Assembly (NCBI GenBank): GCA_028875575.1
Contig: JAPPDF010000082.1
Span: forward strand, 1 to 53,549
Source: Acidobacteriota bacterium
GTDB lineage: Bacteria > Acidobacteriota > Terriglobia > Versatilivoradales > Versatilivoraceae
Length of the DNA: 53,549 nucleotides
Direction of reading: 5' to 3'
Shown here: in pieces, positions 1 through 53,549 of the stretch
Position numbering within the stretch: the stretch's first letter is position 1
How the letters are laid out: the number at the start of each line of letters is the position of its first letter
Program-made: the position numbers and the translations under genes
Notes under the pieces: generated by a model
What the model was told of the DNA's origin: nothing
The model's input: the letters and a program-made list of their open reading frames with translations, nothing else
Databases searched by the model: none

Positions 1-102
1 GGAGTCGCAGAAGCCGAGCCGCAGGCGAAGGCTGATGCGGAGGGGGGCATACGCGGCGCCGCAAAGCTGCGACCGCTAGGCGAAGGCTGATGCGGAGGGG
101 GG
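1..102 (+). repeat. R1 intergenic repeat, truncated at window edge
   Basis: The window opens inside a repeat. The same 24 bases (starting ggcgaaggctgatgcgg and ending in a run of g) occur at 24-47 and again at 79-102. The leading part is found in inverted orientation at the far end of the window (53488-53549). No coding potential is seen. The stretch downstream to the hyuB stop holds nothing I recognise. Confidence 0.7.
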
Positions 103-131
103 TGGACGCGACGTTCCGTTGATAACTCTCT

Positions 132-1865
132 TTATCCCCCCCGCCGCTGCCTCGTCGCCTCCCAATCAACCTCCAGGCTTTCGGGACGCAGAACCACCCC
201 ATAGGACTCCCGGGCCGCCTCCGCGGACACCTTGCCGTCCAGGACGTCCCGGCGGACGGCTTCCGGGTCCCGGGTCATGGGGTCTCCCCAGCCGCCGCCT
301 CCGGGCTGGATGTGGCGGATGAGCTCGCCCGGCTGCATGGTCTCGGTCACCATGGTAGGCAGGGTGCGCTGGTCCTCCCGCCCCGGATTCAGGATGCTCA
401 TGGATCCCGTTCCGGGTTGCCCTCCGTAGAGGCCATAGGGCAGATGCTCCCTGCGGTCGGAGCGTATGGTCAGGTTGGCCGGTTCATCCCCCATGTAGCG
501 CCAGTCCCGGACCACGGCCAGGCCACCCCGGTAGCGGCCGGCCCCTCCGCTGTCGGTCGCCAGCGCGTACTGTTCCAGCCGCACCGGGTATTCCAGCTCC
601 ATCAGCTCGGCCGGGATGTTGGAGATGACGGCTCCGGGGTTGGTCAAGCCGTCGTTGGCGTCCTTGTCGGGGCGGGCGCCCCAGGTTCCGGCCACCAGGT
701 CGAACATGACGAAGGGGTCCCGCCCCTTTTGATAACCGCCGATCAGGATGAGGGAGTGGGCCCCCTCGCCCGCGGCCGGCACCCGGTCGGGCAGCACCTG
801 GGCCAGGGCGCCGAACAGGGCGTCCGACAGGCGGAAGCCCACTACGCCCCGCATGCTGGAGGCGGCCGGCATGACCGGGTTCAGGATGGAAGCCTCCGGG
901 GCGATGACCTCCAGGGGGCGGAAGAAGCCCGAGGTGTTGGGGATGTCGGCCCGCATCATGGAGCGCACCGCATACCCGCAGCAGGAGACGGTGAAGGGGA
1001 AGGGCGAGTTGATGCCGCCCTTTACCTGGGGGCTGCTTCCGGTGAAGTCGATTTCCAGGGAGTCCCCTCGCACGCTGAGCTTCACCTTGAGCGGGATGGT
1101 GCCGGCGTCCACCCCGTCGTTGTCCAGGTAGTCCTCGAACCTGTACTCCCCGTCCGGCCAGGAACGGATCTCGGCCCGCACCACCCTCTCGGTCAGGTCC
1201 AGCAGCTCTTCGTAGTAGCGGTCCAGTACCTCGGACCCGTAACGCTCCACCAGCTTGAGCAGGCCCTTTTCGCCGGTTTTGCAGGCCGACAGCTTGGCCC
1301 GGATGTCTCCCAGGGTCATTACGGGGACCCGCACGTTCTTCTCCAGGATCTGAAAGATGCTTTCCGAGGGGCGGCCTTCCTCGTAGAGCTTCAGAGGCGG
1401 CAGGCGCAGGCCTTCCTGAAAGATCTCGGTGTTGTCGCAGGCGGCGCTGCCCGGCACCCGCCCGCCGACGTCCAGGTGGTGGGCCACCACCGCCGAGAAT
1501 CCCACCAGGGCCTCCCGCTGGAAGACGGGTTGAAAAATGAAAATGTCGGGCAGGTGGATGCCGCCGTCGAAGGGATCGTTCATGATGAACACGTCCCCGG
1601 GTCGGACCCGGCCCCGGTACTTGTTCAGAGTTGACTCCAGGGCAAAGGGAATGGATCCCAACTGGAAGGGGATGGTGACCCCCTGGGAGATCATCCTCCC
1701 CTCGCGGTCACACAGGGCGGTGGAGAAGTCCATGCAGTCTCGGATCACGGTGGAGTAGGCCGTCCGGATGACAGTGTTGGCCATTTCGTCGGCGACGCTG
1801 CTGAGATAGTTTCGGATCAGGCCCAGGGTGATGGGGTCGACCCTGGAATCGCATTGAGCGGTCAT
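132..1865 (-). CDS. hyuB: Hydantoinase B / oxoprolinase family subunit
   Basis: This 577-residue protein is the B subunit of the ATP-dependent hydantoinase/5-oxoprolinase family, which together with the A subunit opens cyclic amides such as N-methylhydantoin or 5-oxoproline in the cytosol. It opens with MTAQCDSRVDPITLGLIRNY and continues with the family block around MANTVIRTAYSTVIRDCMDF, GVTIPFQLGS and PGDVFIMNDPFDGGIHLPD. The C-terminal part has GGAGRYRGGLAVVRDW and the glycine-rich GGGGWGDP. Length is normal for a free-standing B subunit. The start is fixed by an ATGA overlap with the hyuA stop, implying translational coupling. The exact substrate cannot be told from sequence. Family assignment is secure. 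Confidence 0.92.
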   Translation of the reverse strand: MTAQCDSRVDPITLGLIRNYLSSVADEMANTVIRTAYSTVIRDCMDFSTALCDREGRMISQGVTIPFQLGSIPFALESTLNKYRGRVRPGDVFIMNDPFDGGIHLPDIFIFQPVFQREALVGFSAVVAHHLDVGGRVPGSAACDNTEIFQEGLRLPPLKLYEEGRPSESIFQILEKNVRVPVMTLGDIRAKLSACKTGEKGLLKLVERYGSEVLDRYYEELLDLTERVVRAEIRSWPDGEYRFEDYLDNDGVDAGTIPLKVKLSVRGDSLEIDFTGSSPQVKGGINSPFPFTVSCCGYAVRSMMRADIPNTSGFFRPLEVIAPEASILNPVMPAASSMRGVVGFRLSDALFGALAQVLPDRVPAAGEGAHSLILIGGYQKGRDPFVMFDLVAGTWGARPDKDANDGLTNPGAVISNIPAELMELEYPVRLEQYALATDSGGAGRYRGGLAVVRDWRYMGDEPANLTIRSDRREHLPYGLYGGQPGTGSMSILNPGREDQRTLPTMVTETMQPGELIRHIQPGGGGWGDPMTRDPEAVRRDVLDGKVSAEAARESYGVVLRPESLEVDWEATRQRRGG

Positions 1866-3979
1866 GGGATGGCCTTTCCGGGTCGGTTCCCCTCGCTGGA
1901 GGGTTCGGACAGCCTTAGCGACAGGTTGCCGGCGCCGTCGGTCCGGGCCCGCCAGCCGGGAGGGACCACGATGGTGGTGTCGAACTCGTCGAGCAGCAGG
2001 GGGCCCTGGCGTGGGTTCTCCAGGTCGGCTCTGGCCAGCAGCGGGCACTCCATCCACCCCTGGTCGGGACCGAAGTAGGCCCTGCGGGAGGAGTGGGCGG
2101 CGCGGGCTGCGCCGGCGGGCGTCCCGTCGCCCAGCAGGCTGCGCCGCTGAGCCACCTGTCCGATCAGGCGCAGGTTGACCAGCGTATAGGCCTCCCCCGG
2201 ACGGGCTCGATGCCCGTAGGTCCTCTGGTGCTCCTCGTCGAAGGCCTGTTCCAGGTGGCGGATGGCGCCGGCGTCCAGGGGGCCCTCGGGAAGGGGCAGG
2301 GACAGCTCGAAGGACTGGCCGGAATAGCGCAGGTCGGCTTTGCGCAGGATTCGGATCTCGCCGGGAGCGAAGCCCTCTTCCTCCAGTAGCCGCCTCACTT
2401 CGGACTCCATGCGCTCCATGAGCCGGTTGAGCCGTTCCAGGTCGGCGGTGCGGGAGTCCTGATAGCAGGTTTGGACTCGATGGTGCTCGATGTCGGCCGA
2501 CAGCAGCCCGAAGGCGCTGAAGAGTCCGGGGTGAAGGGGGACCACCGCCTGGCTCATCTCCAGCGACCCCGCCATGCCGCAGGCGTGGATGGGACCGCTG
2601 CCGCCGAAGGCGAACAGGACGGCCTCCCTCAGGTCGCGGCCGCGCTCGGTGGAAACGGCTCGCACCGCCCGAATCATGGTGGAGTTGGCCAACAGGTGCA
2701 CCCCGTAGGCGGCCTGGATCAGATCCAGGCCCAGGGGCCGGGCAATCTGTTCCGACAGGGCCTGCTCGGCCTTGTGGCGGTTGAGGGGAAGGCCGCCGCC
2801 CACCAGCCCCTCGGGGTTGATGTAGCCCAGCAGCAGGTTGGCGTCGGTGATGGTGGCCTCGCTTCCCCCCTGGTCGTAGCAGACCGGCCCCGGTGACGAC
2901 CCGGCGCTGCGCGGCCCGATGTTGAGGGCTCCGCCGGCGTCCAACCAGGCAATGCTGCCTCCCCCGGCGCCCACTTCGGCCACGTCGATGGCCGGAATCC
3001 GGATCAGGTGCCCGCCGCCCTTGATCAGGCGGCTGACGCTGGAGAGCGAAGAGCCTACCTCGTACTCGGCGGCGATCTGCAAGGCTCCCTCTTCGATGAT
3101 GGAGGCCTTGGCGGTGGTGCCCCCCATGTCGAAGGTGATGACGTTGCCCAGGTTCATGCGCCTGGCCAACTCCTGGGAGGCGATCACCCCGGCCGCCGGT
3201 CCCGACTCGATGATGTAGACGGGTTGCCGCCGGCAGGCCTCCGCCGTCATCACGCCTCCGTTGGACTGCATGATGAGCAGGGGAGCCCCCATGCCCAGCC
3301 TGGCGAAGGCCGCTTGCAGGGACTGAACATAGCGCTGCACGATCGGAAGCACGTATGCGTTGACCACCGTGGTGGCGGTGCGCTCGTACTCCCGGACCTC
3401 CCGCAGGATTCGGCTGGAAAGACTGAGCGGCAGGTCGGGATGTTTTCGCCGGATCAGGTCGGCCAGCTTTTCCTCGTGCTCTGGATTGGCGTAGGAGTTG
3501 ATCAGGCAGACGGCCAGCGACTCGATGCCGGCGGCGGCGATCTCGTCGATCACCTGCTCGGCCTGGCGGCAATCCAGGGGATGGTTGACCGTGCCCCGGG
3601 CGTCCACCCGTTCGGGGACTTCCCGGCGCAGGCGCCGGGGGACCAGGTCGGGCGGCTTGTCCCAGTCCCAGTTGTAGAGCTCGGGCATGCGGATGCGCCG
3701 CAGTTCCAGCACGTCCCGAAACCCCTGGGTGGTGATCAGGGCGGTACGGGCTCCGCTGCCCTGCAGCAGGGCGTTGGTGGCCACGGTGGTCCCGTGGATG
3801 ACTTCCTGGACCTGGCCCGGTCCCGACCCCGCCTCCGCGAAGAGGCCGGGCAGGCATTCCAGCACCGATCGGCTGTAATCGTCGGGGGTGGAGGGAACCT
3901 TGCGCACCAGCAGGGACCCGTCGGGCGTGACGCACACGATGTCGGTGAAGGTCCCGCCGATGTCGATGCCGATGCGCAT
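1862..3979 (-). CDS. hyuA: Hydantoinase A / oxoprolinase family subunit
   Basis: This 705-residue protein is the A subunit partner of the downstream B subunit and carries the actin-like ATP-binding fold. The N-terminus is MRIGIDIGGTFTDIVCV, the phosphate-binding signature. Further family blocks are VIHGTTVATNALLQ, the DMGGTTAKASII motif near the middle, and AFGGSGPIHACGMA in the C-terminal half. An ATG 16 codons upstream is possible, but starting at MRIGID places the ATPase motif right at the N-terminus as in relatives. It is transcribed first and overlaps hyuB by four bases. A heteromeric N-methylhydantoinase-like or oxoprolinase-like enzyme is expected. Acetone carboxylase subunits are distant relatives and less likely because no third small subunit is present. 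Confidence 0.92.
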   Translation of the reverse strand: MRIGIDIGGTFTDIVCVTPDGSLLVRKVPSTPDDYSRSVLECLPGLFAEAGSGPGQVQEVIHGTTVATNALLQGSGARTALITTQGFRDVLELRRIRMPELYNWDWDKPPDLVPRRLRREVPERVDARGTVNHPLDCRQAEQVIDEIAAAGIESLAVCLINSYANPEHEEKLADLIRRKHPDLPLSLSSRILREVREYERTATTVVNAYVLPIVQRYVQSLQAAFARLGMGAPLLIMQSNGGVMTAEACRRQPVYIIESGPAAGVIASQELARRMNLGNVITFDMGGTTAKASIIEEGALQIAAEYEVGSSLSSVSRLIKGGGHLIRIPAIDVAEVGAGGGSIAWLDAGGALNIGPRSAGSSPGPVCYDQGGSEATITDANLLLGYINPEGLVGGGLPLNRHKAEQALSEQIARPLGLDLIQAAYGVHLLANSTMIRAVRAVSTERGRDLREAVLFAFGGSGPIHACGMAGSLEMSQAVVPLHPGLFSAFGLLSADIEHHRVQTCYQDSRTADLERLNRLMERMESEVRRLLEEEGFAPGEIRILRKADLRYSGQSFELSLPLPEGPLDAGAIRHLEQAFDEEHQRTYGHRARPGEAYTLVNLRLIGQVAQRRSLLGDGTPAGAARAAHSSRRAYFGPDQGWMECPLLARADLENPRQGPLLLDEFDTTIVVPPGWRARTDGAGNLSLRLSEPSSEGNRPGKAIP

Positions 3980-4093
3980 GGAAGCTGGCGGCCCCGGCAG
4001 GTCTCCGGCCGGGGCGAAGCCACCCATCTTAAGGAAGCCGCCCGAGGAGCGTCAACAGGAAGTGATACTTGAGGCCTGCATAAGGTTCCCAGT

Positions 4094-4916
4094 AGAACTC
4101 AATCACTCCCCCCTTGAGGGGGAGTCGGTGAGACAAGGGCCCCGCCCGCAGTCGAACCGGTGGGGGGGACGGAGTCGGCGAGATCGTCAGATAGGAGTTT
4201 CCGCCCGCAGTCGAACCGGAGGGGGTTGATGCGGCGCTGCGTGATGGAGGTCAACGGTGCGTGGGGCGTCGTTTTGGAAACGCTGTGCGTACCGGGAGGG
4301 TGCTTCTCATTCGCCGTCGATGCGACGACTGCGGGTAGGTGTGACGTGGGGCGTCGTTTGTTTGGGGAAGTAGTGCGTTCCCGAACGGGTGCTTTCCATG
4401 CGCCGCATTCGCGGCTGGGTTGGTGCTGAACCCATACGACCCCGGGCTGCCGCCTCCGTTGCCCAGAGGACTCCGCCGTCGCTGCCAAGCTCGACGCCTC
4501 CCGGGCTCCTCCTGGCTCACCCCGCAGGCGACCCTGAGCCGCAGCTACGCAGCTCTATAAGGATGGCCCGTAGGTGCGTCTCGCCGGGTAACCCACGTCA
4601 ACCGCAGCATTCGCAGCTCTCCCCGAGCCCACAACACTGCAAGAGGAAACGTGCTTTTCTATTTGGAATGATGCCCCGGGCAGGAGCCCGGGGGGAGCCA
4701 TTGGAAAACGTCACATAGGGGAAACGCGGGCGTCCCCTACGGGAGTAGAGCCGCGAATGCGGCAGCAGCAAACACCGGCAAACCCAACTCGAACGCAAGC
4801 CCGTTACTCATCTGCAAATACGCTGCATGAGCCGAATTCCTTGACAGCCGTGAATGTGGCGACAATAGGTAGCCGTGGGCGTCAGCCCATGGGGCGCTCC
4901 TATCCCAAATTAGCGG
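4094..4916 (+). repeat. R2 intergenic repeat, copy A (with R1 head)
   Basis: The roughly 1 kb gap between hyuA and the amidohydrolase is filled by repeat DNA and no recognisable gene. It begins with an R1 head at about 4101-4170 (c-run, ttga, g-run palindrome, then gagtcggtgagacaaggg). It continues into R2, whose landmarks are gcattcgcggctgggttgg, agctctataaggatggccc, aacccacgtcaaccgcagc and gaggaaacgtgctttt. It is colinear with copy B near 29.5-30.3 kb over most of its length, but carries an extra segment (about 4450-4525) between the ccgggctgccgcc block and the ctgagccgcagc block. Confidence 0.8.
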
Positions 4917-5001
4917 TTTTGTCGCCTTATCTCACTTGCCTCCGCCAACGATGTCCCATAGAATTTTCTTCCCCACTCGATGAGTCGAACCGGAGGCCGG
5001 C

Positions 5002-5823
5002 ATGATCGTGGATGCTCACCTGCACGTATGGAAGCCGGCGCCCGACTTTCCCGACCCGGGGGCCACCACCGTCAGCCCCCAGTGCGACGTGCCCCTGGAA
5101 CTGTTTGCCCAGTACATGGATGAGTACGGGGTGAACCGGGGAGTGCTGGTGCAGCCGCTCTATCCCGGTGAGGACAACAGCTACGTGGCCGACGCCGCCG
5201 CGGGCCAGCCCGACCGGTACAAGGCGGTGTGCGTGGTGGATCCCCGCAAGCCGGATGCGGCCGATCGGCTGGAGTACTGGGCCGGCGAGAGGGGGTGCAA
5301 GGGGCTGAGGCTTCGCCCCGAGGTGCCCGAGGAGGGCGAGGTCTTCGGGCATCCCTCCACCTTTGAACTGTGGAAGGCTGCCGGACGGCTGGGGGTGGTG
5401 GTGAACCTGCTGACGGGCTTCACCCACCTGCCCGCGGTGGCGGCCATGGCCCGGCGGTTTCCGCACGTGCGGGTCATCATCGACCACATGGCCCACCCGC
5501 CGGTCGGGGCAGGCCCCAGGACGGCTGTCTATCGACCGCTGCTCAGCCTGGCCGATCTCCCTAACGTCCGGGTGAAGGTTTCAGGGGCCTACTACTGCTC
5601 GCGCCAGCCCTATCCCCACCGGGACTGCGCCGAGCTGCTGCGGGTTCTCTACGATCAGTTCGGTCCGGGCCGGCTGATCTGGGGGAGCGATTTTCCCCAC
5701 GTGCTGCTGAAGTCCGGCTACCTCAGGGCCTTGAAGTGGCTGGAGCGCCTGGCTCCCTTTCTTTCCGGTGAAGAGGTGTGGGCCATCATGGGTGGAAACG
5801 CCTCCCGCCTCTACTGGAAGTGA
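5002..5823 (+). CDS. Amidohydrolase family protein (TIM-barrel, Amidohydro_2 type)
   Basis: This 273-residue cytosolic metal-dependent hydrolase belongs to the Amidohydro_2 group, which includes 2-pyrone-4,6-dicarboxylate lactonase and related decarboxylases and lactonases. It starts with MIVDAHLHVW, the HxH metal motif right after the first strand. VIIDHMAHPPVG (a strand-end histidine) and LIWGSDFPHVL (the C-terminal aspartate) are the other metal or catalytic signatures. GVLVQPLYPGEDNSYVADAA is typical of the lactonase-like branch. The ATG begins at the conserved motif. It stands alone on this strand, facing the SMP-30 gene tail to tail only 10 bases away. Both are lactonase-like, which hints at sugar-acid or aromatic catabolism but proves nothing. 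Substrate unknown. Confidence 0.88.
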   Translation: MIVDAHLHVWKPAPDFPDPGATTVSPQCDVPLELFAQYMDEYGVNRGVLVQPLYPGEDNSYVADAAAGQPDRYKAVCVVDPRKPDAADRLEYWAGERGCKGLRLRPEVPEEGEVFGHPSTFELWKAAGRLGVVVNLLTGFTHLPAVAAMARRFPHVRVIIDHMAHPPVGAGPRTAVYRPLLSLADLPNVRVKVSGAYYCSRQPYPHRDCAELLRVLYDQFGPGRLIWGSDFPHVLLKSGYLRALKWLERLAPFLSGEEVWAIMGGNASRLYWK

Positions 5824-5833
5824 GCACCGCCCC

Positions 5834-6775
5834 TCAATAGGTTCGGGTCCCCGATACCCTGGTTCCCACGAAATAGAGAGACGTCCCGGTGGTGATGTAG
5901 AGCCCCCGGAAGCCTGGGCCCCAACCGCAGTTGGTTGGGGGCTCGGGGGTGACGATGGTGCCCAGGTGGGAGCCATCGGGGGAGAAGACCCACAGACCGC
6001 CCGGACCGCAGGCGTAGAGGTGGCCCTGCTCGTCGGTCTTGAGGCCGCCCGGGGTTCCGGGGTCCTTCGAGGGAAACTCGGCGAAGACCTGGCCCTGGTC
6101 CAGGGTTCCGTCGTCCCGGATGGGATGGGCTCGAATGTTCCGCTGGCGGGCATCGGCCACGTAGAGCCGGTTCTGCTTGGGCCCCAGGGCCACGCCGGTG
6201 GGCCGGCCGCATTCCCCGGAGGCCCGTTCCAGCCGGATGGGGCCGGGGATCTGGGATCGGGGGATGCGGTAGACGGCCGGCCGGGGCATGGAGTCAACCT
6301 CCTGCCGGTCTCCCGGGGGGCGGACGCGGAAGCTCTCGGGAGCGGGGGTGGCGCTGAAGTAGATGCTGCCGTCGATGTTGTAGACCAGGTCGTCGGGAGC
6401 GCCCAAGGGACGGCCGCGGGAGTATTCGGCCAACACGGTAGTGCTTCCGTCCTTTTCCAGGCGAACCACCCTGCCTGGGTTCCTTTCGCACATCAGTAGT
6501 CTTCCCTGGTGGTCGAAGGTGATCCCCTGGGGCTCACCGGAGCAGACACGATAGGTGGTGAGCCTGCCGCTCACGGATCCCTCTGACCAGGGGGGAGGAT
6601 TGATCCACAGGCAGATCCTGCCGCCGCGGGTATCGCTAAACAGCAGATAGCCGATGCGGCTGAAGAGCGGCCCGGTCAGCCGCCCGAAACCGCCCGCCAC
6701 TTTCAGGATGGGGGCTCTGCGCCCCACCAGGTCGAAGAGTTGGGTGTGGTTGGCGTAGATTCCCGGAGCTCTCAT
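5834..6775 (-). CDS. SMP-30/gluconolactonase-like beta-propeller protein
   Basis: About 313 residues with the six-bladed propeller pattern of the SMP-30/gluconolaconase/LRE family, which hydrolyses sugar lactones using one divalent metal. Visible blocks are ITFDHQGRLLMCER, GAPDDLVYNIDGSIYFS (normally NDL for the metal ligand, here DDL), RPTGVALGPKQNRLYVAD and GTPGGLKTDEQGHLYACG. The start MRAPGIYANH is chosen because it lies one base after the TGA of the upstream gene, so the two are almost certainly cotranscribed and coupled; a start eight codons earlier would overlap that gene. No signal peptide is evident. It could be a lactonase or a binding propeller. Confidence 0.85.
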   Translation of the reverse strand: MRAPGIYANHTQLFDLVGRRAPILKVAGGFGRLTGPLFSRIGYLLFSDTRGGRICLWINPPPWSEGSVSGRLTTYRVCSGEPQGITFDHQGRLLMCERNPGRVVRLEKDGSTTVLAEYSRGRPLGAPDDLVYNIDGSIYFSATPAPESFRVRPPGDRQEVDSMPRPAVYRIPRSQIPGPIRLERASGECGRPTGVALGPKQNRLYVADARQRNIRAHPIRDDGTLDQGQVFAEFPSKDPGTPGGLKTDEQGHLYACGPGGLWVFSPDGSHLGTIVTPEPPTNCGWGPGFRGLYITTGTSLYFVGTRVSGTRTY

Positions 6776-6776
6776 C

Positions 6777-8015
6777 TCAGGACCCCCGGCCGCGGGCATA
6801 GTAGGAGGCCTCCGGTGCTCGGTAGGCGATGTTCAGCATCGGCGTCTCGATGCGGGCCTGGCCGCGGTGCCAGGACTCCATCAGGAAGGAGAGGGCCCCG
6901 CTGGTCAGCAGGGTGCGCTCCACCGGGTAATCCAGGGTTCCCCGGGTGAACATGCGCCCGATCGAATCCACCAGCGGACTGAAGTTGTTGGAGTTCTCGA
7001 TAGGGATGTAGCACAGGGTGGACCGGGGTTCCACCTGACCCTCGATCCGGACCGCGGCCAGGTACTCCGCTGCCTTGCCGCCCAGGGCCAGGGCGCTGCC
7101 GCGAAAGCCGTCATTGTACTCCACCAGGCAGGCCACCGGTTGTGGGGCCGTCGCCTCCACCGAACCCGGCATCACCCTGGCTCCGCGCGAGAGTGCGGCC
7201 TCAAGCAGGCCCCGGCTGAACCGTCCTTCGTCGGCCGCCTTCCACACGGCATCGTCGGCCAGCAACTGCACCGCCTTCACCCCCGTCTCTCCGCCCTTGC
7301 GGCGTTCGGCAAAGCACTGCAGGGTCTCCAGCAGGTGGAACAGCCCGCCGTCGGCCACCCAGCCCCCGCCCACGGCCATGGCCTCCTCCAATGGGGTCTC
7401 CAAAGGAAAGTCCAGTTCGGGCCGGCGGAAGGTGACCGATACCGAGGAGCCCGCCATGAACGGAAATCCCAGCTCCCTGGACCAGTCGTACATCTGCCTG
7501 GACTGGTCCCAGTCGTAGGAGAGCTGCTTGTCGTTGAAGACCGGGACGGCACGGCCCGAGTGGCGGAAGACCTTCACGATCTCCTCCATGTATTGGTAGC
7601 GGGGGTAGAGCTTCTGGTTCTTGACGTTGGTGGGGTAGTCGCCGTGCTCGGCGATCAGCAGGACGCCGTCCACGGCCAGCGTGTCGCCGCCAAGAGTGAG
7701 TGCCTCCCGGATGGTCGGGTAGCGGGCCATCCCCCAGCTTCGGGCCAGGCGGTTGCCGATGTCGGCGGGGTGCTCCTGCTCCACGTAGAGCGAGGCCACC
7801 CGGCAGGGAGGGGGGTAGTAGCGGTCGTTGATCCAGTAGCCTTCCAGGAAACGGGTGATGAAGTTGTCGGCGTGGGAGCGGACGTGGTAGGTTGTCGCCA
7901 GGGCGGCGATTTTCCCGGGCGCCGAGGCCCTTGCCGGCAGCGGCCAGGGCGCCGCGGCAGCCGCCACCGCCGACCCGGCCAGCTTGAGAAATCCCCTCCG
8001 GTCCATTGCGATCAT
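6777..8015 (-). CDS. Tat-exported conserved protein of unknown function
   Basis: A 412-residue protein that starts MIAMDRRGFLKLAGSAVAAA, a twin-arginine export signal, so it is probably periplasmic. The mature part is soluble, with conserved-looking blocks such as GGDTLAVDGVLLIAEHGDY, PVFNDKQLSYDWDQ and GFPFMAGSSVSVTFRRP. I recall similar hypothetical proteins in Planctomycetota and Acidobacteriota, but no biochemical role. The ATG at the TAT signal is supported by GGAG eight bases upstream; a longer reading adds 20 residues without a signal. It is the first gene of a pair with the SMP-30 protein, one base apart. The conserved His/Asp-rich blocks suggest an enzyme, but I assign no activity. 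Confidence 0.8.
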   Translation of the reverse strand: MIAMDRRGFLKLAGSAVAAAAAPWPLPARASAPGKIAALATTYHVRSHADNFITRFLEGYWINDRYYPPPCRVASLYVEQEHPADIGNRLARSWGMARYPTIREALTLGGDTLAVDGVLLIAEHGDYPTNVKNQKLYPRYQYMEEIVKVFRHSGRAVPVFNDKQLSYDWDQSRQMYDWSRELGFPFMAGSSVSVTFRRPELDFPLETPLEEAMAVGGGWVADGGLFHLLETLQCFAERRKGGETGVKAVQLLADDAVWKAADEGRFSRGLLEAALSRGARVMPGSVEATAPQPVACLVEYNDGFRGSALALGGKAAEYLAAVRIEGQVEPRSTLCYIPIENSNNFSPLVDSIGRMFTRGTLDYPVERTLLTSGALSFLMESWHRGQARIETPMLNIAYRAPEASYYARGRGS

Positions 8016-8149
8016 TCTGGTATCTCCATGAAGAGCACGGATAAACGAGTTATCTACGAAGGGACATGACATCACTCTCGGGGCGCCGCGTTTACCCCCT
8101 CCGGTTCGACTGGAATCTCCGGACTGCCTTCCGGAGAATTATTCCAATA

Positions 8150-8455
8150 GACAAGCACGTTTCCCCTTGCAGTGTTGTGGGTTAGAGGGGAGCTGCGCAG
8201 CTGCGGTTGACGTGGGTTGGCCACGCAAACGCCGGCTACAGGCCATCCTTATAGAGCTGCGAAGCTGCGGCTCAGGGTCGCCTGCTGGGCGAGCCAGGAG
8301 GCGCCTGGGATGAGTCGCGTTTGGCAGCGAAGGCGGCGTCCTCTGGGCTGCGGAGGCGGCAGCCCGGGGTCGTCTGGGTTCCGCGCCAACCTAGCCGCGA
8401 ATGCGGCGAATAGGAAGCACCCGTCCCGCGAAGCATGCCTCCACAAGAAAGCGGG
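8150..8455 (-). repeat. R2 intergenic repeat, copy D (inverted)
   Basis: Shorter R2 copy on the minus strand. Read in reverse it shows the same order of landmarks: gcattcgcggct, a proline/leucine-like GC block, ctgagccgcagc, then agctctataaggatggcc and caacactgcaaggggaaac. No gene is visible between the Tat protein and the serine hydrolase; the gap holds this repeat and the adjacent MITE-like element. Confidence 0.75.
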
Positions 8456-8462
8456 CAGCGCA

Positions 8463-8578
8463 GGGGACGTTGTTGAATTACTGGAATAACTTGGATCGGC
8501 TGCTCCCGAATTCCATTAATTCAATAACTCTCCCTACGCGCTCTCAACCAGCTATTCCAGTAATTCAACAACGTCCCC
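8463..8578. mobile_element. MITE-like inverted-repeat element, copy 1 (116 bp)
   Basis: Both ends carry a 28-base terminal inverted repeat starting ggggacgttgttgaattac, with 26 of 28 bases matching between the arms by eye. The interior is AT-rich and contains a second imperfect copy of the right end (aattcaataactctccc). It codes for nothing. A close relative lies at 39180-39296. The size, inverted ends and multiple copies suggest a miniature element mobilised in trans, possibly by a RAYT-type transposase not present in this window. Confidence 0.7.
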
Positions 8579-8681
8579 TACTCCCCTTTGCGTACATTCT
8601 GGTCGTTCTTAGTGTGTCTTCGTCACCCTTCGTGCAACTTCGTGGATAACTCTTTTCCAACTCGACCTCTCGACACGTGCC

Positions 8682-9944
8682 TCACCTCCCAATAACCGCC
8701 GCATGCACCATGTTGGAGACGCTCTTGAGCAGGAAGCCCTCCTCATGGGCGGCCGTGCGGGTGCTCAGCAGGACGCAGATCAGTTGGCGCCCGGGGTCGG
8801 CCCAGGCCACGGTGCCGGTGATGCCCACATGCCCGAAGGTGCCGGCGGTTCCCAGGTCTCCGAAGTAGTTCCACACCGGAGAGTCCCGCAGCGCCCATCC
8901 GTATCCCCAGGGAGCCCCCAGGTCGCCGTTCTGGTCGCGGGTCATGGCCGCGGAGGTGGCCGGCGAGAAGATGCGCGCCTCTCCGTAGCGGCCGCCGTTC
9001 AGAAGGGTCTGCAGCAGGGCTCCCAGGTCGCCGGTACTTGCGTGGAGGCCGCCCCAGGGGTGGCCCATGGCCCGCCAGTAGGGGGAGTTGGGCCCCCAGC
9101 GCCTGGAATCTTCGCTGTCCCGGTCTTCCTGGAAGATGGCCGTCTCTTCGACCCTCAGGCCCTCCAGGCCCAGCATGGTATGCCGCATGCCCAGCGGCTG
9201 GAAGATCCTGGACCGCAGCAGGTCTCTCAGGCGCATGCCCGAGACCCGCTCGGCGATCTCGGCGGCCAGCAGGGTTCCCATGCTCTGGTAGGAAAACCGG
9301 GTGCCTGGTTCGAACAGCAGCGGTGTGCGCAAAGCCGCTGCCACGAATTGGCTGAGCGGCGCATGCGCCCGGCGCAGTTGGGTGTTTTCCGGCACCATGT
9401 CGGGCAGGCCGGAGGTGTGGGAGAGCAGGTGGCCGACCAGGACCCCTTCCTTGAGTCTGCCTTGAAACTCGGGCAGGTAACGCTGCACCCGGTCGGCGAG
9501 CGCCACCTCGCCCTCGTCCACCAGCAGCATAAGCCCGCAGACGCTCACCGGCTTGCTGATGGAGGCCACAATGTAGACCGTATCCGGCTGGGTGGCGGGA
9601 GCCCCGGGGTCCCGGTTCAGCCTTCCGAATCCCTGGTGGAGGACCACCCTGCCGTGGCGGGCCACCAGGATGGAGGCCGATCCCACGCCGCCCCGGGAGG
9701 TCTCCTCCCGCAGGCGGGCTGCGATCCGTCGGAGGCGCGACGCCGACATTCCCACCGCGGCCGCCTCTCCGGGTCGCAGAACGGGGGCGGCGCCTGAACG
9801 GATTCCGGAAGGTGGGGTGGTGGAAGCTCCCTCCGGGGCGGGCCGGCCGCTGGAGAGGGAGGCCTGGCTCATGCCCGCCAGGCCCAGGGCGCCGGCGGTC
9901 AACACTTGCCGCCTGGTGTGAAAGGGGCGCCGTCGGGTGTTCAT
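8682..9944 (-). CDS. Serine hydrolase of the class C beta-lactamase family
   Basis: A 420-residue penicillin-binding-protein-like serine hydrolase (Beta-lactamase family, PF00144). The nucleophile motif SxxK is SISK at residues 128-131 within VYIVASISKPVSV. The second motif is atypical, YQS in FSYQSMGTLLAAEIAERVSG where YxN is usual. The third is HVG in GTFGHVGITG. LLSHTSGLPDM is the family block between them. The N-terminus (HTRRQVLTAGALGLAGM) resembles a Tat export signal, so it is likely periplasmic. Members are esterases, D-amino-acid peptidases or transpeptidase relatives, and true beta-lactamase activity is not implied. It is divergent from the DUF1549/DUF1553 gene, with a 129-base shared upstream region. 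Confidence 0.88.
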   Translation of the reverse strand: MNTRRRPFHTRRQVLTAGALGLAGMSQASLSSGRPAPEGASTTPPSGIRSGAAPVLRPGEAAAVGMSASRLRRIAARLREETSRGGVGSASILVARHGRVVLHQGFGRLNRDPGAPATQPDTVYIVASISKPVSVCGLMLLVDEGEVALADRVQRYLPEFQGRLKEGVLVGHLLSHTSGLPDMVPENTQLRRAHAPLSQFVAAALRTPLLFEPGTRFSYQSMGTLLAAEIAERVSGMRLRDLLRSRIFQPLGMRHTMLGLEGLRVEETAIFQEDRDSEDSRRWGPNSPYWRAMGHPWGGLHASTGDLGALLQTLLNGGRYGEARIFSPATSAAMTRDQNGDLGAPWGYGWALRDSPVWNYFGDLGTAGTFGHVGITGTVAWADPGRQLICVLLSTRTAAHEEGFLLKSVSNMVHAAVIGR

Positions 9945-10073
9945 GGCCGCTCCTGCGAGGGTGAATTGCGGGCCGGGCTGGCGGACGCGGCTGCCACCGC
10001 CCGGCGGTTTCCTTTTGCGGTAGAGAGGTGTATCCTATCCCAGGATCCCCACCGAAGATACAGCGGAAATTCG

Positions 10074-12641
10074 ATGAGACCCGCCGTGCCGACCTTGCTC
10101 CTTTGCCGGGCCTTGGGGCTGCTGGCGCTGCTGGTGCCGGCCGGGTCCCAGTGGAGTCGGGCTGAGCAGCCGCGGGAAGAGCCAGCGGCCTTCTTTCAAC
10201 AACAGGTCAGGCCCATCCTGGAGACCCGATGTTTCGGCTGTCACGGCGGTCAGCCTACCGTCCAGGCGGGACTGCGCCTGACCAGCCGGGACGCCATTCT
10301 GCAGGGTGGCCGGCGGGGCCCCGCCGTCGATCCCGAGAATCCGGCCTCCAGCCTGCTGATTCGGGCCATCCAGTATGCCGGTCCCAAGATGCCGCCCGGC
10401 GGGCCCTTGCCGCCGGAGCAGGTGGCCGTGCTGACCCGGTGGGTGGAACAGGGAGCGCCCTGGCCGGAAGAGCGGCGGCAGCCGCCGGAGTTTGCCGGAC
10501 AGGAAGAGAGGCCGGCCCCCTCGGGACTCGAGGAGAACGGCAGATCGCCCCGGGTGGAAGAGGGCCGGAATTTCTGGTCCTTCCGGCCGCCCCGGCGCCC
10601 CGAGATCCCTCAGGTGGAGCGGGAGGACTGGGTCCGGACTCCCATCGACGCCTTCGTGCTGGCCAGGTTGGAAGCCGCCGGCTTGGAACCGGCTCCACCT
10701 GCCGGCAAGCGGGTGCTGTTGCGCCGCGCCTACTACGACCTGACCGGCTTGCCGCCCACTCCGGACGAGGTGGAGGCCTTCCTGTCCGACTCCTCCCCGG
10801 GTGCCTTCGCCAGGGTGGTGGAACGGCTGCTGGCCTCACCGCAGTACGGCGAGCGCTGGGCCAGGCACTGGCTCGACCTGGTCCGCTATGCCGAGTCCAA
10901 CAGCTACGAGCGGGACGGTCCCAAGCCGCTGGTGTGGCGCTACCGCGACTACGTCATCCGAGCCTTCAGCGAGGACAAGCCCTACGACCGATTCATCCTG
11001 GAACAGTTGGCGGGCGACGAGCTGGAACCGGCCGCCCCCGAAAACATCATCGCCACCGGCTTCTATCGCCTGGGACTCTGGCAGGACGAGCCGGTGGACC
11101 CGGTGCAGGAGCTCTACGAGGACCTGGACGATGTCGTCACCACCACCAGCCAGGTGTTCCTGGGCCTGACGCTCAATTGCGCCCGCTGCCACGACCACAA
11201 GCTGGACCCGCTTCCCCAGCGCGACTACTATCGCTTTCTGGCGTTTTTTCACGGAATGAAGCGCTACGGGGTGCGCAAGCCCGAGACGGTGGCCGAGGCC
11301 TCGCTTTGCGACATCGGCCCACCGCGCAAACCTCGCAGGCGCCTGGAATCCAGGTGGAGAGGGCAGCAATTCCGGCAACAGTCAGCCCCTCTCCTGCGCG
11401 AGCTGGAGAAGATCGAGAAGCTGGTCGCCGAGGACCTGACCGACGAGGAGAAGGAAGCCTTCCGCGAAGAAGCAAACCGGGCGGGCATCCTGGCCAGGCG
11501 CGTGCCCAGGCTGGTGAGCGATGTTCAGCTCGAGCGGTATGCCGAATACGGAAAACGCCTGGAGTGGATGAGGAAGGCCGCAGCCAAGCAGGATTTGCAG
11601 GCCCTGTGCGTGACCGAGGTGGGTCCCGCGCCCCGGGAAACCTTCGTTCTGGCCCGAGGCAGCTATCGGGGCAGGGGAGAGCGGGTGGAGCCGGGCTTCC
11701 CTTCGGTCCTCTCGCCTCCTCGGCCACAGCTCGAACCGGCCCCCGGCAACGGAAAGACCTCGGGGCGGCGCCTGGCGCTGGCCCGCTGGATTGCCAGTCC
11801 CGACAATCCCCTCACGGCTCGGGTCATGATCAACCGGGTCTGGCAATTCCATTTCGGTCGGGGCCTGGTGCGGACGCCCAACGACTTCGGTTTTCGGGGA
11901 GCTGCCCCCACCCATCCAGGGCTGCTGGACTGGCTGGCGGTGGAATGGGTCCAGGGCGGCTGGCACCTGAAGCCGATCCACCGGATGATTTTGTTGTCCA
12001 GCGCCTATCGAATGGCGTCCAATTCTCGGGAGAAGGCACTGGCCCGCGACCCCGAGAACCGACTGTTGTGGCAGTTCGATATGCGGCGCCTGGCGGCCGA
12101 GGAGATTCGAGACTCGGTGCTGGCGGTCAACGGCAGCCTCAACCTGACCATGACCGGCCCCAGCATCTATCCGGTCATTCCCGATGAGGTTCTGGCCGGC
12201 CAATCGGTACCGGGTCAGAACTGGGGGAACTCCACGCCGCAGGACCTGACCCGCAGGAGCATCTACATTCACACCAAGCGTTCCCTGATCGTGCCGCTCA
12301 TCGCGGCCTTCGACGGCGCCGACCCCGACGCCACTTGCCCGGTGCGTTTCTCCACCACTCAGCCCACCCAGGCACTGCACACCCTTAACGGCGAGTTCAT
12401 GAATCGGCAGGCCCGGGTGCTGGCCGGCTTCGTCAGGGAAGAGGGGGGGAGCGCCCCGGCCGCCCAGGTCCGGGTGGCCCTCAACCGGGTGCTGCAGCGG
12501 CCGCCGACCGGCGGGGAGGTGACCCGCGGGCTGGAGTTGATGGAGTCGCTGCGGCAAGACCATCGGACCGGCCAGGACAAGGCTCTGGAGCTGTTCTGCC
12601 TGGTGGCGCTGAATTTGAACGAGTTTATCTATCTGGATTAA
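10074..12641 (+). CDS. PSCyt1-DUF1549-DUF1553 protein (planctomycete-type cytochrome-like)
   Basis: An 855-residue secreted protein. A signal peptide (MRPAVPTLLLCRALGLLALL) is followed by a heme-type motif CFGCH at residues 53-57 in the PSCyt1 domain. Then comes DUF1549 with the second cysteine block NCARCHDHKLDPL, and a C-terminal DUF1553 domain with MINRVWQFHFGRGLVRTPND. These proteins are abundant in Planctomycetota, Verrucomicrobiota and Acidobacteriota and are thought to act with the adjoining DUF1501 protein, perhaps in polysaccharide or sulfated-glycan breakdown; their reaction is unproven. The ATG is chosen because it begins the signal peptide, although a longer frame is open upstream. 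The next gene follows after about 95 bases. Confidence 0.9.
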   Translation: MRPAVPTLLLCRALGLLALLVPAGSQWSRAEQPREEPAAFFQQQVRPILETRCFGCHGGQPTVQAGLRLTSRDAILQGGRRGPAVDPENPASSLLIRAIQYAGPKMPPGGPLPPEQVAVLTRWVEQGAPWPEERRQPPEFAGQEERPAPSGLEENGRSPRVEEGRNFWSFRPPRRPEIPQVEREDWVRTPIDAFVLARLEAAGLEPAPPAGKRVLLRRAYYDLTGLPPTPDEVEAFLSDSSPGAFARVVERLLASPQYGERWARHWLDLVRYAESNSYERDGPKPLVWRYRDYVIRAFSEDKPYDRFILEQLAGDELEPAAPENIIATGFYRLGLWQDEPVDPVQELYEDLDDVVTTTSQVFLGLTLNCARCHDHKLDPLPQRDYYRFLAFFHGMKRYGVRKPETVAEASLCDIGPPRKPRRRLESRWRGQQFRQQSAPLLRELEKIEKLVAEDLTDEEKEAFREEANRAGILARRVPRLVSDVQLERYAEYGKRLEWMRKAAAKQDLQALCVTEVGPAPRETFVLARGSYRGRGERVEPGFPSVLSPPRPQLEPAPGNGKTSGRRLALARWIASPDNPLTARVMINRVWQFHFGRGLVRTPNDFGFRGAAPTHPGLLDWLAVEWVQGGWHLKPIHRMILLSSAYRMASNSREKALARDPENRLLWQFDMRRLAAEEIRDSVLAVNGSLNLTMTGPSIYPVIPDEVLAGQSVPGQNWGNSTPQDLTRRSIYIHTKRSLIVPLIAAFDGADPDATCPVRFSTTQPTQALHTLNGEFMNRQARVLAGFVREEGGSAPAAQVRVALNRVLQRPPTGGEVTRGLELMESLRQDHRTGQDKALELFCLVALNLNEFIYLD

Positions 12642-12737
12642 ATCTATTGGAAATGGTGGATCTGGGGCACAATTAAGGGTCCCACTCTCAATTATCAATC
12701 GGAATTCAGGAATTCATTGTCGGTGGAGGAGGCAGTA

Positions 12738-14216
12738 ATGGAGACCAGGAAATTCCGCAAGCGGGGGGGCAACTTCTGCGGCCGCACGCGGCGCGAGTTT
12801 CTGTGGCAGGCGGGAGGCGGATTCACCGGGGTCGCCCTGGCGGCCGCCCTGGGGGACGACGGGTTCCTGCAGCGGCAGACGCTGGCGGCCGACGGCCTCA
12901 CCGCCTTCCGCAATCCGTTGCGGTCCAGGCCTTCCCATCTCCCGGCCCGGGCCAAGTCGGTCATTTTTCTCTTCATGTACGGCGGACCCAGCCAGATCGA
13001 CACCTTCGACTACAAGCCCGCCATGAAGGGGATGGACAACAGGACGGTCCAGGTCAAGACCTTCGGCCGCGCCGGCCACAGGCAGAGCGGGCGAATCGTG
13101 GAACCCCGCTGGAACTTCAAGCAGTACGGACAGTGCGGCAAGTGGGTTTCCGACCTGTTCCCCCACCTGGGCGCCTGCGTGGACGACATCGCCTTCCTCC
13201 ACTCCATGACGGCCGACTCGCCCATCCACGGGTCGGCCATGCTGATGATGAACTCGGGGCGAATCCTCAGCGGCAGCCCCTGCCTGGGCTCCTGGATCAA
13301 CTACGGCCTGGGCACTCCCAACGAGAATCTGCCGGGCTTCGTGGTCATGCTCGACCCGAGGGGCGGTCCCATCAGCGGAGCCAAGAACTGGAGCAGCGGC
13401 TACATGCCGGCCACCTATCAGGCCACGGTCATGCGTTCTCGCGGCAAACCCATTCTGGACCTGGCGCCTCCGGAGGGCGTCAGCCCCGAAATGCAGCGGG
13501 AAATGCTCGACAGCCTGGGCGCTTACAACCGGGAGCACTTCCGGGCCCGCGGGGACAACTCCGAACTGGCGGCGCGAATCGCCAGCTACGAGCTGGCCTT
13601 CAGGATGCAGCGCCACGCCCCCGAGGCGGTCGACCTCTCCCGGGAGGACCCTCGGACGCTGGCCCTTTACGGGATGGACCGCAAGGAGACGGAAGTATTC
13701 GGGAGGCAGTGCCTGCTGGCCAGGAGACTGGTGGAGCGGGGAGTCCGCTTCGTTCAGATCTATTCGGGGGGCAACCACGGGGACGCCAACTGGGACGCCC
13801 ACGGAGACCTCAAGTCCAACCACGACCTGCATGCGATGGAAACCGACAAGCCCATCGCCGGCCTGCTGAAGGACCTGAAGCAGCGAGGCCTGTTGGAGGA
13901 GACCCTGGTGGTCTGGGGCGGTGAGTTCGGCCGCCAGCCCACCGCCGAATACGAAAAGGGCACCGGCCGCGACCACAACGCCTACGGCTTTACCGTCTGG
14001 CTGGCAGGTGGCGGCATCAAGGGCGGCGTGAGCGTGGGCCGGACCGACGAGCTGGGCAGCGCCGCCGTCGAAGATCCCTTCCACGTCCGGCACCTGCACG
14101 CCACCATCCTGCACCAGATGGGCATGGACCCGGACCGCCTCACCTATTTCTACAGCGGCCTCGACCAGAAGCTGGTAGGAGTCGAAGGGGCCGGACCCAT
14201 CCGCCAGATTATTTGA
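12738..14216 (+). CDS. DUF1501 family Tat-exported protein
   Basis: A 492-residue DUF1501 (PF07394) protein. The N-terminus carries a Tat-like signal with TRREF at residues 17-21 followed by a glycine/alanine-rich hydrophobic stretch. Diagnostic blocks are SVIFLFMYGGPSQIDTFDYK near the start, FLHSMTADSPIHGSAMLMMN, VVWGGEFGRQPTAE and GRDHNAYGFTVWLAGGGIKG. The family has an alkaline-phosphatase/sulfatase-like fold and is usually encoded next to DUF1549/DUF1553 proteins, as here. The ATG is preferred over an earlier TTG because GGAGGAGG lies seven bases before it. Function is inferred only from family and pairing: a periplasmic partner of the preceding gene. Confidence 0.92.
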   Translation: METRKFRKRGGNFCGRTRREFLWQAGGGFTGVALAAALGDDGFLQRQTLAADGLTAFRNPLRSRPSHLPARAKSVIFLFMYGGPSQIDTFDYKPAMKGMDNRTVQVKTFGRAGHRQSGRIVEPRWNFKQYGQCGKWVSDLFPHLGACVDDIAFLHSMTADSPIHGSAMLMMNSGRILSGSPCLGSWINYGLGTPNENLPGFVVMLDPRGGPISGAKNWSSGYMPATYQATVMRSRGKPILDLAPPEGVSPEMQREMLDSLGAYNREHFRARGDNSELAARIASYELAFRMQRHAPEAVDLSREDPRTLALYGMDRKETEVFGRQCLLARRLVERGVRFVQIYSGGNHGDANWDAHGDLKSNHDLHAMETDKPIAGLLKDLKQRGLLEETLVVWGGEFGRQPTAEYEKGTGRDHNAYGFTVWLAGGGIKGGVSVGRTDELGSAAVEDPFHVRHLHATILHQMGMDPDRLTYFYSGLDQKLVGVEGAGPIRQII

Positions 14217-14301
14217 GGGAGTCTTGCTTGGTGTGACTTCGTCGTTCTTGGTGGTCCTTCGCGGATTCCTTCGTTGAAGATTGAAATGCCCGGGTCGTTC
14301 C

Positions 14302-14889
14302 TTATCCTGCCGGGCCACCCAATTGATTCCTGATCCACTTGAGATCGGTTTTGGTCACGGCCAGGTCGACCGTGATGGCGGAAACGTCGGTCGACAGTTC
14401 GCGCACGTCGCCTCGTAGCTTGCCCACCTCGCCTGTCAGTTTGTCAATCCTGTCTCCCAATCTGGATTCCAGGCTTCCGAGTTCAGAGTCCAGCCTGTCT
14501 CCCAGTCTGGATTCCAGGCTTCCGAGTTCAGAGTCCAGCCTGTTTCCCAGTCTGGATTCCAGGCTTCCGAGTTCAGAGTCCAGCCTGTTTCCCAGTCTGG
14601 ATTCCAGGCTTCCGAGTTCAGAGTCCAGCCTGTTTCCCAGTCTGGATTCCAGGCTTCCGAGATCGGAGTCCAGCCTCCCTCCCAGTCTGGATTCCAGGCT
14701 TCCGAGATCGGAATGCAGTTTGGATTCGAGTCGGGATTCAACCCGGTTGATATTGTCGCTGATGTTTCTATGGGCGATGCTGGCATTGCGCCACAGGCCG
14801 ATCCCGACGCCGAAGATCGCAATGACGATGGTCACAACCGATCCGAACCCGAACAAGGGGACCCACTGAACCCACTGGTGCTCCACCAT
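14302..14889 (-). CDS. Membrane-anchored coiled-coil protein with 15-residue repeats
   Basis: A 195-residue protein with one N-terminal membrane helix (about residues 11-33, FGFGSVVTIVIAIFGVGIGL) and then a long charged helical region. Its centre is built from about six near-identical 45-base repeats encoding LESRLGNRLDSELGS-like units. The tail (KLTGEVGKLRGDVRELSTDV) is a less regular coiled coil. A 15-residue period (15 residues per 4 turns) suggests a right-handed coiled coil, as in YadA-type stalks, rather than a heptad coil. It lies between DUF1501 and tRNA-Arg and shares no operon with either. The repeats are nearly identical in DNA, so copy number may vary. Function unknown; a structural or scaffolding role is a guess. 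Confidence 0.75.
   Translation of the reverse strand: MVEHQWVQWVPLFGFGSVVTIVIAIFGVGIGLWRNASIAHRNISDNINRVESRLESKLHSDLGSLESRLGGRLDSDLGSLESRLGNRLDSELGSLESRLGNRLDSELGSLESRLGNRLDSELGSLESRLGDRLDSELGSLESRLGDRIDKLTGEVGKLRGDVRELSTDVSAITVDLAVTKTDLKWIRNQLGGPAG
14461..14730 (-). repeat. 45-bp tandem repeat inside coding sequence
   Basis: Six units of 45 bases begin at 14461, 14506, 14551, 14596, 14641 and 14686, each opening tctggattccaggcttccga on the plus strand. Units two to four are almost identical; the last two diverge (gatcggag in place of ttcagag). They keep the reading frame of the coiled-coil gene on the minus strand. There are no spacers, so this is not a CRISPR array. Confidence 0.9.
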
Positions 14890-15018
14890 TCGATCCTTTC
14901 GCCCGATGCTCTAACGTACGGTTTTTCTGCCAAGGAATTGTCGCATTCTCACCGCATTCCGGTCAATAGCCAACCGCTGCTTTTCACCGCGGACCGCGAT
15001 CAAATTATCCGTGGGATG

Positions 15019-15095
15019 TGGTACGCCCGGCAGGATTCGAACCTGCGGCCTACAGCTCCGGAGGCTGTCGCTCTATCCAGCTGAGCTACGGGCGC
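15019..15095 (-). tRNA. tRNA-Arg (anticodon CCG)
   Basis: Read on the minus strand, a 77-base cloverleaf starts GCGCCCGTAGCTCAGCTGG. The D stem is GCTC/GAGC, the anticodon stem ACAGC/GCTGT surrounds the loop CTCCGGA, and the T arm is GCAGG-TTCGAAT-CCTGC. The acceptor closes with one G-U pair at position 1. The 3' CCA is encoded. Anticodon CCG reads the arginine codon CGG. Confidence 0.95.
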
Positions 15096-15224
15096 ATGGG
15101 TTGGCGGGACGGCAGTGGCCGGCAGGGCCGGAGCCGAGGTTTCAGTCTAGCAGATCGCCGGTGCTTTGAGAAACCGACCAGTGCCGGTTGCCGGTAGTGT
15201 CGGTAGCCAGTGAAGTGACCGGTT

Positions 15225-16502
15225 CTAATGACACGCGATCTGTCCGGTTCCACCGTCCGGTGCGGAGTCCTTGGGCAGGAACAGGGAGAGCAGGAAGCCG
15301 AACGCCGCCAGGCCGACCACCAGCAGCAGGGCCGAGCCCAGACCGATCCGGTCGGCCAGCGCGCCCACCACCGGGATGGCCAGTCCGGCCATTCCCCAGG
15401 CGAACCCCATCATCAGGGACGAGGCGATGCTGGTCCGCTGCGGCAGCATCTTCTGGGCCATCACCACGTTGACAGGCAGGGTGGAGAGCAGCAGGGCGGC
15501 TCCCGAGGCCAGGCAGGCGGACGAGACCACGCCCTCGGTCAGAAAGAAGGCGGCCAGAAACGGCGGGGCCAGCAGCGTGGAATAGACGATCACCCTGCGG
15601 CCGCCCACCTTGTCGGAGAGCAGACCTCCGGCGAATCCGCCCATGGCGCCGAAGAGCGTAAACAGGGAGGCCAGGCGGCCGCTGGCGACCAGGTCGTTCC
15701 CCTGTTGGAAGAAGTAGAGCGGCAGGAAGTGGACAAACCCGATCTGGACCGCCGAACGGATCACCACCAACAGGTAGAGGATCAGCAGCGGACGCCACAT
15801 CGGTAGCAGCAAGTCCTTCAGGTCTGTCCTGGATTGGGTGGCGACGGGTTGGGGAGGGTCGTTCGGGATGAGAAAGTAGAGCAAGGCAAAGGCCAGCACC
15901 CCCGGAAACATGATGAAATAGGACCGTTCCAGGCTGAACAGTTCCACCGTGTAGGGGGCGATGATCGGGGCCAGGGCAAAGCCCAGGGTTCCGGAGCCGA
16001 TGAAGATGGACATGCCCAGGCCGCTCCGGTCCCGGCTGGCCGCGCCGATCATGGCGGCGCCCTGGGGATGGAAGGAGGCTATCCCGACGCCGGCGGCCGC
16101 CAGCAGCAGGGCCAGCACCGTGAAATTGGGGGCTATCCCGATGAAGGACATGAATACGGTGGTGATCAACGGGCTGAAGACGGCAAAGAAGCGCACCAGG
16201 TAGCGGTCCGAAAGGTAGCCGTAGACGGGTTGCATGAAGCAGGAGGAGACCGTCAGAACAGCTCCCAGCCAGCCCGCCTGGGCGATGGTCAGGCTCAGCT
16301 TGCCCACGATCAGAGGCAGCAGCGGGCCCAGGAAGTTGGCGTAGGTATCGTTGACGAAGTGGGCTCCCGAGAGCGAGGCGATGGTGGTTCGATCCTTGCG
16401 CCGGAGAGACTCCTCGGGATGGGTGACATTGGCGGAATTTACCTCGGGACTGAGCTCCCCGGGATTGGGCGTGGGATCGGTAGCGGGTCTGAATAGGGCC
16501 AA
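15225..16502 (-). CDS. MFS transporter, fosmidomycin-resistance (Fsr) type
   Basis: A 425-residue inner-membrane transporter with about twelve hydrophobic segments. It matches the Fsr branch of the major facilitator superfamily: an N-terminal block GAHFVNDTYANFLGPLLPLI, then VYGYLSDRYLVR as the loop motif, and the diagnostic GIASFHPQGAAMIG. Members are proton-driven drug efflux pumps; fosmidomycin export is known for E. coli Fsr, but the substrate here is unknown. It is the last gene of the accD-folC-MFS run and starts 18 bases after the folC stop, so cotranscription is likely. The first roughly 40 residues are polar and poorly conserved in appearance, so a start further in is possible. Confidence 0.88.
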   Translation of the reverse strand: MALFRPATDPTPNPGELSPEVNSANVTHPEESLRRKDRTTIASLSGAHFVNDTYANFLGPLLPLIVGKLSLTIAQAGWLGAVLTVSSCFMQPVYGYLSDRYLVRFFAVFSPLITTVFMSFIGIAPNFTVLALLLAAAGVGIASFHPQGAAMIGAASRDRSGLGMSIFIGSGTLGFALAPIIAPYTVELFSLERSYFIMFPGVLAFALLYFLIPNDPPQPVATQSRTDLKDLLLPMWRPLLILYLLVVIRSAVQIGFVHFLPLYFFQQGNDLVASGRLASLFTLFGAMGGFAGGLLSDKVGGRRVIVYSTLLAPPFLAAFFLTEGVVSSACLASGAALLLSTLPVNVVMAQKMLPQRTSIASSLMMGFAWGMAGLAIPVVGALADRIGLGSALLLVVGLAAFGFLLSLFLPKDSAPDGGTGQIACH

Positions 16503-16520
16503 GGGGCTTGCCTCGATGGA

Positions 16521-18014
16521 TCAGTGGGCGGTCCAGGTGTTGTCGCTGGGGGATTGGTCGCCGGCACTATCGGCGGCCAGGGCCGGGGTTCGTCGCTTTC
16601 GGTCGGAATGGGGAACGGCTTCGCCCGTGCCGCTGGTTTCCGCCGCGGTGCGGGGCCGGTGGAACCCGGCCATATGGCGTTTGAAATCTCCCACCAGGTA
16701 GAGCGAACCGGCAACCAGCAGCGTGTCTTCCGGTCGAGCCAGGCTGCGGGCCAATGCCCAGGCGTCCTCCAGCCGGGCTCTGCATCGGACCGCGCGGCCT
16801 CCCGTCCAACCGTTGCGGACGATGTCCCGGGGCGCCTCCCCGCGTTCGGAATCGGGGCGGGTCAGGATCGCCTCTCGGGCCAGGGGACTCAGGTGGGAGA
16901 ATACACCGGGGATGTCCTTGTCCCTCAGTGAGCCGTAGATGAGGAGGACCTGCTCGGGGGCCAGAAAGGTCCCGATGTGCCGGGCGAGGGACTGGGCTGC
17001 CGCCGGGTTATGGGCGCCGTCCAGCACCACCCGGGGCCGCCCGGGCAGCACTTCCAGCCGGCCCGGCCAGCGGGTTCGGGCGATCCCGCGCTCGATGGCC
17101 TCCGGCCGCAGCGGAAAGCCGCAGCCGTGCAGCACCTCCAGGGTGCGGACCGCGGTCAGAGCGTTGTCGACCTGGTGGCTTCCAGGAAGAGGGACCCTCA
17201 GTTTCAGCCGGGTTCCCAGCACCGCGTGAAGGTCCAGTGCCGACCCTTCCAGCCGGTGGCGGACCAACCGCCATTCCAGGTGCTCAAGGGCCGGAAGCCG
17301 GCGAGCCCCGGCAGTCCGGCACTGCTTTCGAATGACGTCCAGAACCTCTTCCTTCTGGCTGCCGCAAACCACGGCAAGCTGACGCTCCTTCTCCGGTCCG
17401 TCGGACCGCCGCGGCTTGACGATCCCGGCCTTCTCCCTGGCGATGGCTTTCAGGTCGCTGCCGAGGCTGGCCTGATGATCGTAGCCTACGGGAGTAATGA
17501 CCGAAACGATGGGATCGACCACGTTGGTGGCGTCCAGGCGTCCTCCCAGTCCCACCTCCAGAATGGCGATCTCGACCTCCTTTTCCGCGAAGTAAAGAAA
17601 GGCCATGGCCGTCACCATCTCGAAGTAGGTGGGGTGGCGCTCCAGCTTCAGGCGGCGGCCGTTTCGGACGGTCCCGGCCAGAAGTTGCCCGACCGCCTCC
17701 TTGACGGTGACCGTCAGGCGAGCCAGGTCTGCCGGAAGGATCTCGCGGCCGCAGATCCGCATGCGCTCCTGGATGCGGATCAGGTGGGGGGAGGTATAGA
17801 GGCCGGTCCTGTATCCCTGCGTGCGCAGAACCGACTCGCAGAAAGCGGCCACCGAGCCCTTCCCGTTGGTGCCGGCGATGAGCACCGAGGGAAAGCGGTC
17901 CTGGGGATCGCCCAGGAAGCTCAACAGGCACCGGATGTTTTCCAGGCCCAGCTTGGCGGTAGCCACTTCGTTGCCGAGCGAATAGAGATAGGTTACCGCT
18001 TGGGGGTAATTCAT
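16521..18014 (-). CDS. folC: Bifunctional folylpolyglutamate / dihydrofolate synthase
   Basis: A 497-residue Mur-ligase-family enzyme that adds glutamate to dihydropteroate and to folates using ATP, in the cytosol. The P-loop is AGTNGKGSV at residues 47-55. TGLYTSPHLIRIQERMRI and ILEVGLGGRLDATNVV are FolC signatures, and LDGAHNPAAAQSLARHI marks the C-terminal ligase domain. The last roughly 50 residues (from about HMAGFHRPRTA) are low-complexity and longer than usual for the family. It lies downstream of accD, the classic accD-folC order, after a gap of about 105 bases. Confidence 0.94.
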   Translation of the reverse strand: MNYPQAVTYLYSLGNEVATAKLGLENIRCLLSFLGDPQDRFPSVLIAGTNGKGSVAAFCESVLRTQGYRTGLYTSPHLIRIQERMRICGREILPADLARLTVTVKEAVGQLLAGTVRNGRRLKLERHPTYFEMVTAMAFLYFAEKEVEIAILEVGLGGRLDATNVVDPIVSVITPVGYDHQASLGSDLKAIAREKAGIVKPRRSDGPEKERQLAVVCGSQKEEVLDVIRKQCRTAGARRLPALEHLEWRLVRHRLEGSALDLHAVLGTRLKLRVPLPGSHQVDNALTAVRTLEVLHGCGFPLRPEAIERGIARTRWPGRLEVLPGRPRVVLDGAHNPAAAQSLARHIGTFLAPEQVLLIYGSLRDKDIPGVFSHLSPLAREAILTRPDSERGEAPRDIVRNGWTGGRAVRCRARLEDAWALARSLARPEDTLLVAGSLYLVGDFKRHMAGFHRPRTAAETSGTGEAVPHSDRKRRTPALAADSAGDQSPSDNTWTAH

Positions 18015-18118
18015 GGTCGGAAGCCGGTGGCCGTAAGGGACCGGGAGTGCCCCGGTTCAAAGGCGCCGCCTGCGCCGGGCAACCCGGCGGGCAAGCGCGG
18101 GCCGGAAAGACAGGCGGG

Positions 18119-18961
18119 CTAGAATCCAAAGAACTCCAGCGCCTTGACGCAGTAGTCCTTCAGGTCCTTGCGCTGGACGATGGCGTCCAGCATGCCGTGC
18201 TGCAGCAGAAACTCGCTCCGTTGGAAACCGGGAGGCAGCTTTTGGCGGATGGTCTGCTCGATCACCCTGGGGCCTGCAAATCCAATGAGCGCACCCGGTT
18301 CCGCGATGTTCAGGTCTCCCAGCATGGCATAGCTGGCTGTGACCCCTCCCGTGGTTGGATTGGTCATCACCGAGATGTAAGGCAGGCGCTCGTGGTCCAT
18401 GCGGGCCAGGGCGCCGGTGATCTTGGCCATTTGCATGAGGCTGAGCGCTCCCTCCTGCATGCGAGCCCCTCCGGAGCAGGAGATGATGATCAGGGGGTGC
18501 TTTTTCTCCAGGCAGCGCTCGATGGCACGGGTGATCTTTTCTCCCACCACCACCCCCATGGAACCGCTGATGAAGGAGGGCTCCATGGCGCAGACACAAA
18601 CGGTCTTGCCGCCGACCTTTCCCTCTGCCGCCAACAGCGCATCCTTCATTCCGGAAGCCGCCTGCATGTCGCTCAGGCGCTGGCGGTAGGCCTTCTTGTC
18701 CACGAACTGAAGCGGATCGTCCGATACCAGGTCGCGGTCATACTCCTTGTAGCGGCCTTCATCGAAAAAGCGCTCCAGCCGCTTGCCGGCGCTGACCCGG
18801 AAGTGGAAATTGCACTGGGGACAGACGTGAAAGGTGGGCTCCAGGTCCTTCTTCCAGAGGGTCTGCTTGCATTGTTCGCATTTCTGCCACAGCCCCTCGG
18901 TGCGCACCGTCCGGTCGCGGATGGGTACGATGGGCGCCTTTTGCTTCTTGAACCAGGCCAT
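18119..18961 (-). CDS. accD: Acetyl-CoA carboxylase carboxyltransferase subunit beta
   Basis: A 280-residue beta subunit of the carboxyltransferase that makes malonyl-CoA for fatty-acid and polyketide synthesis. The N-terminal zinc ribbon has cysteines at 28, 31, 47 and 50 (CEQC and CPQC). The crotonase-fold part includes CSGGARMQEGALSLMQMAK, TNPTTGGVTASYAMLGD and GALIGFAGPRVIEQTI. Length is normal. It starts with MAWFKKQKAP, typical of AccD. It heads the accD-folC-MFS set. The alpha subunit is not in this window. Confidence 0.96.
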   Translation of the reverse strand: MAWFKKQKAPIVPIRDRTVRTEGLWQKCEQCKQTLWKKDLEPTFHVCPQCNFHFRVSAGKRLERFFDEGRYKEYDRDLVSDDPLQFVDKKAYRQRLSDMQAASGMKDALLAAEGKVGGKTVCVCAMEPSFISGSMGVVVGEKITRAIERCLEKKHPLIIISCSGGARMQEGALSLMQMAKITGALARMDHERLPYISVMTNPTTGGVTASYAMLGDLNIAEPGALIGFAGPRVIEQTIRQKLPPGFQRSEFLLQHGMLDAIVQRKDLKDYCVKALEFFGF

Positions 18962-19074
18962 TGGAGCGGCCTCCCGATCGAAGGCGAGGATATTAGCCTA
19001 CTCCCCGGCCAAAAGTCAAAAGCGCGCCGGGGGCGGTTGGTGGGGGTCTTGGAGGGGGTGGTGAGGGGTAAACG

Positions 19075-19560
19075 CGGCGCTGCGTAGGTGGCGGCAGCGG
19101 GTGATGGTGGCGTGAGGGGACGTTTGATTGGAGAAGCAATGTGTTCCCGAACGGGTGCTTGCTATGCGCCCCATTCGCGGCTGGGTTGGCGCAGAACCCA
19201 TACGACCCCGGGCTGCCGCCCGGGGCTACCCTGAGCCGCAGCTACGCAGCTCTATAAGGATGGCCCGAAGGCGGCGTCTTGCCGGGTAACCCACGTCAAC
19301 CGCAGCATTCGCAGCTCTCCCCGAACTCGCAATGCTGCAAGGGGAAACGTGCTTTTCCATTTGCAATAATGCCCCGGGGCAGAGCCCGGGGGGAGCCATT
19401 GGGAAACGTCGCCTGGAGAAGTAGAGCCGCGAATGCGGCGACAACAATTAGCTGTGGGTGTCAGCCGGGCTCGGGCCGGGCCGTGGCCGGGTACGAGCCA
19501 TTGGAAACCGGGCGTGAGCAAAGAGCAACGCAGCCATTGGGAAATGAGTTGCAATCGGGA
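19075..19560 (+). repeat. R2 intergenic repeat, copy C
   Basis: The gap between accD and the deoxyhypusine-synthase-like gene holds one R2 copy in plus orientation and no other recognisable feature. It shows gcggctgggttggcg, ccgggctgccgcccggggc, agctctataaggatggccc, acccacgtcaaccgcagc and ggggaaacgtgcttttcc in the same order as copies A and B, but lacks their R1 head. It ends shortly before the next start codon, so it may contribute to that gene's leader. Confidence 0.78.
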
Positions 19561-19575
19561 CGGGCGCTTCGGATA

Positions 19576-20547
19576 ATGCCTGCCATGTCCGTCTACCCAT
19601 ACCGTCCCCTGGAAACCGACTCACTGCGTACCCGATCCATCAAGGGGCGGTCCAGCAAGGTGGACCTGTCGGCTTTCGCCCGTCCCTACCGCAAGGGCGA
19701 GGGTCTGCAGGGATGGATGCGGTCTCTGCCCGGGATCCTGGCCGGAACCGATTTCCGGGAGGCGGTGGAGTCCCTGGAGCGGGCCAGGCGCAAGGAGCGC
19801 GCCATGGTCTGGGGACTGGGAGGCCACGTGGTGAAGTGCGGCCTCAATGCCGTCATCATCGATCTGATGGAACGGGGCTACGTCTCGGCTCTGGCCTTGA
19901 ACGGGGCCACCGCCATCCATGATTTCGAAATCGCCCTGGCGGGCGCTACCTCCGAAGAGGTGGAGAAGGACCTGGCTGAAGGGGACTTCGGGGTGAGCGA
20001 GGAGACCGGACGGGAGATGAACGCGGCCGTGGACCGCGGAGTCCGGGAGGGCAAGGGCATCGGACAGGCCCTGGGGGAATGGATCCTGGAACGTCCGGGC
20101 GACTACCCCCATACCGATTACAGCCTGCTGGCCCGCGCCCTGCGACGGAGGGTTCCGGTGACTGTGCATGTGGCCCTGGGGACCGACACCACTCACTACC
20201 ACCCTTCCGCGGACGGGGAGGCTCTGGGTCGGGGCACGTTGCAGGACTTTCGCCTGCTGGCTTCCGTCGTTCGCGACTTGCACGACGGGGGTGTCTACCT
20301 CAATTGCGGCTCCGCGGTCATCCTGCCCGAGGTCTTTCTCAAGGCGGTCAACCTGGTGCGCAACCTGGGGCATCCCCTGGACGCATTCACCACCCTCAAC
20401 CTGGACTTTCTGCAGCACTACCGGCCCACCCGAAACGTGGTGCAGCGACCCACCGTGGGGTCAGGGAGGGGAATCGCCCTTACCGGCCACCACGAGTTGA
20501 TGATCCCGCTGCTGGCGGCGGCCCTGGTTGAGCGCGACCAGGAATAG
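19576..20547 (+). CDS. Deoxyhypusine-synthase-like protein
   Basis: A roughly 323-residue soluble protein that I place, with moderate confidence, near the deoxyhypusine synthase (DHS-like NAD-binding) fold. Suggestive blocks are MVWGLGGHVVKCGLNAVI, NGATAIHDFEIALAGATSEE, VHVALGTDTTHYHPSADG and LNCGSAVILPEVFLKAV. True deoxyhypusine synthase modifies eIF5A, which bacteria lack; bacterial relatives act as homospermidine synthase-like enzymes or have unknown roles. I see no assured active-site lysine motif, so activity is open. Two in-frame ATGs (19576, 19585) are close and neither has a strong ribosome site. It is followed 66 bases later by the CPBP protease gene. Confidence 0.6.
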   Translation: MPAMSVYPYRPLETDSLRTRSIKGRSSKVDLSAFARPYRKGEGLQGWMRSLPGILAGTDFREAVESLERARRKERAMVWGLGGHVVKCGLNAVIIDLMERGYVSALALNGATAIHDFEIALAGATSEEVEKDLAEGDFGVSEETGREMNAAVDRGVREGKGIGQALGEWILERPGDYPHTDYSLLARALRRRVPVTVHVALGTDTTHYHPSADGEALGRGTLQDFRLLASVVRDLHDGGVYLNCGSAVILPEVFLKAVNLVRNLGHPLDAFTTLNLDFLQHYRPTRNVVQRPTVGSGRGIALTGHHELMIPLLAAALVERDQE

Positions 20548-20613
20548 ACCCTCCTTGACCGCGTTTCCACCGAGCAAAATCGGGTGAGTCCTCCTTTCCC
20601 CGGTTCCTGCCCT

Positions 20614-21411
20614 ATGACCGACACCAGTTCCAAGAATCCATTCCCAACCCCGGGTGAACTTGACCGGTCGCCTGCGCCTGCTCCGGTGTCCTTTCCCGTC
20701 TGGAGCGGACGCGACCTGCTGGAGTTGGCCGGTTTCTTCTGCCTGGGCCTGGTTATGCTGATGCTGGCGGCCCAGGCGGTCGGCTCCTTGCTCACCATTT
20801 ACCTGGGCCGGCCGGCTCTGGCCGCCGATCCGGTCTACCTGGGCATGGCTCAGATCCTGATGACCAACCTGCTGAACGGGCTGGTGCTGTTCTTCATCTA
20901 TCGCACCATCACCGTGAGATACCGGTCTCCCTTTTGGTCTTCGCTCAAATGGAGGGGGCCGACGGCGGCTCCGGCCGGCCTCTTCCTGGTGTTGGGAGCC
21001 TTGCTGGCGTTGGTCATGGGGGCCCTTTCCAGCCGCATCCCCGGCATCGAGGATCTTCCCGTCTCCGGGCTGTTGCGGCATGCCCAGACGGCCGTGTTCC
21101 TGGGTGTGACGGCCATTGCGGTGGCTCCCCTGGTGGAGGAGGTCGTCTTCCGCGGATTCATCTATCCGGTAGTGGAACGCCGGTGGGGATCGGTGGCCGC
21201 GGTGCTGCTGACGGCGCTGATGTTTACCTCGCTGCACGTCACCCAGCTCTGGGGAAGCTGGATGGCCGTGGGCCTGATCCTGCTGGTCGGGCTGGTGCTG
21301 TCGCTGGTTCGGGCCCTGACCGGCGCCCTTCTTCCGGCCTTCCTGCTGCACCTGGCCTACAATACCACCCTGTGCCTCCTGAGCCTGGTCGGTTTGGCGC
21401 TGGAGGGATGA
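20614..21411 (+). CDS. CPBP family intramembrane metalloprotease
   Basis: A 265-residue polytopic membrane protein of the CAAX-protease/bacteriocin-processing (PF02517) family. The three catalytic motifs are present: EE-x3-R at residues 175-180 (LVEEVVFRG), a histidine at 208 in FTSLHVTQLW, and H246/N250 in LLHLAYNTT. About six to eight hydrophobic segments surround them. Members cleave membrane-embedded or prenylated substrates; the target here is unknown. ATG is chosen over an upstream GTG because the extra ten residues look non-coding. It probably forms a transcription unit with the preceding gene. Confidence 0.88.
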   Translation: MTDTSSKNPFPTPGELDRSPAPAPVSFPVWSGRDLLELAGFFCLGLVMLMLAAQAVGSLLTIYLGRPALAADPVYLGMAQILMTNLLNGLVLFFIYRTITVRYRSPFWSSLKWRGPTAAPAGLFLVLGALLALVMGALSSRIPGIEDLPVSGLLRHAQTAVFLGVTAIAVAPLVEEVVFRGFIYPVVERRWGSVAAVLLTALMFTSLHVTQLWGSWMAVGLILLVGLVLSLVRALTGALLPAFLLHLAYNTTLCLLSLVGLALEG

Positions 21412-21828
21412 GGACGGGCTATTCGACGGGACGCCAAGACCTTCATGGATAGATGCCTGCGGCCACGGCCGTGAGGTGGTCGCTCAGTCGTCTCCGCTGA
21501 GGCCTTACTGCCCGATTCCAAGACCGATAAGAGTCAAGACGACCAGCCGGGAGCGTGATTTCTTTGGGGTCGTCATGGGCGTCTCAGTGCATGCCAGTCT
21601 CCGCCCGACCTATCTCGCATTTCTGGCGAATGGTCGGCCGCAGCGGTTCTCGGAATCTGATAACACGCTTGTAAACAAAGAGTTAGAAGGATTCAAGGAG
21701 CCAAACAGGCACCGACAGGCTGCATTTCGTCGGCGGCAGCTTGAATGCCTGTTCAAGTCGCCCTGCAGTTGCATTGATCTGCACGAACGTCGCGACTTGG
21801 CTCGTCACTTGAGTTTCCCTGGTTGCTT
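21412..21828. other. Intergenic stretch without recognised gene
   Basis: About 420 bases between the CPBP protease and the GIY-YIG-like gene. A 148-codon plus-strand frame crosses it, but its translation is low-complexity, has no recognisable motif and runs antisense into the GIY-YIG gene, so I do not call it. Composition is lower in GC than in the neighbouring genes. No repeat family copy seen. Confidence 0.5.
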
Positions 21829-22152
21829 TCAGCGTGTTCGGTTGCAAATGGGATCGAGCAGTTCGCGTAACCTGCTTGCTTTCTCCCTCCTTGCCTGTTC
21901 TCCTCCCCAGACTACGTGGTAGCCGAAGTGAGTCGGGTGGTCCTCCCAGATACATGAGGCTTGGGCGGTTTTTCCATAGTAGTGGTCCAGAAGGGCGCTG
22001 GCGATGTCTTCGGCTTCGCCCACGTAGATCTGTACCTCGTCGTTGATCGGAGTGTTCCTGTAGATGGAGTAGACTCCTGGAGCATGTGGAGCCTGGCTGG
22101 GGATGAACGTGAGGCTGAAGTAGCTTGTTTTCAAGACCATAGCGGATCTCAT
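21829..22152 (-). CDS. Small GIY-YIG-like domain protein, probably catalytically dead
   Basis: A 107-residue protein whose whole length resembles a GIY-YIG nuclease domain: PGVYSIYRN gives the first strand, QIYVGEAEDIASALLDHY the YIG strand and following helix, and REKASRLRELLDPICN the helix with the conserved glutamate and the closing P-x-CN. The arginine normally found four residues before the histidine of the helix is alanine here (SALLDHY), so nuclease activity may be lost. It is read seven bases after the stop of a 52-residue membrane-protein gene, with GGGAG about ten bases before the ATG. It looks real because the domain pattern spans the full reading frame. Its job is unknown; DNA binding or a toxin-like or phage-derived origin are options. 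Confidence 0.65.
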   Translation of the reverse strand: MRSAMVLKTSYFSLTFIPSQAPHAPGVYSIYRNTPINDEVQIYVGEAEDIASALLDHYYGKTAQASCIWEDHPTHFGYHVVWGGEQARREKASRLRELLDPICNRTR

Positions 22153-22159
22153 GGTGTCG

Positions 22160-22318
22160 TCACTCCCTGGGCGGTCCGAGGAGGTCGTTGCGCAGGCCTC
22201 GCAGTTCGTCTCGCACATCCTCCAGCCTCTGGAAGATCAGCCGGATCAGAATCAGTTCCAGCACGATAGCGCTGATGCTCAACACGCCGTAGAACATGTT
22301 GAAGAAGGCCTCGCTCAC
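22160..22318 (-). CDS. Small single-pass membrane protein (52 aa)
   Basis: Starting at a GTG that overlaps the stop of a 20-codon upstream reading frame (GTGA), this encodes one strong membrane helix (MFYGVLSISAIVLELILIRL) followed by a charged amphipathic helix (IFQRLEDVRDELRGLRNDLL) and a short tail ending GPPRE. The same frame is open further upstream to 22498, but that part is low-complexity. The membrane plus coiled-coil layout resembles small regulatory or holin-like proteins. It sits seven bases upstream of the GIY-YIG-like gene. No family recognised. Confidence 0.5.
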   Translation of the reverse strand: MSEAFFNMFYGVLSISAIVLELILIRLIFQRLEDVRDELRGLRNDLLGPPRE

Positions 22319-22377
22319 TTCGTGACCAGGACCCTCCGATCCTGGACCTTGCGCCGCCCCCGGGCGCTCAATTGCAT
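22315..22377 (-). CDS. Possible 20-residue basic leader peptide
   Basis: A very short reading frame encoding MQLSARGRRKVQDRRVLVTK. It is preceded by a perfect AGGAGG four bases before the ATG, the best ribosome site in the neighbourhood, and its TGA overlaps the GTG of the 52-residue membrane gene. This suggests translational coupling of leader, membrane protein and GIY-YIG-like protein. The peptide is strongly basic. It is too short to recognise and could be an artefact of local sequence. Confidence 0.4.
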   Translation of the reverse strand: MQLSARGRRKVQDRRVLVTK

Positions 22378-23060
22378 GAGACCTCCTGCTAGTCGGGTTG
22401 CCAAGTGCCCATTCGGGACCGACTCCCGTAGTTCCGGGGTCAGTAGCAACATCTGCTTTGGTTGATACCGGCGAACCCTCGTCAACAAAAGGGTACACTC
22501 ACGAATATTGTTGATAATACTAGACTTAACGTGACATTTGCATGTATTTCAATGCTGCTATTGTGCTTATATTGTGAATTGAGAGTAGTGACGAGGCCTT
22601 CGGCAACCCTAAAGAGATCGCCGTGCCCCCTTCCCGATTCCTTCCTCCAGACGGTGGCGTTTCCTGCGGATGTGCCGGGTGAAGTGGGGTATCCATCCCG
22701 ATTTTGAGATCGACCGCCCCCTACCCATGGAACACAACGGTACCCTGATCGCCTGTGCCGACCCGGGAGAAGCGGCCGGGCCGGGACCGTGTCTCCGGGG
22801 TGATTCGCACGGCGCTCGCGGAGGCATCCCTGACAGAATAGGAAGGTCGATAGAAACGGGGCGAGGATCCGGAGCTCGCGCGAAGGTCCTGCGGCAGTTG
22901 GGAAGTCGGAGAGGATCGAAGGGGGAATCTGTCGTGGGAGACAGGATGGTGCTCAATGCCCATCGCAGGGCAGGGGAGGCGCTCAGGCCGGTCGTCGGAC
23001 TCAAACTGCTGGCGGGAGATGATGCTTCCAGCGGCGGGAGGGGGCAAGGAGTCTTGTGTA
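22378..23060. other. Intergenic stretch without recognised gene
   Basis: Roughly 680 bases upstream of the small-gene cluster. The part around 22490-22600 is clearly AT-richer than the rest of the window and is where a promoter for the minus-strand mini-operon would lie. Frames of 130-150 codons exist on both strands near 22600-23130, but overlap each other and show no motif. I see no RNA gene. Confidence 0.45.
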
Positions 23061-23140
23061 GGCCTCAAGATCACTCCCTCATTGAGGGGGAGTCGCCGAG
23101 ACAAGGAAAGAGCTCGCAGTCGAACCGGTGAGGGGTGATT
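23061..23140 (+). repeat. R1 intergenic repeat, internal copy
   Basis: A stand-alone R1 head without an R2 body. It reads ggcctcaagatcactccc, then cattgaggggg, gagtcgccgagacaagg and cgcagtcgaaccggtgagg. It matches the heads at about 4101 and 29531 with several substitutions. The palindromic c-run/ttga/g-run can form a small hairpin. It lies just downstream of the PmoA-like gene's stop. Confidence 0.7.
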
Positions 23141-23190
23141 TCCCCTCCTCCAAGCGAGAACTAATACCGGGGGCTTGGGTCGACTCGCGG

Positions 23191-24246
23191 CTACTCCTCC
23201 CTCCTCCTCTGCGCGAAGGCCTGGAATTCCTGCTCGACACCCGCCTGGTCGGCGTCGCCGGAGTGGATGTAGACGCGGTAGTGGAATCGCACGGTCTCTC
23301 CCGCGGGCAGCAGGTAGCTGCCGTCCTTGGTCTCGTCGCCGTAGAAATCGTGCAGTCCGAAGGGATTGGCGGCAAACAGGGCGTAGCCCCGGGCGTGCCA
23401 GTGGGTGGGATGGCGAAAGCTGCCGGGGTGGTCCAGAATGGCCACGCCCAGGGTCTCGGAACCCACCCGGCTGGTGTAGTCCACCCAGCGGGCCGGCTTC
23501 CCCCAGCATCCGGCCTCGCCCCGGGCTCCTTCCGAGTTCCGGATCAGCAACCCTTCCTTTTCGGTGAAGGGTTCGGCCAGCCGCATGCCGAAGGATCCCT
23601 CCTTGGTGTCGCCGAACTTCACGGGTCCGCCGGCAGCGGTGAGCTGCACCTCCAGGTCCATGACCCGCGACTCGGGCCGGTTGTAGATCCGGACCTCCCG
23701 GGTCTCGGTGAGGAGCAGCTCGCCGCCGCGAGTCAACCAGTGGTTGCGGGACCTGAGCACGCCCATCTCCGCCCCACTTTCAATGCGCTCGAATTCCTGG
23801 TGCCGGATGGTTCCGCACTCCGGCGTCTCGCTCCAGAAATCCACGCCGTTGACATCTCCGTGGGTGAACCAGACACCGGTGTGGTGGCGGTGGTCCTGGC
23901 TCTCTCCGGGAATGTCTTCGATCATGGGATAGCCGCGGGTGACCACCGTCCCCGTGGCCGAGCGCAGCGGGAAGAAGATAGGCTTGTTGTAGCCATGGAA
24001 ATGGTAGGAGGTGAAGGGCTTGCCGTCGATCAGGATGTCGACCTGCCGGTCGCCCTGTTTCAGGACCACCCCTCCCTTTCCCCGATCGGAGGAGTCGTCG
24101 GTCTTTTCCTCCGGTCCCCCGCGGCCCGAGCAGGCCAGTTGCAGGCCGAAGGCAAGGGGGATCAGAAGTTTCCAGGCACCGGATCGGCTGCGTCTGGAAC
24201 AAAAAGTGGCGATGGGTGTCCGCGATGGCAAGCGAAGAGTGTTCAT
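23191..24246 (-). CDS. PmoA-like (PF14100) secreted lipoprotein
   Basis: A 351-residue protein of the family labelled 'methane oxygenase PmoA' in Pfam, a misleading name for a beta-sandwich domain common in Planctomycetota, Acidobacteriota and Bacteroidota. Diagnostic stretches are KPFTSYHFHGYNKPIFFPL, GYPMIEDIPGESQDHRHHTG and VWFTHGDVNGVDFW, and a late HPTHWHARGYALFAANPFG. The N-terminus ends in a lipobox-like LQLACSGRG, so it is probably a lipoprotein. A GGAGG lies just before the ATG. The conserved histidines suggest metal or sugar binding; a role in glycan or sugar metabolism is often assumed but not shown. The downstream end abuts an R1 repeat. Confidence 0.85.
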   Translation of the reverse strand: MNTLRLPSRTPIATFCSRRSRSGAWKLLIPLAFGLQLACSGRGGPEEKTDDSSDRGKGGVVLKQGDRQVDILIDGKPFTSYHFHGYNKPIFFPLRSATGTVVTRGYPMIEDIPGESQDHRHHTGVWFTHGDVNGVDFWSETPECGTIRHQEFERIESGAEMGVLRSRNHWLTRGGELLLTETREVRIYNRPESRVMDLEVQLTAAGGPVKFGDTKEGSFGMRLAEPFTEKEGLLIRNSEGARGEAGCWGKPARWVDYTSRVGSETLGVAILDHPGSFRHPTHWHARGYALFAANPFGLHDFYGDETKDGSYLLPAGETVRFHYRVYIHSGDADQAGVEQEFQAFAQRRREE

Positions 24247-24341
24247 GGGGGCCTCCAGTTCAGTGTTCCGGAAGGTGGGTTCACTTCCGGGACGTCATTG
24301 CCGTTGCCGTCGCCGGTCGGGCCTTCCGTACTCCCGGGGCT

Positions 24342-25499
24342 TCAGAGAACCCGGCGGAAGAAGCCGGCCAAACCCGCGCCCAGCAGCAGCACCGAGACCA
24401 GCCGGACATGCCAGGGATGCCAGGAGAGTCTCCGGCAGGTTCGGTTGAGCAGGAAAATCAGCGCCGCCCCCAGGGCAAGGGTGCAAGAGAGCCCCAGGAT
24501 CCAGCCGAAATACCCCAGGGCCGAAACCTGGGATGCCCGGGCAAGCAGCCCCGAGGAGAGGTCGATCCCGAACAGCAGTCCGAAACAGCCGCCGACGGCC
24601 CAGCGGTTGGCGGTCTCCTTCACCAGCAGGTTCTCGGCCGCGATGTAGGCCAGGCTGAGGGCAGTGGCCGAAGCCAGAAAGGATTCGGGGAGCCGGATCG
24701 GTCCCAGGGTGGCCAGCAGCGCCATCAATCCCTGGGCGGCCAGAAAGGCTCCCGCCACCCGTACGGCGCCGCCGCGGCCGGGGACCGTCAACAGCAGCCC
24801 CAGCAGGAACCCGATGGGGACTGGTGAGGTGGCCGCCTGCCCGGCGCCCAGGGCCAGGCCTCGAACCATCCTGCCGGCCCGCAGCCTCCATCCCCGGCCC
24901 ACCTCCAGGCTGGCGGTCGGATTCTCCAGGTTGAAGTTGAGATCGGCTTGACCGCCGGGATGGCGCACCCTGGCCAGGTTCCAGTGACCCGAATCGGTGA
25001 GGCTCGGCAAGGTTACCGTAAACTCCAGCCGCTCGATGGCGTCCCCGAAGCGGTAGCGGACCAGGTATTCCAGTTCGCCCGGGCCCGGACCCTGGCGCCA
25101 GTAGACCAGCTCGGAACGGCCGTCGTCTTCAGCGGACCGGATCCGATAGTTGTCCATCAGGCGCGGAAGATGGCGGGGAAGCGCTCGGCTGACCTCATCC
25201 TGAGAGATCAGGCGGTCCCGGTCGAGGTCCAGTTGGCCCACGAAGTCCAGGTCCCTCAGGTTGATCCGCAATCGCAGTTGAGCCGTCTTTCCCTCGATGC
25301 GGATGTCGGAGTAGCTGACTCCGGTGGTGTGGGCCCGGGACGGGTGCGCGGCTATGAGAATGATGGCGCCGGCGAGGCCGAGCCGGCTTATCCATCTGAG
25401 AGTGGAGAGTGGGGAGTTGAGAGTGGGGAGTGATTGAATCCATGCGTTAAGCATCGTCTCGATCTCGGCGCCGTCCTTCAAAAGCTGCAACCAGGTCAT
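24342..25499 (-). CDS. HupE/UreJ-like membrane protein
   Basis: A protein of up to 385 residues. After a signal-like segment (LGLAGAIILIAAHPSRAHTTG) comes an exported domain containing an EF-hand-like loop DLDRDRLISQDE, and then about six or seven membrane helices of the HupE/UreJ_2 type (PVPIGFLLGLLLTVPGRGG, FGLLFGIDLSSGLL). Relatives of HupE and UreJ are linked to nickel or cobalt uptake, but this two-part version has no assigned function. The start is uncertain: the first 40 codons include an ACTC-rich low-complexity stretch (TLNSPLSTL) that looks like a repeat that has invaded the 5' end, and a second ATG lies 15 codons in. Confidence 0.72.
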   Translation of the reverse strand: MTWLQLLKDGAEIETMLNAWIQSLPTLNSPLSTLRWISRLGLAGAIILIAAHPSRAHTTGVSYSDIRIEGKTAQLRLRINLRDLDFVGQLDLDRDRLISQDEVSRALPRHLPRLMDNYRIRSAEDDGRSELVYWRQGPGPGELEYLVRYRFGDAIERLEFTVTLPSLTDSGHWNLARVRHPGGQADLNFNLENPTASLEVGRGWRLRAGRMVRGLALGAGQAATSPVPIGFLLGLLLTVPGRGGAVRVAGAFLAAQGLMALLATLGPIRLPESFLASATALSLAYIAAENLLVKETANRWAVGGCFGLLFGIDLSSGLLARASQVSALGYFGWILGLSCTLALGAALIFLLNRTCRRLSWHPWHVRLVSVLLLGAGLAGFFRRVL

Positions 25500-25567
25500 C
25501 AGGTGCTTGCCTGTTCCCGAAACCCTCGGCTAGCCACTCACCACTCTTCACTCACCACTCTCCACTA
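25396..25567. repeat. Pair of inverted ACTC-type low-complexity repeats
   Basis: The plus strand carries gagagtggagagtgggga-type repeats at about 25396-25435 and the complementary type (cactcaccactcttcact) at about 25533-25567, roughly 100 bases apart and in opposite orientation. The first lies inside the 5' end of the HupE-like gene and the second immediately precedes the stop of the inositol-phosphatase gene. They could pair as a long imperfect hairpin between the two genes. Confidence 0.6.
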
Positions 25568-26350
25568 ACCGACCTGCCGGGTCTTCCCCAAAACCTGCTG
25601 CATCTGTTCATGAATCAGGCCGTTGGTGGCCAGCGTCTGCGGCTGGTAGATGGAATAGTCACGGCCGCTGAAGCGGCTCACCAGGCCGCCGGCTTCCCGA
25701 ACCACCAGGAGGCCGGCCGCAGTGTCCCAGGGCTTCAGGTAGGTTTCCCAAAAGCCGTCGAACAGCCCCGAGGCCACGTAACACAGGTTGAGGGCCGCCG
25801 AGCCGTCGCGCCGGATGGATTGGGCTTGGCGCACGAAGGCGGAAAAATGTCGCAGGGCCTCCTCCGGGCTCTGCCGCACCTGGGGCGGGAAACCGGTGGC
25901 CAGCAGGGCCCGCTCCAGTTCATCCACCCCCGAGACTCCAATTCTTCTCCCGTTACGAAAGGCTCCTCCCCCCCGTTCGGCCACGAACAGTTCGTCGGTC
26001 ATGGGCTGATAGGCGGCCCCGACCAGGATTTCTTCGTTCTGCTCCAGGGCAACCGAAGTGCAGAAGACCGGGTATCCGTGGGCGTAGTTGGTGGTACCGT
26101 CCAGGGGATCGATCACCCACTTGAACTCCGAGCTCTTCTCGGTGGCGGTTCCTTCCTCGGCCAGGATGGAGTGGTGGGGGAAACGGGAAGTGAGCAGATC
26201 GACGATCTCCTTTTCCGATCTCCTGTCGACCTCGGTGACCAGGTCGGCTTCGCCCTTGAACTCGACCGTCTTCACCCGCCGGTAATGTTCCTTCAGGATG
26301 TCTCCGCCCAGCCTGGCTGCTTCCACGGCAACTGCCAGATAGTCGCGCAT
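25565..26350 (-). CDS. Inositol monophosphatase family protein
   Basis: A 261-residue Mg2+/Li+-sensitive phosphatase of the IMPase/SuhB/CysQ family that dephosphorylates inositol-1-phosphate or similar small phosphates in the cytosol. The metal ligands are visible: AEEGT at residues 64-68, WVIDPLDGTTNY at 78-89 (D81, D84) and the late PWDTAAGLLVVREAGG. AALNLCYVASGLFDGF is also characteristic. Start MRDYLAVAVE has GGAGGAG 9-12 bases upstream; a longer frame adds about 89 residues with no conservation. The HupE-like gene follows on the same strand after an ACTC-rich spacer. Whether it is SuhB proper or another phosphatase cannot be settled. Confidence 0.92.
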   Translation of the reverse strand: MRDYLAVAVEAARLGGDILKEHYRRVKTVEFKGEADLVTEVDRRSEKEIVDLLTSRFPHHSILAEEGTATEKSSEFKWVIDPLDGTTNYAHGYPVFCTSVALEQNEEILVGAAYQPMTDELFVAERGGGAFRNGRRIGVSGVDELERALLATGFPPQVRQSPEEALRHFSAFVRQAQSIRRDGSAALNLCYVASGLFDGFWETYLKPWDTAAGLLVVREAGGLVSRFSGRDYSIYQPQTLATNGLIHEQMQQVLGKTRQVG

Positions 26351-26474
26351 GGCCTGTCCGCTCCTCCGCCATCTGCTCCAAACCCGTAGAACATTATCAC
26401 AATGCCCCGGAGCGGCTGCGGTATAATGGTCCCAAGGACACCAGCCGGATTTCATTGACGGGGAGGTCAATATA

Positions 26475-26873
26475 ATGGTGAAAGCAAAGAAGATGCTACT
26501 CCTGTTGGGGTTGCCGCTCCTGATGGTGGTCGGGTCGGCGTCGGAACAGGCCCGTCCGGTCGATTCCGCCGGAACCGAGGCGCCGTCGATCTCCTTTAAC
26601 GCCAAGGCTCCTTCCAAGACGGCTGTGGCCGAATCCGGCCCAAGGGCCCATGAGGAACGGCTGATTCTGGTTCTGAGGACACGCGGTCATCGCATCACCG
26701 TGTATGGCGGAGACCGCTCTCCCAAATATACGGTGCATGACGCCAAGGGGGGCCTCCTGGCGCGGGAGATCGGCATTGCGGCGCTGAAGGAGAAATTTCC
26801 GGCGCTGCATGAGGTGGCCACCGGGGTGGCCTGGTCGGGAATCCAGGGGTCGTTCGGCTACAGAGGGAAATGA
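26475..26873 (+). CDS. Small exported protein of unknown function
   Basis: A 132-residue protein starting MVKAKKMLLLLGLPLLMVVG, a clear signal peptide. A low-complexity linker follows (to about residue 58), and then a compact C-terminal block: LILVLRTRGHRITVYGGD, SPKYTVHDAKGGLLA and a final WSGIQGSFGYRGK. Gene-start evidence is good: GGGGAGGTC lies about eight bases upstream of the ATG. Its TGA overlaps the next start (ATGA). No family recognised, but the gene pair looks like a conserved small module rather than noise. Confidence 0.7.
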   Translation: MVKAKKMLLLLGLPLLMVVGSASEQARPVDSAGTEAPSISFNAKAPSKTAVAESGPRAHEERLILVLRTRGHRITVYGGDRSPKYTVHDAKGGLLAREIGIAALKEKFPALHEVATGVAWSGIQGSFGYRGK

Positions 26874-27115
26874 TGGCCAGGGGATGGGAAAGCAAGGCGG
26901 TCGAGGCGCAGATGGAGGAGGCCGCTGAGGCATTCCGGATGGGCAAGGCAGCCCCAAGAACCGCCGCTGGAGAAATCTCTCGAGAGCGCCGCTCCCTTCT
27001 GTTGGCCAAGACACGCATCCTGAATGAAATGGATGCCACTGCCAACGACCGCTACAGAGACCTGCTGGGAACGTCTCTGGCGGCCATCGACAGGCAGTTG
27101 TCGGTATTGAAGTAA
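26870..27115 (+). CDS. Small conserved-looking cytosolic protein
   Basis: An 81-residue, mostly helical, charged protein (WESKAVEAQMEEAAEAFR; LLLAKTRILNEMDATANDR; YRDLLGTSLAAIDRQLSVLK). It overlaps the stop of the exported protein gene by four bases, so translation is probably coupled. I recall similar short proteins in acidobacterial genomes, without a known function. A second ATG one codon later is equally possible. Confidence 0.65.
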   Translation: MMARGWESKAVEAQMEEAAEAFRMGKAAPRTAAGEISRERRSLLLAKTRILNEMDATANDRYRDLLGTSLAAIDRQLSVLK

Positions 27116-27188
27116 GGCTGTCCTCTCGCCGTCCCGCCACCCGCCCCGGGAGCCGGTTGTTCCGGCAAGACCCTAACGGACACCAGCA

Positions 27189-29495
27189 TTGTCCACCTTC
27201 CGCAGCCTCGTCTCAGCTCTGTTCCTGGTTTCATGCCTGTTTCCGGTGGATGCCCTGGCGCAAGACCGGGCCGACTCGGCCGAGGAGGTGGACGGCCCGG
27301 CGCCCCTGCGCGCGCAGGTGGTGGATTCCGACCTCAGGGCCATCGCCGGAGTCCGGGCAATGCTGGTTTCGGAGCGGGAGCGTGTCCTGGCCCAGACCGC
27401 CAGCGGCCCGCAGGGCGGCTTCCGGTTCAAGACGGTCCCTCCGCAGGCCCATAGCCTCAGATTGAGTCATCCGGATTTCGAGGAGCTGGTTCAACCCCTA
27501 AGCGGCTGGAAGACCGCCTACACGCTGGTTCCCCTGCGGGTGGAGCAGTCGTTGACGGTCACCGCCACCCGCACCCCGCGCACCTGGAGAAACATTCCCT
27601 CGGCAGTCTCGGTGCTGCGGGAACCGGAATTGGGTCAGTCCCCGGCAATCACCGTGGACGACGCCTTGCGCCAGATTCCTTCCTTCAGCCTCTTTCGGCG
27701 CAGCAGCAGCTTGGTGGCTCACCCCACCAGCCAGGGCGTGTCCCTGCGAGGGATCGGACCCAGCGGTGTGAGCCGCACGCTGGTGTTGTGGGACGGGACA
27801 CCGCTCAACGATCCCTTCGGAGGTTGGGTCTATTGGAGCCAGTTGGACAAGTCCAGCCTGGAGCGCATCGAGGTGGTTCCCGGGGGAGGCTCCAGCCTCT
27901 ACGGAAGCTCCGCTCTCGGAGGCGTGATTCAGGCCTTTTCCAAGGCACCCCGTCCCCCAAGGTTGGAACTCGACCTGAGGGGCGGCTCCCTGGGCACTGC
28001 CCGCGCCGACCTGCTGGGCTCGGTAGGAGGGGAACGCTGGAGCGGCCTGGTTTCCAGCTCCTTCTTTCACACCAACGGGTATCACGTGGTGGCTCACGAT
28101 GACCGCGGCCCGGTGGACCTGCCGGCCAGATCCCGCGCCTTCTCGGTCCGTGCGGCGGCGTTCTACCAGCCTCGCCAGGGGGCGCAGGGGACCCTGCGCC
28201 TGGAGCATTTCGGCGAAGATCGGGGAAACGGCACCCGGCTGAGGGAGAACGCCACCGACGTAACCCGGGTTCGAGCCCTCTTCCGCCGCAAAGACGACCG
28301 GGGCAGGGAATGGCGGTTCGGCGCCTACGGCCTGACCCAGACCTTCGACAGCAGCTTCACCGCCGTTCCTTCCCACCGGCGGTCGGAGTTCCTGACCCGC
28401 GAGCAGCAAGTGCCGTCCCGCAGTGCCGGCGGCTCCCTGCAGTGGACGGGCCCGCTGGGACAGCGGCACCTGGTGACTTCCGGAGTGGATTGGCAATGGG
28501 TGAGGGGCCACAGCCGGGAGACCGGCTACCGCTCGGGGATGCCGGCTCAGTTTCAGGTGTTGGGCGGCCACCAGCAACTGGGCGGGGTCTACCTCCAGGA
28601 CCTGATGGCGCTGGCGCCGCGCTGGCAACTGCAGCTGGGAGCCCGGCTGGACGGCTGGTTCAACCACGACGCCGTCCGCGATCAGGTTCCGCTGCCTTCC
28701 GGGACCTCCACCGTCCTTGAGTTTCCCCGGCGCGGAGGCGGCATGCTCAGTCCCAGGGGCGGGGTCTCCTATCACGCCACCGAGTCCCTTACCTTCAGGG
28801 GAGCCGTCTACCGCAGCTTCCGGGCGCCGACCCTCAACGAGCTCTACCGCGGATTCCGGGTGGGGAACGTGGTGACCCTGCCCAACGAGAACTTGCGGCC
28901 GGAAACGCTCCGGGGCGCGGAGGCGGGTGTGGACTGGTACGGCGGACCCAGGGTCAGGGGCAGGCTGACAGCCTATTGGAACGGCCTGAGCCAAGCCATT
29001 TCCAACATCACCCTGGAGACCACGCCCGCGCTCATCTCCCGCCAGAGGCAGAACGTCGGCCGCGTCAACGCCCGGGGCGTGGACGCCGACCTGGCGTTGC
29101 GTTTGAACCGGCACTGGAGGCTGCGGGGAGGCTACCTGCTGGCCGATTCCACCTTCGGCCGCTTTCCGGAGAACCCCGGGGTGGAGTCGAATCGGTTGCC
29201 CCAGGTGCCCCGCCACCGGCTCACGGCCTCGCTGAGCTATGCGCGCCCCGGTGTCCTCAACGCCTTCCTGATGGCCCGTTTCGTGGGCTTGCAGTTTGAC
29301 GACGACCGCAACCTCCGGCCGCTGGCCAAGACCACCCTGCTCGACCTTCACCTGTCCAGAAGGGTACACCGAAACCTGGTGCTGACCTTCTCCGTGGAGA
29401 ACCTCCTCGACCGCCGGATTCCGGTCTCGAATACCTCGGTGTTGGGCATCGGCCCTCCGAGGATGATCACTAGCGGCCTGCGGTTGGCCTGGTAG
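27189..29495 (+). CDS. TonB-dependent outer-membrane receptor
   Basis: A 768-residue receptor for energy-dependent uptake of a scarce nutrient across the outer membrane. It starts at TTG: the first residues form a good signal peptide ending ALAQ and there is no usable ATG before them. A carboxypeptidase-regulatory-like domain follows (AQVVDSDLRAIAGVRAML). The plug starts near TVTATRTPRTWRNIPSAVSV, with SQGVSLRGIGPSGVSRTLVL and DKSSLERIEVVPGGGSSLYG as plug signatures. The 22-strand barrel closes with ENLLDRRIPV and a terminal tryptophan. The substrate is unknown, as no transporter or TonB genes are nearby. It sits alone, between the small-gene pair and a large repeat. Confidence 0.93.
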   Translation: MSTFRSLVSALFLVSCLFPVDALAQDRADSAEEVDGPAPLRAQVVDSDLRAIAGVRAMLVSERERVLAQTASGPQGGFRFKTVPPQAHSLRLSHPDFEELVQPLSGWKTAYTLVPLRVEQSLTVTATRTPRTWRNIPSAVSVLREPELGQSPAITVDDALRQIPSFSLFRRSSSLVAHPTSQGVSLRGIGPSGVSRTLVLWDGTPLNDPFGGWVYWSQLDKSSLERIEVVPGGGSSLYGSSALGGVIQAFSKAPRPPRLELDLRGGSLGTARADLLGSVGGERWSGLVSSSFFHTNGYHVVAHDDRGPVDLPARSRAFSVRAAAFYQPRQGAQGTLRLEHFGEDRGNGTRLRENATDVTRVRALFRRKDDRGREWRFGAYGLTQTFDSSFTAVPSHRRSEFLTREQQVPSRSAGGSLQWTGPLGQRHLVTSGVDWQWVRGHSRETGYRSGMPAQFQVLGGHQQLGGVYLQDLMALAPRWQLQLGARLDGWFNHDAVRDQVPLPSGTSTVLEFPRRGGGMLSPRGGVSYHATESLTFRGAVYRSFRAPTLNELYRGFRVGNVVTLPNENLRPETLRGAEAGVDWYGGPRVRGRLTAYWNGLSQAISNITLETTPALISRQRQNVGRVNARGVDADLALRLNRHWRLRGGYLLADSTFGRFPENPGVESNRLPQVPRHRLTASLSYARPGVLNAFLMARFVGLQFDDDRNLRPLAKTTLLDLHLSRRVHRNLVLTFSVENLLDRRIPVSNTSVLGIGPPRMITSGLRLAW

Positions 29496-29518
29496 GGGAG
29501 GGCATTGGGCAAGGAGGT

Positions 29519-30288
29519 TGTTGTATGCCTCAATCACTCCCCCTGGAGGGGAGTCGGTGAGACCAGGGCGCGCCCGCAGTCGAACCGGTGGGGGGGGACG
29601 GAATTAGCAAGATCGTCAGTTAGGAGATTCCGCCCGCGGTCGAGCCGTTGGGGGGTATACGCGGCGTTTCGTGAGTGCAGGTCGACGGTGCGTGGTTTTT
29701 GCGTTTTGGAAAAACTGTGCGTTCAGGGAGGGTGCTTCTCATTCGCCGTCGATGCGACGACAGCGGGTAGGTGTGACGTGGGGCGGGGTTTTTTTGGGGA
29801 AGCAATGCGTTCCCGGACGGGTGCTTTCTATGCACCGCATTCGCGGCTGGGTTGGCGCGGAACCCATACGACCCCGGGCTGCCGCCCGGGGCTACCCTGG
29901 GCCGCAGCTACGCTGCTCTATAAGGATGGCCCGCAGGTGGCCTCTCGCCGGGTAACCCACGTCAACCGCAGCATTCGCAGCTCTCCCCGAACCCACAACA
30001 CTGCAAGAGGAAACGTGCTTGTCCATGTAGAGAATGCCCCGGGCCGGAGCCCGGGGGAGCCATCGGGTAACGTCGCGTAGGGGAGTTGAGCCGCGAACGC
30101 GGCGGCAGCAATCACCGGCAAGCCAAACTCAAGCGCAAGCACGTTACTCATCTGCAAAAACGCTGCATGAGCCAGCTTCCTTGACAGTCGCGAACGCGGC
30201 GACAACAGGTTGCCGTGGGTGTCAGCCGGGCGCGGTCCGGGCATCAGCCCGGAGCGCGCCCATGGGAAACGTCGCAAGATTTCATGTT
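29519..30288 (+). repeat. R2 intergenic repeat, copy B (with R1 head)
   Basis: The whole 0.8 kb gap between the TonB receptor and the LarA-like gene is repeat DNA. It starts with an R1 head (29531-29594) and then follows copy A nearly base for base: gcattcgcggctgggttggc, agctacgctgctctataagg, acccacgtcaaccgcagc, aagaggaaacgtgcttg. The 3' part also matches (ctcatctgcaaaaacgctgc and cgcggcgacaacagg). I see no gene or RNA with confidence. Confidence 0.8.
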
Positions 30289-30316
30289 ATATTGATCGCC
30301 ATTTCCAGGAGTGGCT

Positions 30317-31573
30317 ATGGCATTCCCCAAAGTGGTGCGGGTCAGGCAGCGATTCCATTCGACCCGGGTGGAGGACATTCCGGACAGGGTGGCTCGCGAG
30401 GTCGGCCGACTCGATCTGAGCGGCCGCCTGAAACCGGGGGACAGCGTGGCTATCACCGCCGGCAGCCGGGGCGTGGCCAATATCGCCGCCATTACCCGCA
30501 GCCTGGCGGAAGAGTTGAAGAAGCGGGGGGCGCGGCCCTTCATCGTTCCCGCCATGGGAAGTCACGGGGGCGGGACCGCCGAGGGACAGCGAGGCGTGCT
30601 GGAGCGCTACGGCATCACGGAGGTCTCCATGGGGGTTCCCGTCCGGGCCACCATGGAGACCCTTCCCATTGGAGAGAGCCCGGAAGGGGTCCCGGTGGTG
30701 CTGGACAGGAATGCGCTGGAAGCCGACCACATCGCCGTGGTCAACCGCATCAAGCCCCACACCGACTTCGACGCCGAGATCGAAAGCGGTCTGACCAAGA
30801 TGCTGGCCATCGGCCTGGGAAAGCACCAGGGGGCCATCCGCTATCACCGGGCCAACAAGCGGTACGGCTACTACCGGGTATTGACCGGGGTGGCGGAGGT
30901 GGTGAGACGGCGCTGCAGCATTCTGCTGGGTTTGGGGATCGTGGAAAACGGCTACGATCAGACCGGGGCCATCGAGGCCATGACCTCGGCCGAGCTCTTC
31001 GAGGTCGAGAAGCGGCTGCTGAGGGTGGCCAAGTCCTGGCTGGCCCGCATCCCCATCGACCGGGGTGACCTGCTCCTGGTGGACGAGATGGGAAAGAACG
31101 TCAGTGGGACCGGCATGGATACCAACGTCATCGGCAGGCGGGCCAGCTCAGGGAAGCCCTTCGCCGGCGCTCCCCGCTTCTCGCGCATCGTGGTGCGGGA
31201 CCTGACCCCGGAGTCCTACGGCAACGCCATCGGCGTGGGGATGGCCGATGTGGTGACCCGCCGGCTGGTGGACAAGATCGACACCCGGCCCACCTACGTG
31301 AATGCCCTCACCAGCACCAACCTGGAGAGCGTCCGCATTCCGGTGACGGTCGACTCCGACCGCGAGGCGCTGGAAACGGCCATCTCCACCAGCGGCGCCC
31401 CCAGCGGAGAAGACTGCCGCATGGTCTGGATCCGCAACACGCTGAAGCTGGACCGTTTCGTGGCTTCCGAAGCCCTGCTGGACGAAGTGGAGGCCAACCG
31501 GGACCTCCAGGTTCTGGGGTGCCCGGGAGAACTGGGTTTCGACGCGCAGGGCAATCTGAAAGACCTGTTCTGA
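30317..31573 (+). CDS. LarA-like (DUF2088) nickel-dependent racemase family protein
   Basis: A 418-residue protein matching the lactate-racemase N-terminal-domain family. Family-like blocks are PGDSVAITAGSRGVAN, IVPAMGSHGGGTAEGQ, VVNRIKPHTDFDAEIESG and LTKMLAIGLGKHQGA, the last carrying lysines where LarA attaches its Ni-pincer cofactor; this correspondence is inferred. It could be a 2-hydroxyacid racemase or epimerase. ATG is preferred to a GTG two codons earlier because AGGAG sits five bases before it. The next gene is a 2-hydroxyacid dehydrogenase 55 bases downstream, so a joint role in hydroxyacid use is plausible. No larB, larC or larE gene is in the window. Confidence 0.75.
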   Translation: MAFPKVVRVRQRFHSTRVEDIPDRVAREVGRLDLSGRLKPGDSVAITAGSRGVANIAAITRSLAEELKKRGARPFIVPAMGSHGGGTAEGQRGVLERYGITEVSMGVPVRATMETLPIGESPEGVPVVLDRNALEADHIAVVNRIKPHTDFDAEIESGLTKMLAIGLGKHQGAIRYHRANKRYGYYRVLTGVAEVVRRRCSILLGLGIVENGYDQTGAIEAMTSAELFEVEKRLLRVAKSWLARIPIDRGDLLLVDEMGKNVSGTGMDTNVIGRRASSGKPFAGAPRFSRIVVRDLTPESYGNAIGVGMADVVTRRLVDKIDTRPTYVNALTSTNLESVRIPVTVDSDREALETAISTSGAPSGEDCRMVWIRNTLKLDRFVASEALLDEVEANRDLQVLGCPGELGFDAQGNLKDLF

Positions 31574-31628
31574 GTCGTTGGACCGGCGTCGCCGGACGCC
31601 GGCTCGCCAGGGAGAAAAGGGAGGGATC

Positions 31629-32603
31629 ATGTTCAAGGTGGTGGCGGTGGATTCGGTGCGTATGGTCCCCACCGTGGAGAGGGAGATTTTGGCAGAAGCC
31701 GGCGCCGAGCTCTTTACGGCAGACTGCCATGGCGAAGAGGATCTCATCCGGGCCACGCGGGACGCCCATGGCCTGCTGGTCTCCCTCAGCCACATCACCC
31801 GGCGGGTCATGGCCTCCTGGAGTCAGGCCAGAGTGATCGCCCGCTACGGCATCGGAGTGGACACGGTGGACCTGGATGCGGCCACCGAGCACGGGATCTA
31901 TGTCACCAACGTGCCCGACTTCTGCTATGACGAGGTGTCGGATACGGCCATGAGCCTGATCCTGGCGGTGACCCGCAAGGTGGTCAGGATGCACAGCCTG
32001 GTTTCCCGGGGGGTCTACAACCGCAAGCTGGCCATGCCCGTTTTCAAGGCCCGCGGCCAGACGCTGGGACTGCTGGCCTTCGGTCGCATCGCCCGAGCGG
32101 TGGCCCGGAAGGCCGTGCCCTTCGGCTTCCGGGTCCTGGCTCACGATCCCTACGTGCAGCCCGAAGCCCTGGCCGGCCAGGCGGTGGAGCTGGTGGGACT
32201 GGAGGAGCTGCTGACCCGTTCGGACGTGCTGTCCATTCACGCTCCCCTGACCCCGGAGACCCGTCATATCGTCGGTGAGTCCCAGTTGCGCCTGATGAAG
32301 CCCACCGCCTACCTGGTCAACACCTCTCGCGGGCCGGTGGTGGATCAGAAGGCCCTGACCCGGGCCCTGCAGGAAGGATGGATCGCCGGAGCGGGGCTTG
32401 ATGTCCTGGAAAAGGAACCGCCCGACCCGCGGGACCCGATCCTGGGTCTGGACAACGTGGTGCTCACTCCCCACTATGCCTCCTACACCGAGGAAGCCTA
32501 CGTGGAGGTGCGCGAGAAGGCCGCTCGCCAGGTGGTCCAGGTGCTTCGGGGCGAGGTTCCAACCTACCTGGTGAACCGGGAAGTCCTGCAGAGGAAGGGC
32601 TGA
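31629..32603 (+). CDS. D-2-hydroxyacid dehydrogenase, CtBP-like
   Basis: A 324-residue NAD(P)-dependent dehydrogenase of the C-terminal-binding-protein-like branch. The fold includes IARYGIGVDTVDLDAATEHG, the nucleotide-binding stretch LGLLAFGRIARAVARKA (the usual second glycine is alanine), the catalytic arginine in VNTSRGPVVDQKAL, and the late PHYASYTEEA with the catalytic histidine. It likely interconverts a 2-oxoacid and a D-2-hydroxyacid; substrate unknown. The start lies at MFKVVAVDS, with GGGAGGG about seven bases upstream. It follows the LarA-like gene closely on the same strand. Confidence 0.88.
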   Translation: MFKVVAVDSVRMVPTVEREILAEAGAELFTADCHGEEDLIRATRDAHGLLVSLSHITRRVMASWSQARVIARYGIGVDTVDLDAATEHGIYVTNVPDFCYDEVSDTAMSLILAVTRKVVRMHSLVSRGVYNRKLAMPVFKARGQTLGLLAFGRIARAVARKAVPFGFRVLAHDPYVQPEALAGQAVELVGLEELLTRSDVLSIHAPLTPETRHIVGESQLRLMKPTAYLVNTSRGPVVDQKALTRALQEGWIAGAGLDVLEKEPPDPRDPILGLDNVVLTPHYASYTEEAYVEVREKAARQVVQVLRGEVPTYLVNREVLQRKG

Positions 32604-32686
32604 GGCCGAAGGCGCCGGCAATTCCGGTCGGGTGAGCTGGAGTTGACACCTTGGGCTCAACTGGAGGCTCCGCACCGGAATACCGG

Positions 32687-32775
32687 GCAACCACAAGGGT
32701 TGCCCCTACGGCGGCCCGCGGTGGGACGTTTGAATCGTTGACTGGGGTGAAACCGTAGGGGCGTCCCTTGTGGAC
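32687..32775. repeat. Inverted pair of short intergenic motifs
   Basis: A 25-base motif gcaaccacaagggttgcccc...acgg at 32687-32711 recurs as its reverse complement (ccgtaggggcgtcccttgtgg) at 32753-32775. The first copy also forms its own 8-bp stem (gggcaacc/ggttgccc) with an acaa loop. There is no T tract, so this is a repeat hairpin rather than a standard terminator, although it may still end the dehydrogenase transcript. Confidence 0.6.
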
Positions 32776-32808
32776 GTTTCAGTTCGTCAATCCTGAGGAG
32801 GAGATACC

Positions 32809-33198
32809 ATGGCTCAAACATTTGCCGGCAAGAGTTGGGACGAGATCACGCTCAATGCGCTGCGCATCATGACCGGATTCCTGATGATGCCCCATGGCGC
32901 CCAGAAGCTCTTCGGAGCCCTGGGACGGGAGGCCGTGCCCCTGGCCTCGCTTCCGGGGGTCGCCGGGGTACTGGAATTCTTCGGAGGACTGGCCCTTCTG
33001 GTGGGCTTCTACACCCGTCCGGTGGCTTTCGTGCTTTCCGGCCTGATGGCCGCCGCCTATTGGCTGGCCCACGGCACCAAGGACTTCTGGCCGATTCTCA
33101 ATCAGGGCGAGCTGGCCGCCCTCTACTGCTTCGTCTTTCTCTACCTGGCGGCCAAGGGCGGAGGCGACTGGTCCATCGACGGCTGCATGGGCAAGTAG
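32809..33198 (+). CDS. DoxX family membrane protein
   Basis: A 129-residue inner-membrane protein with four hydrophobic segments. ALRIMTGFLMMPHGAQKLFG and VAGVLEFFGGLALLVGFYTR are the DoxX signatures, followed by AFVLSGLMAAAYWLAHG and ALYCFVFLYLAA. The family includes a subunit of archaeal quinol oxidase and many redox-linked proteins of unclear role. A strong ribosome site (GAGGAGGAG) lies just before the ATG. No partner gene is obvious; a large repeat follows. Confidence 0.87.
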   Translation: MAQTFAGKSWDEITLNALRIMTGFLMMPHGAQKLFGALGREAVPLASLPGVAGVLEFFGGLALLVGFYTRPVAFVLSGLMAAAYWLAHGTKDFWPILNQGELAALYCFVFLYLAAKGGGDWSIDGCMGK

Positions 33199-33239
33199 GG
33201 CTGAAGGGGCTTCAGGCGCTCGGGCACTCCTCCCCGGGA

Positions 33240-33605
33240 GGAGAATTCCCTGGAGTTACGCCCACGGCTCTACTCCCCTGTGTGACATTTTCCGATGGCT
33301 CCCCCCGGGCTCTGGCCCGGGGCATATTTCAAATAGAAAAGCACGTTTCCTCTTGCCGTGTTGTGGGTTTGGGGAGAGCTGCGAATGCTGCGGTTGACGT
33401 GGGTCACCCGGCGAGACGCCCCCTACGGGCCATCCTTATAGAGCTGCGAAGCTGCGGCTCAGGGTAGCCCCGGGTGTCAACCCGGGGTCGTATGGGTCAG
33501 CACCAACCCAGCCGCGAATGCGGCGAATAGAAAGCACCCGCTCGGAAACGCACTGCTTCCCCAAACAAACGCCGCCCCCACCACGATCACCCGCTGTCGC
33601 CGCTT
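33240..33605 (-). repeat. R2 intergenic repeat, copy E (inverted)
   Basis: Minus-strand copy of R2 filling the gap between doxX and the PdxA-family gene. On the plus strand it reads catccttatagagctgcg, gctgcggctcagggtagc, gacgtgggtcacccggcg and agaaaagcacgtttcctc, i.e. the reverse complement of the landmarks in copies A-C. No gene is seen in the gap. Confidence 0.78.
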
Positions 33606-33623
33606 TACGCGTAACCAGGCCCA

Positions 33624-34628
33624 TCACTCTTTATGTCTCGCCATGGTGCAGGCGAGGTGGATGGCTTTGACCATGCTGGCAGGGTTTGCCTTGAGCTGAC
33701 CGGCGATGTCGAAGGCGGTGCCGTGGTCCACCGAGGTGCGGATGATGGGCAGGCCGATGGTGATGTTGACGCCGCTGTCGAAACCCATCAGCTTCAAGGG
33801 GATGTGGCCCTGGTCGTGGTAGAGGGCCACCACCAGGTCGAACTCGCCTCGGTTCATGCGGTGGAAAACGGTGTCGGGGGAAACCGGGCCCTCGGCGTCG
33901 ATCCCCTCGCTCCGGGCCGCCTCGATGGCGGGCAGGATCTGGTCGGCTTCCTCGGTGCCGAAGAGTCCGCCCTCCCCGGCGTGGGGATTGAGTCCGGCCA
34001 CGGCGATACGGCTGCGCTGGAGGCCCAGTTGTTTCAGGGCCAGGCGGCCGAACCGGATGGTCTCCAGGATGCGCGGTGCCCGGATCCTCTCCAGGGCCTG
34101 GCGCAGGGCCAGGTGGGTAGTGGCGTGGATGGCCCTGAGGTGGTCCACCACCAGCAGCATGCGTACTTCGGGGACCCGGCACAGCGCCGCCAGGTACTCG
34201 GTGTGCCCCGGAACACCGATACCCGCCAACTGGGCGGCCTCCTTGTGGATGGGACCGGTTACCAGGGCATCCATGTTCCTGTCCAGGCAGTCCGAGACTC
34301 CCGCCCGAATGAATTCCAGGCTGGCTTTGCCGCACTCCTTGCTGACCCGGCCCAGCTCCACTTCGGAAAAGCGGATGTTCTTGAGATCCAGCAGATGGAT
34401 GCGCGTGGGATCGTGACCGGCCGACTGCGCTTGCTCCACTCGGTGGAGCCGACGCCGGGGCAGCAGCCGCGAGGCGTAGTGTGCCACGATGGACTCTTCC
34501 CCGATGATGACGGGGATGCACTGCTGTTCCACCGCCGGGTCCAGCAGAGCCTTGAGGGCCACCTCGGGACCGATACCGGCCACGTCGCCCAGGGTGATGC
34601 CGATGCGGGGCTTCCGGTTCATGGGCAT
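33624..34628 (-). CDS. PdxA-family dehydrogenase, probably D-threonate/D-erythronate phosphate type
   Basis: A roughly 334-residue metal- and NAD-dependent dehydrogenase of the PdxA family. Blocks include RIGITLGDVAGIGPEVALKA, DALVTGPIHKEA, GVPGHTEYLAAL, VAGLNPHAGEGGLFGTEE, DTVFHRMNRGE and LYHDQGHIPLKLMGF, covering the substrate and metal-binding histidines. Classic PdxA acts in vitamin B6 synthesis. The gene just upstream is a DUF1537 kinase, and known DUF1537-PdxA2 pairs catabolise four-carbon sugar acids, so the PdxA2 role (oxidising the 4-phosphate) is the better inference. Two close starts (MPMN and MN) are possible. Confidence 0.85.
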   Translation of the reverse strand: MPMNRKPRIGITLGDVAGIGPEVALKALLDPAVEQQCIPVIIGEESIVAHYASRLLPRRRLHRVEQAQSAGHDPTRIHLLDLKNIRFSEVELGRVSKECGKASLEFIRAGVSDCLDRNMDALVTGPIHKEAAQLAGIGVPGHTEYLAALCRVPEVRMLLVVDHLRAIHATTHLALRQALERIRAPRILETIRFGRLALKQLGLQRSRIAVAGLNPHAGEGGLFGTEEADQILPAIEAARSEGIDAEGPVSPDTVFHRMNRGEFDLVVALYHDQGHIPLKLMGFDSGVNITIGLPIIRTSVDHGTAFDIAGQLKANPASMVKAIHLACTMARHKE

Positions 34629-34674
34629 GGGGGGGAGCCGCCGTTGCCGGGGCGTAGTCTGGCGGAACCGAGGA

Positions 34675-35964
34675 TCATAGCACATCCTCGGTGGCAGGCC
34701 CCCCGGTCAGGAAGTGGGCGATGTCGCAGAGAGTTTCCGGGTTTCCGAAGCCTCCGGCCTTGGTCACCAGCGGCAGCCCGTCCAGACGGCCTCCGATCCA
34801 TCGGCCCCAGGGGATGCCGGGTTCCACGTCCCCCTGAACGCGGATGCCCTTGGCGTCGCACTGCTCGTAGACCTTCAGCGCCGTATCTCCTCCCACCAGG
34901 ATTGTCGCCCCCAGCGCCCCCGTGTCGAGCAGCCGACCGGCGGCCGATTGCAGCGCCTGCTGCAACCGCTGCAGGTGGCTGCGGGAGCGGATTCGCTGCC
35001 CCAGGCGCAGGCACAAGGCCGCCGATTGCTTGTGCGCCAGTGCCTCCAGTGCCGGTTTCAGCTTGCTATCCGCGCGGAGCGGGGAATTGGTATCTTCGTC
35101 CCAGAGGGTGATGACGGTGGCCAGACCCCGCCGGCCGAGCTGTTCCAGTTGGGCTTTGTTGACCGGGTTGAGGCTGCCGCAAATCAGGAGCACGGGCCCC
35201 TGGACTTGCGGGCCGGACGGGGCCATGCGGCCAGGAGACCGCCCCCAGCTCAGGGGAAGAAACCGGGCCAATCCGGCCGAGCCCACCCACAGGACGGCTT
35301 CGTCCAGACGGCGTCCGACCAGGGCCAGCCGCTCCAGTTCGCTGTCGGACTCGATATCGAACAGCAGCACCCGATGGCCCTTGCGGCGGGCCGTCTGGAT
35401 GTGCTTCTCGACCACCGCCGGGGGCCGGCGCAGCAGGTCGCGGCGCAGCAGTTCGACCTGAGAGCCGAACTCGGCCCGCAGTCGGCCCAGAAGGTCCCCG
35501 CTGTCGATCCCTGAAGGCCCGGCGCCCCGGGCGGGTCGAGGCGGGGGAGGGCGGCTGTCCAGCAGCAACCTTCCTCCGCGGCTGGTCCGCCCCCAGGCCG
35601 GGAAGGCGGGAGCTACAATGGCCAGATCGGGCCGTACCACGGCCATGACGGCGGCCACTTCCTGGCACCAGGGCCCCTTGAGGGTTGAGTCGATCTTCTT
35701 GTAGACCGGGCGGCAGCCGAGTCTCAGCAGCGACCTGCACGAGCGGGCGGCCACTTGCCGGGACCGTTCGACCGGCAGCCCTCGCGAAGCCGTATTGACC
35801 ACCAGCAGATCGAGGTCGGGTCCAAGGTCGGGGGCGGAGAGGCCGGTCATGGCCACCCGCATGCCGTATCGGCAGAACTGGGCGGCGGTGTCGCAGGAGC
35901 CGGTCAGATCGTCGGCAATTACCGCCAGGGGAGGCAGACGGCCGGATGCGGGAGGTTGGGACAC
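34675..35964 (-). CDS. Four-carbon acid sugar kinase (DUF1537)
   Basis: A 429-residue kinase of the DUF1537 family, shown in other bacteria to phosphorylate D-threonate or D-erythronate. N-terminal motif: LAVIADDLTGSCDTAAQF. Substrate side: RPVYKKIDSTLKGPW. C-terminal nucleotide domain: ILVGGDTALKVYEQCDAKG and the final LVTKAGGFGNPETLCD. It is followed 46 bases later by the PdxA-family dehydrogenase, the expected next step, and preceded 15 bases upstream by a glycosyltransferase gene. Whether the substrate is threonate, erythronate or another sugar acid is open. Confidence 0.9.
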   Translation of the reverse strand: MSQPPASGRLPPLAVIADDLTGSCDTAAQFCRYGMRVAMTGLSAPDLGPDLDLLVVNTASRGLPVERSRQVAARSCRSLLRLGCRPVYKKIDSTLKGPWCQEVAAVMAVVRPDLAIVAPAFPAWGRTSRGGRLLLDSRPPPPRPARGAGPSGIDSGDLLGRLRAEFGSQVELLRRDLLRRPPAVVEKHIQTARRKGHRVLLFDIESDSELERLALVGRRLDEAVLWVGSAGLARFLPLSWGRSPGRMAPSGPQVQGPVLLICGSLNPVNKAQLEQLGRRGLATVITLWDEDTNSPLRADSKLKPALEALAHKQSAALCLRLGQRIRSRSHLQRLQQALQSAAGRLLDTGALGATILVGGDTALKVYEQCDAKGIRVQGDVEPGIPWGRWIGGRLDGLPLVTKAGGFGNPETLCDIAHFLTGGPATEDVL

Positions 35965-35979
35965 GGCGGGCCTCGGGGC

Positions 35980-36876
35980 TCAATGCCGGATGATCGACAG
36001 CACCTGCTCGACGCCGGGCCGGCGCAGGAGCTCGACCCGAGGGCCCCGGGGAGCCCAGATCCGGGGGTCGGTATCCAGAAAGAGGGCGATGGTGCGGATG
36101 CCCAGGGCGGCTGCCAGGTGGGTGATCCCGCTGTCGTTGCCGATGAAGAGCCGGCAGCGGCTCAGCACGGCGGCCAGGCGGCTCAGGTTCTCGATGCTCA
36201 CCGTTTCCCAGCGGGCCGAGTGCTCGGCCAGGCCGGCTCGAACTTCCTTCACCGTCTCACCGTCCAGCGGCCCTTCCAGCAACAGAAGGCGGCAGCTCGG
36301 ATCGCGGGACAGGCTTCGCCCCACCTCGGCGAAGTGACGGGTTGGCCATCGCTTGCCTGGGCCGCTGGCGCCCGGATGGACTGCGACTCCGGAGTTTCCG
36401 GGACGTGCGGCCCAAAAGCGCTGGGCGAATCGATCCTCCTCCCGGGTCCAATGGATCCGGGGAGTGGCTGAGAACCCCGGGGTGGAGCCGAAGATCCGCT
36501 CCAGTTGAGCCCGCCTGAATTCGATCATGTGGAGGCCGGACTCGCGGGGCAGCGCCCCGAGAAAGTCGACCCGGGGGTGGATGGCCCGGATGCGGTCCAC
36601 GAATTCCGGATTGCCGCTCCCCCACCAAGAGATGATCCTGTCAAAGGTCCGCATGCGCCTCAGGCACTCCTGCCTGGGCGGATAGCTCTCGATGCCGGTG
36701 TCCTGCAGGGCCTCGGCGGTGTCGGCGTAGCCGAGCGATCGGGCAAGCGGCAGATTGCCGCGGGCCACCCACAGTTCCATCCGGTCCGGGCGCAGGTGGG
36801 ACTGCAGCCAGGCCACCGCGGGAAGCGTCAGGATGAAGTCGCCGATGGCGCCGGGGATGATCGAAAGGAGATGCAA
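35980..36876 (-). CDS. Glycosyltransferase family 9 (heptosyltransferase-like)
   Basis: A 298-residue enzyme of the GT9 family that transfers heptose or other sugars to lipopolysaccharide core in the inner leaflet. The N-terminus LLSIIPGAIGDFILTLPAV matches the GxGDxxLxxPA family pattern. Later blocks are VAVHPGASGPGKRWPTRHFA and LFIGNDSGITHLAAALGIRT, the nucleotide-sugar site. It lies 15 bases before the DUF1537 gene on the same strand and so may be cotranscribed with the sugar-acid genes without sharing their pathway. A shorter-than-average length (usual 330-350) is noted. Confidence 0.87.
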   Translation of the reverse strand: MHLLSIIPGAIGDFILTLPAVAWLQSHLRPDRMELWVARGNLPLARSLGYADTAEALQDTGIESYPPRQECLRRMRTFDRIISWWGSGNPEFVDRIRAIHPRVDFLGALPRESGLHMIEFRRAQLERIFGSTPGFSATPRIHWTREEDRFAQRFWAARPGNSGVAVHPGASGPGKRWPTRHFAEVGRSLSRDPSCRLLLLEGPLDGETVKEVRAGLAEHSARWETVSIENLSRLAAVLSRCRLFIGNDSGITHLAAALGIRTIALFLDTDPRIWAPRGPRVELLRRPGVEQVLSIIRH

Positions 36877-37105
36877 GGCCCGATCCTTCCTGCCGGATCA
36901 GCCATCCATTATGGCCGAGCACAGCCGTAAAGAACAGTGTTGTCACTGGCTGGAGGGGGTGCTAGGCTAGTTGAAGTGCCGCCCGATTCCGCGGCTGGTC
37001 GCCGGCAATGGGCGGACAAGAAGAGCCGGTGCCTGGTTTCCAATGACGCAGTCCCCGCCGAGCCGCCCCGGCGATGCCCCGTCAATCCGTGTAATCCGAA
37101 ATCCC

Positions 37106-38137
37106 ATGATGTTTGCCTTCAAGCAAAACGGTGCATCGGCTCTGGCGGCGCTATTGCTGATCGGAGGCGGCTGCAGCTCGGGACCCAAGGTGAGTTCCGA
37201 CACCGCGGCCATCGTCAACGAAGCGGAAATCAAGATCTCCGAGGTCAACAAGCGCTTCGACGCTCAACTCCGGCAGAGCCCCCGGGCGCCGTCGCCCGAG
37301 GAGGCTCCCACCTTCAAGCTCAACATCCTGAGCCAGCTCATCAACGATGAGATCCTCATGCAGCGGGCTGCCGCCGACGATCTGACCGCCAGCGACGCCG
37401 AGGTCAGCACCCGGTTTACCGACTTCAAGAAGAACTACACCGAGGAAAAGTTTCAGGAATTCCTCAAGGAGCAGGGGGTCACCGAGGAGGAGTTCAAGCA
37501 GACCCTGCGCAAGGGCGCCACCATCGAGAAGCTCTACAACAAGGAGATCACCTCCAAGATCTCGGTGACCGAAGCCGAGATCGAGCAGCATTTCGAAGAG
37601 AACAAGTCCAACTACAACCTGCCCAAGGGTTGGCGTCTCGCCCATATTCTGATTACGGACGCCAAGGAGTCCGGCATCAACAATACCCGCGGCGACGACG
37701 CCACCACTCCCCTCGAGGCCCAAAAAAAGGCCCAGATCCTGATGCGGCGCCTGCTGAACGGCGAGGATTTTGCCCGCCTGGCGGTGGAGTACTCCGAGGA
37801 CGCCGAGTCCGCCCCTCGGGGCGGAGACCTGGGATTCGTCACCGAGCAGCAGATGGAGACGGTCAGCCCCGAGCTCAAGAAAACGGTCCAGAGCCTCAGG
37901 GTGGAACAGGTCTTTCCCCGGCCCATCCGCATCGGCTACGGCTACCACCTGGTCAAGCTCCTGGCCAAGGAGCGCGGCGGGCAGCATGAACTGAGCGAAC
38001 CGCAGGTCCAGGCGGATGTTCGCCAGACCATCTTCAACCGCAAGGAAACCCTGCTGAAGACAGCCTACCTGGAAGTCATCCGCAACGACGCCCAGATCAG
38101 AAACGTGCTCGCCGAGAAGCTCCTGGACAGCCAGTAG
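37106..38137 (+). CDS. SurA/PpiC-type peptidyl-prolyl isomerase, probable lipoprotein
   Basis: A 343-residue periplasmic foldase. The N-terminus has a hydrophobic signal followed by GGGCSSG, a lipobox-like site, so it may be lipid-anchored (the residues before the cysteine are weak for a lipobox). A SurA-N-like helical region follows (residues about 30-170, with LSQLINDEILMQRAAADD). A parvulin domain starts at about 180 (GWRLAHILITDA, EDFARLAVEYSEDAESAPRG, GDLGFVTEQQ). It assists folding of outer-membrane proteins. Start MMFAF is chosen for the signal; a longer frame adds about 45 residues of no visible merit. Its last codons are duplicated about 1 kb downstream. Confidence 0.88.
   Translation: MMFAFKQNGASALAALLLIGGGCSSGPKVSSDTAAIVNEAEIKISEVNKRFDAQLRQSPRAPSPEEAPTFKLNILSQLINDEILMQRAAADDLTASDAEVSTRFTDFKKNYTEEKFQEFLKEQGVTEEEFKQTLRKGATIEKLYNKEITSKISVTEAEIEQHFEENKSNYNLPKGWRLAHILITDAKESGINNTRGDDATTPLEAQKKAQILMRRLLNGEDFARLAVEYSEDAESAPRGGDLGFVTEQQMETVSPELKKTVQSLRVEQVFPRPIRIGYGYHLVKLLAKERGGQHELSEPQVQADVRQTIFNRKETLLKTAYLEVIRNDAQIRNVLAEKLLDSQ
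38101..38126 (+). repeat. 26-bp direct repeat, left copy (in SurA-like gene end)
   Basis: The 26 bases (aaacgtgctcgccgagaagc... continuing to 38126) inside the last codons of the foldase gene recur exactly at 39148-39173. The two copies bracket tRNA-Ser and the first toxin-antitoxin pair. Confidence 0.85.
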
Positions 38138-38240
38138 TCTTGGTGGCCGGCGGCGCTGCCCATCCGCTGCAACTCCCCTTGGCTCCCCTCAATCAGGGCC
38201 GGTAAGACCCTAAAGGTCAATCTCTTTCCGGATATTTCCG

Positions 38241-38269
38241 GCGACCACCCCAAGAATGCGGGCTAAAAT
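38241..38269 (+). promoter_or_regulatory. Candidate promoter of tRNA-Ser
   Basis: A TAAAAT at 38264-38269 lies 13 bases before the mature tRNA start. A weak -35 (gcgacc) sits 17 bases upstream of it. The position suits a short tRNA leader. Confidence 0.35.
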
Positions 38270-38282
38270 GGTGTCCTATCGC

Positions 38283-38372
38283 GGAGGCGTGGCAGAGTGG
38301 TCGATTGCGGCGGTCTTGAAAACCGTTGTACCTTGACGGGTACCGTGGGTTCGAATCCTACCGCCTCCGCCA
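38283..38372 (+). tRNA. tRNA-Ser (anticodon TGA)
   Basis: A 90-base class II tRNA with a long variable arm. The acceptor GGAGGCG pairs with CGCCTCC, the discriminator is G and CCA is encoded. The anticodon arm is GCGGT-CTTGAAA-ACCGT with TGA at 38317-38319, and the T loop is TTCGAAT. It reads serine codons UCA (and UCG by wobble). It lies just downstream of the foldase gene and upstream of the toxin-antitoxin genes, a common edge for inserted DNA. Confidence 0.95.
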
Positions 38373-38403
38373 ATTCCAGTGTGATTGCGTTCATCTCTGT
38401 TAT

Positions 38404-38422
38404 ATCTTACTATCTGTAAGAT
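38404..38422. promoter_or_regulatory. Inverted repeat upstream of AbrB-type antitoxin (possible operator)
   Basis: ATCTTAC-tatct-GTAAGAT is a perfect 7-bp inverted repeat with a 5-base loop, 24 bases before the antitoxin ATG. It overlaps a candidate promoter (TTGCGT at 38385, TACTAT at 38408, 17-base spacer). AbrB/MazE-type antitoxins usually repress their own promoters, so this is a plausible operator. Confidence 0.5.
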
Positions 38423-38445
38423 CAGATTTTCAGTGAAGTAAGCAT

Positions 38446-38670
38446 ATGGAATTGGCCAAAATCACCGCACGTGGGCAGACGACGATCCCCAAAAACATCC
38501 GTGAGGCTGCCAACCTGGTCGAGGGCGACGTGATCTCTTTCGAAATGGACGGCGATCGCTTGGTGGTGCGCAAGGTGACGCCGGGGCAGGACGAGTATCT
38601 GCAAGGCCTCTCCGAAGTTCTGAGCGAATGGATTTCGCCCGAAGACGAGGAAGCGTGGCGTGACCTTTGA
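38446..38670 (+). CDS. AbrB/MazE-type antitoxin
   Basis: A 74-residue swapped-hairpin (SpoVT/AbrB) DNA-binding antitoxin. The fold signature is AKITARGQTTIPKNIREA then LVEGDVISFEMDGDRLVVRK. The acidic C-terminus (SEWISPEDEEAWRDL) is the part expected to bind and block the toxin. Its last 11 bases overlap the start of the MazF-like gene, the usual order for this type II module. It probably represses the operon from the palindrome just upstream. Confidence 0.88.
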   Translation: MELAKITARGQTTIPKNIREAANLVEGDVISFEMDGDRLVVRKVTPGQDEYLQGLSEVLSEWISPEDEEAWRDL

Positions 38671-38995
38671 TTTGCTCGATGTGGTCGTTGTCCCTTTCCC
38701 ATTCACGGATCGCCGGACCAGCAAGCGCCGGCCGGCATTGATCGTCTCATCGTCAAACTTCAATCGGGCTCATGATCAGTTTGTCCTGGCCATGATCACG
38801 TCGACCGGGAACGACTGGCCCAGTGACGTGGCGATCCAGGGATGGCGGGAAGCTGGCCTCAACGTTCCCTGCAAGGTCCGTTTCAAGCTTTTTACCCTCG
38901 ACGACGCTCTGATTGTTCGCAAGGTCGGGAGGTTGTCGAAAGAGGATGGCGAAGAAGTGAATAAAGCACTGGGACAAGTTCTGGCAGGCAACTGA
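38660..38995 (+). CDS. MazF/PemK-type mRNA interferase toxin
   Basis: A 111-residue toxin of the PemK/MazF family, sequence-specific RNases neutralised by the cognate antitoxin. It begins FDLLDVVVVPFPFTDRRTSK, followed by the substrate-side block RRPALIVSS, then MITSTGNDWPSDVAIQGW and a C-terminal VRKVGRLSKEDGEEVNKALG. It starts at a GTG that overlaps the antitoxin gene by 11 bases. Length is typical. Together with the antitoxin it forms a complete module of the kind that stabilises chromosomal islands. Confidence 0.88.
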   Translation: MTFDLLDVVVVPFPFTDRRTSKRRPALIVSSSNFNRAHDQFVLAMITSTGNDWPSDVAIQGWREAGLNVPCKVRFKLFTLDDALIVRKVGRLSKEDGEEVNKALGQVLAGN

Positions 38996-39147
38996 CAAAA
39001 CCCCTCCATCGCCGGCGAGTTTATCTGTCTATTCGAGCGTTGCCCGGTGTGGATTGCTCCTCTTTCAGATCCAATCACGGGCTAGGTCCGGGACAAGATC
39101 CTCCGGTCGTAGTCGGTGAGTATTCCCCTCAATAAAGCCCACATCGA

Positions 39148-39173
39148 AAACGTGCTCGCCGAGAAGCTCCTGG
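39148..39173 (+). repeat. 26-bp direct repeat, right copy (SurA-like gene tail fragment)
   Basis: Exact copy of 38101-38126. Weaker similarity continues about 15 bases upstream (aataaagcccacatcg against aacgacgcccagatcag) in the same frame as the foldase, so it looks like a decayed fragment of a second foldase gene end. It is only about 17 codons long and has no gene around it. Confidence 0.75.
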
Positions 39174-39179
39174 TGCATA

Positions 39180-39296
39180 GGGGACGTTGTTGAATTACTG
39201 GAATAATTTCGATCAGCCACTACTGAATTGCTTTGATTCAACAACCTCTCCTAATATGCTCCTTGCAAGTTATTCCAGCAATTCAACAACGTCCCC
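39180..39296. mobile_element. MITE-like inverted-repeat element, copy 2 (117 bp)
   Basis: Same element as at 8463-8578. The left end ggggacgttgttgaattact and its inverted right end are conserved, while the interior (ttgattcaacaacctctcc) differs moderately. It has no coding capacity. It lies directly after the decayed foldase fragment. The rest of the 38996-39467 gap holds nothing further except a promoter for the next toxin-antitoxin pair. Confidence 0.7.
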
Positions 39297-39433
39297 AGCG
39301 CTGACACTAACCGCGCTGCTAGCGGTGCGGACCGGCAACAGCTCTCCCCCGTAGCTTGAATCAGTTCAGCACCTCAAGGCCGGCATGGCAATCCGCTCGA
39401 CACCGTGGCTGCTGGAGCGGCTCGGGAGTCTGT

Positions 39434-39455
39434 TGCTATAATGCACACAATGTGT
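39434..39455 (+). promoter_or_regulatory. Extended -10 promoter with overlapping palindrome before BrnT-like gene
   Basis: TGCTATAAT (39434-39442) is a perfect extended -10 (TGnTATAAT). Immediately after it, ACACA-A-TGTGT (39445-39455) forms a palindrome at the probable transcription start. The toxin ATG is 26 bases after the -10 element. BrnTA operons are autoregulated by the antitoxin in known cases, so the palindrome is a likely operator. No good -35 is present, as expected with an extended -10. Confidence 0.55.
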
Positions 39456-39467
39456 AATAAATGACGT

Positions 39468-39755
39468 ATGGACGTCGGCTTTGACTGGAGCGTAGAGAAG
39501 AACCAGCTACTCATCCAACAGCGGGGAATCTCATTCGAGATCGTCGTATCCGTCATGGAGCAGGGTGGCTTGGTGGACGTGGTGGAGCATCCCAACCAGG
39601 ACCGCTACCCGGGACAGTTGATCTACGTTGTGGAGATCGACGAGTACATCTACCTCGTGCCTTTTGTGATTCAGACCGACGGCACTCGCTTTCTGAGGAC
39701 GATTATTCCCAGCCGGAAGGCGATGAGAGACTATCGGAGGAGGCAACCAAAGTGA
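39468..39755 (+). CDS. BrnT-type (DUF497) toxin
   Basis: A 95-residue ribonuclease-like toxin of the BrnT family. The pattern is FDWSVEKNQLLIQQRGISFE, then a middle HPNQDRYPGQLIYVVEIDEY, and the conserved end FLRTIIPSRKAMRDYRRRQ. BrnT folds like RelE-type toxins and is blocked by the downstream antitoxin. The order toxin-then-antitoxin is normal for this family, and the two genes share a GTGA overlap. Length is typical. Confidence 0.88.
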   Translation: MDVGFDWSVEKNQLLIQQRGISFEIVVSVMEQGGLVDVVEHPNQDRYPGQLIYVVEIDEYIYLVPFVIQTDGTRFLRTIIPSRKAMRDYRRRQPK

Positions 39756-40027
39756 AAGACCCAATGAGTGTGGAAGAACGTGACATTCTGAATCAGTTCG
39801 AAAGGGGAGAGTTGCGCTCCACTCCCGATGCTGAACGCGAAATTGAGATAGCCCGCCGGTCTGCTCGCAATACCTTTAATAAAACCAGGCGAGTGAATTT
39901 GCGCGTAACTGAGCGTGACTTCAACCTTGCTCACTCAAGGGCCAGGGAAGAAGGGATCCCCTATCAGACACTTTTGTCCAGCGTCATCCACAAGTACCTG
40001 TCCGGCCGGCTGACGGAAAAGAGATAG
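39752..40027 (+). CDS. Antitoxin partner of BrnT (CopG/BrnA-like)
   Basis: A 91-residue protein with a charged N-terminus and a C-terminal ribbon-helix-helix-like segment: RRVNLRVTERDFNLAHSR, AREEGIPYQTLLSSVIHKYL. That layout fits CopG/BrnA-type antitoxins that bind the operon operator. It begins at GTG overlapping the toxin stop, preceded by GGAGGAGG, although an ATG four codons later is possible. It closes the second toxin-antitoxin module upstream of the polyketide cluster. Confidence 0.82.
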   Translation: MKDPMSVEERDILNQFERGELRSTPDAEREIEIARRSARNTFNKTRRVNLRVTERDFNLAHSRAREEGIPYQTLLSSVIHKYLSGRLTEKR

Positions 40028-40100
40028 GCCGGAATCCCGGCATGGGAGCTGCAGATTGACGCCGGAAAGAACCCTGGAGCAGGCCATCGTCCAGATTGGA

Positions 40101-40128
40101 TTGTCTGTCATTGGTGCGGTAATATAAC
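40101..40128 (+). promoter_or_regulatory. Candidate promoter of the polyketide operon
   Basis: TTGTCT at 40101 and TATAAC at 40123-40128 with a 16-base spacer are the best promoter-like pair between the antitoxin and the polyketide synthase. They would leave a leader of about 105 bases. No palindromic operator or regulator gene is nearby. Confidence 0.4.
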
Positions 40129-40241
40129 CGTGTATCGACGGGAAAGGGCAGGGTGACCGCGGGTGGCTACCTGTCACCTGTCGGGATCAACCGGAGGGGA
40201 TTGCAGCACCTGAGATGGAATATGGAGGTCCGTGCGCAGCC

Positions 40242-43200
40242 ATGAATTCCGCCGATTCCGATAACGCCGTTGCCATCGTCGGATATGCCTACCGGATGCC
40301 GGGAGGGATCCGGACCGACGACGATTTCTGGCGTCTGCTCAGTGAACGAGAAATCGTGCAGGAGCCCGTTACCGACCGTTATGGCCGAGGCTACCGGCCG
40401 ATTGGCGGATTCTCTGGCCCCGGGCGGATCGCCAGCCCCTACGAGGGATTGATCCGCCAGGATGAGGAAAGGCTCTTCGATCGCAGCCTCTTCGGAATGT
40501 CGCATAACGAGATGATGGCAACCGATCCGCAGTTGCGGATGCTGATGTCCTGCGCCTGGGAGAGCATCGAGCGGACCGGCTGGGATTTGCACTCATTGCG
40601 CAATAGCGCCACCGGCGTCTTCGTTGGCGGGCAGGTCCCGTCGGTGGCGAACTGGCGACCGATGCGCGGAGTCGATGAGTTTTCCGTTACGAGCATCAGT
40701 CTGGCCATGCTGGCCAACCGCATTTCCTTCCACTTCAATTTGATGGGACCTTCCGCCACCTATTGCACCGCCTGTTCCGCCAGCCTGACCGCTTTGCACT
40801 CGGCGCTGAACGCAATTCGCTGCGGCGATTGCGAACAGGCCCTGGTCGGCTCGGTCAACTATCTGGGCGGAGCCCGGCTAAGCATTGCCTTCAACGCTCT
40901 GGGCGTGATCAGTCCGGACGGCAAATGCCACTCCTTCGACGCCGAAGCCAACGGCTACATGCGCTCGGAAGGGGCGTTCGTCTTTGCCATCAAGCCCCTG
41001 GCAGCAGCCGAAAGGGACGGCGACCACATTTACGCCGTGGTGGAGGCGACCGCTCTAAATGCCGCCGGCGGGGCCGACGGAAGTGACGGACTGGCTCAAG
41101 GGCGCTATATCACCGCCCCCACCCGGCACGCACAGGTGGAATTGATGCGCACGGCCTTTGGACGTGCGGGTCGGTCGATGGGAGACGTCGACTATATCGA
41201 GGCTCATGCGACCGGCACGGTGGTGGGTGACCGTATTGAAGGGAACGCCATCACCGAAGCCTTCCGCGGGTTCGATCGAGAGGTTCCGCTGCGAATCGCC
41301 AGCGTCAAGAGCAACGTGGGGCATATGGAGGCAGCGGCGTTCCATTGCGCCCTGTTCAAGGTCATCCTGATGATGCAGCGGCGCACCTTCGCTCCCAACT
41401 CCAAGAATTTCGTCGCACCCAATCCGGAAATCGACTTCGACAGTTGTCCCATGCAGGTGCAGACCAACTGCGAGCCATTTCCGGAACGTCCCGTCACGGT
41501 GGGAATCAACTCATTCGGATTCGGGGGCGCCAACGGACATTGTGTCGTGCGTGAATACCGTCCGGAACAGTCACGGCGGTGGTCGGTGCCGCTGGCTCCG
41601 GAGGCCGGGTTCATGATTCCGCTCTCGGCACGGACGTCGGGCACACTGGCTCGGAGCGCTCAGCAGCTCCGGGAAACGCTGTCCGAGCAAGAGGTCGATC
41701 TCTATACACTGGCTGGAAATCTCAGCCGTCGCCGCACTCATTTCGCCGCCCGCAAGGCCTTCGCAGTACGCAGCCGGCGGGAGTTGGTCGAGGCGTTGGA
41801 CGCCTTTGCGCCGGAATCCTCATCGGTTTCCATGGTCGAGGAGGGGGAGCGGCGTGTGGCCATGGTGTTTTCCGGACAGGGAACTCAGTGGGCGGGTTGC
41901 GGCCGCGGCCTCTACAACGCCGATCCCGTTTTTCGCCGGGCCATCGACGCCATCGACACCCACTGGCGGGAACACTCGGACATGTCGTTGCGCGAGGCCT
42001 GTTTCTCCGCCACCCAAGAGGAACTCAATGAGGTCCAACTGGCTCAGCCCGTAATATTCATGATCCAGTGCGCACTGGTGGAACTGCTCAAGACCTGGGG
42101 GGTCTATCCGTACTGCGTGGTCGGCCACAGTTCCGGCGAGGTCGCCGCTGCCTACGCCTGCGGGGCGCTTTCGCTGGAGGACGCAACCCGCCTGGTCTTC
42201 CATCGCGCCACACTGCAACAGGCGACAGCCGGTACCGGCCGCATGCTGGCGGTGGGACTGGACCGGCCGGGCCTGGAAGAACTGCTCGAAGCCTTGTCTG
42301 TTCCGCTTCGGGCCGAGGGAGAAGGTCCGACCCGGGTGGAGATCGCCTGCGAGAACGCTCCGGCCAGCACGGTCATCTGCGGGAAAGAGGCCGCATTGAG
42401 GCCCATTATGGAGGAGTTGGACCGCCGCCGCCTGCAGAATCGGTTGCTGCCGGGCAACATCGCCTTCCATTCCACCGCCATGAACCCGATCAAGGACAAG
42501 GTGCTGGCGGCCATGTCCTTCCTCGACGAGTGTGCCTTCGACGCCGAGGTGCCGTTCGTCTCTTCGGTGACAGGTGGGAGGATGGATCGGTTGGACAGTC
42601 CCTACTGGTGGTCGAATATTCGCCAGCCGGTTCTGTTCAGGGCGGCGATGGAAAGCATACAAACAGAATTCCGACCCCAGGTAGTGCTGGAAATCGCGCC
42701 GCACAGTGCCCTGCAACCCACCATCGTGCAGTGCTCGGAGGGCAAGTTGCAGGCGCCGGTCTGCGTTCCGACGCTCATGCGGAATTCCGATGTCTGCCGA
42801 GGCTTCCTGGAAGCCCTGGGCGCCCTTTTTGAGGCTGGAGTCAGCCTGGATTTCGCCGCTCAGTATCCGCGCCCGAAACCCGTAGCTCACCTGCTTCCCG
42901 GTCATCCCAGAGAAGAGCAGACGGCGATGGATCTCATGTGCGACAACGAGATGTTCGTCCGGCAGGGCGAGTACTCCCACGGTCCTTTGGTCGGACACAG
43001 GATTCCTTCCGACCATCTGCTGTTTGAAGCACGGCTTTCAGAGAGGGACTTCCCCTGGCTGACGGACCATCGCGTCCATCATGCCCCGATCATGCCGGCA
43101 GCCGGTTACATTGAATTGGTTCTGCAGGCGCTCAAAGGCGTCCCGGCTCATTTCGAAGAGATCGAATTTCTTCAGCCCTGCCCCATTCCCAAAACGGCTG

Positions 43201-46200
43201 TGCGCTTGCAGACAGCGCTCCATCCCGTGGCCAATGCTCCCGGCGAATATACTTTCACCATTTCTTCACGGGCTTACGACGTCGAAGCGGAAAACGTGCT
43301 CCACTGTCGCGGCAGGGTGCACCGAACCGGCGACCCCGGGGTGCCTGGCGTGGCGGAGCGTCTTTCGGATGTCGACACGTCGGACTGCGATCTCGTTCGC
43401 CTGATGAGTGGGGAGAGCTTCTACGAGCATGCTGAGGCAATCCTCGGCCACGCCTTTCACTATGGTCCTGCCTTCCAGACGATTCAGGGAGTCGAGGCGG
43501 ACGTCGCCGCCAGGGTATTCCGGTTCGATGTGGCGGTGGATGAGGAGTTGTGGAGCAGTGGCCAGGAGGAAGGCTTCGTCCTGTTCCCCGCCTTGATGGA
43601 CGGCGGCCTGCAAATCTTTCTGCACTATCTCATGCGGAAATCCGATTTGTTTGCCATTCCGCAGCGAGCCCGGCATCTGACCTTCGTTCGTCCCCCGACA
43701 TCCCCCCGGATCACCTGTCATGTGGCGGGAGGGATCAACGACTTGTCGGGAACGGACGAAAGGGGTCAATTTACGATTCCGCTGGGAGAAATTTCCCTGG
43801 GCAGTATCAGTTTCTACGATGGAGAGACCGGGTTGCTTTGCGCCCACATCGGCCAGTACTGCTCCTTCAACTCCAATCCGAGGTGGAACGACCTGCCGCA
43901 CAACAAGCACGTACTGTCCTGGCAACCGAAGTTCGTTCCCGCGGGACAACCGCTGGCAGATCGATTGCCCGACGGCGAGATCGAGCCGGCCGGGTTGATT
44001 GCCGCTCTGGAGGAGCCCGAGCGGGGCGAGCGCTACAACTGCCACGTGATCGAATTGGCGGGTTGTCGAGAAGCGGATCGGACGATCCTCCATCAATGTG
44101 TCGAGTACCTTTCGGCTGGCGACGCACAGACCGAGTTCTGGCTCATCAGCGACCGGGAGGAGATCGCCCGGGGCCACTACGAGGCATTTCACCACCACGA
44201 CGCCGCCCTTCGATTCGATTATCACGATCCCGCCTCAGAGCCGGTTCTGGATAGGGGCCTGCTGCGCCCGGGTGCCGCCGAGATCCTTTTCCTGCATGCG
44301 GATGGCAGGGCGCTTGGCCCGGAGAATTGGGTACTGGCCCGTCGTCTGGCGGTGCCCGGCGGCCTGGCGCTGATCTCTCACGGCGAGGGCGAGGTCATCG
44401 CTCCTGGCGCCGGTTGGGCCACCTTGCGCTCCGGACGACGCACAACCCTGCTGCAGGCGCCCCAGTCCAACGACGACGGCCATGACATCGGGGAGTTGCC
44501 GAGTCCACGGTGGGTAGTGGGAGGCCGGGAAGGCCGGGCCGCAGAGTGGGTCTCGCTCCTGGATTCGTCCCAGCCAATTCACCGGATCTCCGATGAATCC
44601 CTTGCCTCGAGCAGACTCCACACGCTTGACCGGTGGCCGCAGGCAGCCGATCTGCAGGCCATTGACTTCTTCTGCGAGCCGGACTCGGAAGACGAAACGG
44701 GCGAGCAGGTCGTGTGGCGGCTAATCGCGTTCGTGCAAGCCCTGGTTTCCTACCGGATCGAGCACGCAAGTCGCCCCTGCCGCATGACGGTCGTGACCCA
44801 CAGGGCCGTGCACGACGTTGGAGATCCGCGAGGGAGTGGGCCGTGGGGAGCGGTTCGCAGTATGGCTGCCGAGGTTGGTGAGGAAGCAAGAATCGACTTT
44901 CGTCTCGTGGACCTGGGTGATTCCGGCGACCTGAAGACGTTGGCCCGGCTTGCTCGGACCGATTTGCGCGAGCGAGAGTTGGCGATCCGGCAGCGCCGCC
45001 TGTGGGTGCCGCGGATCGTCAGCATTCGTGAACGTTTTTCAGGAGTGCCGGGCCGCGCGCAGCCCACCTACCGGCTCACCCTGGACAACCCCGGCCAGAT
45101 TGTCGGTCTGCAGATGAAGACCTACCAGTTGCCGCTGCCCGGGCCGTCGGATGTGGAGATCGAGGTGGCGGCCACCGGGCTCAACTTCCGCGACGTCATG
45201 GTTGCGCTGGGGTTGTTGCCGGCCCTGGCCTATGAGCGTTCGGCGATGGGCCGTGAAGTCGGGATGGAGGGAAGCGGGATCGTCCGCCGCGTCGGACCGG
45301 AAGTGCATCATTGCCGCGTGGGTGATGAGGTCGCGTTCATACAGGGCGGGTGCATCGCCAATCGCGTCATCGTCAACCAACACCACGTTTTCGCCAAGCC
45401 TGCCAGTCTGAGCATGGAGGAAGCCGCATCCTCGTTGTCGGTATACGTCACCGCCTACTATTCCCTGATTCACCTGGCCCGTCTGAGCCAGGGTCAGCGC
45501 GTTCTTGTTCATTCGGCTATGGGGGGTGTCGGGCAGGCTGCGATCGCCTTGGCCAGACACGTGGGGGCGGAAATCTATGCTACCGCCGGCAGCCGGAGCA
45601 AACGCGAACGCTTGCTGGCGATGGGAGTGCGAGGGGCTTTTGACTCCCACAGCTTCGACTGGTACGACGATCTGATGGCGGCGACCGGCGGTGAGGGCGT
45701 CGACGTCGTGCTGAATTCCCTGGCAGGCCACCACATTCAGTTGTGTCTGCAGGCCCTGCGCCCGGGGGGGTGGCATTGCGAGATCGGCAAGATCGATATC
45801 TATGCCGACAGCGATCTCAGCCTTCGTGTCTTCCGCAAGAACCTGCGCTTCGCGGCCATCGATGTGGACCGCATGATGATCGACGACCCGGACCTTTCGC
45901 GCCATCTTTCTCAAGCTTGCCTGGACTTGCTCGATCAAGGAGCGTTGTCGCCGTTGCCGGTGACCGTGTTTCCTTACCAGGACTACGCCAAGGCCCTGCG
46001 TTTGATGACGACGGGCCAACACCAGGGGAAACTGGTCCTTCAGGCCCCCCGATCTCTTTCCGGACCCGAATTCCCGATTGCCGACGCGCGGCCGTTTCTC
46101 GACCCGGATGCCACCTATCTGGTGACCGGGGGTTTGGGTGGCTTCGGGCTTCGATTGTTGCCCTACCTGGTAGCCTCGGGAGCTCGCCATCTCACTTTGA

Positions 46201-47309
46201 TGGACCGGGATCCTGAGCGACGCCGGAGCGTCGAGTGGATTCGCAGGTCGACTACGCTGATCAACATGAATCAGGATGTCGAAATCGACATTGTTTCGGG
46301 CGACGTGGCCGTTGAAGCGGACGTTCGGCGCTGTGTGGCCCAACTGCAGAAACCCCTGAAGGGGGTCTTTCATCTCGCCGGAATGCTGGACGACCGGCTG
46401 CTGGCCGACACCTCCGGTGAATCCGTGACCCGAGTATTCGCGCCCAAGGCTCGTGGCGCGCTGCATCTGCACCGGGCCACCGCCGGCCATCCGCTGGATC
46501 ACTTTGTCCTTTTCTCTTCGATCTCCTCCACCTTCGGCAACTTCGGGCAGATCAACTACAGCGCCGCCAACGCGTTCGTGGACGGACTGGTTGCCTGGAG
46601 GAAGCTGCAGGGCCTGCCGGGTCTGTCCTACAGCCTGGCAGCCGTGGCCGAGGTCGGAATGGCCGCTCGCAATCTTCACCTGTTGCGAATGATGAGGGCT
46701 GTCGGTACGCCACCGGTCAGCAGCGATTCCGCCATAGGCAACCTCGATTACGCCTTGCGTTCGGCCGGCGACCGGGACCATCTGATGACCATCTTCTTCA
46801 CCCGGCCGCCGTGGACTTTCAATGCTCCGGACTATATGAGGGCCGGGCGCTTGATGAACAACCAGGATGCCTTCGAGGGTGAAGCGAGCAGCCAGTTGAC
46901 AGTCGAGGGCGTCGTAGCGCAGATCGCCGAAAAGGTCGCCGAACTCTGCGGCCACGAAGAGGGAGGCGTCGAGGAACCGTTGTCCAGCTTCGGGCTCACC
47001 TCCATCTCGGTTGCCGAACTTGGGACGTTTATCCAGACGCAGTTCAACTACCAGGTGAGCGCGCTCGAGTTGATGACGACAGCTTCCTCGCTGTCTCTGG
47101 CACAGGCGATCGTCCATGGGACGGCTGATGTTGAGCAGGACCAGGCCGAAACGGACAGGGTTGACACCGAGGACGCTACGCATACTGTCCAGCGGCACCT
47201 TCGCCGGGCGCCGTCGGCTTTTGCCAACGCGCGCGAGGACCACTTTCCGAACGGCCGCCGTTTGGAAACCGGGATTGTGCGAGCCTCGGCCGACACGCAC
47301 GCCGGATGA
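40242..47309 (+). CDS. Reducing type I polyketide synthase, one module (KS-AT-DH-ER-KR-ACP)
   Basis: A 2355-residue synthase that extends and fully reduces an acyl chain on its own ACP. KS: C178 in CTACSASL, H322 in EAHATGTVVGD, H361 in KSNVGH. AT, about residues 537-840: S630 in GHSSGE. DH, about 910-1200: H943 in WLTDHRVHHAPIMP and D1120 in PALMDGG. Residues about 1230-1600 look like a degenerate methyltransferase (no SAM-binding motif) and a pseudo-KR (GPWGAVRSMAAEV). ER, about 1610-1935: LNFRDVMVALG and HSAMGGVGQAAI. KR: TGGLGGFG with Y2106 in INYSAANAF. ACP: S2254 in FGLTSISVAEL (DS replaced by TS). There is no thioesterase. A start nine codons earlier is possible. The three next genes follow closely. 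Iterative use is likely but unproven. Confidence 0.93.
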   Translation: MNSADSDNAVAIVGYAYRMPGGIRTDDDFWRLLSEREIVQEPVTDRYGRGYRPIGGFSGPGRIASPYEGLIRQDEERLFDRSLFGMSHNEMMATDPQLRMLMSCAWESIERTGWDLHSLRNSATGVFVGGQVPSVANWRPMRGVDEFSVTSISLAMLANRISFHFNLMGPSATYCTACSASLTALHSALNAIRCGDCEQALVGSVNYLGGARLSIAFNALGVISPDGKCHSFDAEANGYMRSEGAFVFAIKPLAAAERDGDHIYAVVEATALNAAGGADGSDGLAQGRYITAPTRHAQVELMRTAFGRAGRSMGDVDYIEAHATGTVVGDRIEGNAITEAFRGFDREVPLRIASVKSNVGHMEAAAFHCALFKVILMMQRRTFAPNSKNFVAPNPEIDFDSCPMQVQTNCEPFPERPVTVGINSFGFGGANGHCVVREYRPEQSRRWSVPLAPEAGFMIPLSARTSGTLARSAQQLRETLSEQEVDLYTLAGNLSRRRTHFAARKAFAVRSRRELVEALDAFAPESSSVSMVEEGERRVAMVFSGQGTQWAGCGRGLYNADPVFRRAIDAIDTHWREHSDMSLREACFSATQEELNEVQLAQPVIFMIQCALVELLKTWGVYPYCVVGHSSGEVAAAYACGALSLEDATRLVFHRATLQQATAGTGRMLAVGLDRPGLEELLEALSVPLRAEGEGPTRVEIACENAPASTVICGKEAALRPIMEELDRRRLQNRLLPGNIAFHSTAMNPIKDKVLAAMSFLDECAFDAEVPFVSSVTGGRMDRLDSPYWWSNIRQPVLFRAAMESIQTEFRPQVVLEIAPHSALQPTIVQCSEGKLQAPVCVPTLMRNSDVCRGFLEALGALFEAGVSLDFAAQYPRPKPVAHLLPGHPREEQTAMDLMCDNEMFVRQGEYSHGPLVGHRIPSDHLLFEARLSERDFPWLTDHRVHHAPIMPAAGYIELVLQALKGVPAHFEEIEFLQPCPIPKTAVRLQTALHPVANAPGEYTFTISSRAYDVEAENVLHCRGRVHRTGDPGVPGVAERLSDVDTSDCDLVRLMSGESFYEHAEAILGHAFHYGPAFQTIQGVEADVAARVFRFDVAVDEELWSSGQEEGFVLFPALMDGGLQIFLHYLMRKSDLFAIPQRARHLTFVRPPTSPRITCHVAGGINDLSGTDERGQFTIPLGEISLGSISFYDGETGLLCAHIGQYCSFNSNPRWNDLPHNKHVLSWQPKFVPAGQPLADRLPDGEIEPAGLIAALEEPERGERYNCHVIELAGCREADRTILHQCVEYLSAGDAQTEFWLISDREEIARGHYEAFHHHDAALRFDYHDPASEPVLDRGLLRPGAAEILFLHADGRALGPENWVLARRLAVPGGLALISHGEGEVIAPGAGWATLRSGRRTTLLQAPQSNDDGHDIGELPSPRWVVGGREGRAAEWVSLLDSSQPIHRISDESLASSRLHTLDRWPQAADLQAIDFFCEPDSEDETGEQVVWRLIAFVQALVSYRIEHASRPCRMTVVTHRAVHDVGDPRGSGPWGAVRSMAAEVGEEARIDFRLVDLGDSGDLKTLARLARTDLRERELAIRQRRLWVPRIVSIRERFSGVPGRAQPTYRLTLDNPGQIVGLQMKTYQLPLPGPSDVEIEVAATGLNFRDVMVALGLLPALAYERSAMGREVGMEGSGIVRRVGPEVHHCRVGDEVAFIQGGCIANRVIVNQHHVFAKPASLSMEEAASSLSVYVTAYYSLIHLARLSQGQRVLVHSAMGGVGQAAIALARHVGAEIYATAGSRSKRERLLAMGVRGAFDSHSFDWYDDLMAATGGEGVDVVLNSLAGHHIQLCLQALRPGGWHCEIGKIDIYADSDLSLRVFRKNLRFAAIDVDRMMIDDPDLSRHLSQACLDLLDQGALSPLPVTVFPYQDYAKALRLMTTGQHQGKLVLQAPRSLSGPEFPIADARPFLDPDATYLVTGGLGGFGLRLLPYLVASGARHLTLMDRDPERRRSVEWIRRSTTLINMNQDVEIDIVSGDVAVEADVRRCVAQLQKPLKGVFHLAGMLDDRLLADTSGESVTRVFAPKARGALHLHRATAGHPLDHFVLFSSISSTFGNFGQINYSAANAFVDGLVAWRKLQGLPGLSYSLAAVAEVGMAARNLHLLRMMRAVGTPPVSSDSAIGNLDYALRSAGDRDHLMTIFFTRPPWTFNAPDYMRAGRLMNNQDAFEGEASSQLTVEGVVAQIAEKVAELCGHEEGGVEEPLSSFGLTSISVAELGTFIQTQFNYQVSALELMTTASSLSLAQAIVHGTADVEQDQAETDRVDTEDATHTVQRHLRRAPSAFANAREDHFPNGRRLETGIVRASADTHAG

Positions 47310-47330
47310 GTGGCAGAGGAGAACCTCGCC

Positions 47331-49073
47331 ATGCCTAACGCTCTGTTGGTTTATCCCGAAAACCCTCCTTCCTATTGGGGGGCGAATTATGCCCTGGATA
47401 TGCTGGGCATCAAGTCGGCTTTTCCGCCTCTGGGCCTGCTCACCGTCGCCTCGATGTTTCCGCCGGAATACGAACTGCGCGTCGTGGATATGAATGTGGC
47501 TCCCTTGGAAGAGTCGGACCTGGAGTGGGCGGACCTGGTGTTTACTTCCACCATGATTGTTCAAAGAGAATCCCTGCGAACGGTCATCGAGCGGAGCAAC
47601 CGGGCCGGCATTACCGTGGTGGCCGGAGGGCCCTATCCCACCTCATTTCACGACGAGATAGAAGGCGTAGATCATTTTGTGCTGGATGAGGTCGAGGAAA
47701 CCTTTGGCGATTTCCTGCGCGACCTGGAAAACGGCAGGGCCAAGCCAATCTATCGTGAACCGCAAAAACCGGATGTGACTCGGACGCCGGTTCCACGGTT
47801 CGATCTTCTCGATATGAAGAGCTACCACTCAATGTGCGTCCAGTTCTCGCGGGGATGTCCGTTCGACTGCGAGTTCTGTGACATCACCAAGCTCTACGGC
47901 CGTGTGCCCCGCACCAAGTCGCCGGATCAGATGGTGGATGAGTTTGAGGCGTTATATCAACTGGGCTGGCGAGGCCGTCTTTTCCTGGTTGACGACAACT
48001 TCATCGGCAACAAGCGAGATGCGATGGAGCTGCTGCCGGTGATCGCCAAATGGCAGAAGGCCCGTGGCTATCCCTTCTCCCTGTTCACCGAAGCGAGCAT
48101 GAACCTGGCCCGCATGGATCGACTGATGGACATCATGATCGAAGCCGGCTTCAATTCCGTGTTCGTGGGTATTGAAACGCCTAATCCCAAGGCCCTGGTC
48201 AAGATGAAGAAGCCACAGAACGTCAACCGGCGGGATGAGAACTACCTCCTCCATTCCGTCCGCAAGATCCAGCAGAAGGGGATGCAGGTCATGGGGGGAT
48301 TCATCCTGGGCCTGGATGAGGACGACCAGAGCGTGTTCGACGCCCAGATCGATTTCATCCAGGAGGCCGGAATCCCGATGGCCTTGATCGGTCTGTTGAC
48401 GGCCCTGAAGGGAACGGATCTGTATCAGCGGCTGCAGGCGGAAAACCGGCTATTGGACGTCTCCATCGGGACGACTTCGACGGCCCTCAACTTCGTGCCG
48501 GAGATGGATCCCGAGGCGTTGATCGAGGGTTACCGGCGCGTGACCGCCACTGTCTACGACCCGACACTGGAGAATTACTTCGAGCGTTGCCTGACGTTGT
48601 TCGAACAGGTAACACCCGTTCCGCACTTGCATAAACCGCAGAGCAAGATCGCGCTTTATGCGAACATGATGGGCTTGCGCCGGCAGCTTTCCACCGAGCA
48701 AGTCCCGGCCTACATGCGGTTTATGGCCAACGTCACCAGGGACCATCCCCGCATGCTCCCGGAGGCGATTCGCCTGGCCGCCCTGGGCTACCATTTTGAA
48801 AAGGCTACCCGTCAACAGATGGCGATCCACGACTTCAAGGCGTATTTGACGGGCGAGTTGGCAACCTTCAAGGAAACGGTTTCCCATTCCGTTCCCGGCG
48901 CGGTGGAAATCAGAACCCGGAGGCAGGAACTGTTCGGGCGAGTCCAGGCGCGCAACCAATCGATTCCCGCAGACTTTCGCTACCCGGGCGACGGAATCGA
49001 GCCTGCTTTGGAGTTCTTCCGAGTCGCTGTGGATACTCAGGCGGACCAACTCACCCACTCGGCCTCAATGTAG
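47331..49073 (+). CDS. B12-binding radical SAM enzyme 1 (HpnP/HpnR-like)
   Basis: A 580-residue enzyme. The N-terminal Rossmann-like domain (residues about 1-150: NALLVYPENPPSYWG, PLGLLTVASMF, VVAGGPYPTSFH) is of the cobalamin-binding type, without an obvious DxHxxG motif. The radical SAM core starts at the 4Fe-4S motif CPFDCEFC (C176, C180, C183), followed by LFLVDDNFIGNK, FVGIETPNPKAL and GGFILGLDEDD. A long C-terminal region (DUF4070-like and beyond) ends the protein. Relatives include hopanoid methylases HpnP and HpnR and lipid-modifying enzymes, so C-methylation or another radical reaction on an sp3 carbon of a lipid-like substrate is expected. The ATG has GAGGAG upstream and lies 21 bases after the synthase stop. 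Confidence 0.9.
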   Translation: MPNALLVYPENPPSYWGANYALDMLGIKSAFPPLGLLTVASMFPPEYELRVVDMNVAPLEESDLEWADLVFTSTMIVQRESLRTVIERSNRAGITVVAGGPYPTSFHDEIEGVDHFVLDEVEETFGDFLRDLENGRAKPIYREPQKPDVTRTPVPRFDLLDMKSYHSMCVQFSRGCPFDCEFCDITKLYGRVPRTKSPDQMVDEFEALYQLGWRGRLFLVDDNFIGNKRDAMELLPVIAKWQKARGYPFSLFTEASMNLARMDRLMDIMIEAGFNSVFVGIETPNPKALVKMKKPQNVNRRDENYLLHSVRKIQQKGMQVMGGFILGLDEDDQSVFDAQIDFIQEAGIPMALIGLLTALKGTDLYQRLQAENRLLDVSIGTTSTALNFVPEMDPEALIEGYRRVTATVYDPTLENYFERCLTLFEQVTPVPHLHKPQSKIALYANMMGLRRQLSTEQVPAYMRFMANVTRDHPRMLPEAIRLAALGYHFEKATRQQMAIHDFKAYLTGELATFKETVSHSVPGAVEIRTRRQELFGRVQARNQSIPADFRYPGDGIEPALEFFRVAVDTQADQLTHSASM

Positions 49074-49114
49074 AATGCCGCCCCGGATTTGCACTGTCCG
49101 AGGAGATCGGTTCC

Positions 49115-50887
49115 ATGCCGAACGCGCTTCTGGTGTATCCCGAGTATCCTCCCTCCTACTGGGGAGTGAATTTTGCGCTGGAGATTTTCGGCATCAAGGC
49201 GGCCTTTCCACCGCTGGGTCTGCTCACCGTAGCCGCCATGTTCCCGTCAAAATACGACCTCCGTGTCGTGGACATGAACGTGACTCCCGTGGAAGAGCGG
49301 GATCTGGAGTGGGCGGATCTGGTGTTTACCTCGACCATGATCGTACAACGGGAATCCCTGCAGAGCCTTATCGAGCGATGCAACCGGGCCGGTGTCCCCG
49401 TGGTGGCCGGAGGCCCCTATCCCACCACCTACCATGAAGAGATCGCAGGCGTAGACCATTTCATACTGGATGAGGTCGAAGAGACCTTCGACGATTTTCT
49501 GCGCGACCTTGAAAACGGCACCGCCAAAGCCATCTATCGCGAGCCCCGAAAGCCGGATGTGACCCGGACCCCGGTCCCACGCTTCGACCTCATCAACCTG
49601 CACGCATACTACTCAATGTCCGTGCAGTTCTCGAGGGGATGCCCCTTCGACTGTGAGTTCTGTGACATCACCAAGCTCTATGGCCGCGTGCCCCGCACCA
49701 AGGCACCCGATCAGATGCTGGACGAGTTTGAATTGCTGTATCGACTGGGCTGGCGGAGCCATGTTTTTCTGGTTGACGACAACTTCATCGGCAACAAGCA
49801 AGAGGCGATGAAGTTGGTGCCTGAGATTGCCGCATGGCAAAGGGATCGTGGCTATCCGTTTTCCCTGTTCACCGAGGCCAGTGTCAATCTGGCCCGCATG
49901 GATGAGTTGATGGACGGCATGGTTGAAGCCGGCTTCGATTCCGTGTTTCTGGGTATTGAGACGCCGAATCCCAAGGCTTTGCGCAAAATGAAGAAACCCC
50001 AGAACGTCAGCAAGCGGGAAGAGAATTACCTCTTCAGTTCCGTTCGCAAGATTCAACAGAAAGGGATGCGAGTCGATGGCGGATTCATCCTGGGCCTGGA
50101 TGATGATGACGAGGGCGCGTTCGATGCCCAGATCGACTTTATTCAGGAAGTCGGCATTCCCATGGCCATGGTCGGGTTGCTTACCGCCCTGAAAGACACG
50201 AATCTGTGGGAACGTCTGAAAAGGGAGAACCGGCTCCTGGAAGATTCCGTTGGAACCAGCACCGAGGGAGTCCTGAACCTGACCAGCGTCAATGTCTCCC
50301 TCAACTTCAAGCCGGAGATGGATGTCGAGACATTGATGGAGGGGTACCGGCGCGTCATCACCACCATCTACGACCCGACCCTCGAGAAGTACTTCCAGCG
50401 CTGCTTGACGTTACTGGAACATCTTCGCCCCATTCCGCACTTGCTGAAGCCGGTGGGCAGCAACACGCTCTATCTGGCCATCATGTCCGTACGTCGGCAA
50501 CTCTCCTCCCAGCAGGTGCCGGCCTTTACCAAGTTCATCGCCAAAGTTTCCAGAAACCATCCCCGCATGCTCCCGGAGGCGATTCGCCTGGCTGCCCTGG
50601 GCTTCCACTTCGAAAAGATCACCCGTCAGCAGACGGCAATACACGACTTCAAGGCGTTTCTGTTGGCAGAATTGGACATGTTCAGGGAAACGGTTTCGCG
50701 TTCGGTTCAGGAAGTGGAGACAGCGGGACCTCGGAGGCAGGAGGTATTGGCGCGAGCCCAGGCCCGTTGCAAATCGATTCCAGATGACTTTCGCTATCAC
50801 GGCGATGGAATCGAGCCGGCTTTGGAGTCGTTCCGAATCGCGTTGAACTCCCCGTCGAATCAGCTCACCCACTCGGCGGCGGTGTAA
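49115..50887 (+). CDS. B12-binding radical SAM enzyme 2 (HpnP/HpnR-like paralogue)
   Basis: A 590-residue paralogue of the preceding gene, roughly three quarters identical by eye in the first 130 residues, with the cluster cysteines at the same positions (176, 180, 183). The domain order is the same: cobalamin-type Rossmann domain, radical SAM core (LVDDNFIGNKQEA, FLGIETPNPKALRK), long C-terminal part. It differs by an insertion of about eleven residues near 385-395 (TSTEGVLNLTSVNVSLNF against TSTALNF). It probably arose by tandem duplication; retention of all visible motifs in both copies argues that both work, perhaps at different positions or steps. It begins 41 bases after the first copy, with GAGGAG upstream of the ATG. 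Confidence 0.9.
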   Translation: MPNALLVYPEYPPSYWGVNFALEIFGIKAAFPPLGLLTVAAMFPSKYDLRVVDMNVTPVEERDLEWADLVFTSTMIVQRESLQSLIERCNRAGVPVVAGGPYPTTYHEEIAGVDHFILDEVEETFDDFLRDLENGTAKAIYREPRKPDVTRTPVPRFDLINLHAYYSMSVQFSRGCPFDCEFCDITKLYGRVPRTKAPDQMLDEFELLYRLGWRSHVFLVDDNFIGNKQEAMKLVPEIAAWQRDRGYPFSLFTEASVNLARMDELMDGMVEAGFDSVFLGIETPNPKALRKMKKPQNVSKREENYLFSSVRKIQQKGMRVDGGFILGLDDDDEGAFDAQIDFIQEVGIPMAMVGLLTALKDTNLWERLKRENRLLEDSVGTSTEGVLNLTSVNVSLNFKPEMDVETLMEGYRRVITTIYDPTLEKYFQRCLTLLEHLRPIPHLLKPVGSNTLYLAIMSVRRQLSSQQVPAFTKFIAKVSRNHPRMLPEAIRLAALGFHFEKITRQQTAIHDFKAFLLAELDMFRETVSRSVQEVETAGPRRQEVLARAQARCKSIPDDFRYHGDGIEPALESFRIALNSPSNQLTHSAAV

Positions 50888-50926
50888 AGGACTGCCCCCT
50901 ACCTACAGGATCGAAGGAACGAGATC

Positions 50927-53434
50927 ATGCCCGAAAGATCCACCGACAGCGGAACCGTGGCTCCGCTGGCCGGTGCGCTGCCACCGCAATGCCAGAGAGA
51001 TCTCGATGGTCTGCGTCGATTCGTTCATACAGCGACCAGCCAGGGATCGCGGTCCGATCCTGTCTCGCCAGCTCATTTTCGAGAGGTCCTGCTGACCGGT
51101 GCCACGGGATTCATTGGCCGTTTCTTCCTGCGTGAGCTGTTGCGTCAAAAATCCGATCTGGTGGTGCACTGCCTTATCCGGGCCGACAACATCGAACATG
51201 GACTCCAGCGCTTGAGGGAAGCCCTGAAGCAGGCTGAAATCTGGGAAGAGTCTCTGGCGCCGCGCATCCGCGTGGTGATCGGCGACATGACAGAAGCGCG
51301 ATTCGGGCTGAGCGAAGCGGGTTTCGATTCCCTGTGTCATCGGATCGACGCCGTCTACCATCTTGCCGCCGATCTGACCCTGGCTTCGCCCTACGCCGCC
51401 ATCCGAAAGATCAATACTTTCGGCGTTCGCAGCGTCCTGGAATTGTGCCTGCGCACACGCACCAAGCACCTGTTCTACGCTTCGACCATGGGCGTCTTTC
51501 CTCAGTACTTCTGTGCCTTCGCAAGAGAGTTCGCCGGCAGCCGCATCGAGGACCAGATGCAGCCGGACCTTGCCGACATGAAAAGGATTTTCCCGTTGGG
51601 ACTGCTGGGCTATCCATGGAGCAAGCTCGTGGCCGAGCAGAGCCTGCTGCATGCCCAGCGTGCAGGCCTGCCGGTGGCGATTTTCCGGTTGCCGCGAATC
51701 GGTCAGGCCAGTACGGGATTTGCCCAGGCGAACGACATCACCGTGCGTATTTTTTCGTCGGTCGTCGACGTCGAAATGATGCCACCTGGATTCACGATTC
51801 AGCACAGTAATGAGGCCGTCGATACCCTGAGTGAAATCGTTACGGCCATTTCGTTGAACCCACGGCGACGATTCACGATCTACCACTGCTGCAACCCTCA
51901 GCTGTCTCTCCACGAACTTGAGCCTGCCGACTTCGGATTGTATTGGCCGGAGGTCTCATACGGGTCGTTCAAGCGCGCCTGCCAAGGGCGTGGCGAGGAC
52001 TCGCCGCTGCAGGGACACTGGGCCCTGGTCGATCACTTTGCGCCCTACTGGTTCAGCGACAGCAAGTCGACAACATCGCTGCCCGTCTGCGACCGTGCCC
52101 TGCGAGAGGACTGTCCGACACCTGTCAGATGGCCGGGACTGATCACCATGGCCAAGAGCTACAGCGTTTGGACGCGGCGTCACCGGCAGCAGTGGCCGCA
52201 TCCTGTGCCACAAAGCCGCCTGGACTTCGACTGCCTGGTCGGCCGGGCTGAGACCTACGCCGAGCGCGCGGGCGTGGCCTTTGAAGAGGCTTATCCCGAA
52301 TGGGTACGAAGCGGTCTGCGCCAGATGGTTCAGGCGATAAAGGCGCCGGAATCAAGAGTGTTGGACGACAAGCTCGGCACCGTCATCTACGATATTTCCC
52401 GGTTGCTTCGCAGCAGAGCCGACTTGGCCCGCGAATGGTGTCAATACCCGGAAATCGGACAGGAGCCGGTTACGTCTCCAGTCTTTATCGTCGGGATCAA
52501 TCGCACCGGCACCACCTACCTGCATCGCCTCATGTCCCGCGACAAACGGTTTTGGGTGCTGCGACTCCATGAGCTGGGCGACCCGGTCCTCTCGGTGCCT
52601 GAATATGCCACCGTGGCAGGTACGCTCAACGACCCCCGCCGGGATCGGACCGAGGAAATGCTGAAGGCATCGGAGATCGTGAAGGCCTTCGAGGGAGTTC
52701 ACGACTTCAATATCGATGAGCCCGAGGAGGATTTTCCGATCTTCAGGATGGCTTTTGCCGCATGGGTCTCAACCGTTCGATTCCATGTGCCGGCATTCGG
52801 ACGTTGGTTGGCCGGATGTGGATTTGGCAATGCCTACGCCTTCCATCGTCGTGTCATTCGACATTTCTCCTGGCAACGGCGTATTCGCCAACCCGAATTC
52901 CGGGGGCAGTGGCTGTTCAAGATGCCCTTTCATCTTCTGGAATTGGAGAGCCTGATCGAGACATATCCGGATGCCTTGTTCATCCAGACCCATCGCGAAC
53001 CGGAGAAGTTCATGGGATCCTGGAACAGCTTGGTCGCGCGGGTGCGCTCCATTGACTCCGAGCCTCGTCCGGCCCATGAACTTGGCGCCGAGCAACTGGC
53101 TTTCATGAGCGGCATGATGGATAAGGCCGTGCCTTTCCGGGAGACTCACCCCGAACAGGAGCACCGTTGGATGGACGTGAACTACGTTGATCTGGTGGAA
53201 GATCCGCTGGCGGTTGTCCACAGAATCTATGAGCGATTCAACTGGCCGCTCAAGCGGTCGGCTATTCACGCGATGGATGATTGGTTGTTCCGGCAGGCGG
53301 AGCGGCGCCGTAAAGAGCGGCGGCATCGCTACGATCTAAAGAACTACGGGCTGACCCAAGAGGACGTCAACGCTGCCTTCTCGGGCTATCGGGAGTTTCT
53401 TTCGCGACGGGGTATTCGGCGATCCGGCCAGTAG
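50927..53434 (+). CDS. Fused thioester reductase - sulfotransferase
   Basis: An 835-residue two-enzyme protein. The N-terminal half is an extended short-chain dehydrogenase of the thioester-reductase type: VLLTGATGFIGRFFLREL near residue 58, AVYHLAADLTL, LFYASTMGVF, and catalytic Y229/K233 in LGYPWSKLVAEQ. Such domains release ACP-bound acyl chains as aldehyde or alcohol using NADPH. After a linker (about 330-515), the C-terminal half is a Sulfotransfer_3-type domain: FIVGINRTGTTYLHRL for the 5'-phosphosulfate loop near 520-535, and LFIQTHREPEKFMGSW for the 3'-phosphate loop. It would sulfate the alcohol product using PAPS. It has AAGGA before the ATG, 39 bases after radical SAM gene 2. No separate release domain exists on the synthase, which fits this protein as the off-loader. 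Confidence 0.88.
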   Translation: MPERSTDSGTVAPLAGALPPQCQRDLDGLRRFVHTATSQGSRSDPVSPAHFREVLLTGATGFIGRFFLRELLRQKSDLVVHCLIRADNIEHGLQRLREALKQAEIWEESLAPRIRVVIGDMTEARFGLSEAGFDSLCHRIDAVYHLAADLTLASPYAAIRKINTFGVRSVLELCLRTRTKHLFYASTMGVFPQYFCAFAREFAGSRIEDQMQPDLADMKRIFPLGLLGYPWSKLVAEQSLLHAQRAGLPVAIFRLPRIGQASTGFAQANDITVRIFSSVVDVEMMPPGFTIQHSNEAVDTLSEIVTAISLNPRRRFTIYHCCNPQLSLHELEPADFGLYWPEVSYGSFKRACQGRGEDSPLQGHWALVDHFAPYWFSDSKSTTSLPVCDRALREDCPTPVRWPGLITMAKSYSVWTRRHRQQWPHPVPQSRLDFDCLVGRAETYAERAGVAFEEAYPEWVRSGLRQMVQAIKAPESRVLDDKLGTVIYDISRLLRSRADLAREWCQYPEIGQEPVTSPVFIVGINRTGTTYLHRLMSRDKRFWVLRLHELGDPVLSVPEYATVAGTLNDPRRDRTEEMLKASEIVKAFEGVHDFNIDEPEEDFPIFRMAFAAWVSTVRFHVPAFGRWLAGCGFGNAYAFHRRVIRHFSWQRRIRQPEFRGQWLFKMPFHLLELESLIETYPDALFIQTHREPEKFMGSWNSLVARVRSIDSEPRPAHELGAEQLAFMSGMMDKAVPFRETHPEQEHRWMDVNYVDLVEDPLAVVHRIYERFNWPLKRSAIHAMDDWLFRQAERRRKERRHRYDLKNYGLTQEDVNAAFSGYREFLSRRGIRRSGQ

Positions 53435-53487
53435 CGCTGCGGAGCCCTGAGGTGACCGCCCGCCGCGCCCTGGCAGCCCGGCGTCGA

Positions 53488-53549
53488 CCCCCCACCGCAT
53501 CAGCCTTCGCCATTCGGCTCGGCTTCTGCGACTCCCCCTCAAGGGGGGA
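53488..53549 (-). repeat. R1 intergenic repeat, inverted copy at window end
   Basis: The reverse complement of this stretch reads ccccttgagggggagtcgc, aagccgagccgaatggcg and aaggctgatgcggtgggg. It is an inverted, more complete copy of the repeat at the window start. The short remainder after the sulfotransferase stop holds no gene or clear terminator. Confidence 0.75.

Follow-up and report, generated by a model that had tools for sequence, protein, structure and literature searches.

The four co-oriented genes at positions 40242-53434 of the window (the whole stretch of DNA analysed here, 53,549 nucleotides) almost certainly represent, as far as family is concerned, the swf cluster of an acidobacterial symbiont, and they include a second radical SAM gene, swfC2, that has been retained within the genus. 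The family is secure and the chemistry is a lead: the joint claim of an swf cluster that builds a methylated alkyl sulfate is one that we regard as reasonably probable. What is new here is limited to the maintained second swfC, the wider distribution of the cluster and the history of the locus.

Results

Organization of the Four-Gene Locus

All four genes are open frames on the + strand, in the order A-C1-C2-B. The gene swfA (40242..47309) encodes a single-module reducing polyketide or fatty acid synthase, and was assigned from Pfam domains, motifs and homologues; it is followed by two HpnP-like radical SAM genes, swfC1 (47331..49073) and swfC2 (49115..50887), and by swfB (50927..53434), whose product joins an N-terminal thioester reductase to a C-terminal sulfotransferase. 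The gaps are 21 bases between swfA and swfC1, 41 between swfC1 and swfC2, and 39 between swfC2 and swfB. An earlier sequence-only reading had described this layout, and the open reading frame check and the Pfam search agreed with it on the orientation, the domains and the spacing. Each of the four starts is preceded by a purine-rich stretch resembling a ribosome-binding site; for swfA, GGAGGT lies just 5' of 40242, and an alternative in-frame ATG is found at 40215. The operon has a G+C content of 0.58-0.64, lower than the approximately 0.62-0.69 of most of the contig. The window is an entire contig and ends 115 bases past swfB, with the 3' side of the operon beyond it; in the relatives L006 and L014, a flank shared across the genus restarts soon after swfB. 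The source genome comprises 4.49 Mb in 101 contigs; the same genus also contains 'Ca. Versatilivorator' and further metagenome-assembled genomes (MAGs) of Acidobacteriota.

Assignment to the swf Family

The assignment is based on an architecture that matches the published swfA, swfB and swfC and on the presence of the signature motifs. The swf cluster, "sponge (symbiont) widespread fatty acid synthase", was described by Della Sala in 2013 as a swfA with the domains KS-AT-DH-ER-KR-ACP, a swfB with thioester reductase and sulfotransferase, and a swfC encoding a B12 radical SAM enzyme with HpnP as the nearest characterised relative (PMC3908369). The published clusters (PS11G3 and PSA11D7 from Plakortis simplex; POR_0547-0550) share with the window the three protein families, the SwfA domain order and motifs, the reductase-sulfotransferase fusion and the HpnP-like radical SAM enzyme. 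They are arranged as A-B-C, as A-B without C, or as a swfA split in two followed by C-B, whereas the window has two SwfC. The sequence-only reading was aware of no published pathway combining precisely these genes; this does not stand for swfA-swfB-swfC, a named and published cluster, and applies to the second radical SAM gene alone, which is absent from the swf clusters compared, those of Della Sala 2013. The swf-like gene cluster families that Loureiro et al. found in 2022 in sponge MAGs of Nitrospirota, Latescibacterota and Acidobacteriota (PMC9426513) are of the same family as the window, and a swf-like cluster is also present in 'Thalassonella' (PMC10227082).

In SwfA, Pfam detected KS-AT-DH-(degenerate region)-ER-KR-ACP in a single chain and no thioesterase. 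The active-site motifs CTACS, HATGT, GHSSG, IAFH, YSAAN of the KR and GLTS of the ACP are present, as are all the swf signatures looked for (HATGT, GHSSGE, IAFH, QCALVEL and FSGQGTQW), which are common among 44 SwfA homologues; the KS-AT part is 70-90% identical across most swf loci. The region between DH and ER gave no methyltransferase match even at an E value of 5 and holds no SAM-binding motif, and on this search C-methylation as an integral function of the synthase was rejected. The published criterion for the KS, built on three clusters, is the replacement of the second Q of DPQQR by I or V (PMC3908369), giving DPQ[IV]R; the window reads DPQLR. Among the 44 homologues, this position is I in 17, V in 12, L in 3, M in 3 and F in 1, while 5 have DPHVR and 3 gave no match. 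Since the position varies in this way, the 2013 wording looks too narrow on these sequences.

These features also separate the cluster from sup (sponge symbiont ubiquitous PKS), the other single-module family that is spread across sponge symbionts. Going by its description, sup is proposed to yield methyl-branched fatty acids and is a different PKS family (PMC3908369, PMC4245539), whereas swf has no methyltransferase match and is accompanied by radical SAM and reductase-sulfotransferase genes.

SwfB matched NAD_binding_4 and Sulfotransfer_3 in Pfam, with supporting NCBIfam matches, and contains GATGFIG and YPWSK in the reductase and GINRTGTT in the sulfotransferase. The nearest solved structures are the MxaA reductase (4u7w) and the putative sulfotransferase 2zq5. 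The terminal reductase of MxaA yields primary alcohols. The genome also encodes an APS kinase, AcpS and a second phosphopantetheinyl transferase of Sfp size, so the supply of PAPS and the activation of the ACP are plausible. The gene for the second transferase lies near another large PKS frame (3442 aa; G000:C1:2955-14283, - strand).

Two Diverged SwfC Genes

Both SwfC proteins consist of B12-binding, Radical_SAM and DUF4070 domains, the three-domain architecture of the HpnP type, and both carry CxxxCxxC. Their identity to cyanobacterial HpnP-like proteins is 41-42%. The sequence-only reading had called them HpnP/HpnR-like; the HpnP part of this label held, and the HpnR part was dropped, as they scored only 48-55 bits with the HpnR model, whose cut-off is 650. 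HpnP is a hopanoid C-2 methylase, and activity has been tested for proteins of the HpnP clade only (PMC10697835). In the tree, the SwfC enzymes form a clade of their own, apart from the plasmid HpnP-like sequences (themselves HpnP-like proteins of unproven hopanoid methylase status), and sit with a PKS and a reductase-sulfotransferase.

A search of solved structures with the SwfC sequence alone returned weak matches. The predicted model of SwfC2 (47 homologues, pLDDT 82, pTM 0.85) gave the best fold match to AprD4 (Z 23.7), followed by MgmA (21.0), CysS (19.7) and OxsB, TsrM and TokK (17.6-19.0). On this model, SwfC2 belongs among the B12-domain radical SAM enzymes, and the fold leaves methylation undecided. 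An inserted loop of SwfC2 around residues 385-392, modelled with low confidence, is shared with the SwfC of two Nitrospira.

SwfC1 and SwfC2 are 73% identical. In the tree, C1 (three sequences) and C2 (four sequences) each formed a well-supported clade that includes orthologues from further species of the genus, those of C2 being in L006, L007 and L009. The best tree does not place C1 and C2 as sisters and so speaks against a simple recent tandem duplication; the AU test leaves such a duplication open, a single C1 + C2 clade not being rejected (p 0.166), and neither was a grouping of C2 with the Nitrospira SwfC (p 0.34). The dN/dS values among C1 and among C2 orthologues were 0.11-0.20 (swfC1, 0.15), which on sequence comparison places both genes under purifying selection. 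C2, with orthologues of its own in other species and this selection acting on it, is therefore a retained second enzyme. A third, lone SwfC-like paralogue is found elsewhere in the same genome (C80:31312-33048; locus L118 9307-11112, - strand), in a block with creD, an enolase-family gene and fabD-fabG-fabF that is kept in the genus, and it may modify ordinary fatty acids.

Distribution of the Gene Set

When the second radical SAM protein was used as a query against 84,980 species genomes, 515 relatives were obtained, and the best 80 of these 515 loci were analysed. They span Acidobacteriota, Nitrospirota, Latescibacterota, Binatota, Gemmatimonadota, Pseudomonadota, Spirochaetota, Chloroflexota and Rhodothermota, several of which (Gemmatimonadota, Pseudomonadota, Binatota and Rhodothermota among them) lie beyond the three phyla of Loureiro's families. 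Most are from MAGs whose isolate names suggest a marine-sponge origin. The jk18x MAGs are known to be Ircinia sponge symbionts (PMC9531527), and the acidobacterium of the window is most likely sponge-associated.

Within these best 80 of 515 loci, the order was A-C-B in 26, A-B-C in 15, C-A-B in 4 and B-A-C in 1; C was divergent from A-B in 3, A-C-C-B was found in 2, A-C-C cut by the contig end in 1, and C alone in 15, with several more loci interrupted by contig ends. One swfC is thus usual, and nearly all the other swf loci have a single copy. Clustering of the flanking open reading frames showed that only A, B and C recurred in more than nine of the 80 loci. The sequence-only reading had been made to depend on the genes not being confined to this one place, and they recur together in dozens of loci from several phyla. 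Because the order of the recurring genes varies (A-C-B, A-B-C, C-A-B, B-A-C and divergent), these comparisons suggest a set kept together by its function and not by a single inherited layout. In genomes outside the window's genus where C is unlinked, swfA was present elsewhere in 9 of 13; the scan was seeded with C, which puts the frequency of A without C outside its reach. A divergent swf-like set with genes pointing apart was seen in a Rhodothermales MAG (L076 6965-14274), its swfB parts being 37-41% and its KS-AT 53% identical.

Among 211 Acidobacteriota genera (396 genomes), swfB was found in two. The tree of the SwfA KS-AT part grouped sequences by phylum only partially, with 10 changes against the least possible number of 5. 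This suggests gene transfer, a signal that can also arise from paralogy or from errors in the binning of MAGs.

History of the Locus within the Genus

The start of swfA lies about 1.9 kb past a tRNA-Ser(TGA) (38283..38372, + strand, ARAGORN), and this tRNA also precedes swf in L006 and L014/L127. Between the tRNA and swfA, two toxin-antitoxin-like pairs were found on the + strand in a low-G+C stretch, one MazE/PemK-like (38446..38995, Pfam) and one BrnT/CopG-like (39468..40027, both matches below the Pfam cut-off); these are context and not part of the pathway. In the complete genome G001 (L126, about 3455-4208 of the reverse complement), two pieces of swfB, whose DNA is 94% and 92% identical to that of L006, lie between the tRNA-Ser and the shared right flank, while swfA and swfC are gone from the site. 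As read from this comparison, the pieces are a deletion remnant of a genome that has lost the locus. A single clade for all swfC of the genus at the tRNA-Ser site was rejected (AU p 0.0002), and parts of the locus have therefore probably been exchanged during the history of the genus.

Discussion

Proposed Pathway

A methylated alkyl sulfate was already proposed as the swf product in 2013 (PMC3908369), and the sequence-only reading (a reduced chain, radical methylation, reductive release and sulfation) agrees with that proposal; nothing contradictory was found, and each step, their order and the product are predictions. SwfA would iterate on malonyl-CoA with full reduction and leave a saturated acyl chain on its own ACP; the starter unit, the chain length and the actual use of the reductive domains lie beyond what sequence can show. 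As there is no thioesterase, the reductase domain of SwfB would free the chain, more probably as a primary alcohol than as an aldehyde, and the sulfotransferase domain would convert the alcohol with PAPS to an alkyl sulfate. With no methyltransferase domain detectable in SwfA, the synthase itself is probably unable to methylate, and SwfC1 and SwfC2, as cobalamin-dependent radical SAM methylases, would methylate unactivated carbons of the chain, the presence of two enzymes allowing for a further site or a further round. For SwfC, cobalamin binding and methyl transfer are predicted from the domain match and the fold.

It is the likeness to HpnP that points to methylation, HpnP being the nearest family of known activity in sequence, whereas the best fold match, AprD4, is a diol dehydratase and no methylase. 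The SwfC enzymes could instead bring about another radical change on the chain, such as C-C coupling, desaturation or dehydration, and other B12-domain radical SAM enzymes of lipid metabolism may join chains or close rings, the 'ladder' lipid family TIGR04072 giving a weak score for SwfC; nevertheless, the methylases MgmA, TsrM, CysS and TokK follow close behind AprD4 in fold score, and we consider such a role unlikely. Still less likely is that the sulfotransferase serves to activate the chain, with sulfate as a leaving group as in curacin biosynthesis and an unsulfated final product, e.g., an alkene or other lipid. The 2013 authors raised this possibility, and by their account alkyl sulfates were not known as widespread in sponges (PMC3908369), but curacin-type chemistry requires a beta-hydroxyacyl-ACP and a thioesterase, and in the present cluster the sulfotransferase forms one protein with a reductase and no thioesterase was found.

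C2 could also be a redundant duplicate in tandem with C1 that has no role of its own, has survived by chance and is heading for loss, as a single C suffices in nearly all other swf loci. In L007, a MAG, swfC2 is truncated at codon 511, where it joins a swfB that lacks its start codon (10001-11600), through either a deletion or an assembly error. However, the window and L006 both carry an intact C2, as does L009 up to its contig end, and together with the dN/dS values across the genus this makes redundancy somewhat unlikely in our view. A more speculative extension, which we hold to be doubtful, is that the swf product of the window's genus is a distinct one: two methylases that have diverged and are each maintained, acting on one chain at different sites or in sequence, would give a doubly (or ethyl/isopropyl-) branched alkyl sulfate, of which a simpler form would occur in unrelated sponge symbionts through gene transfer. 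No such branched alkyl sulfates from bacteria are reported in the papers searched.

Significance

The swf cluster has been a widespread, apparently sponge-restricted orphan since 2013. The whole cluster gave no new compound in E. coli BAP1, the AcpS of E. coli fails to activate the ACP of SwfA (PMC3908369), and the papers searched report no swf product since the 2013 description. The set is kept across several phyla despite reordering or an unlinked swfC, and the natural variants with one C, two C or a deletion offer a direct way to test what the radical SAM enzymes do. If confirmed, a methylated alkyl sulfate would be a lipid type invisible to surveys based on saponification, as the 2013 authors pointed out (PMC3908369), and would also represent a horizontally spread symbiosis trait.
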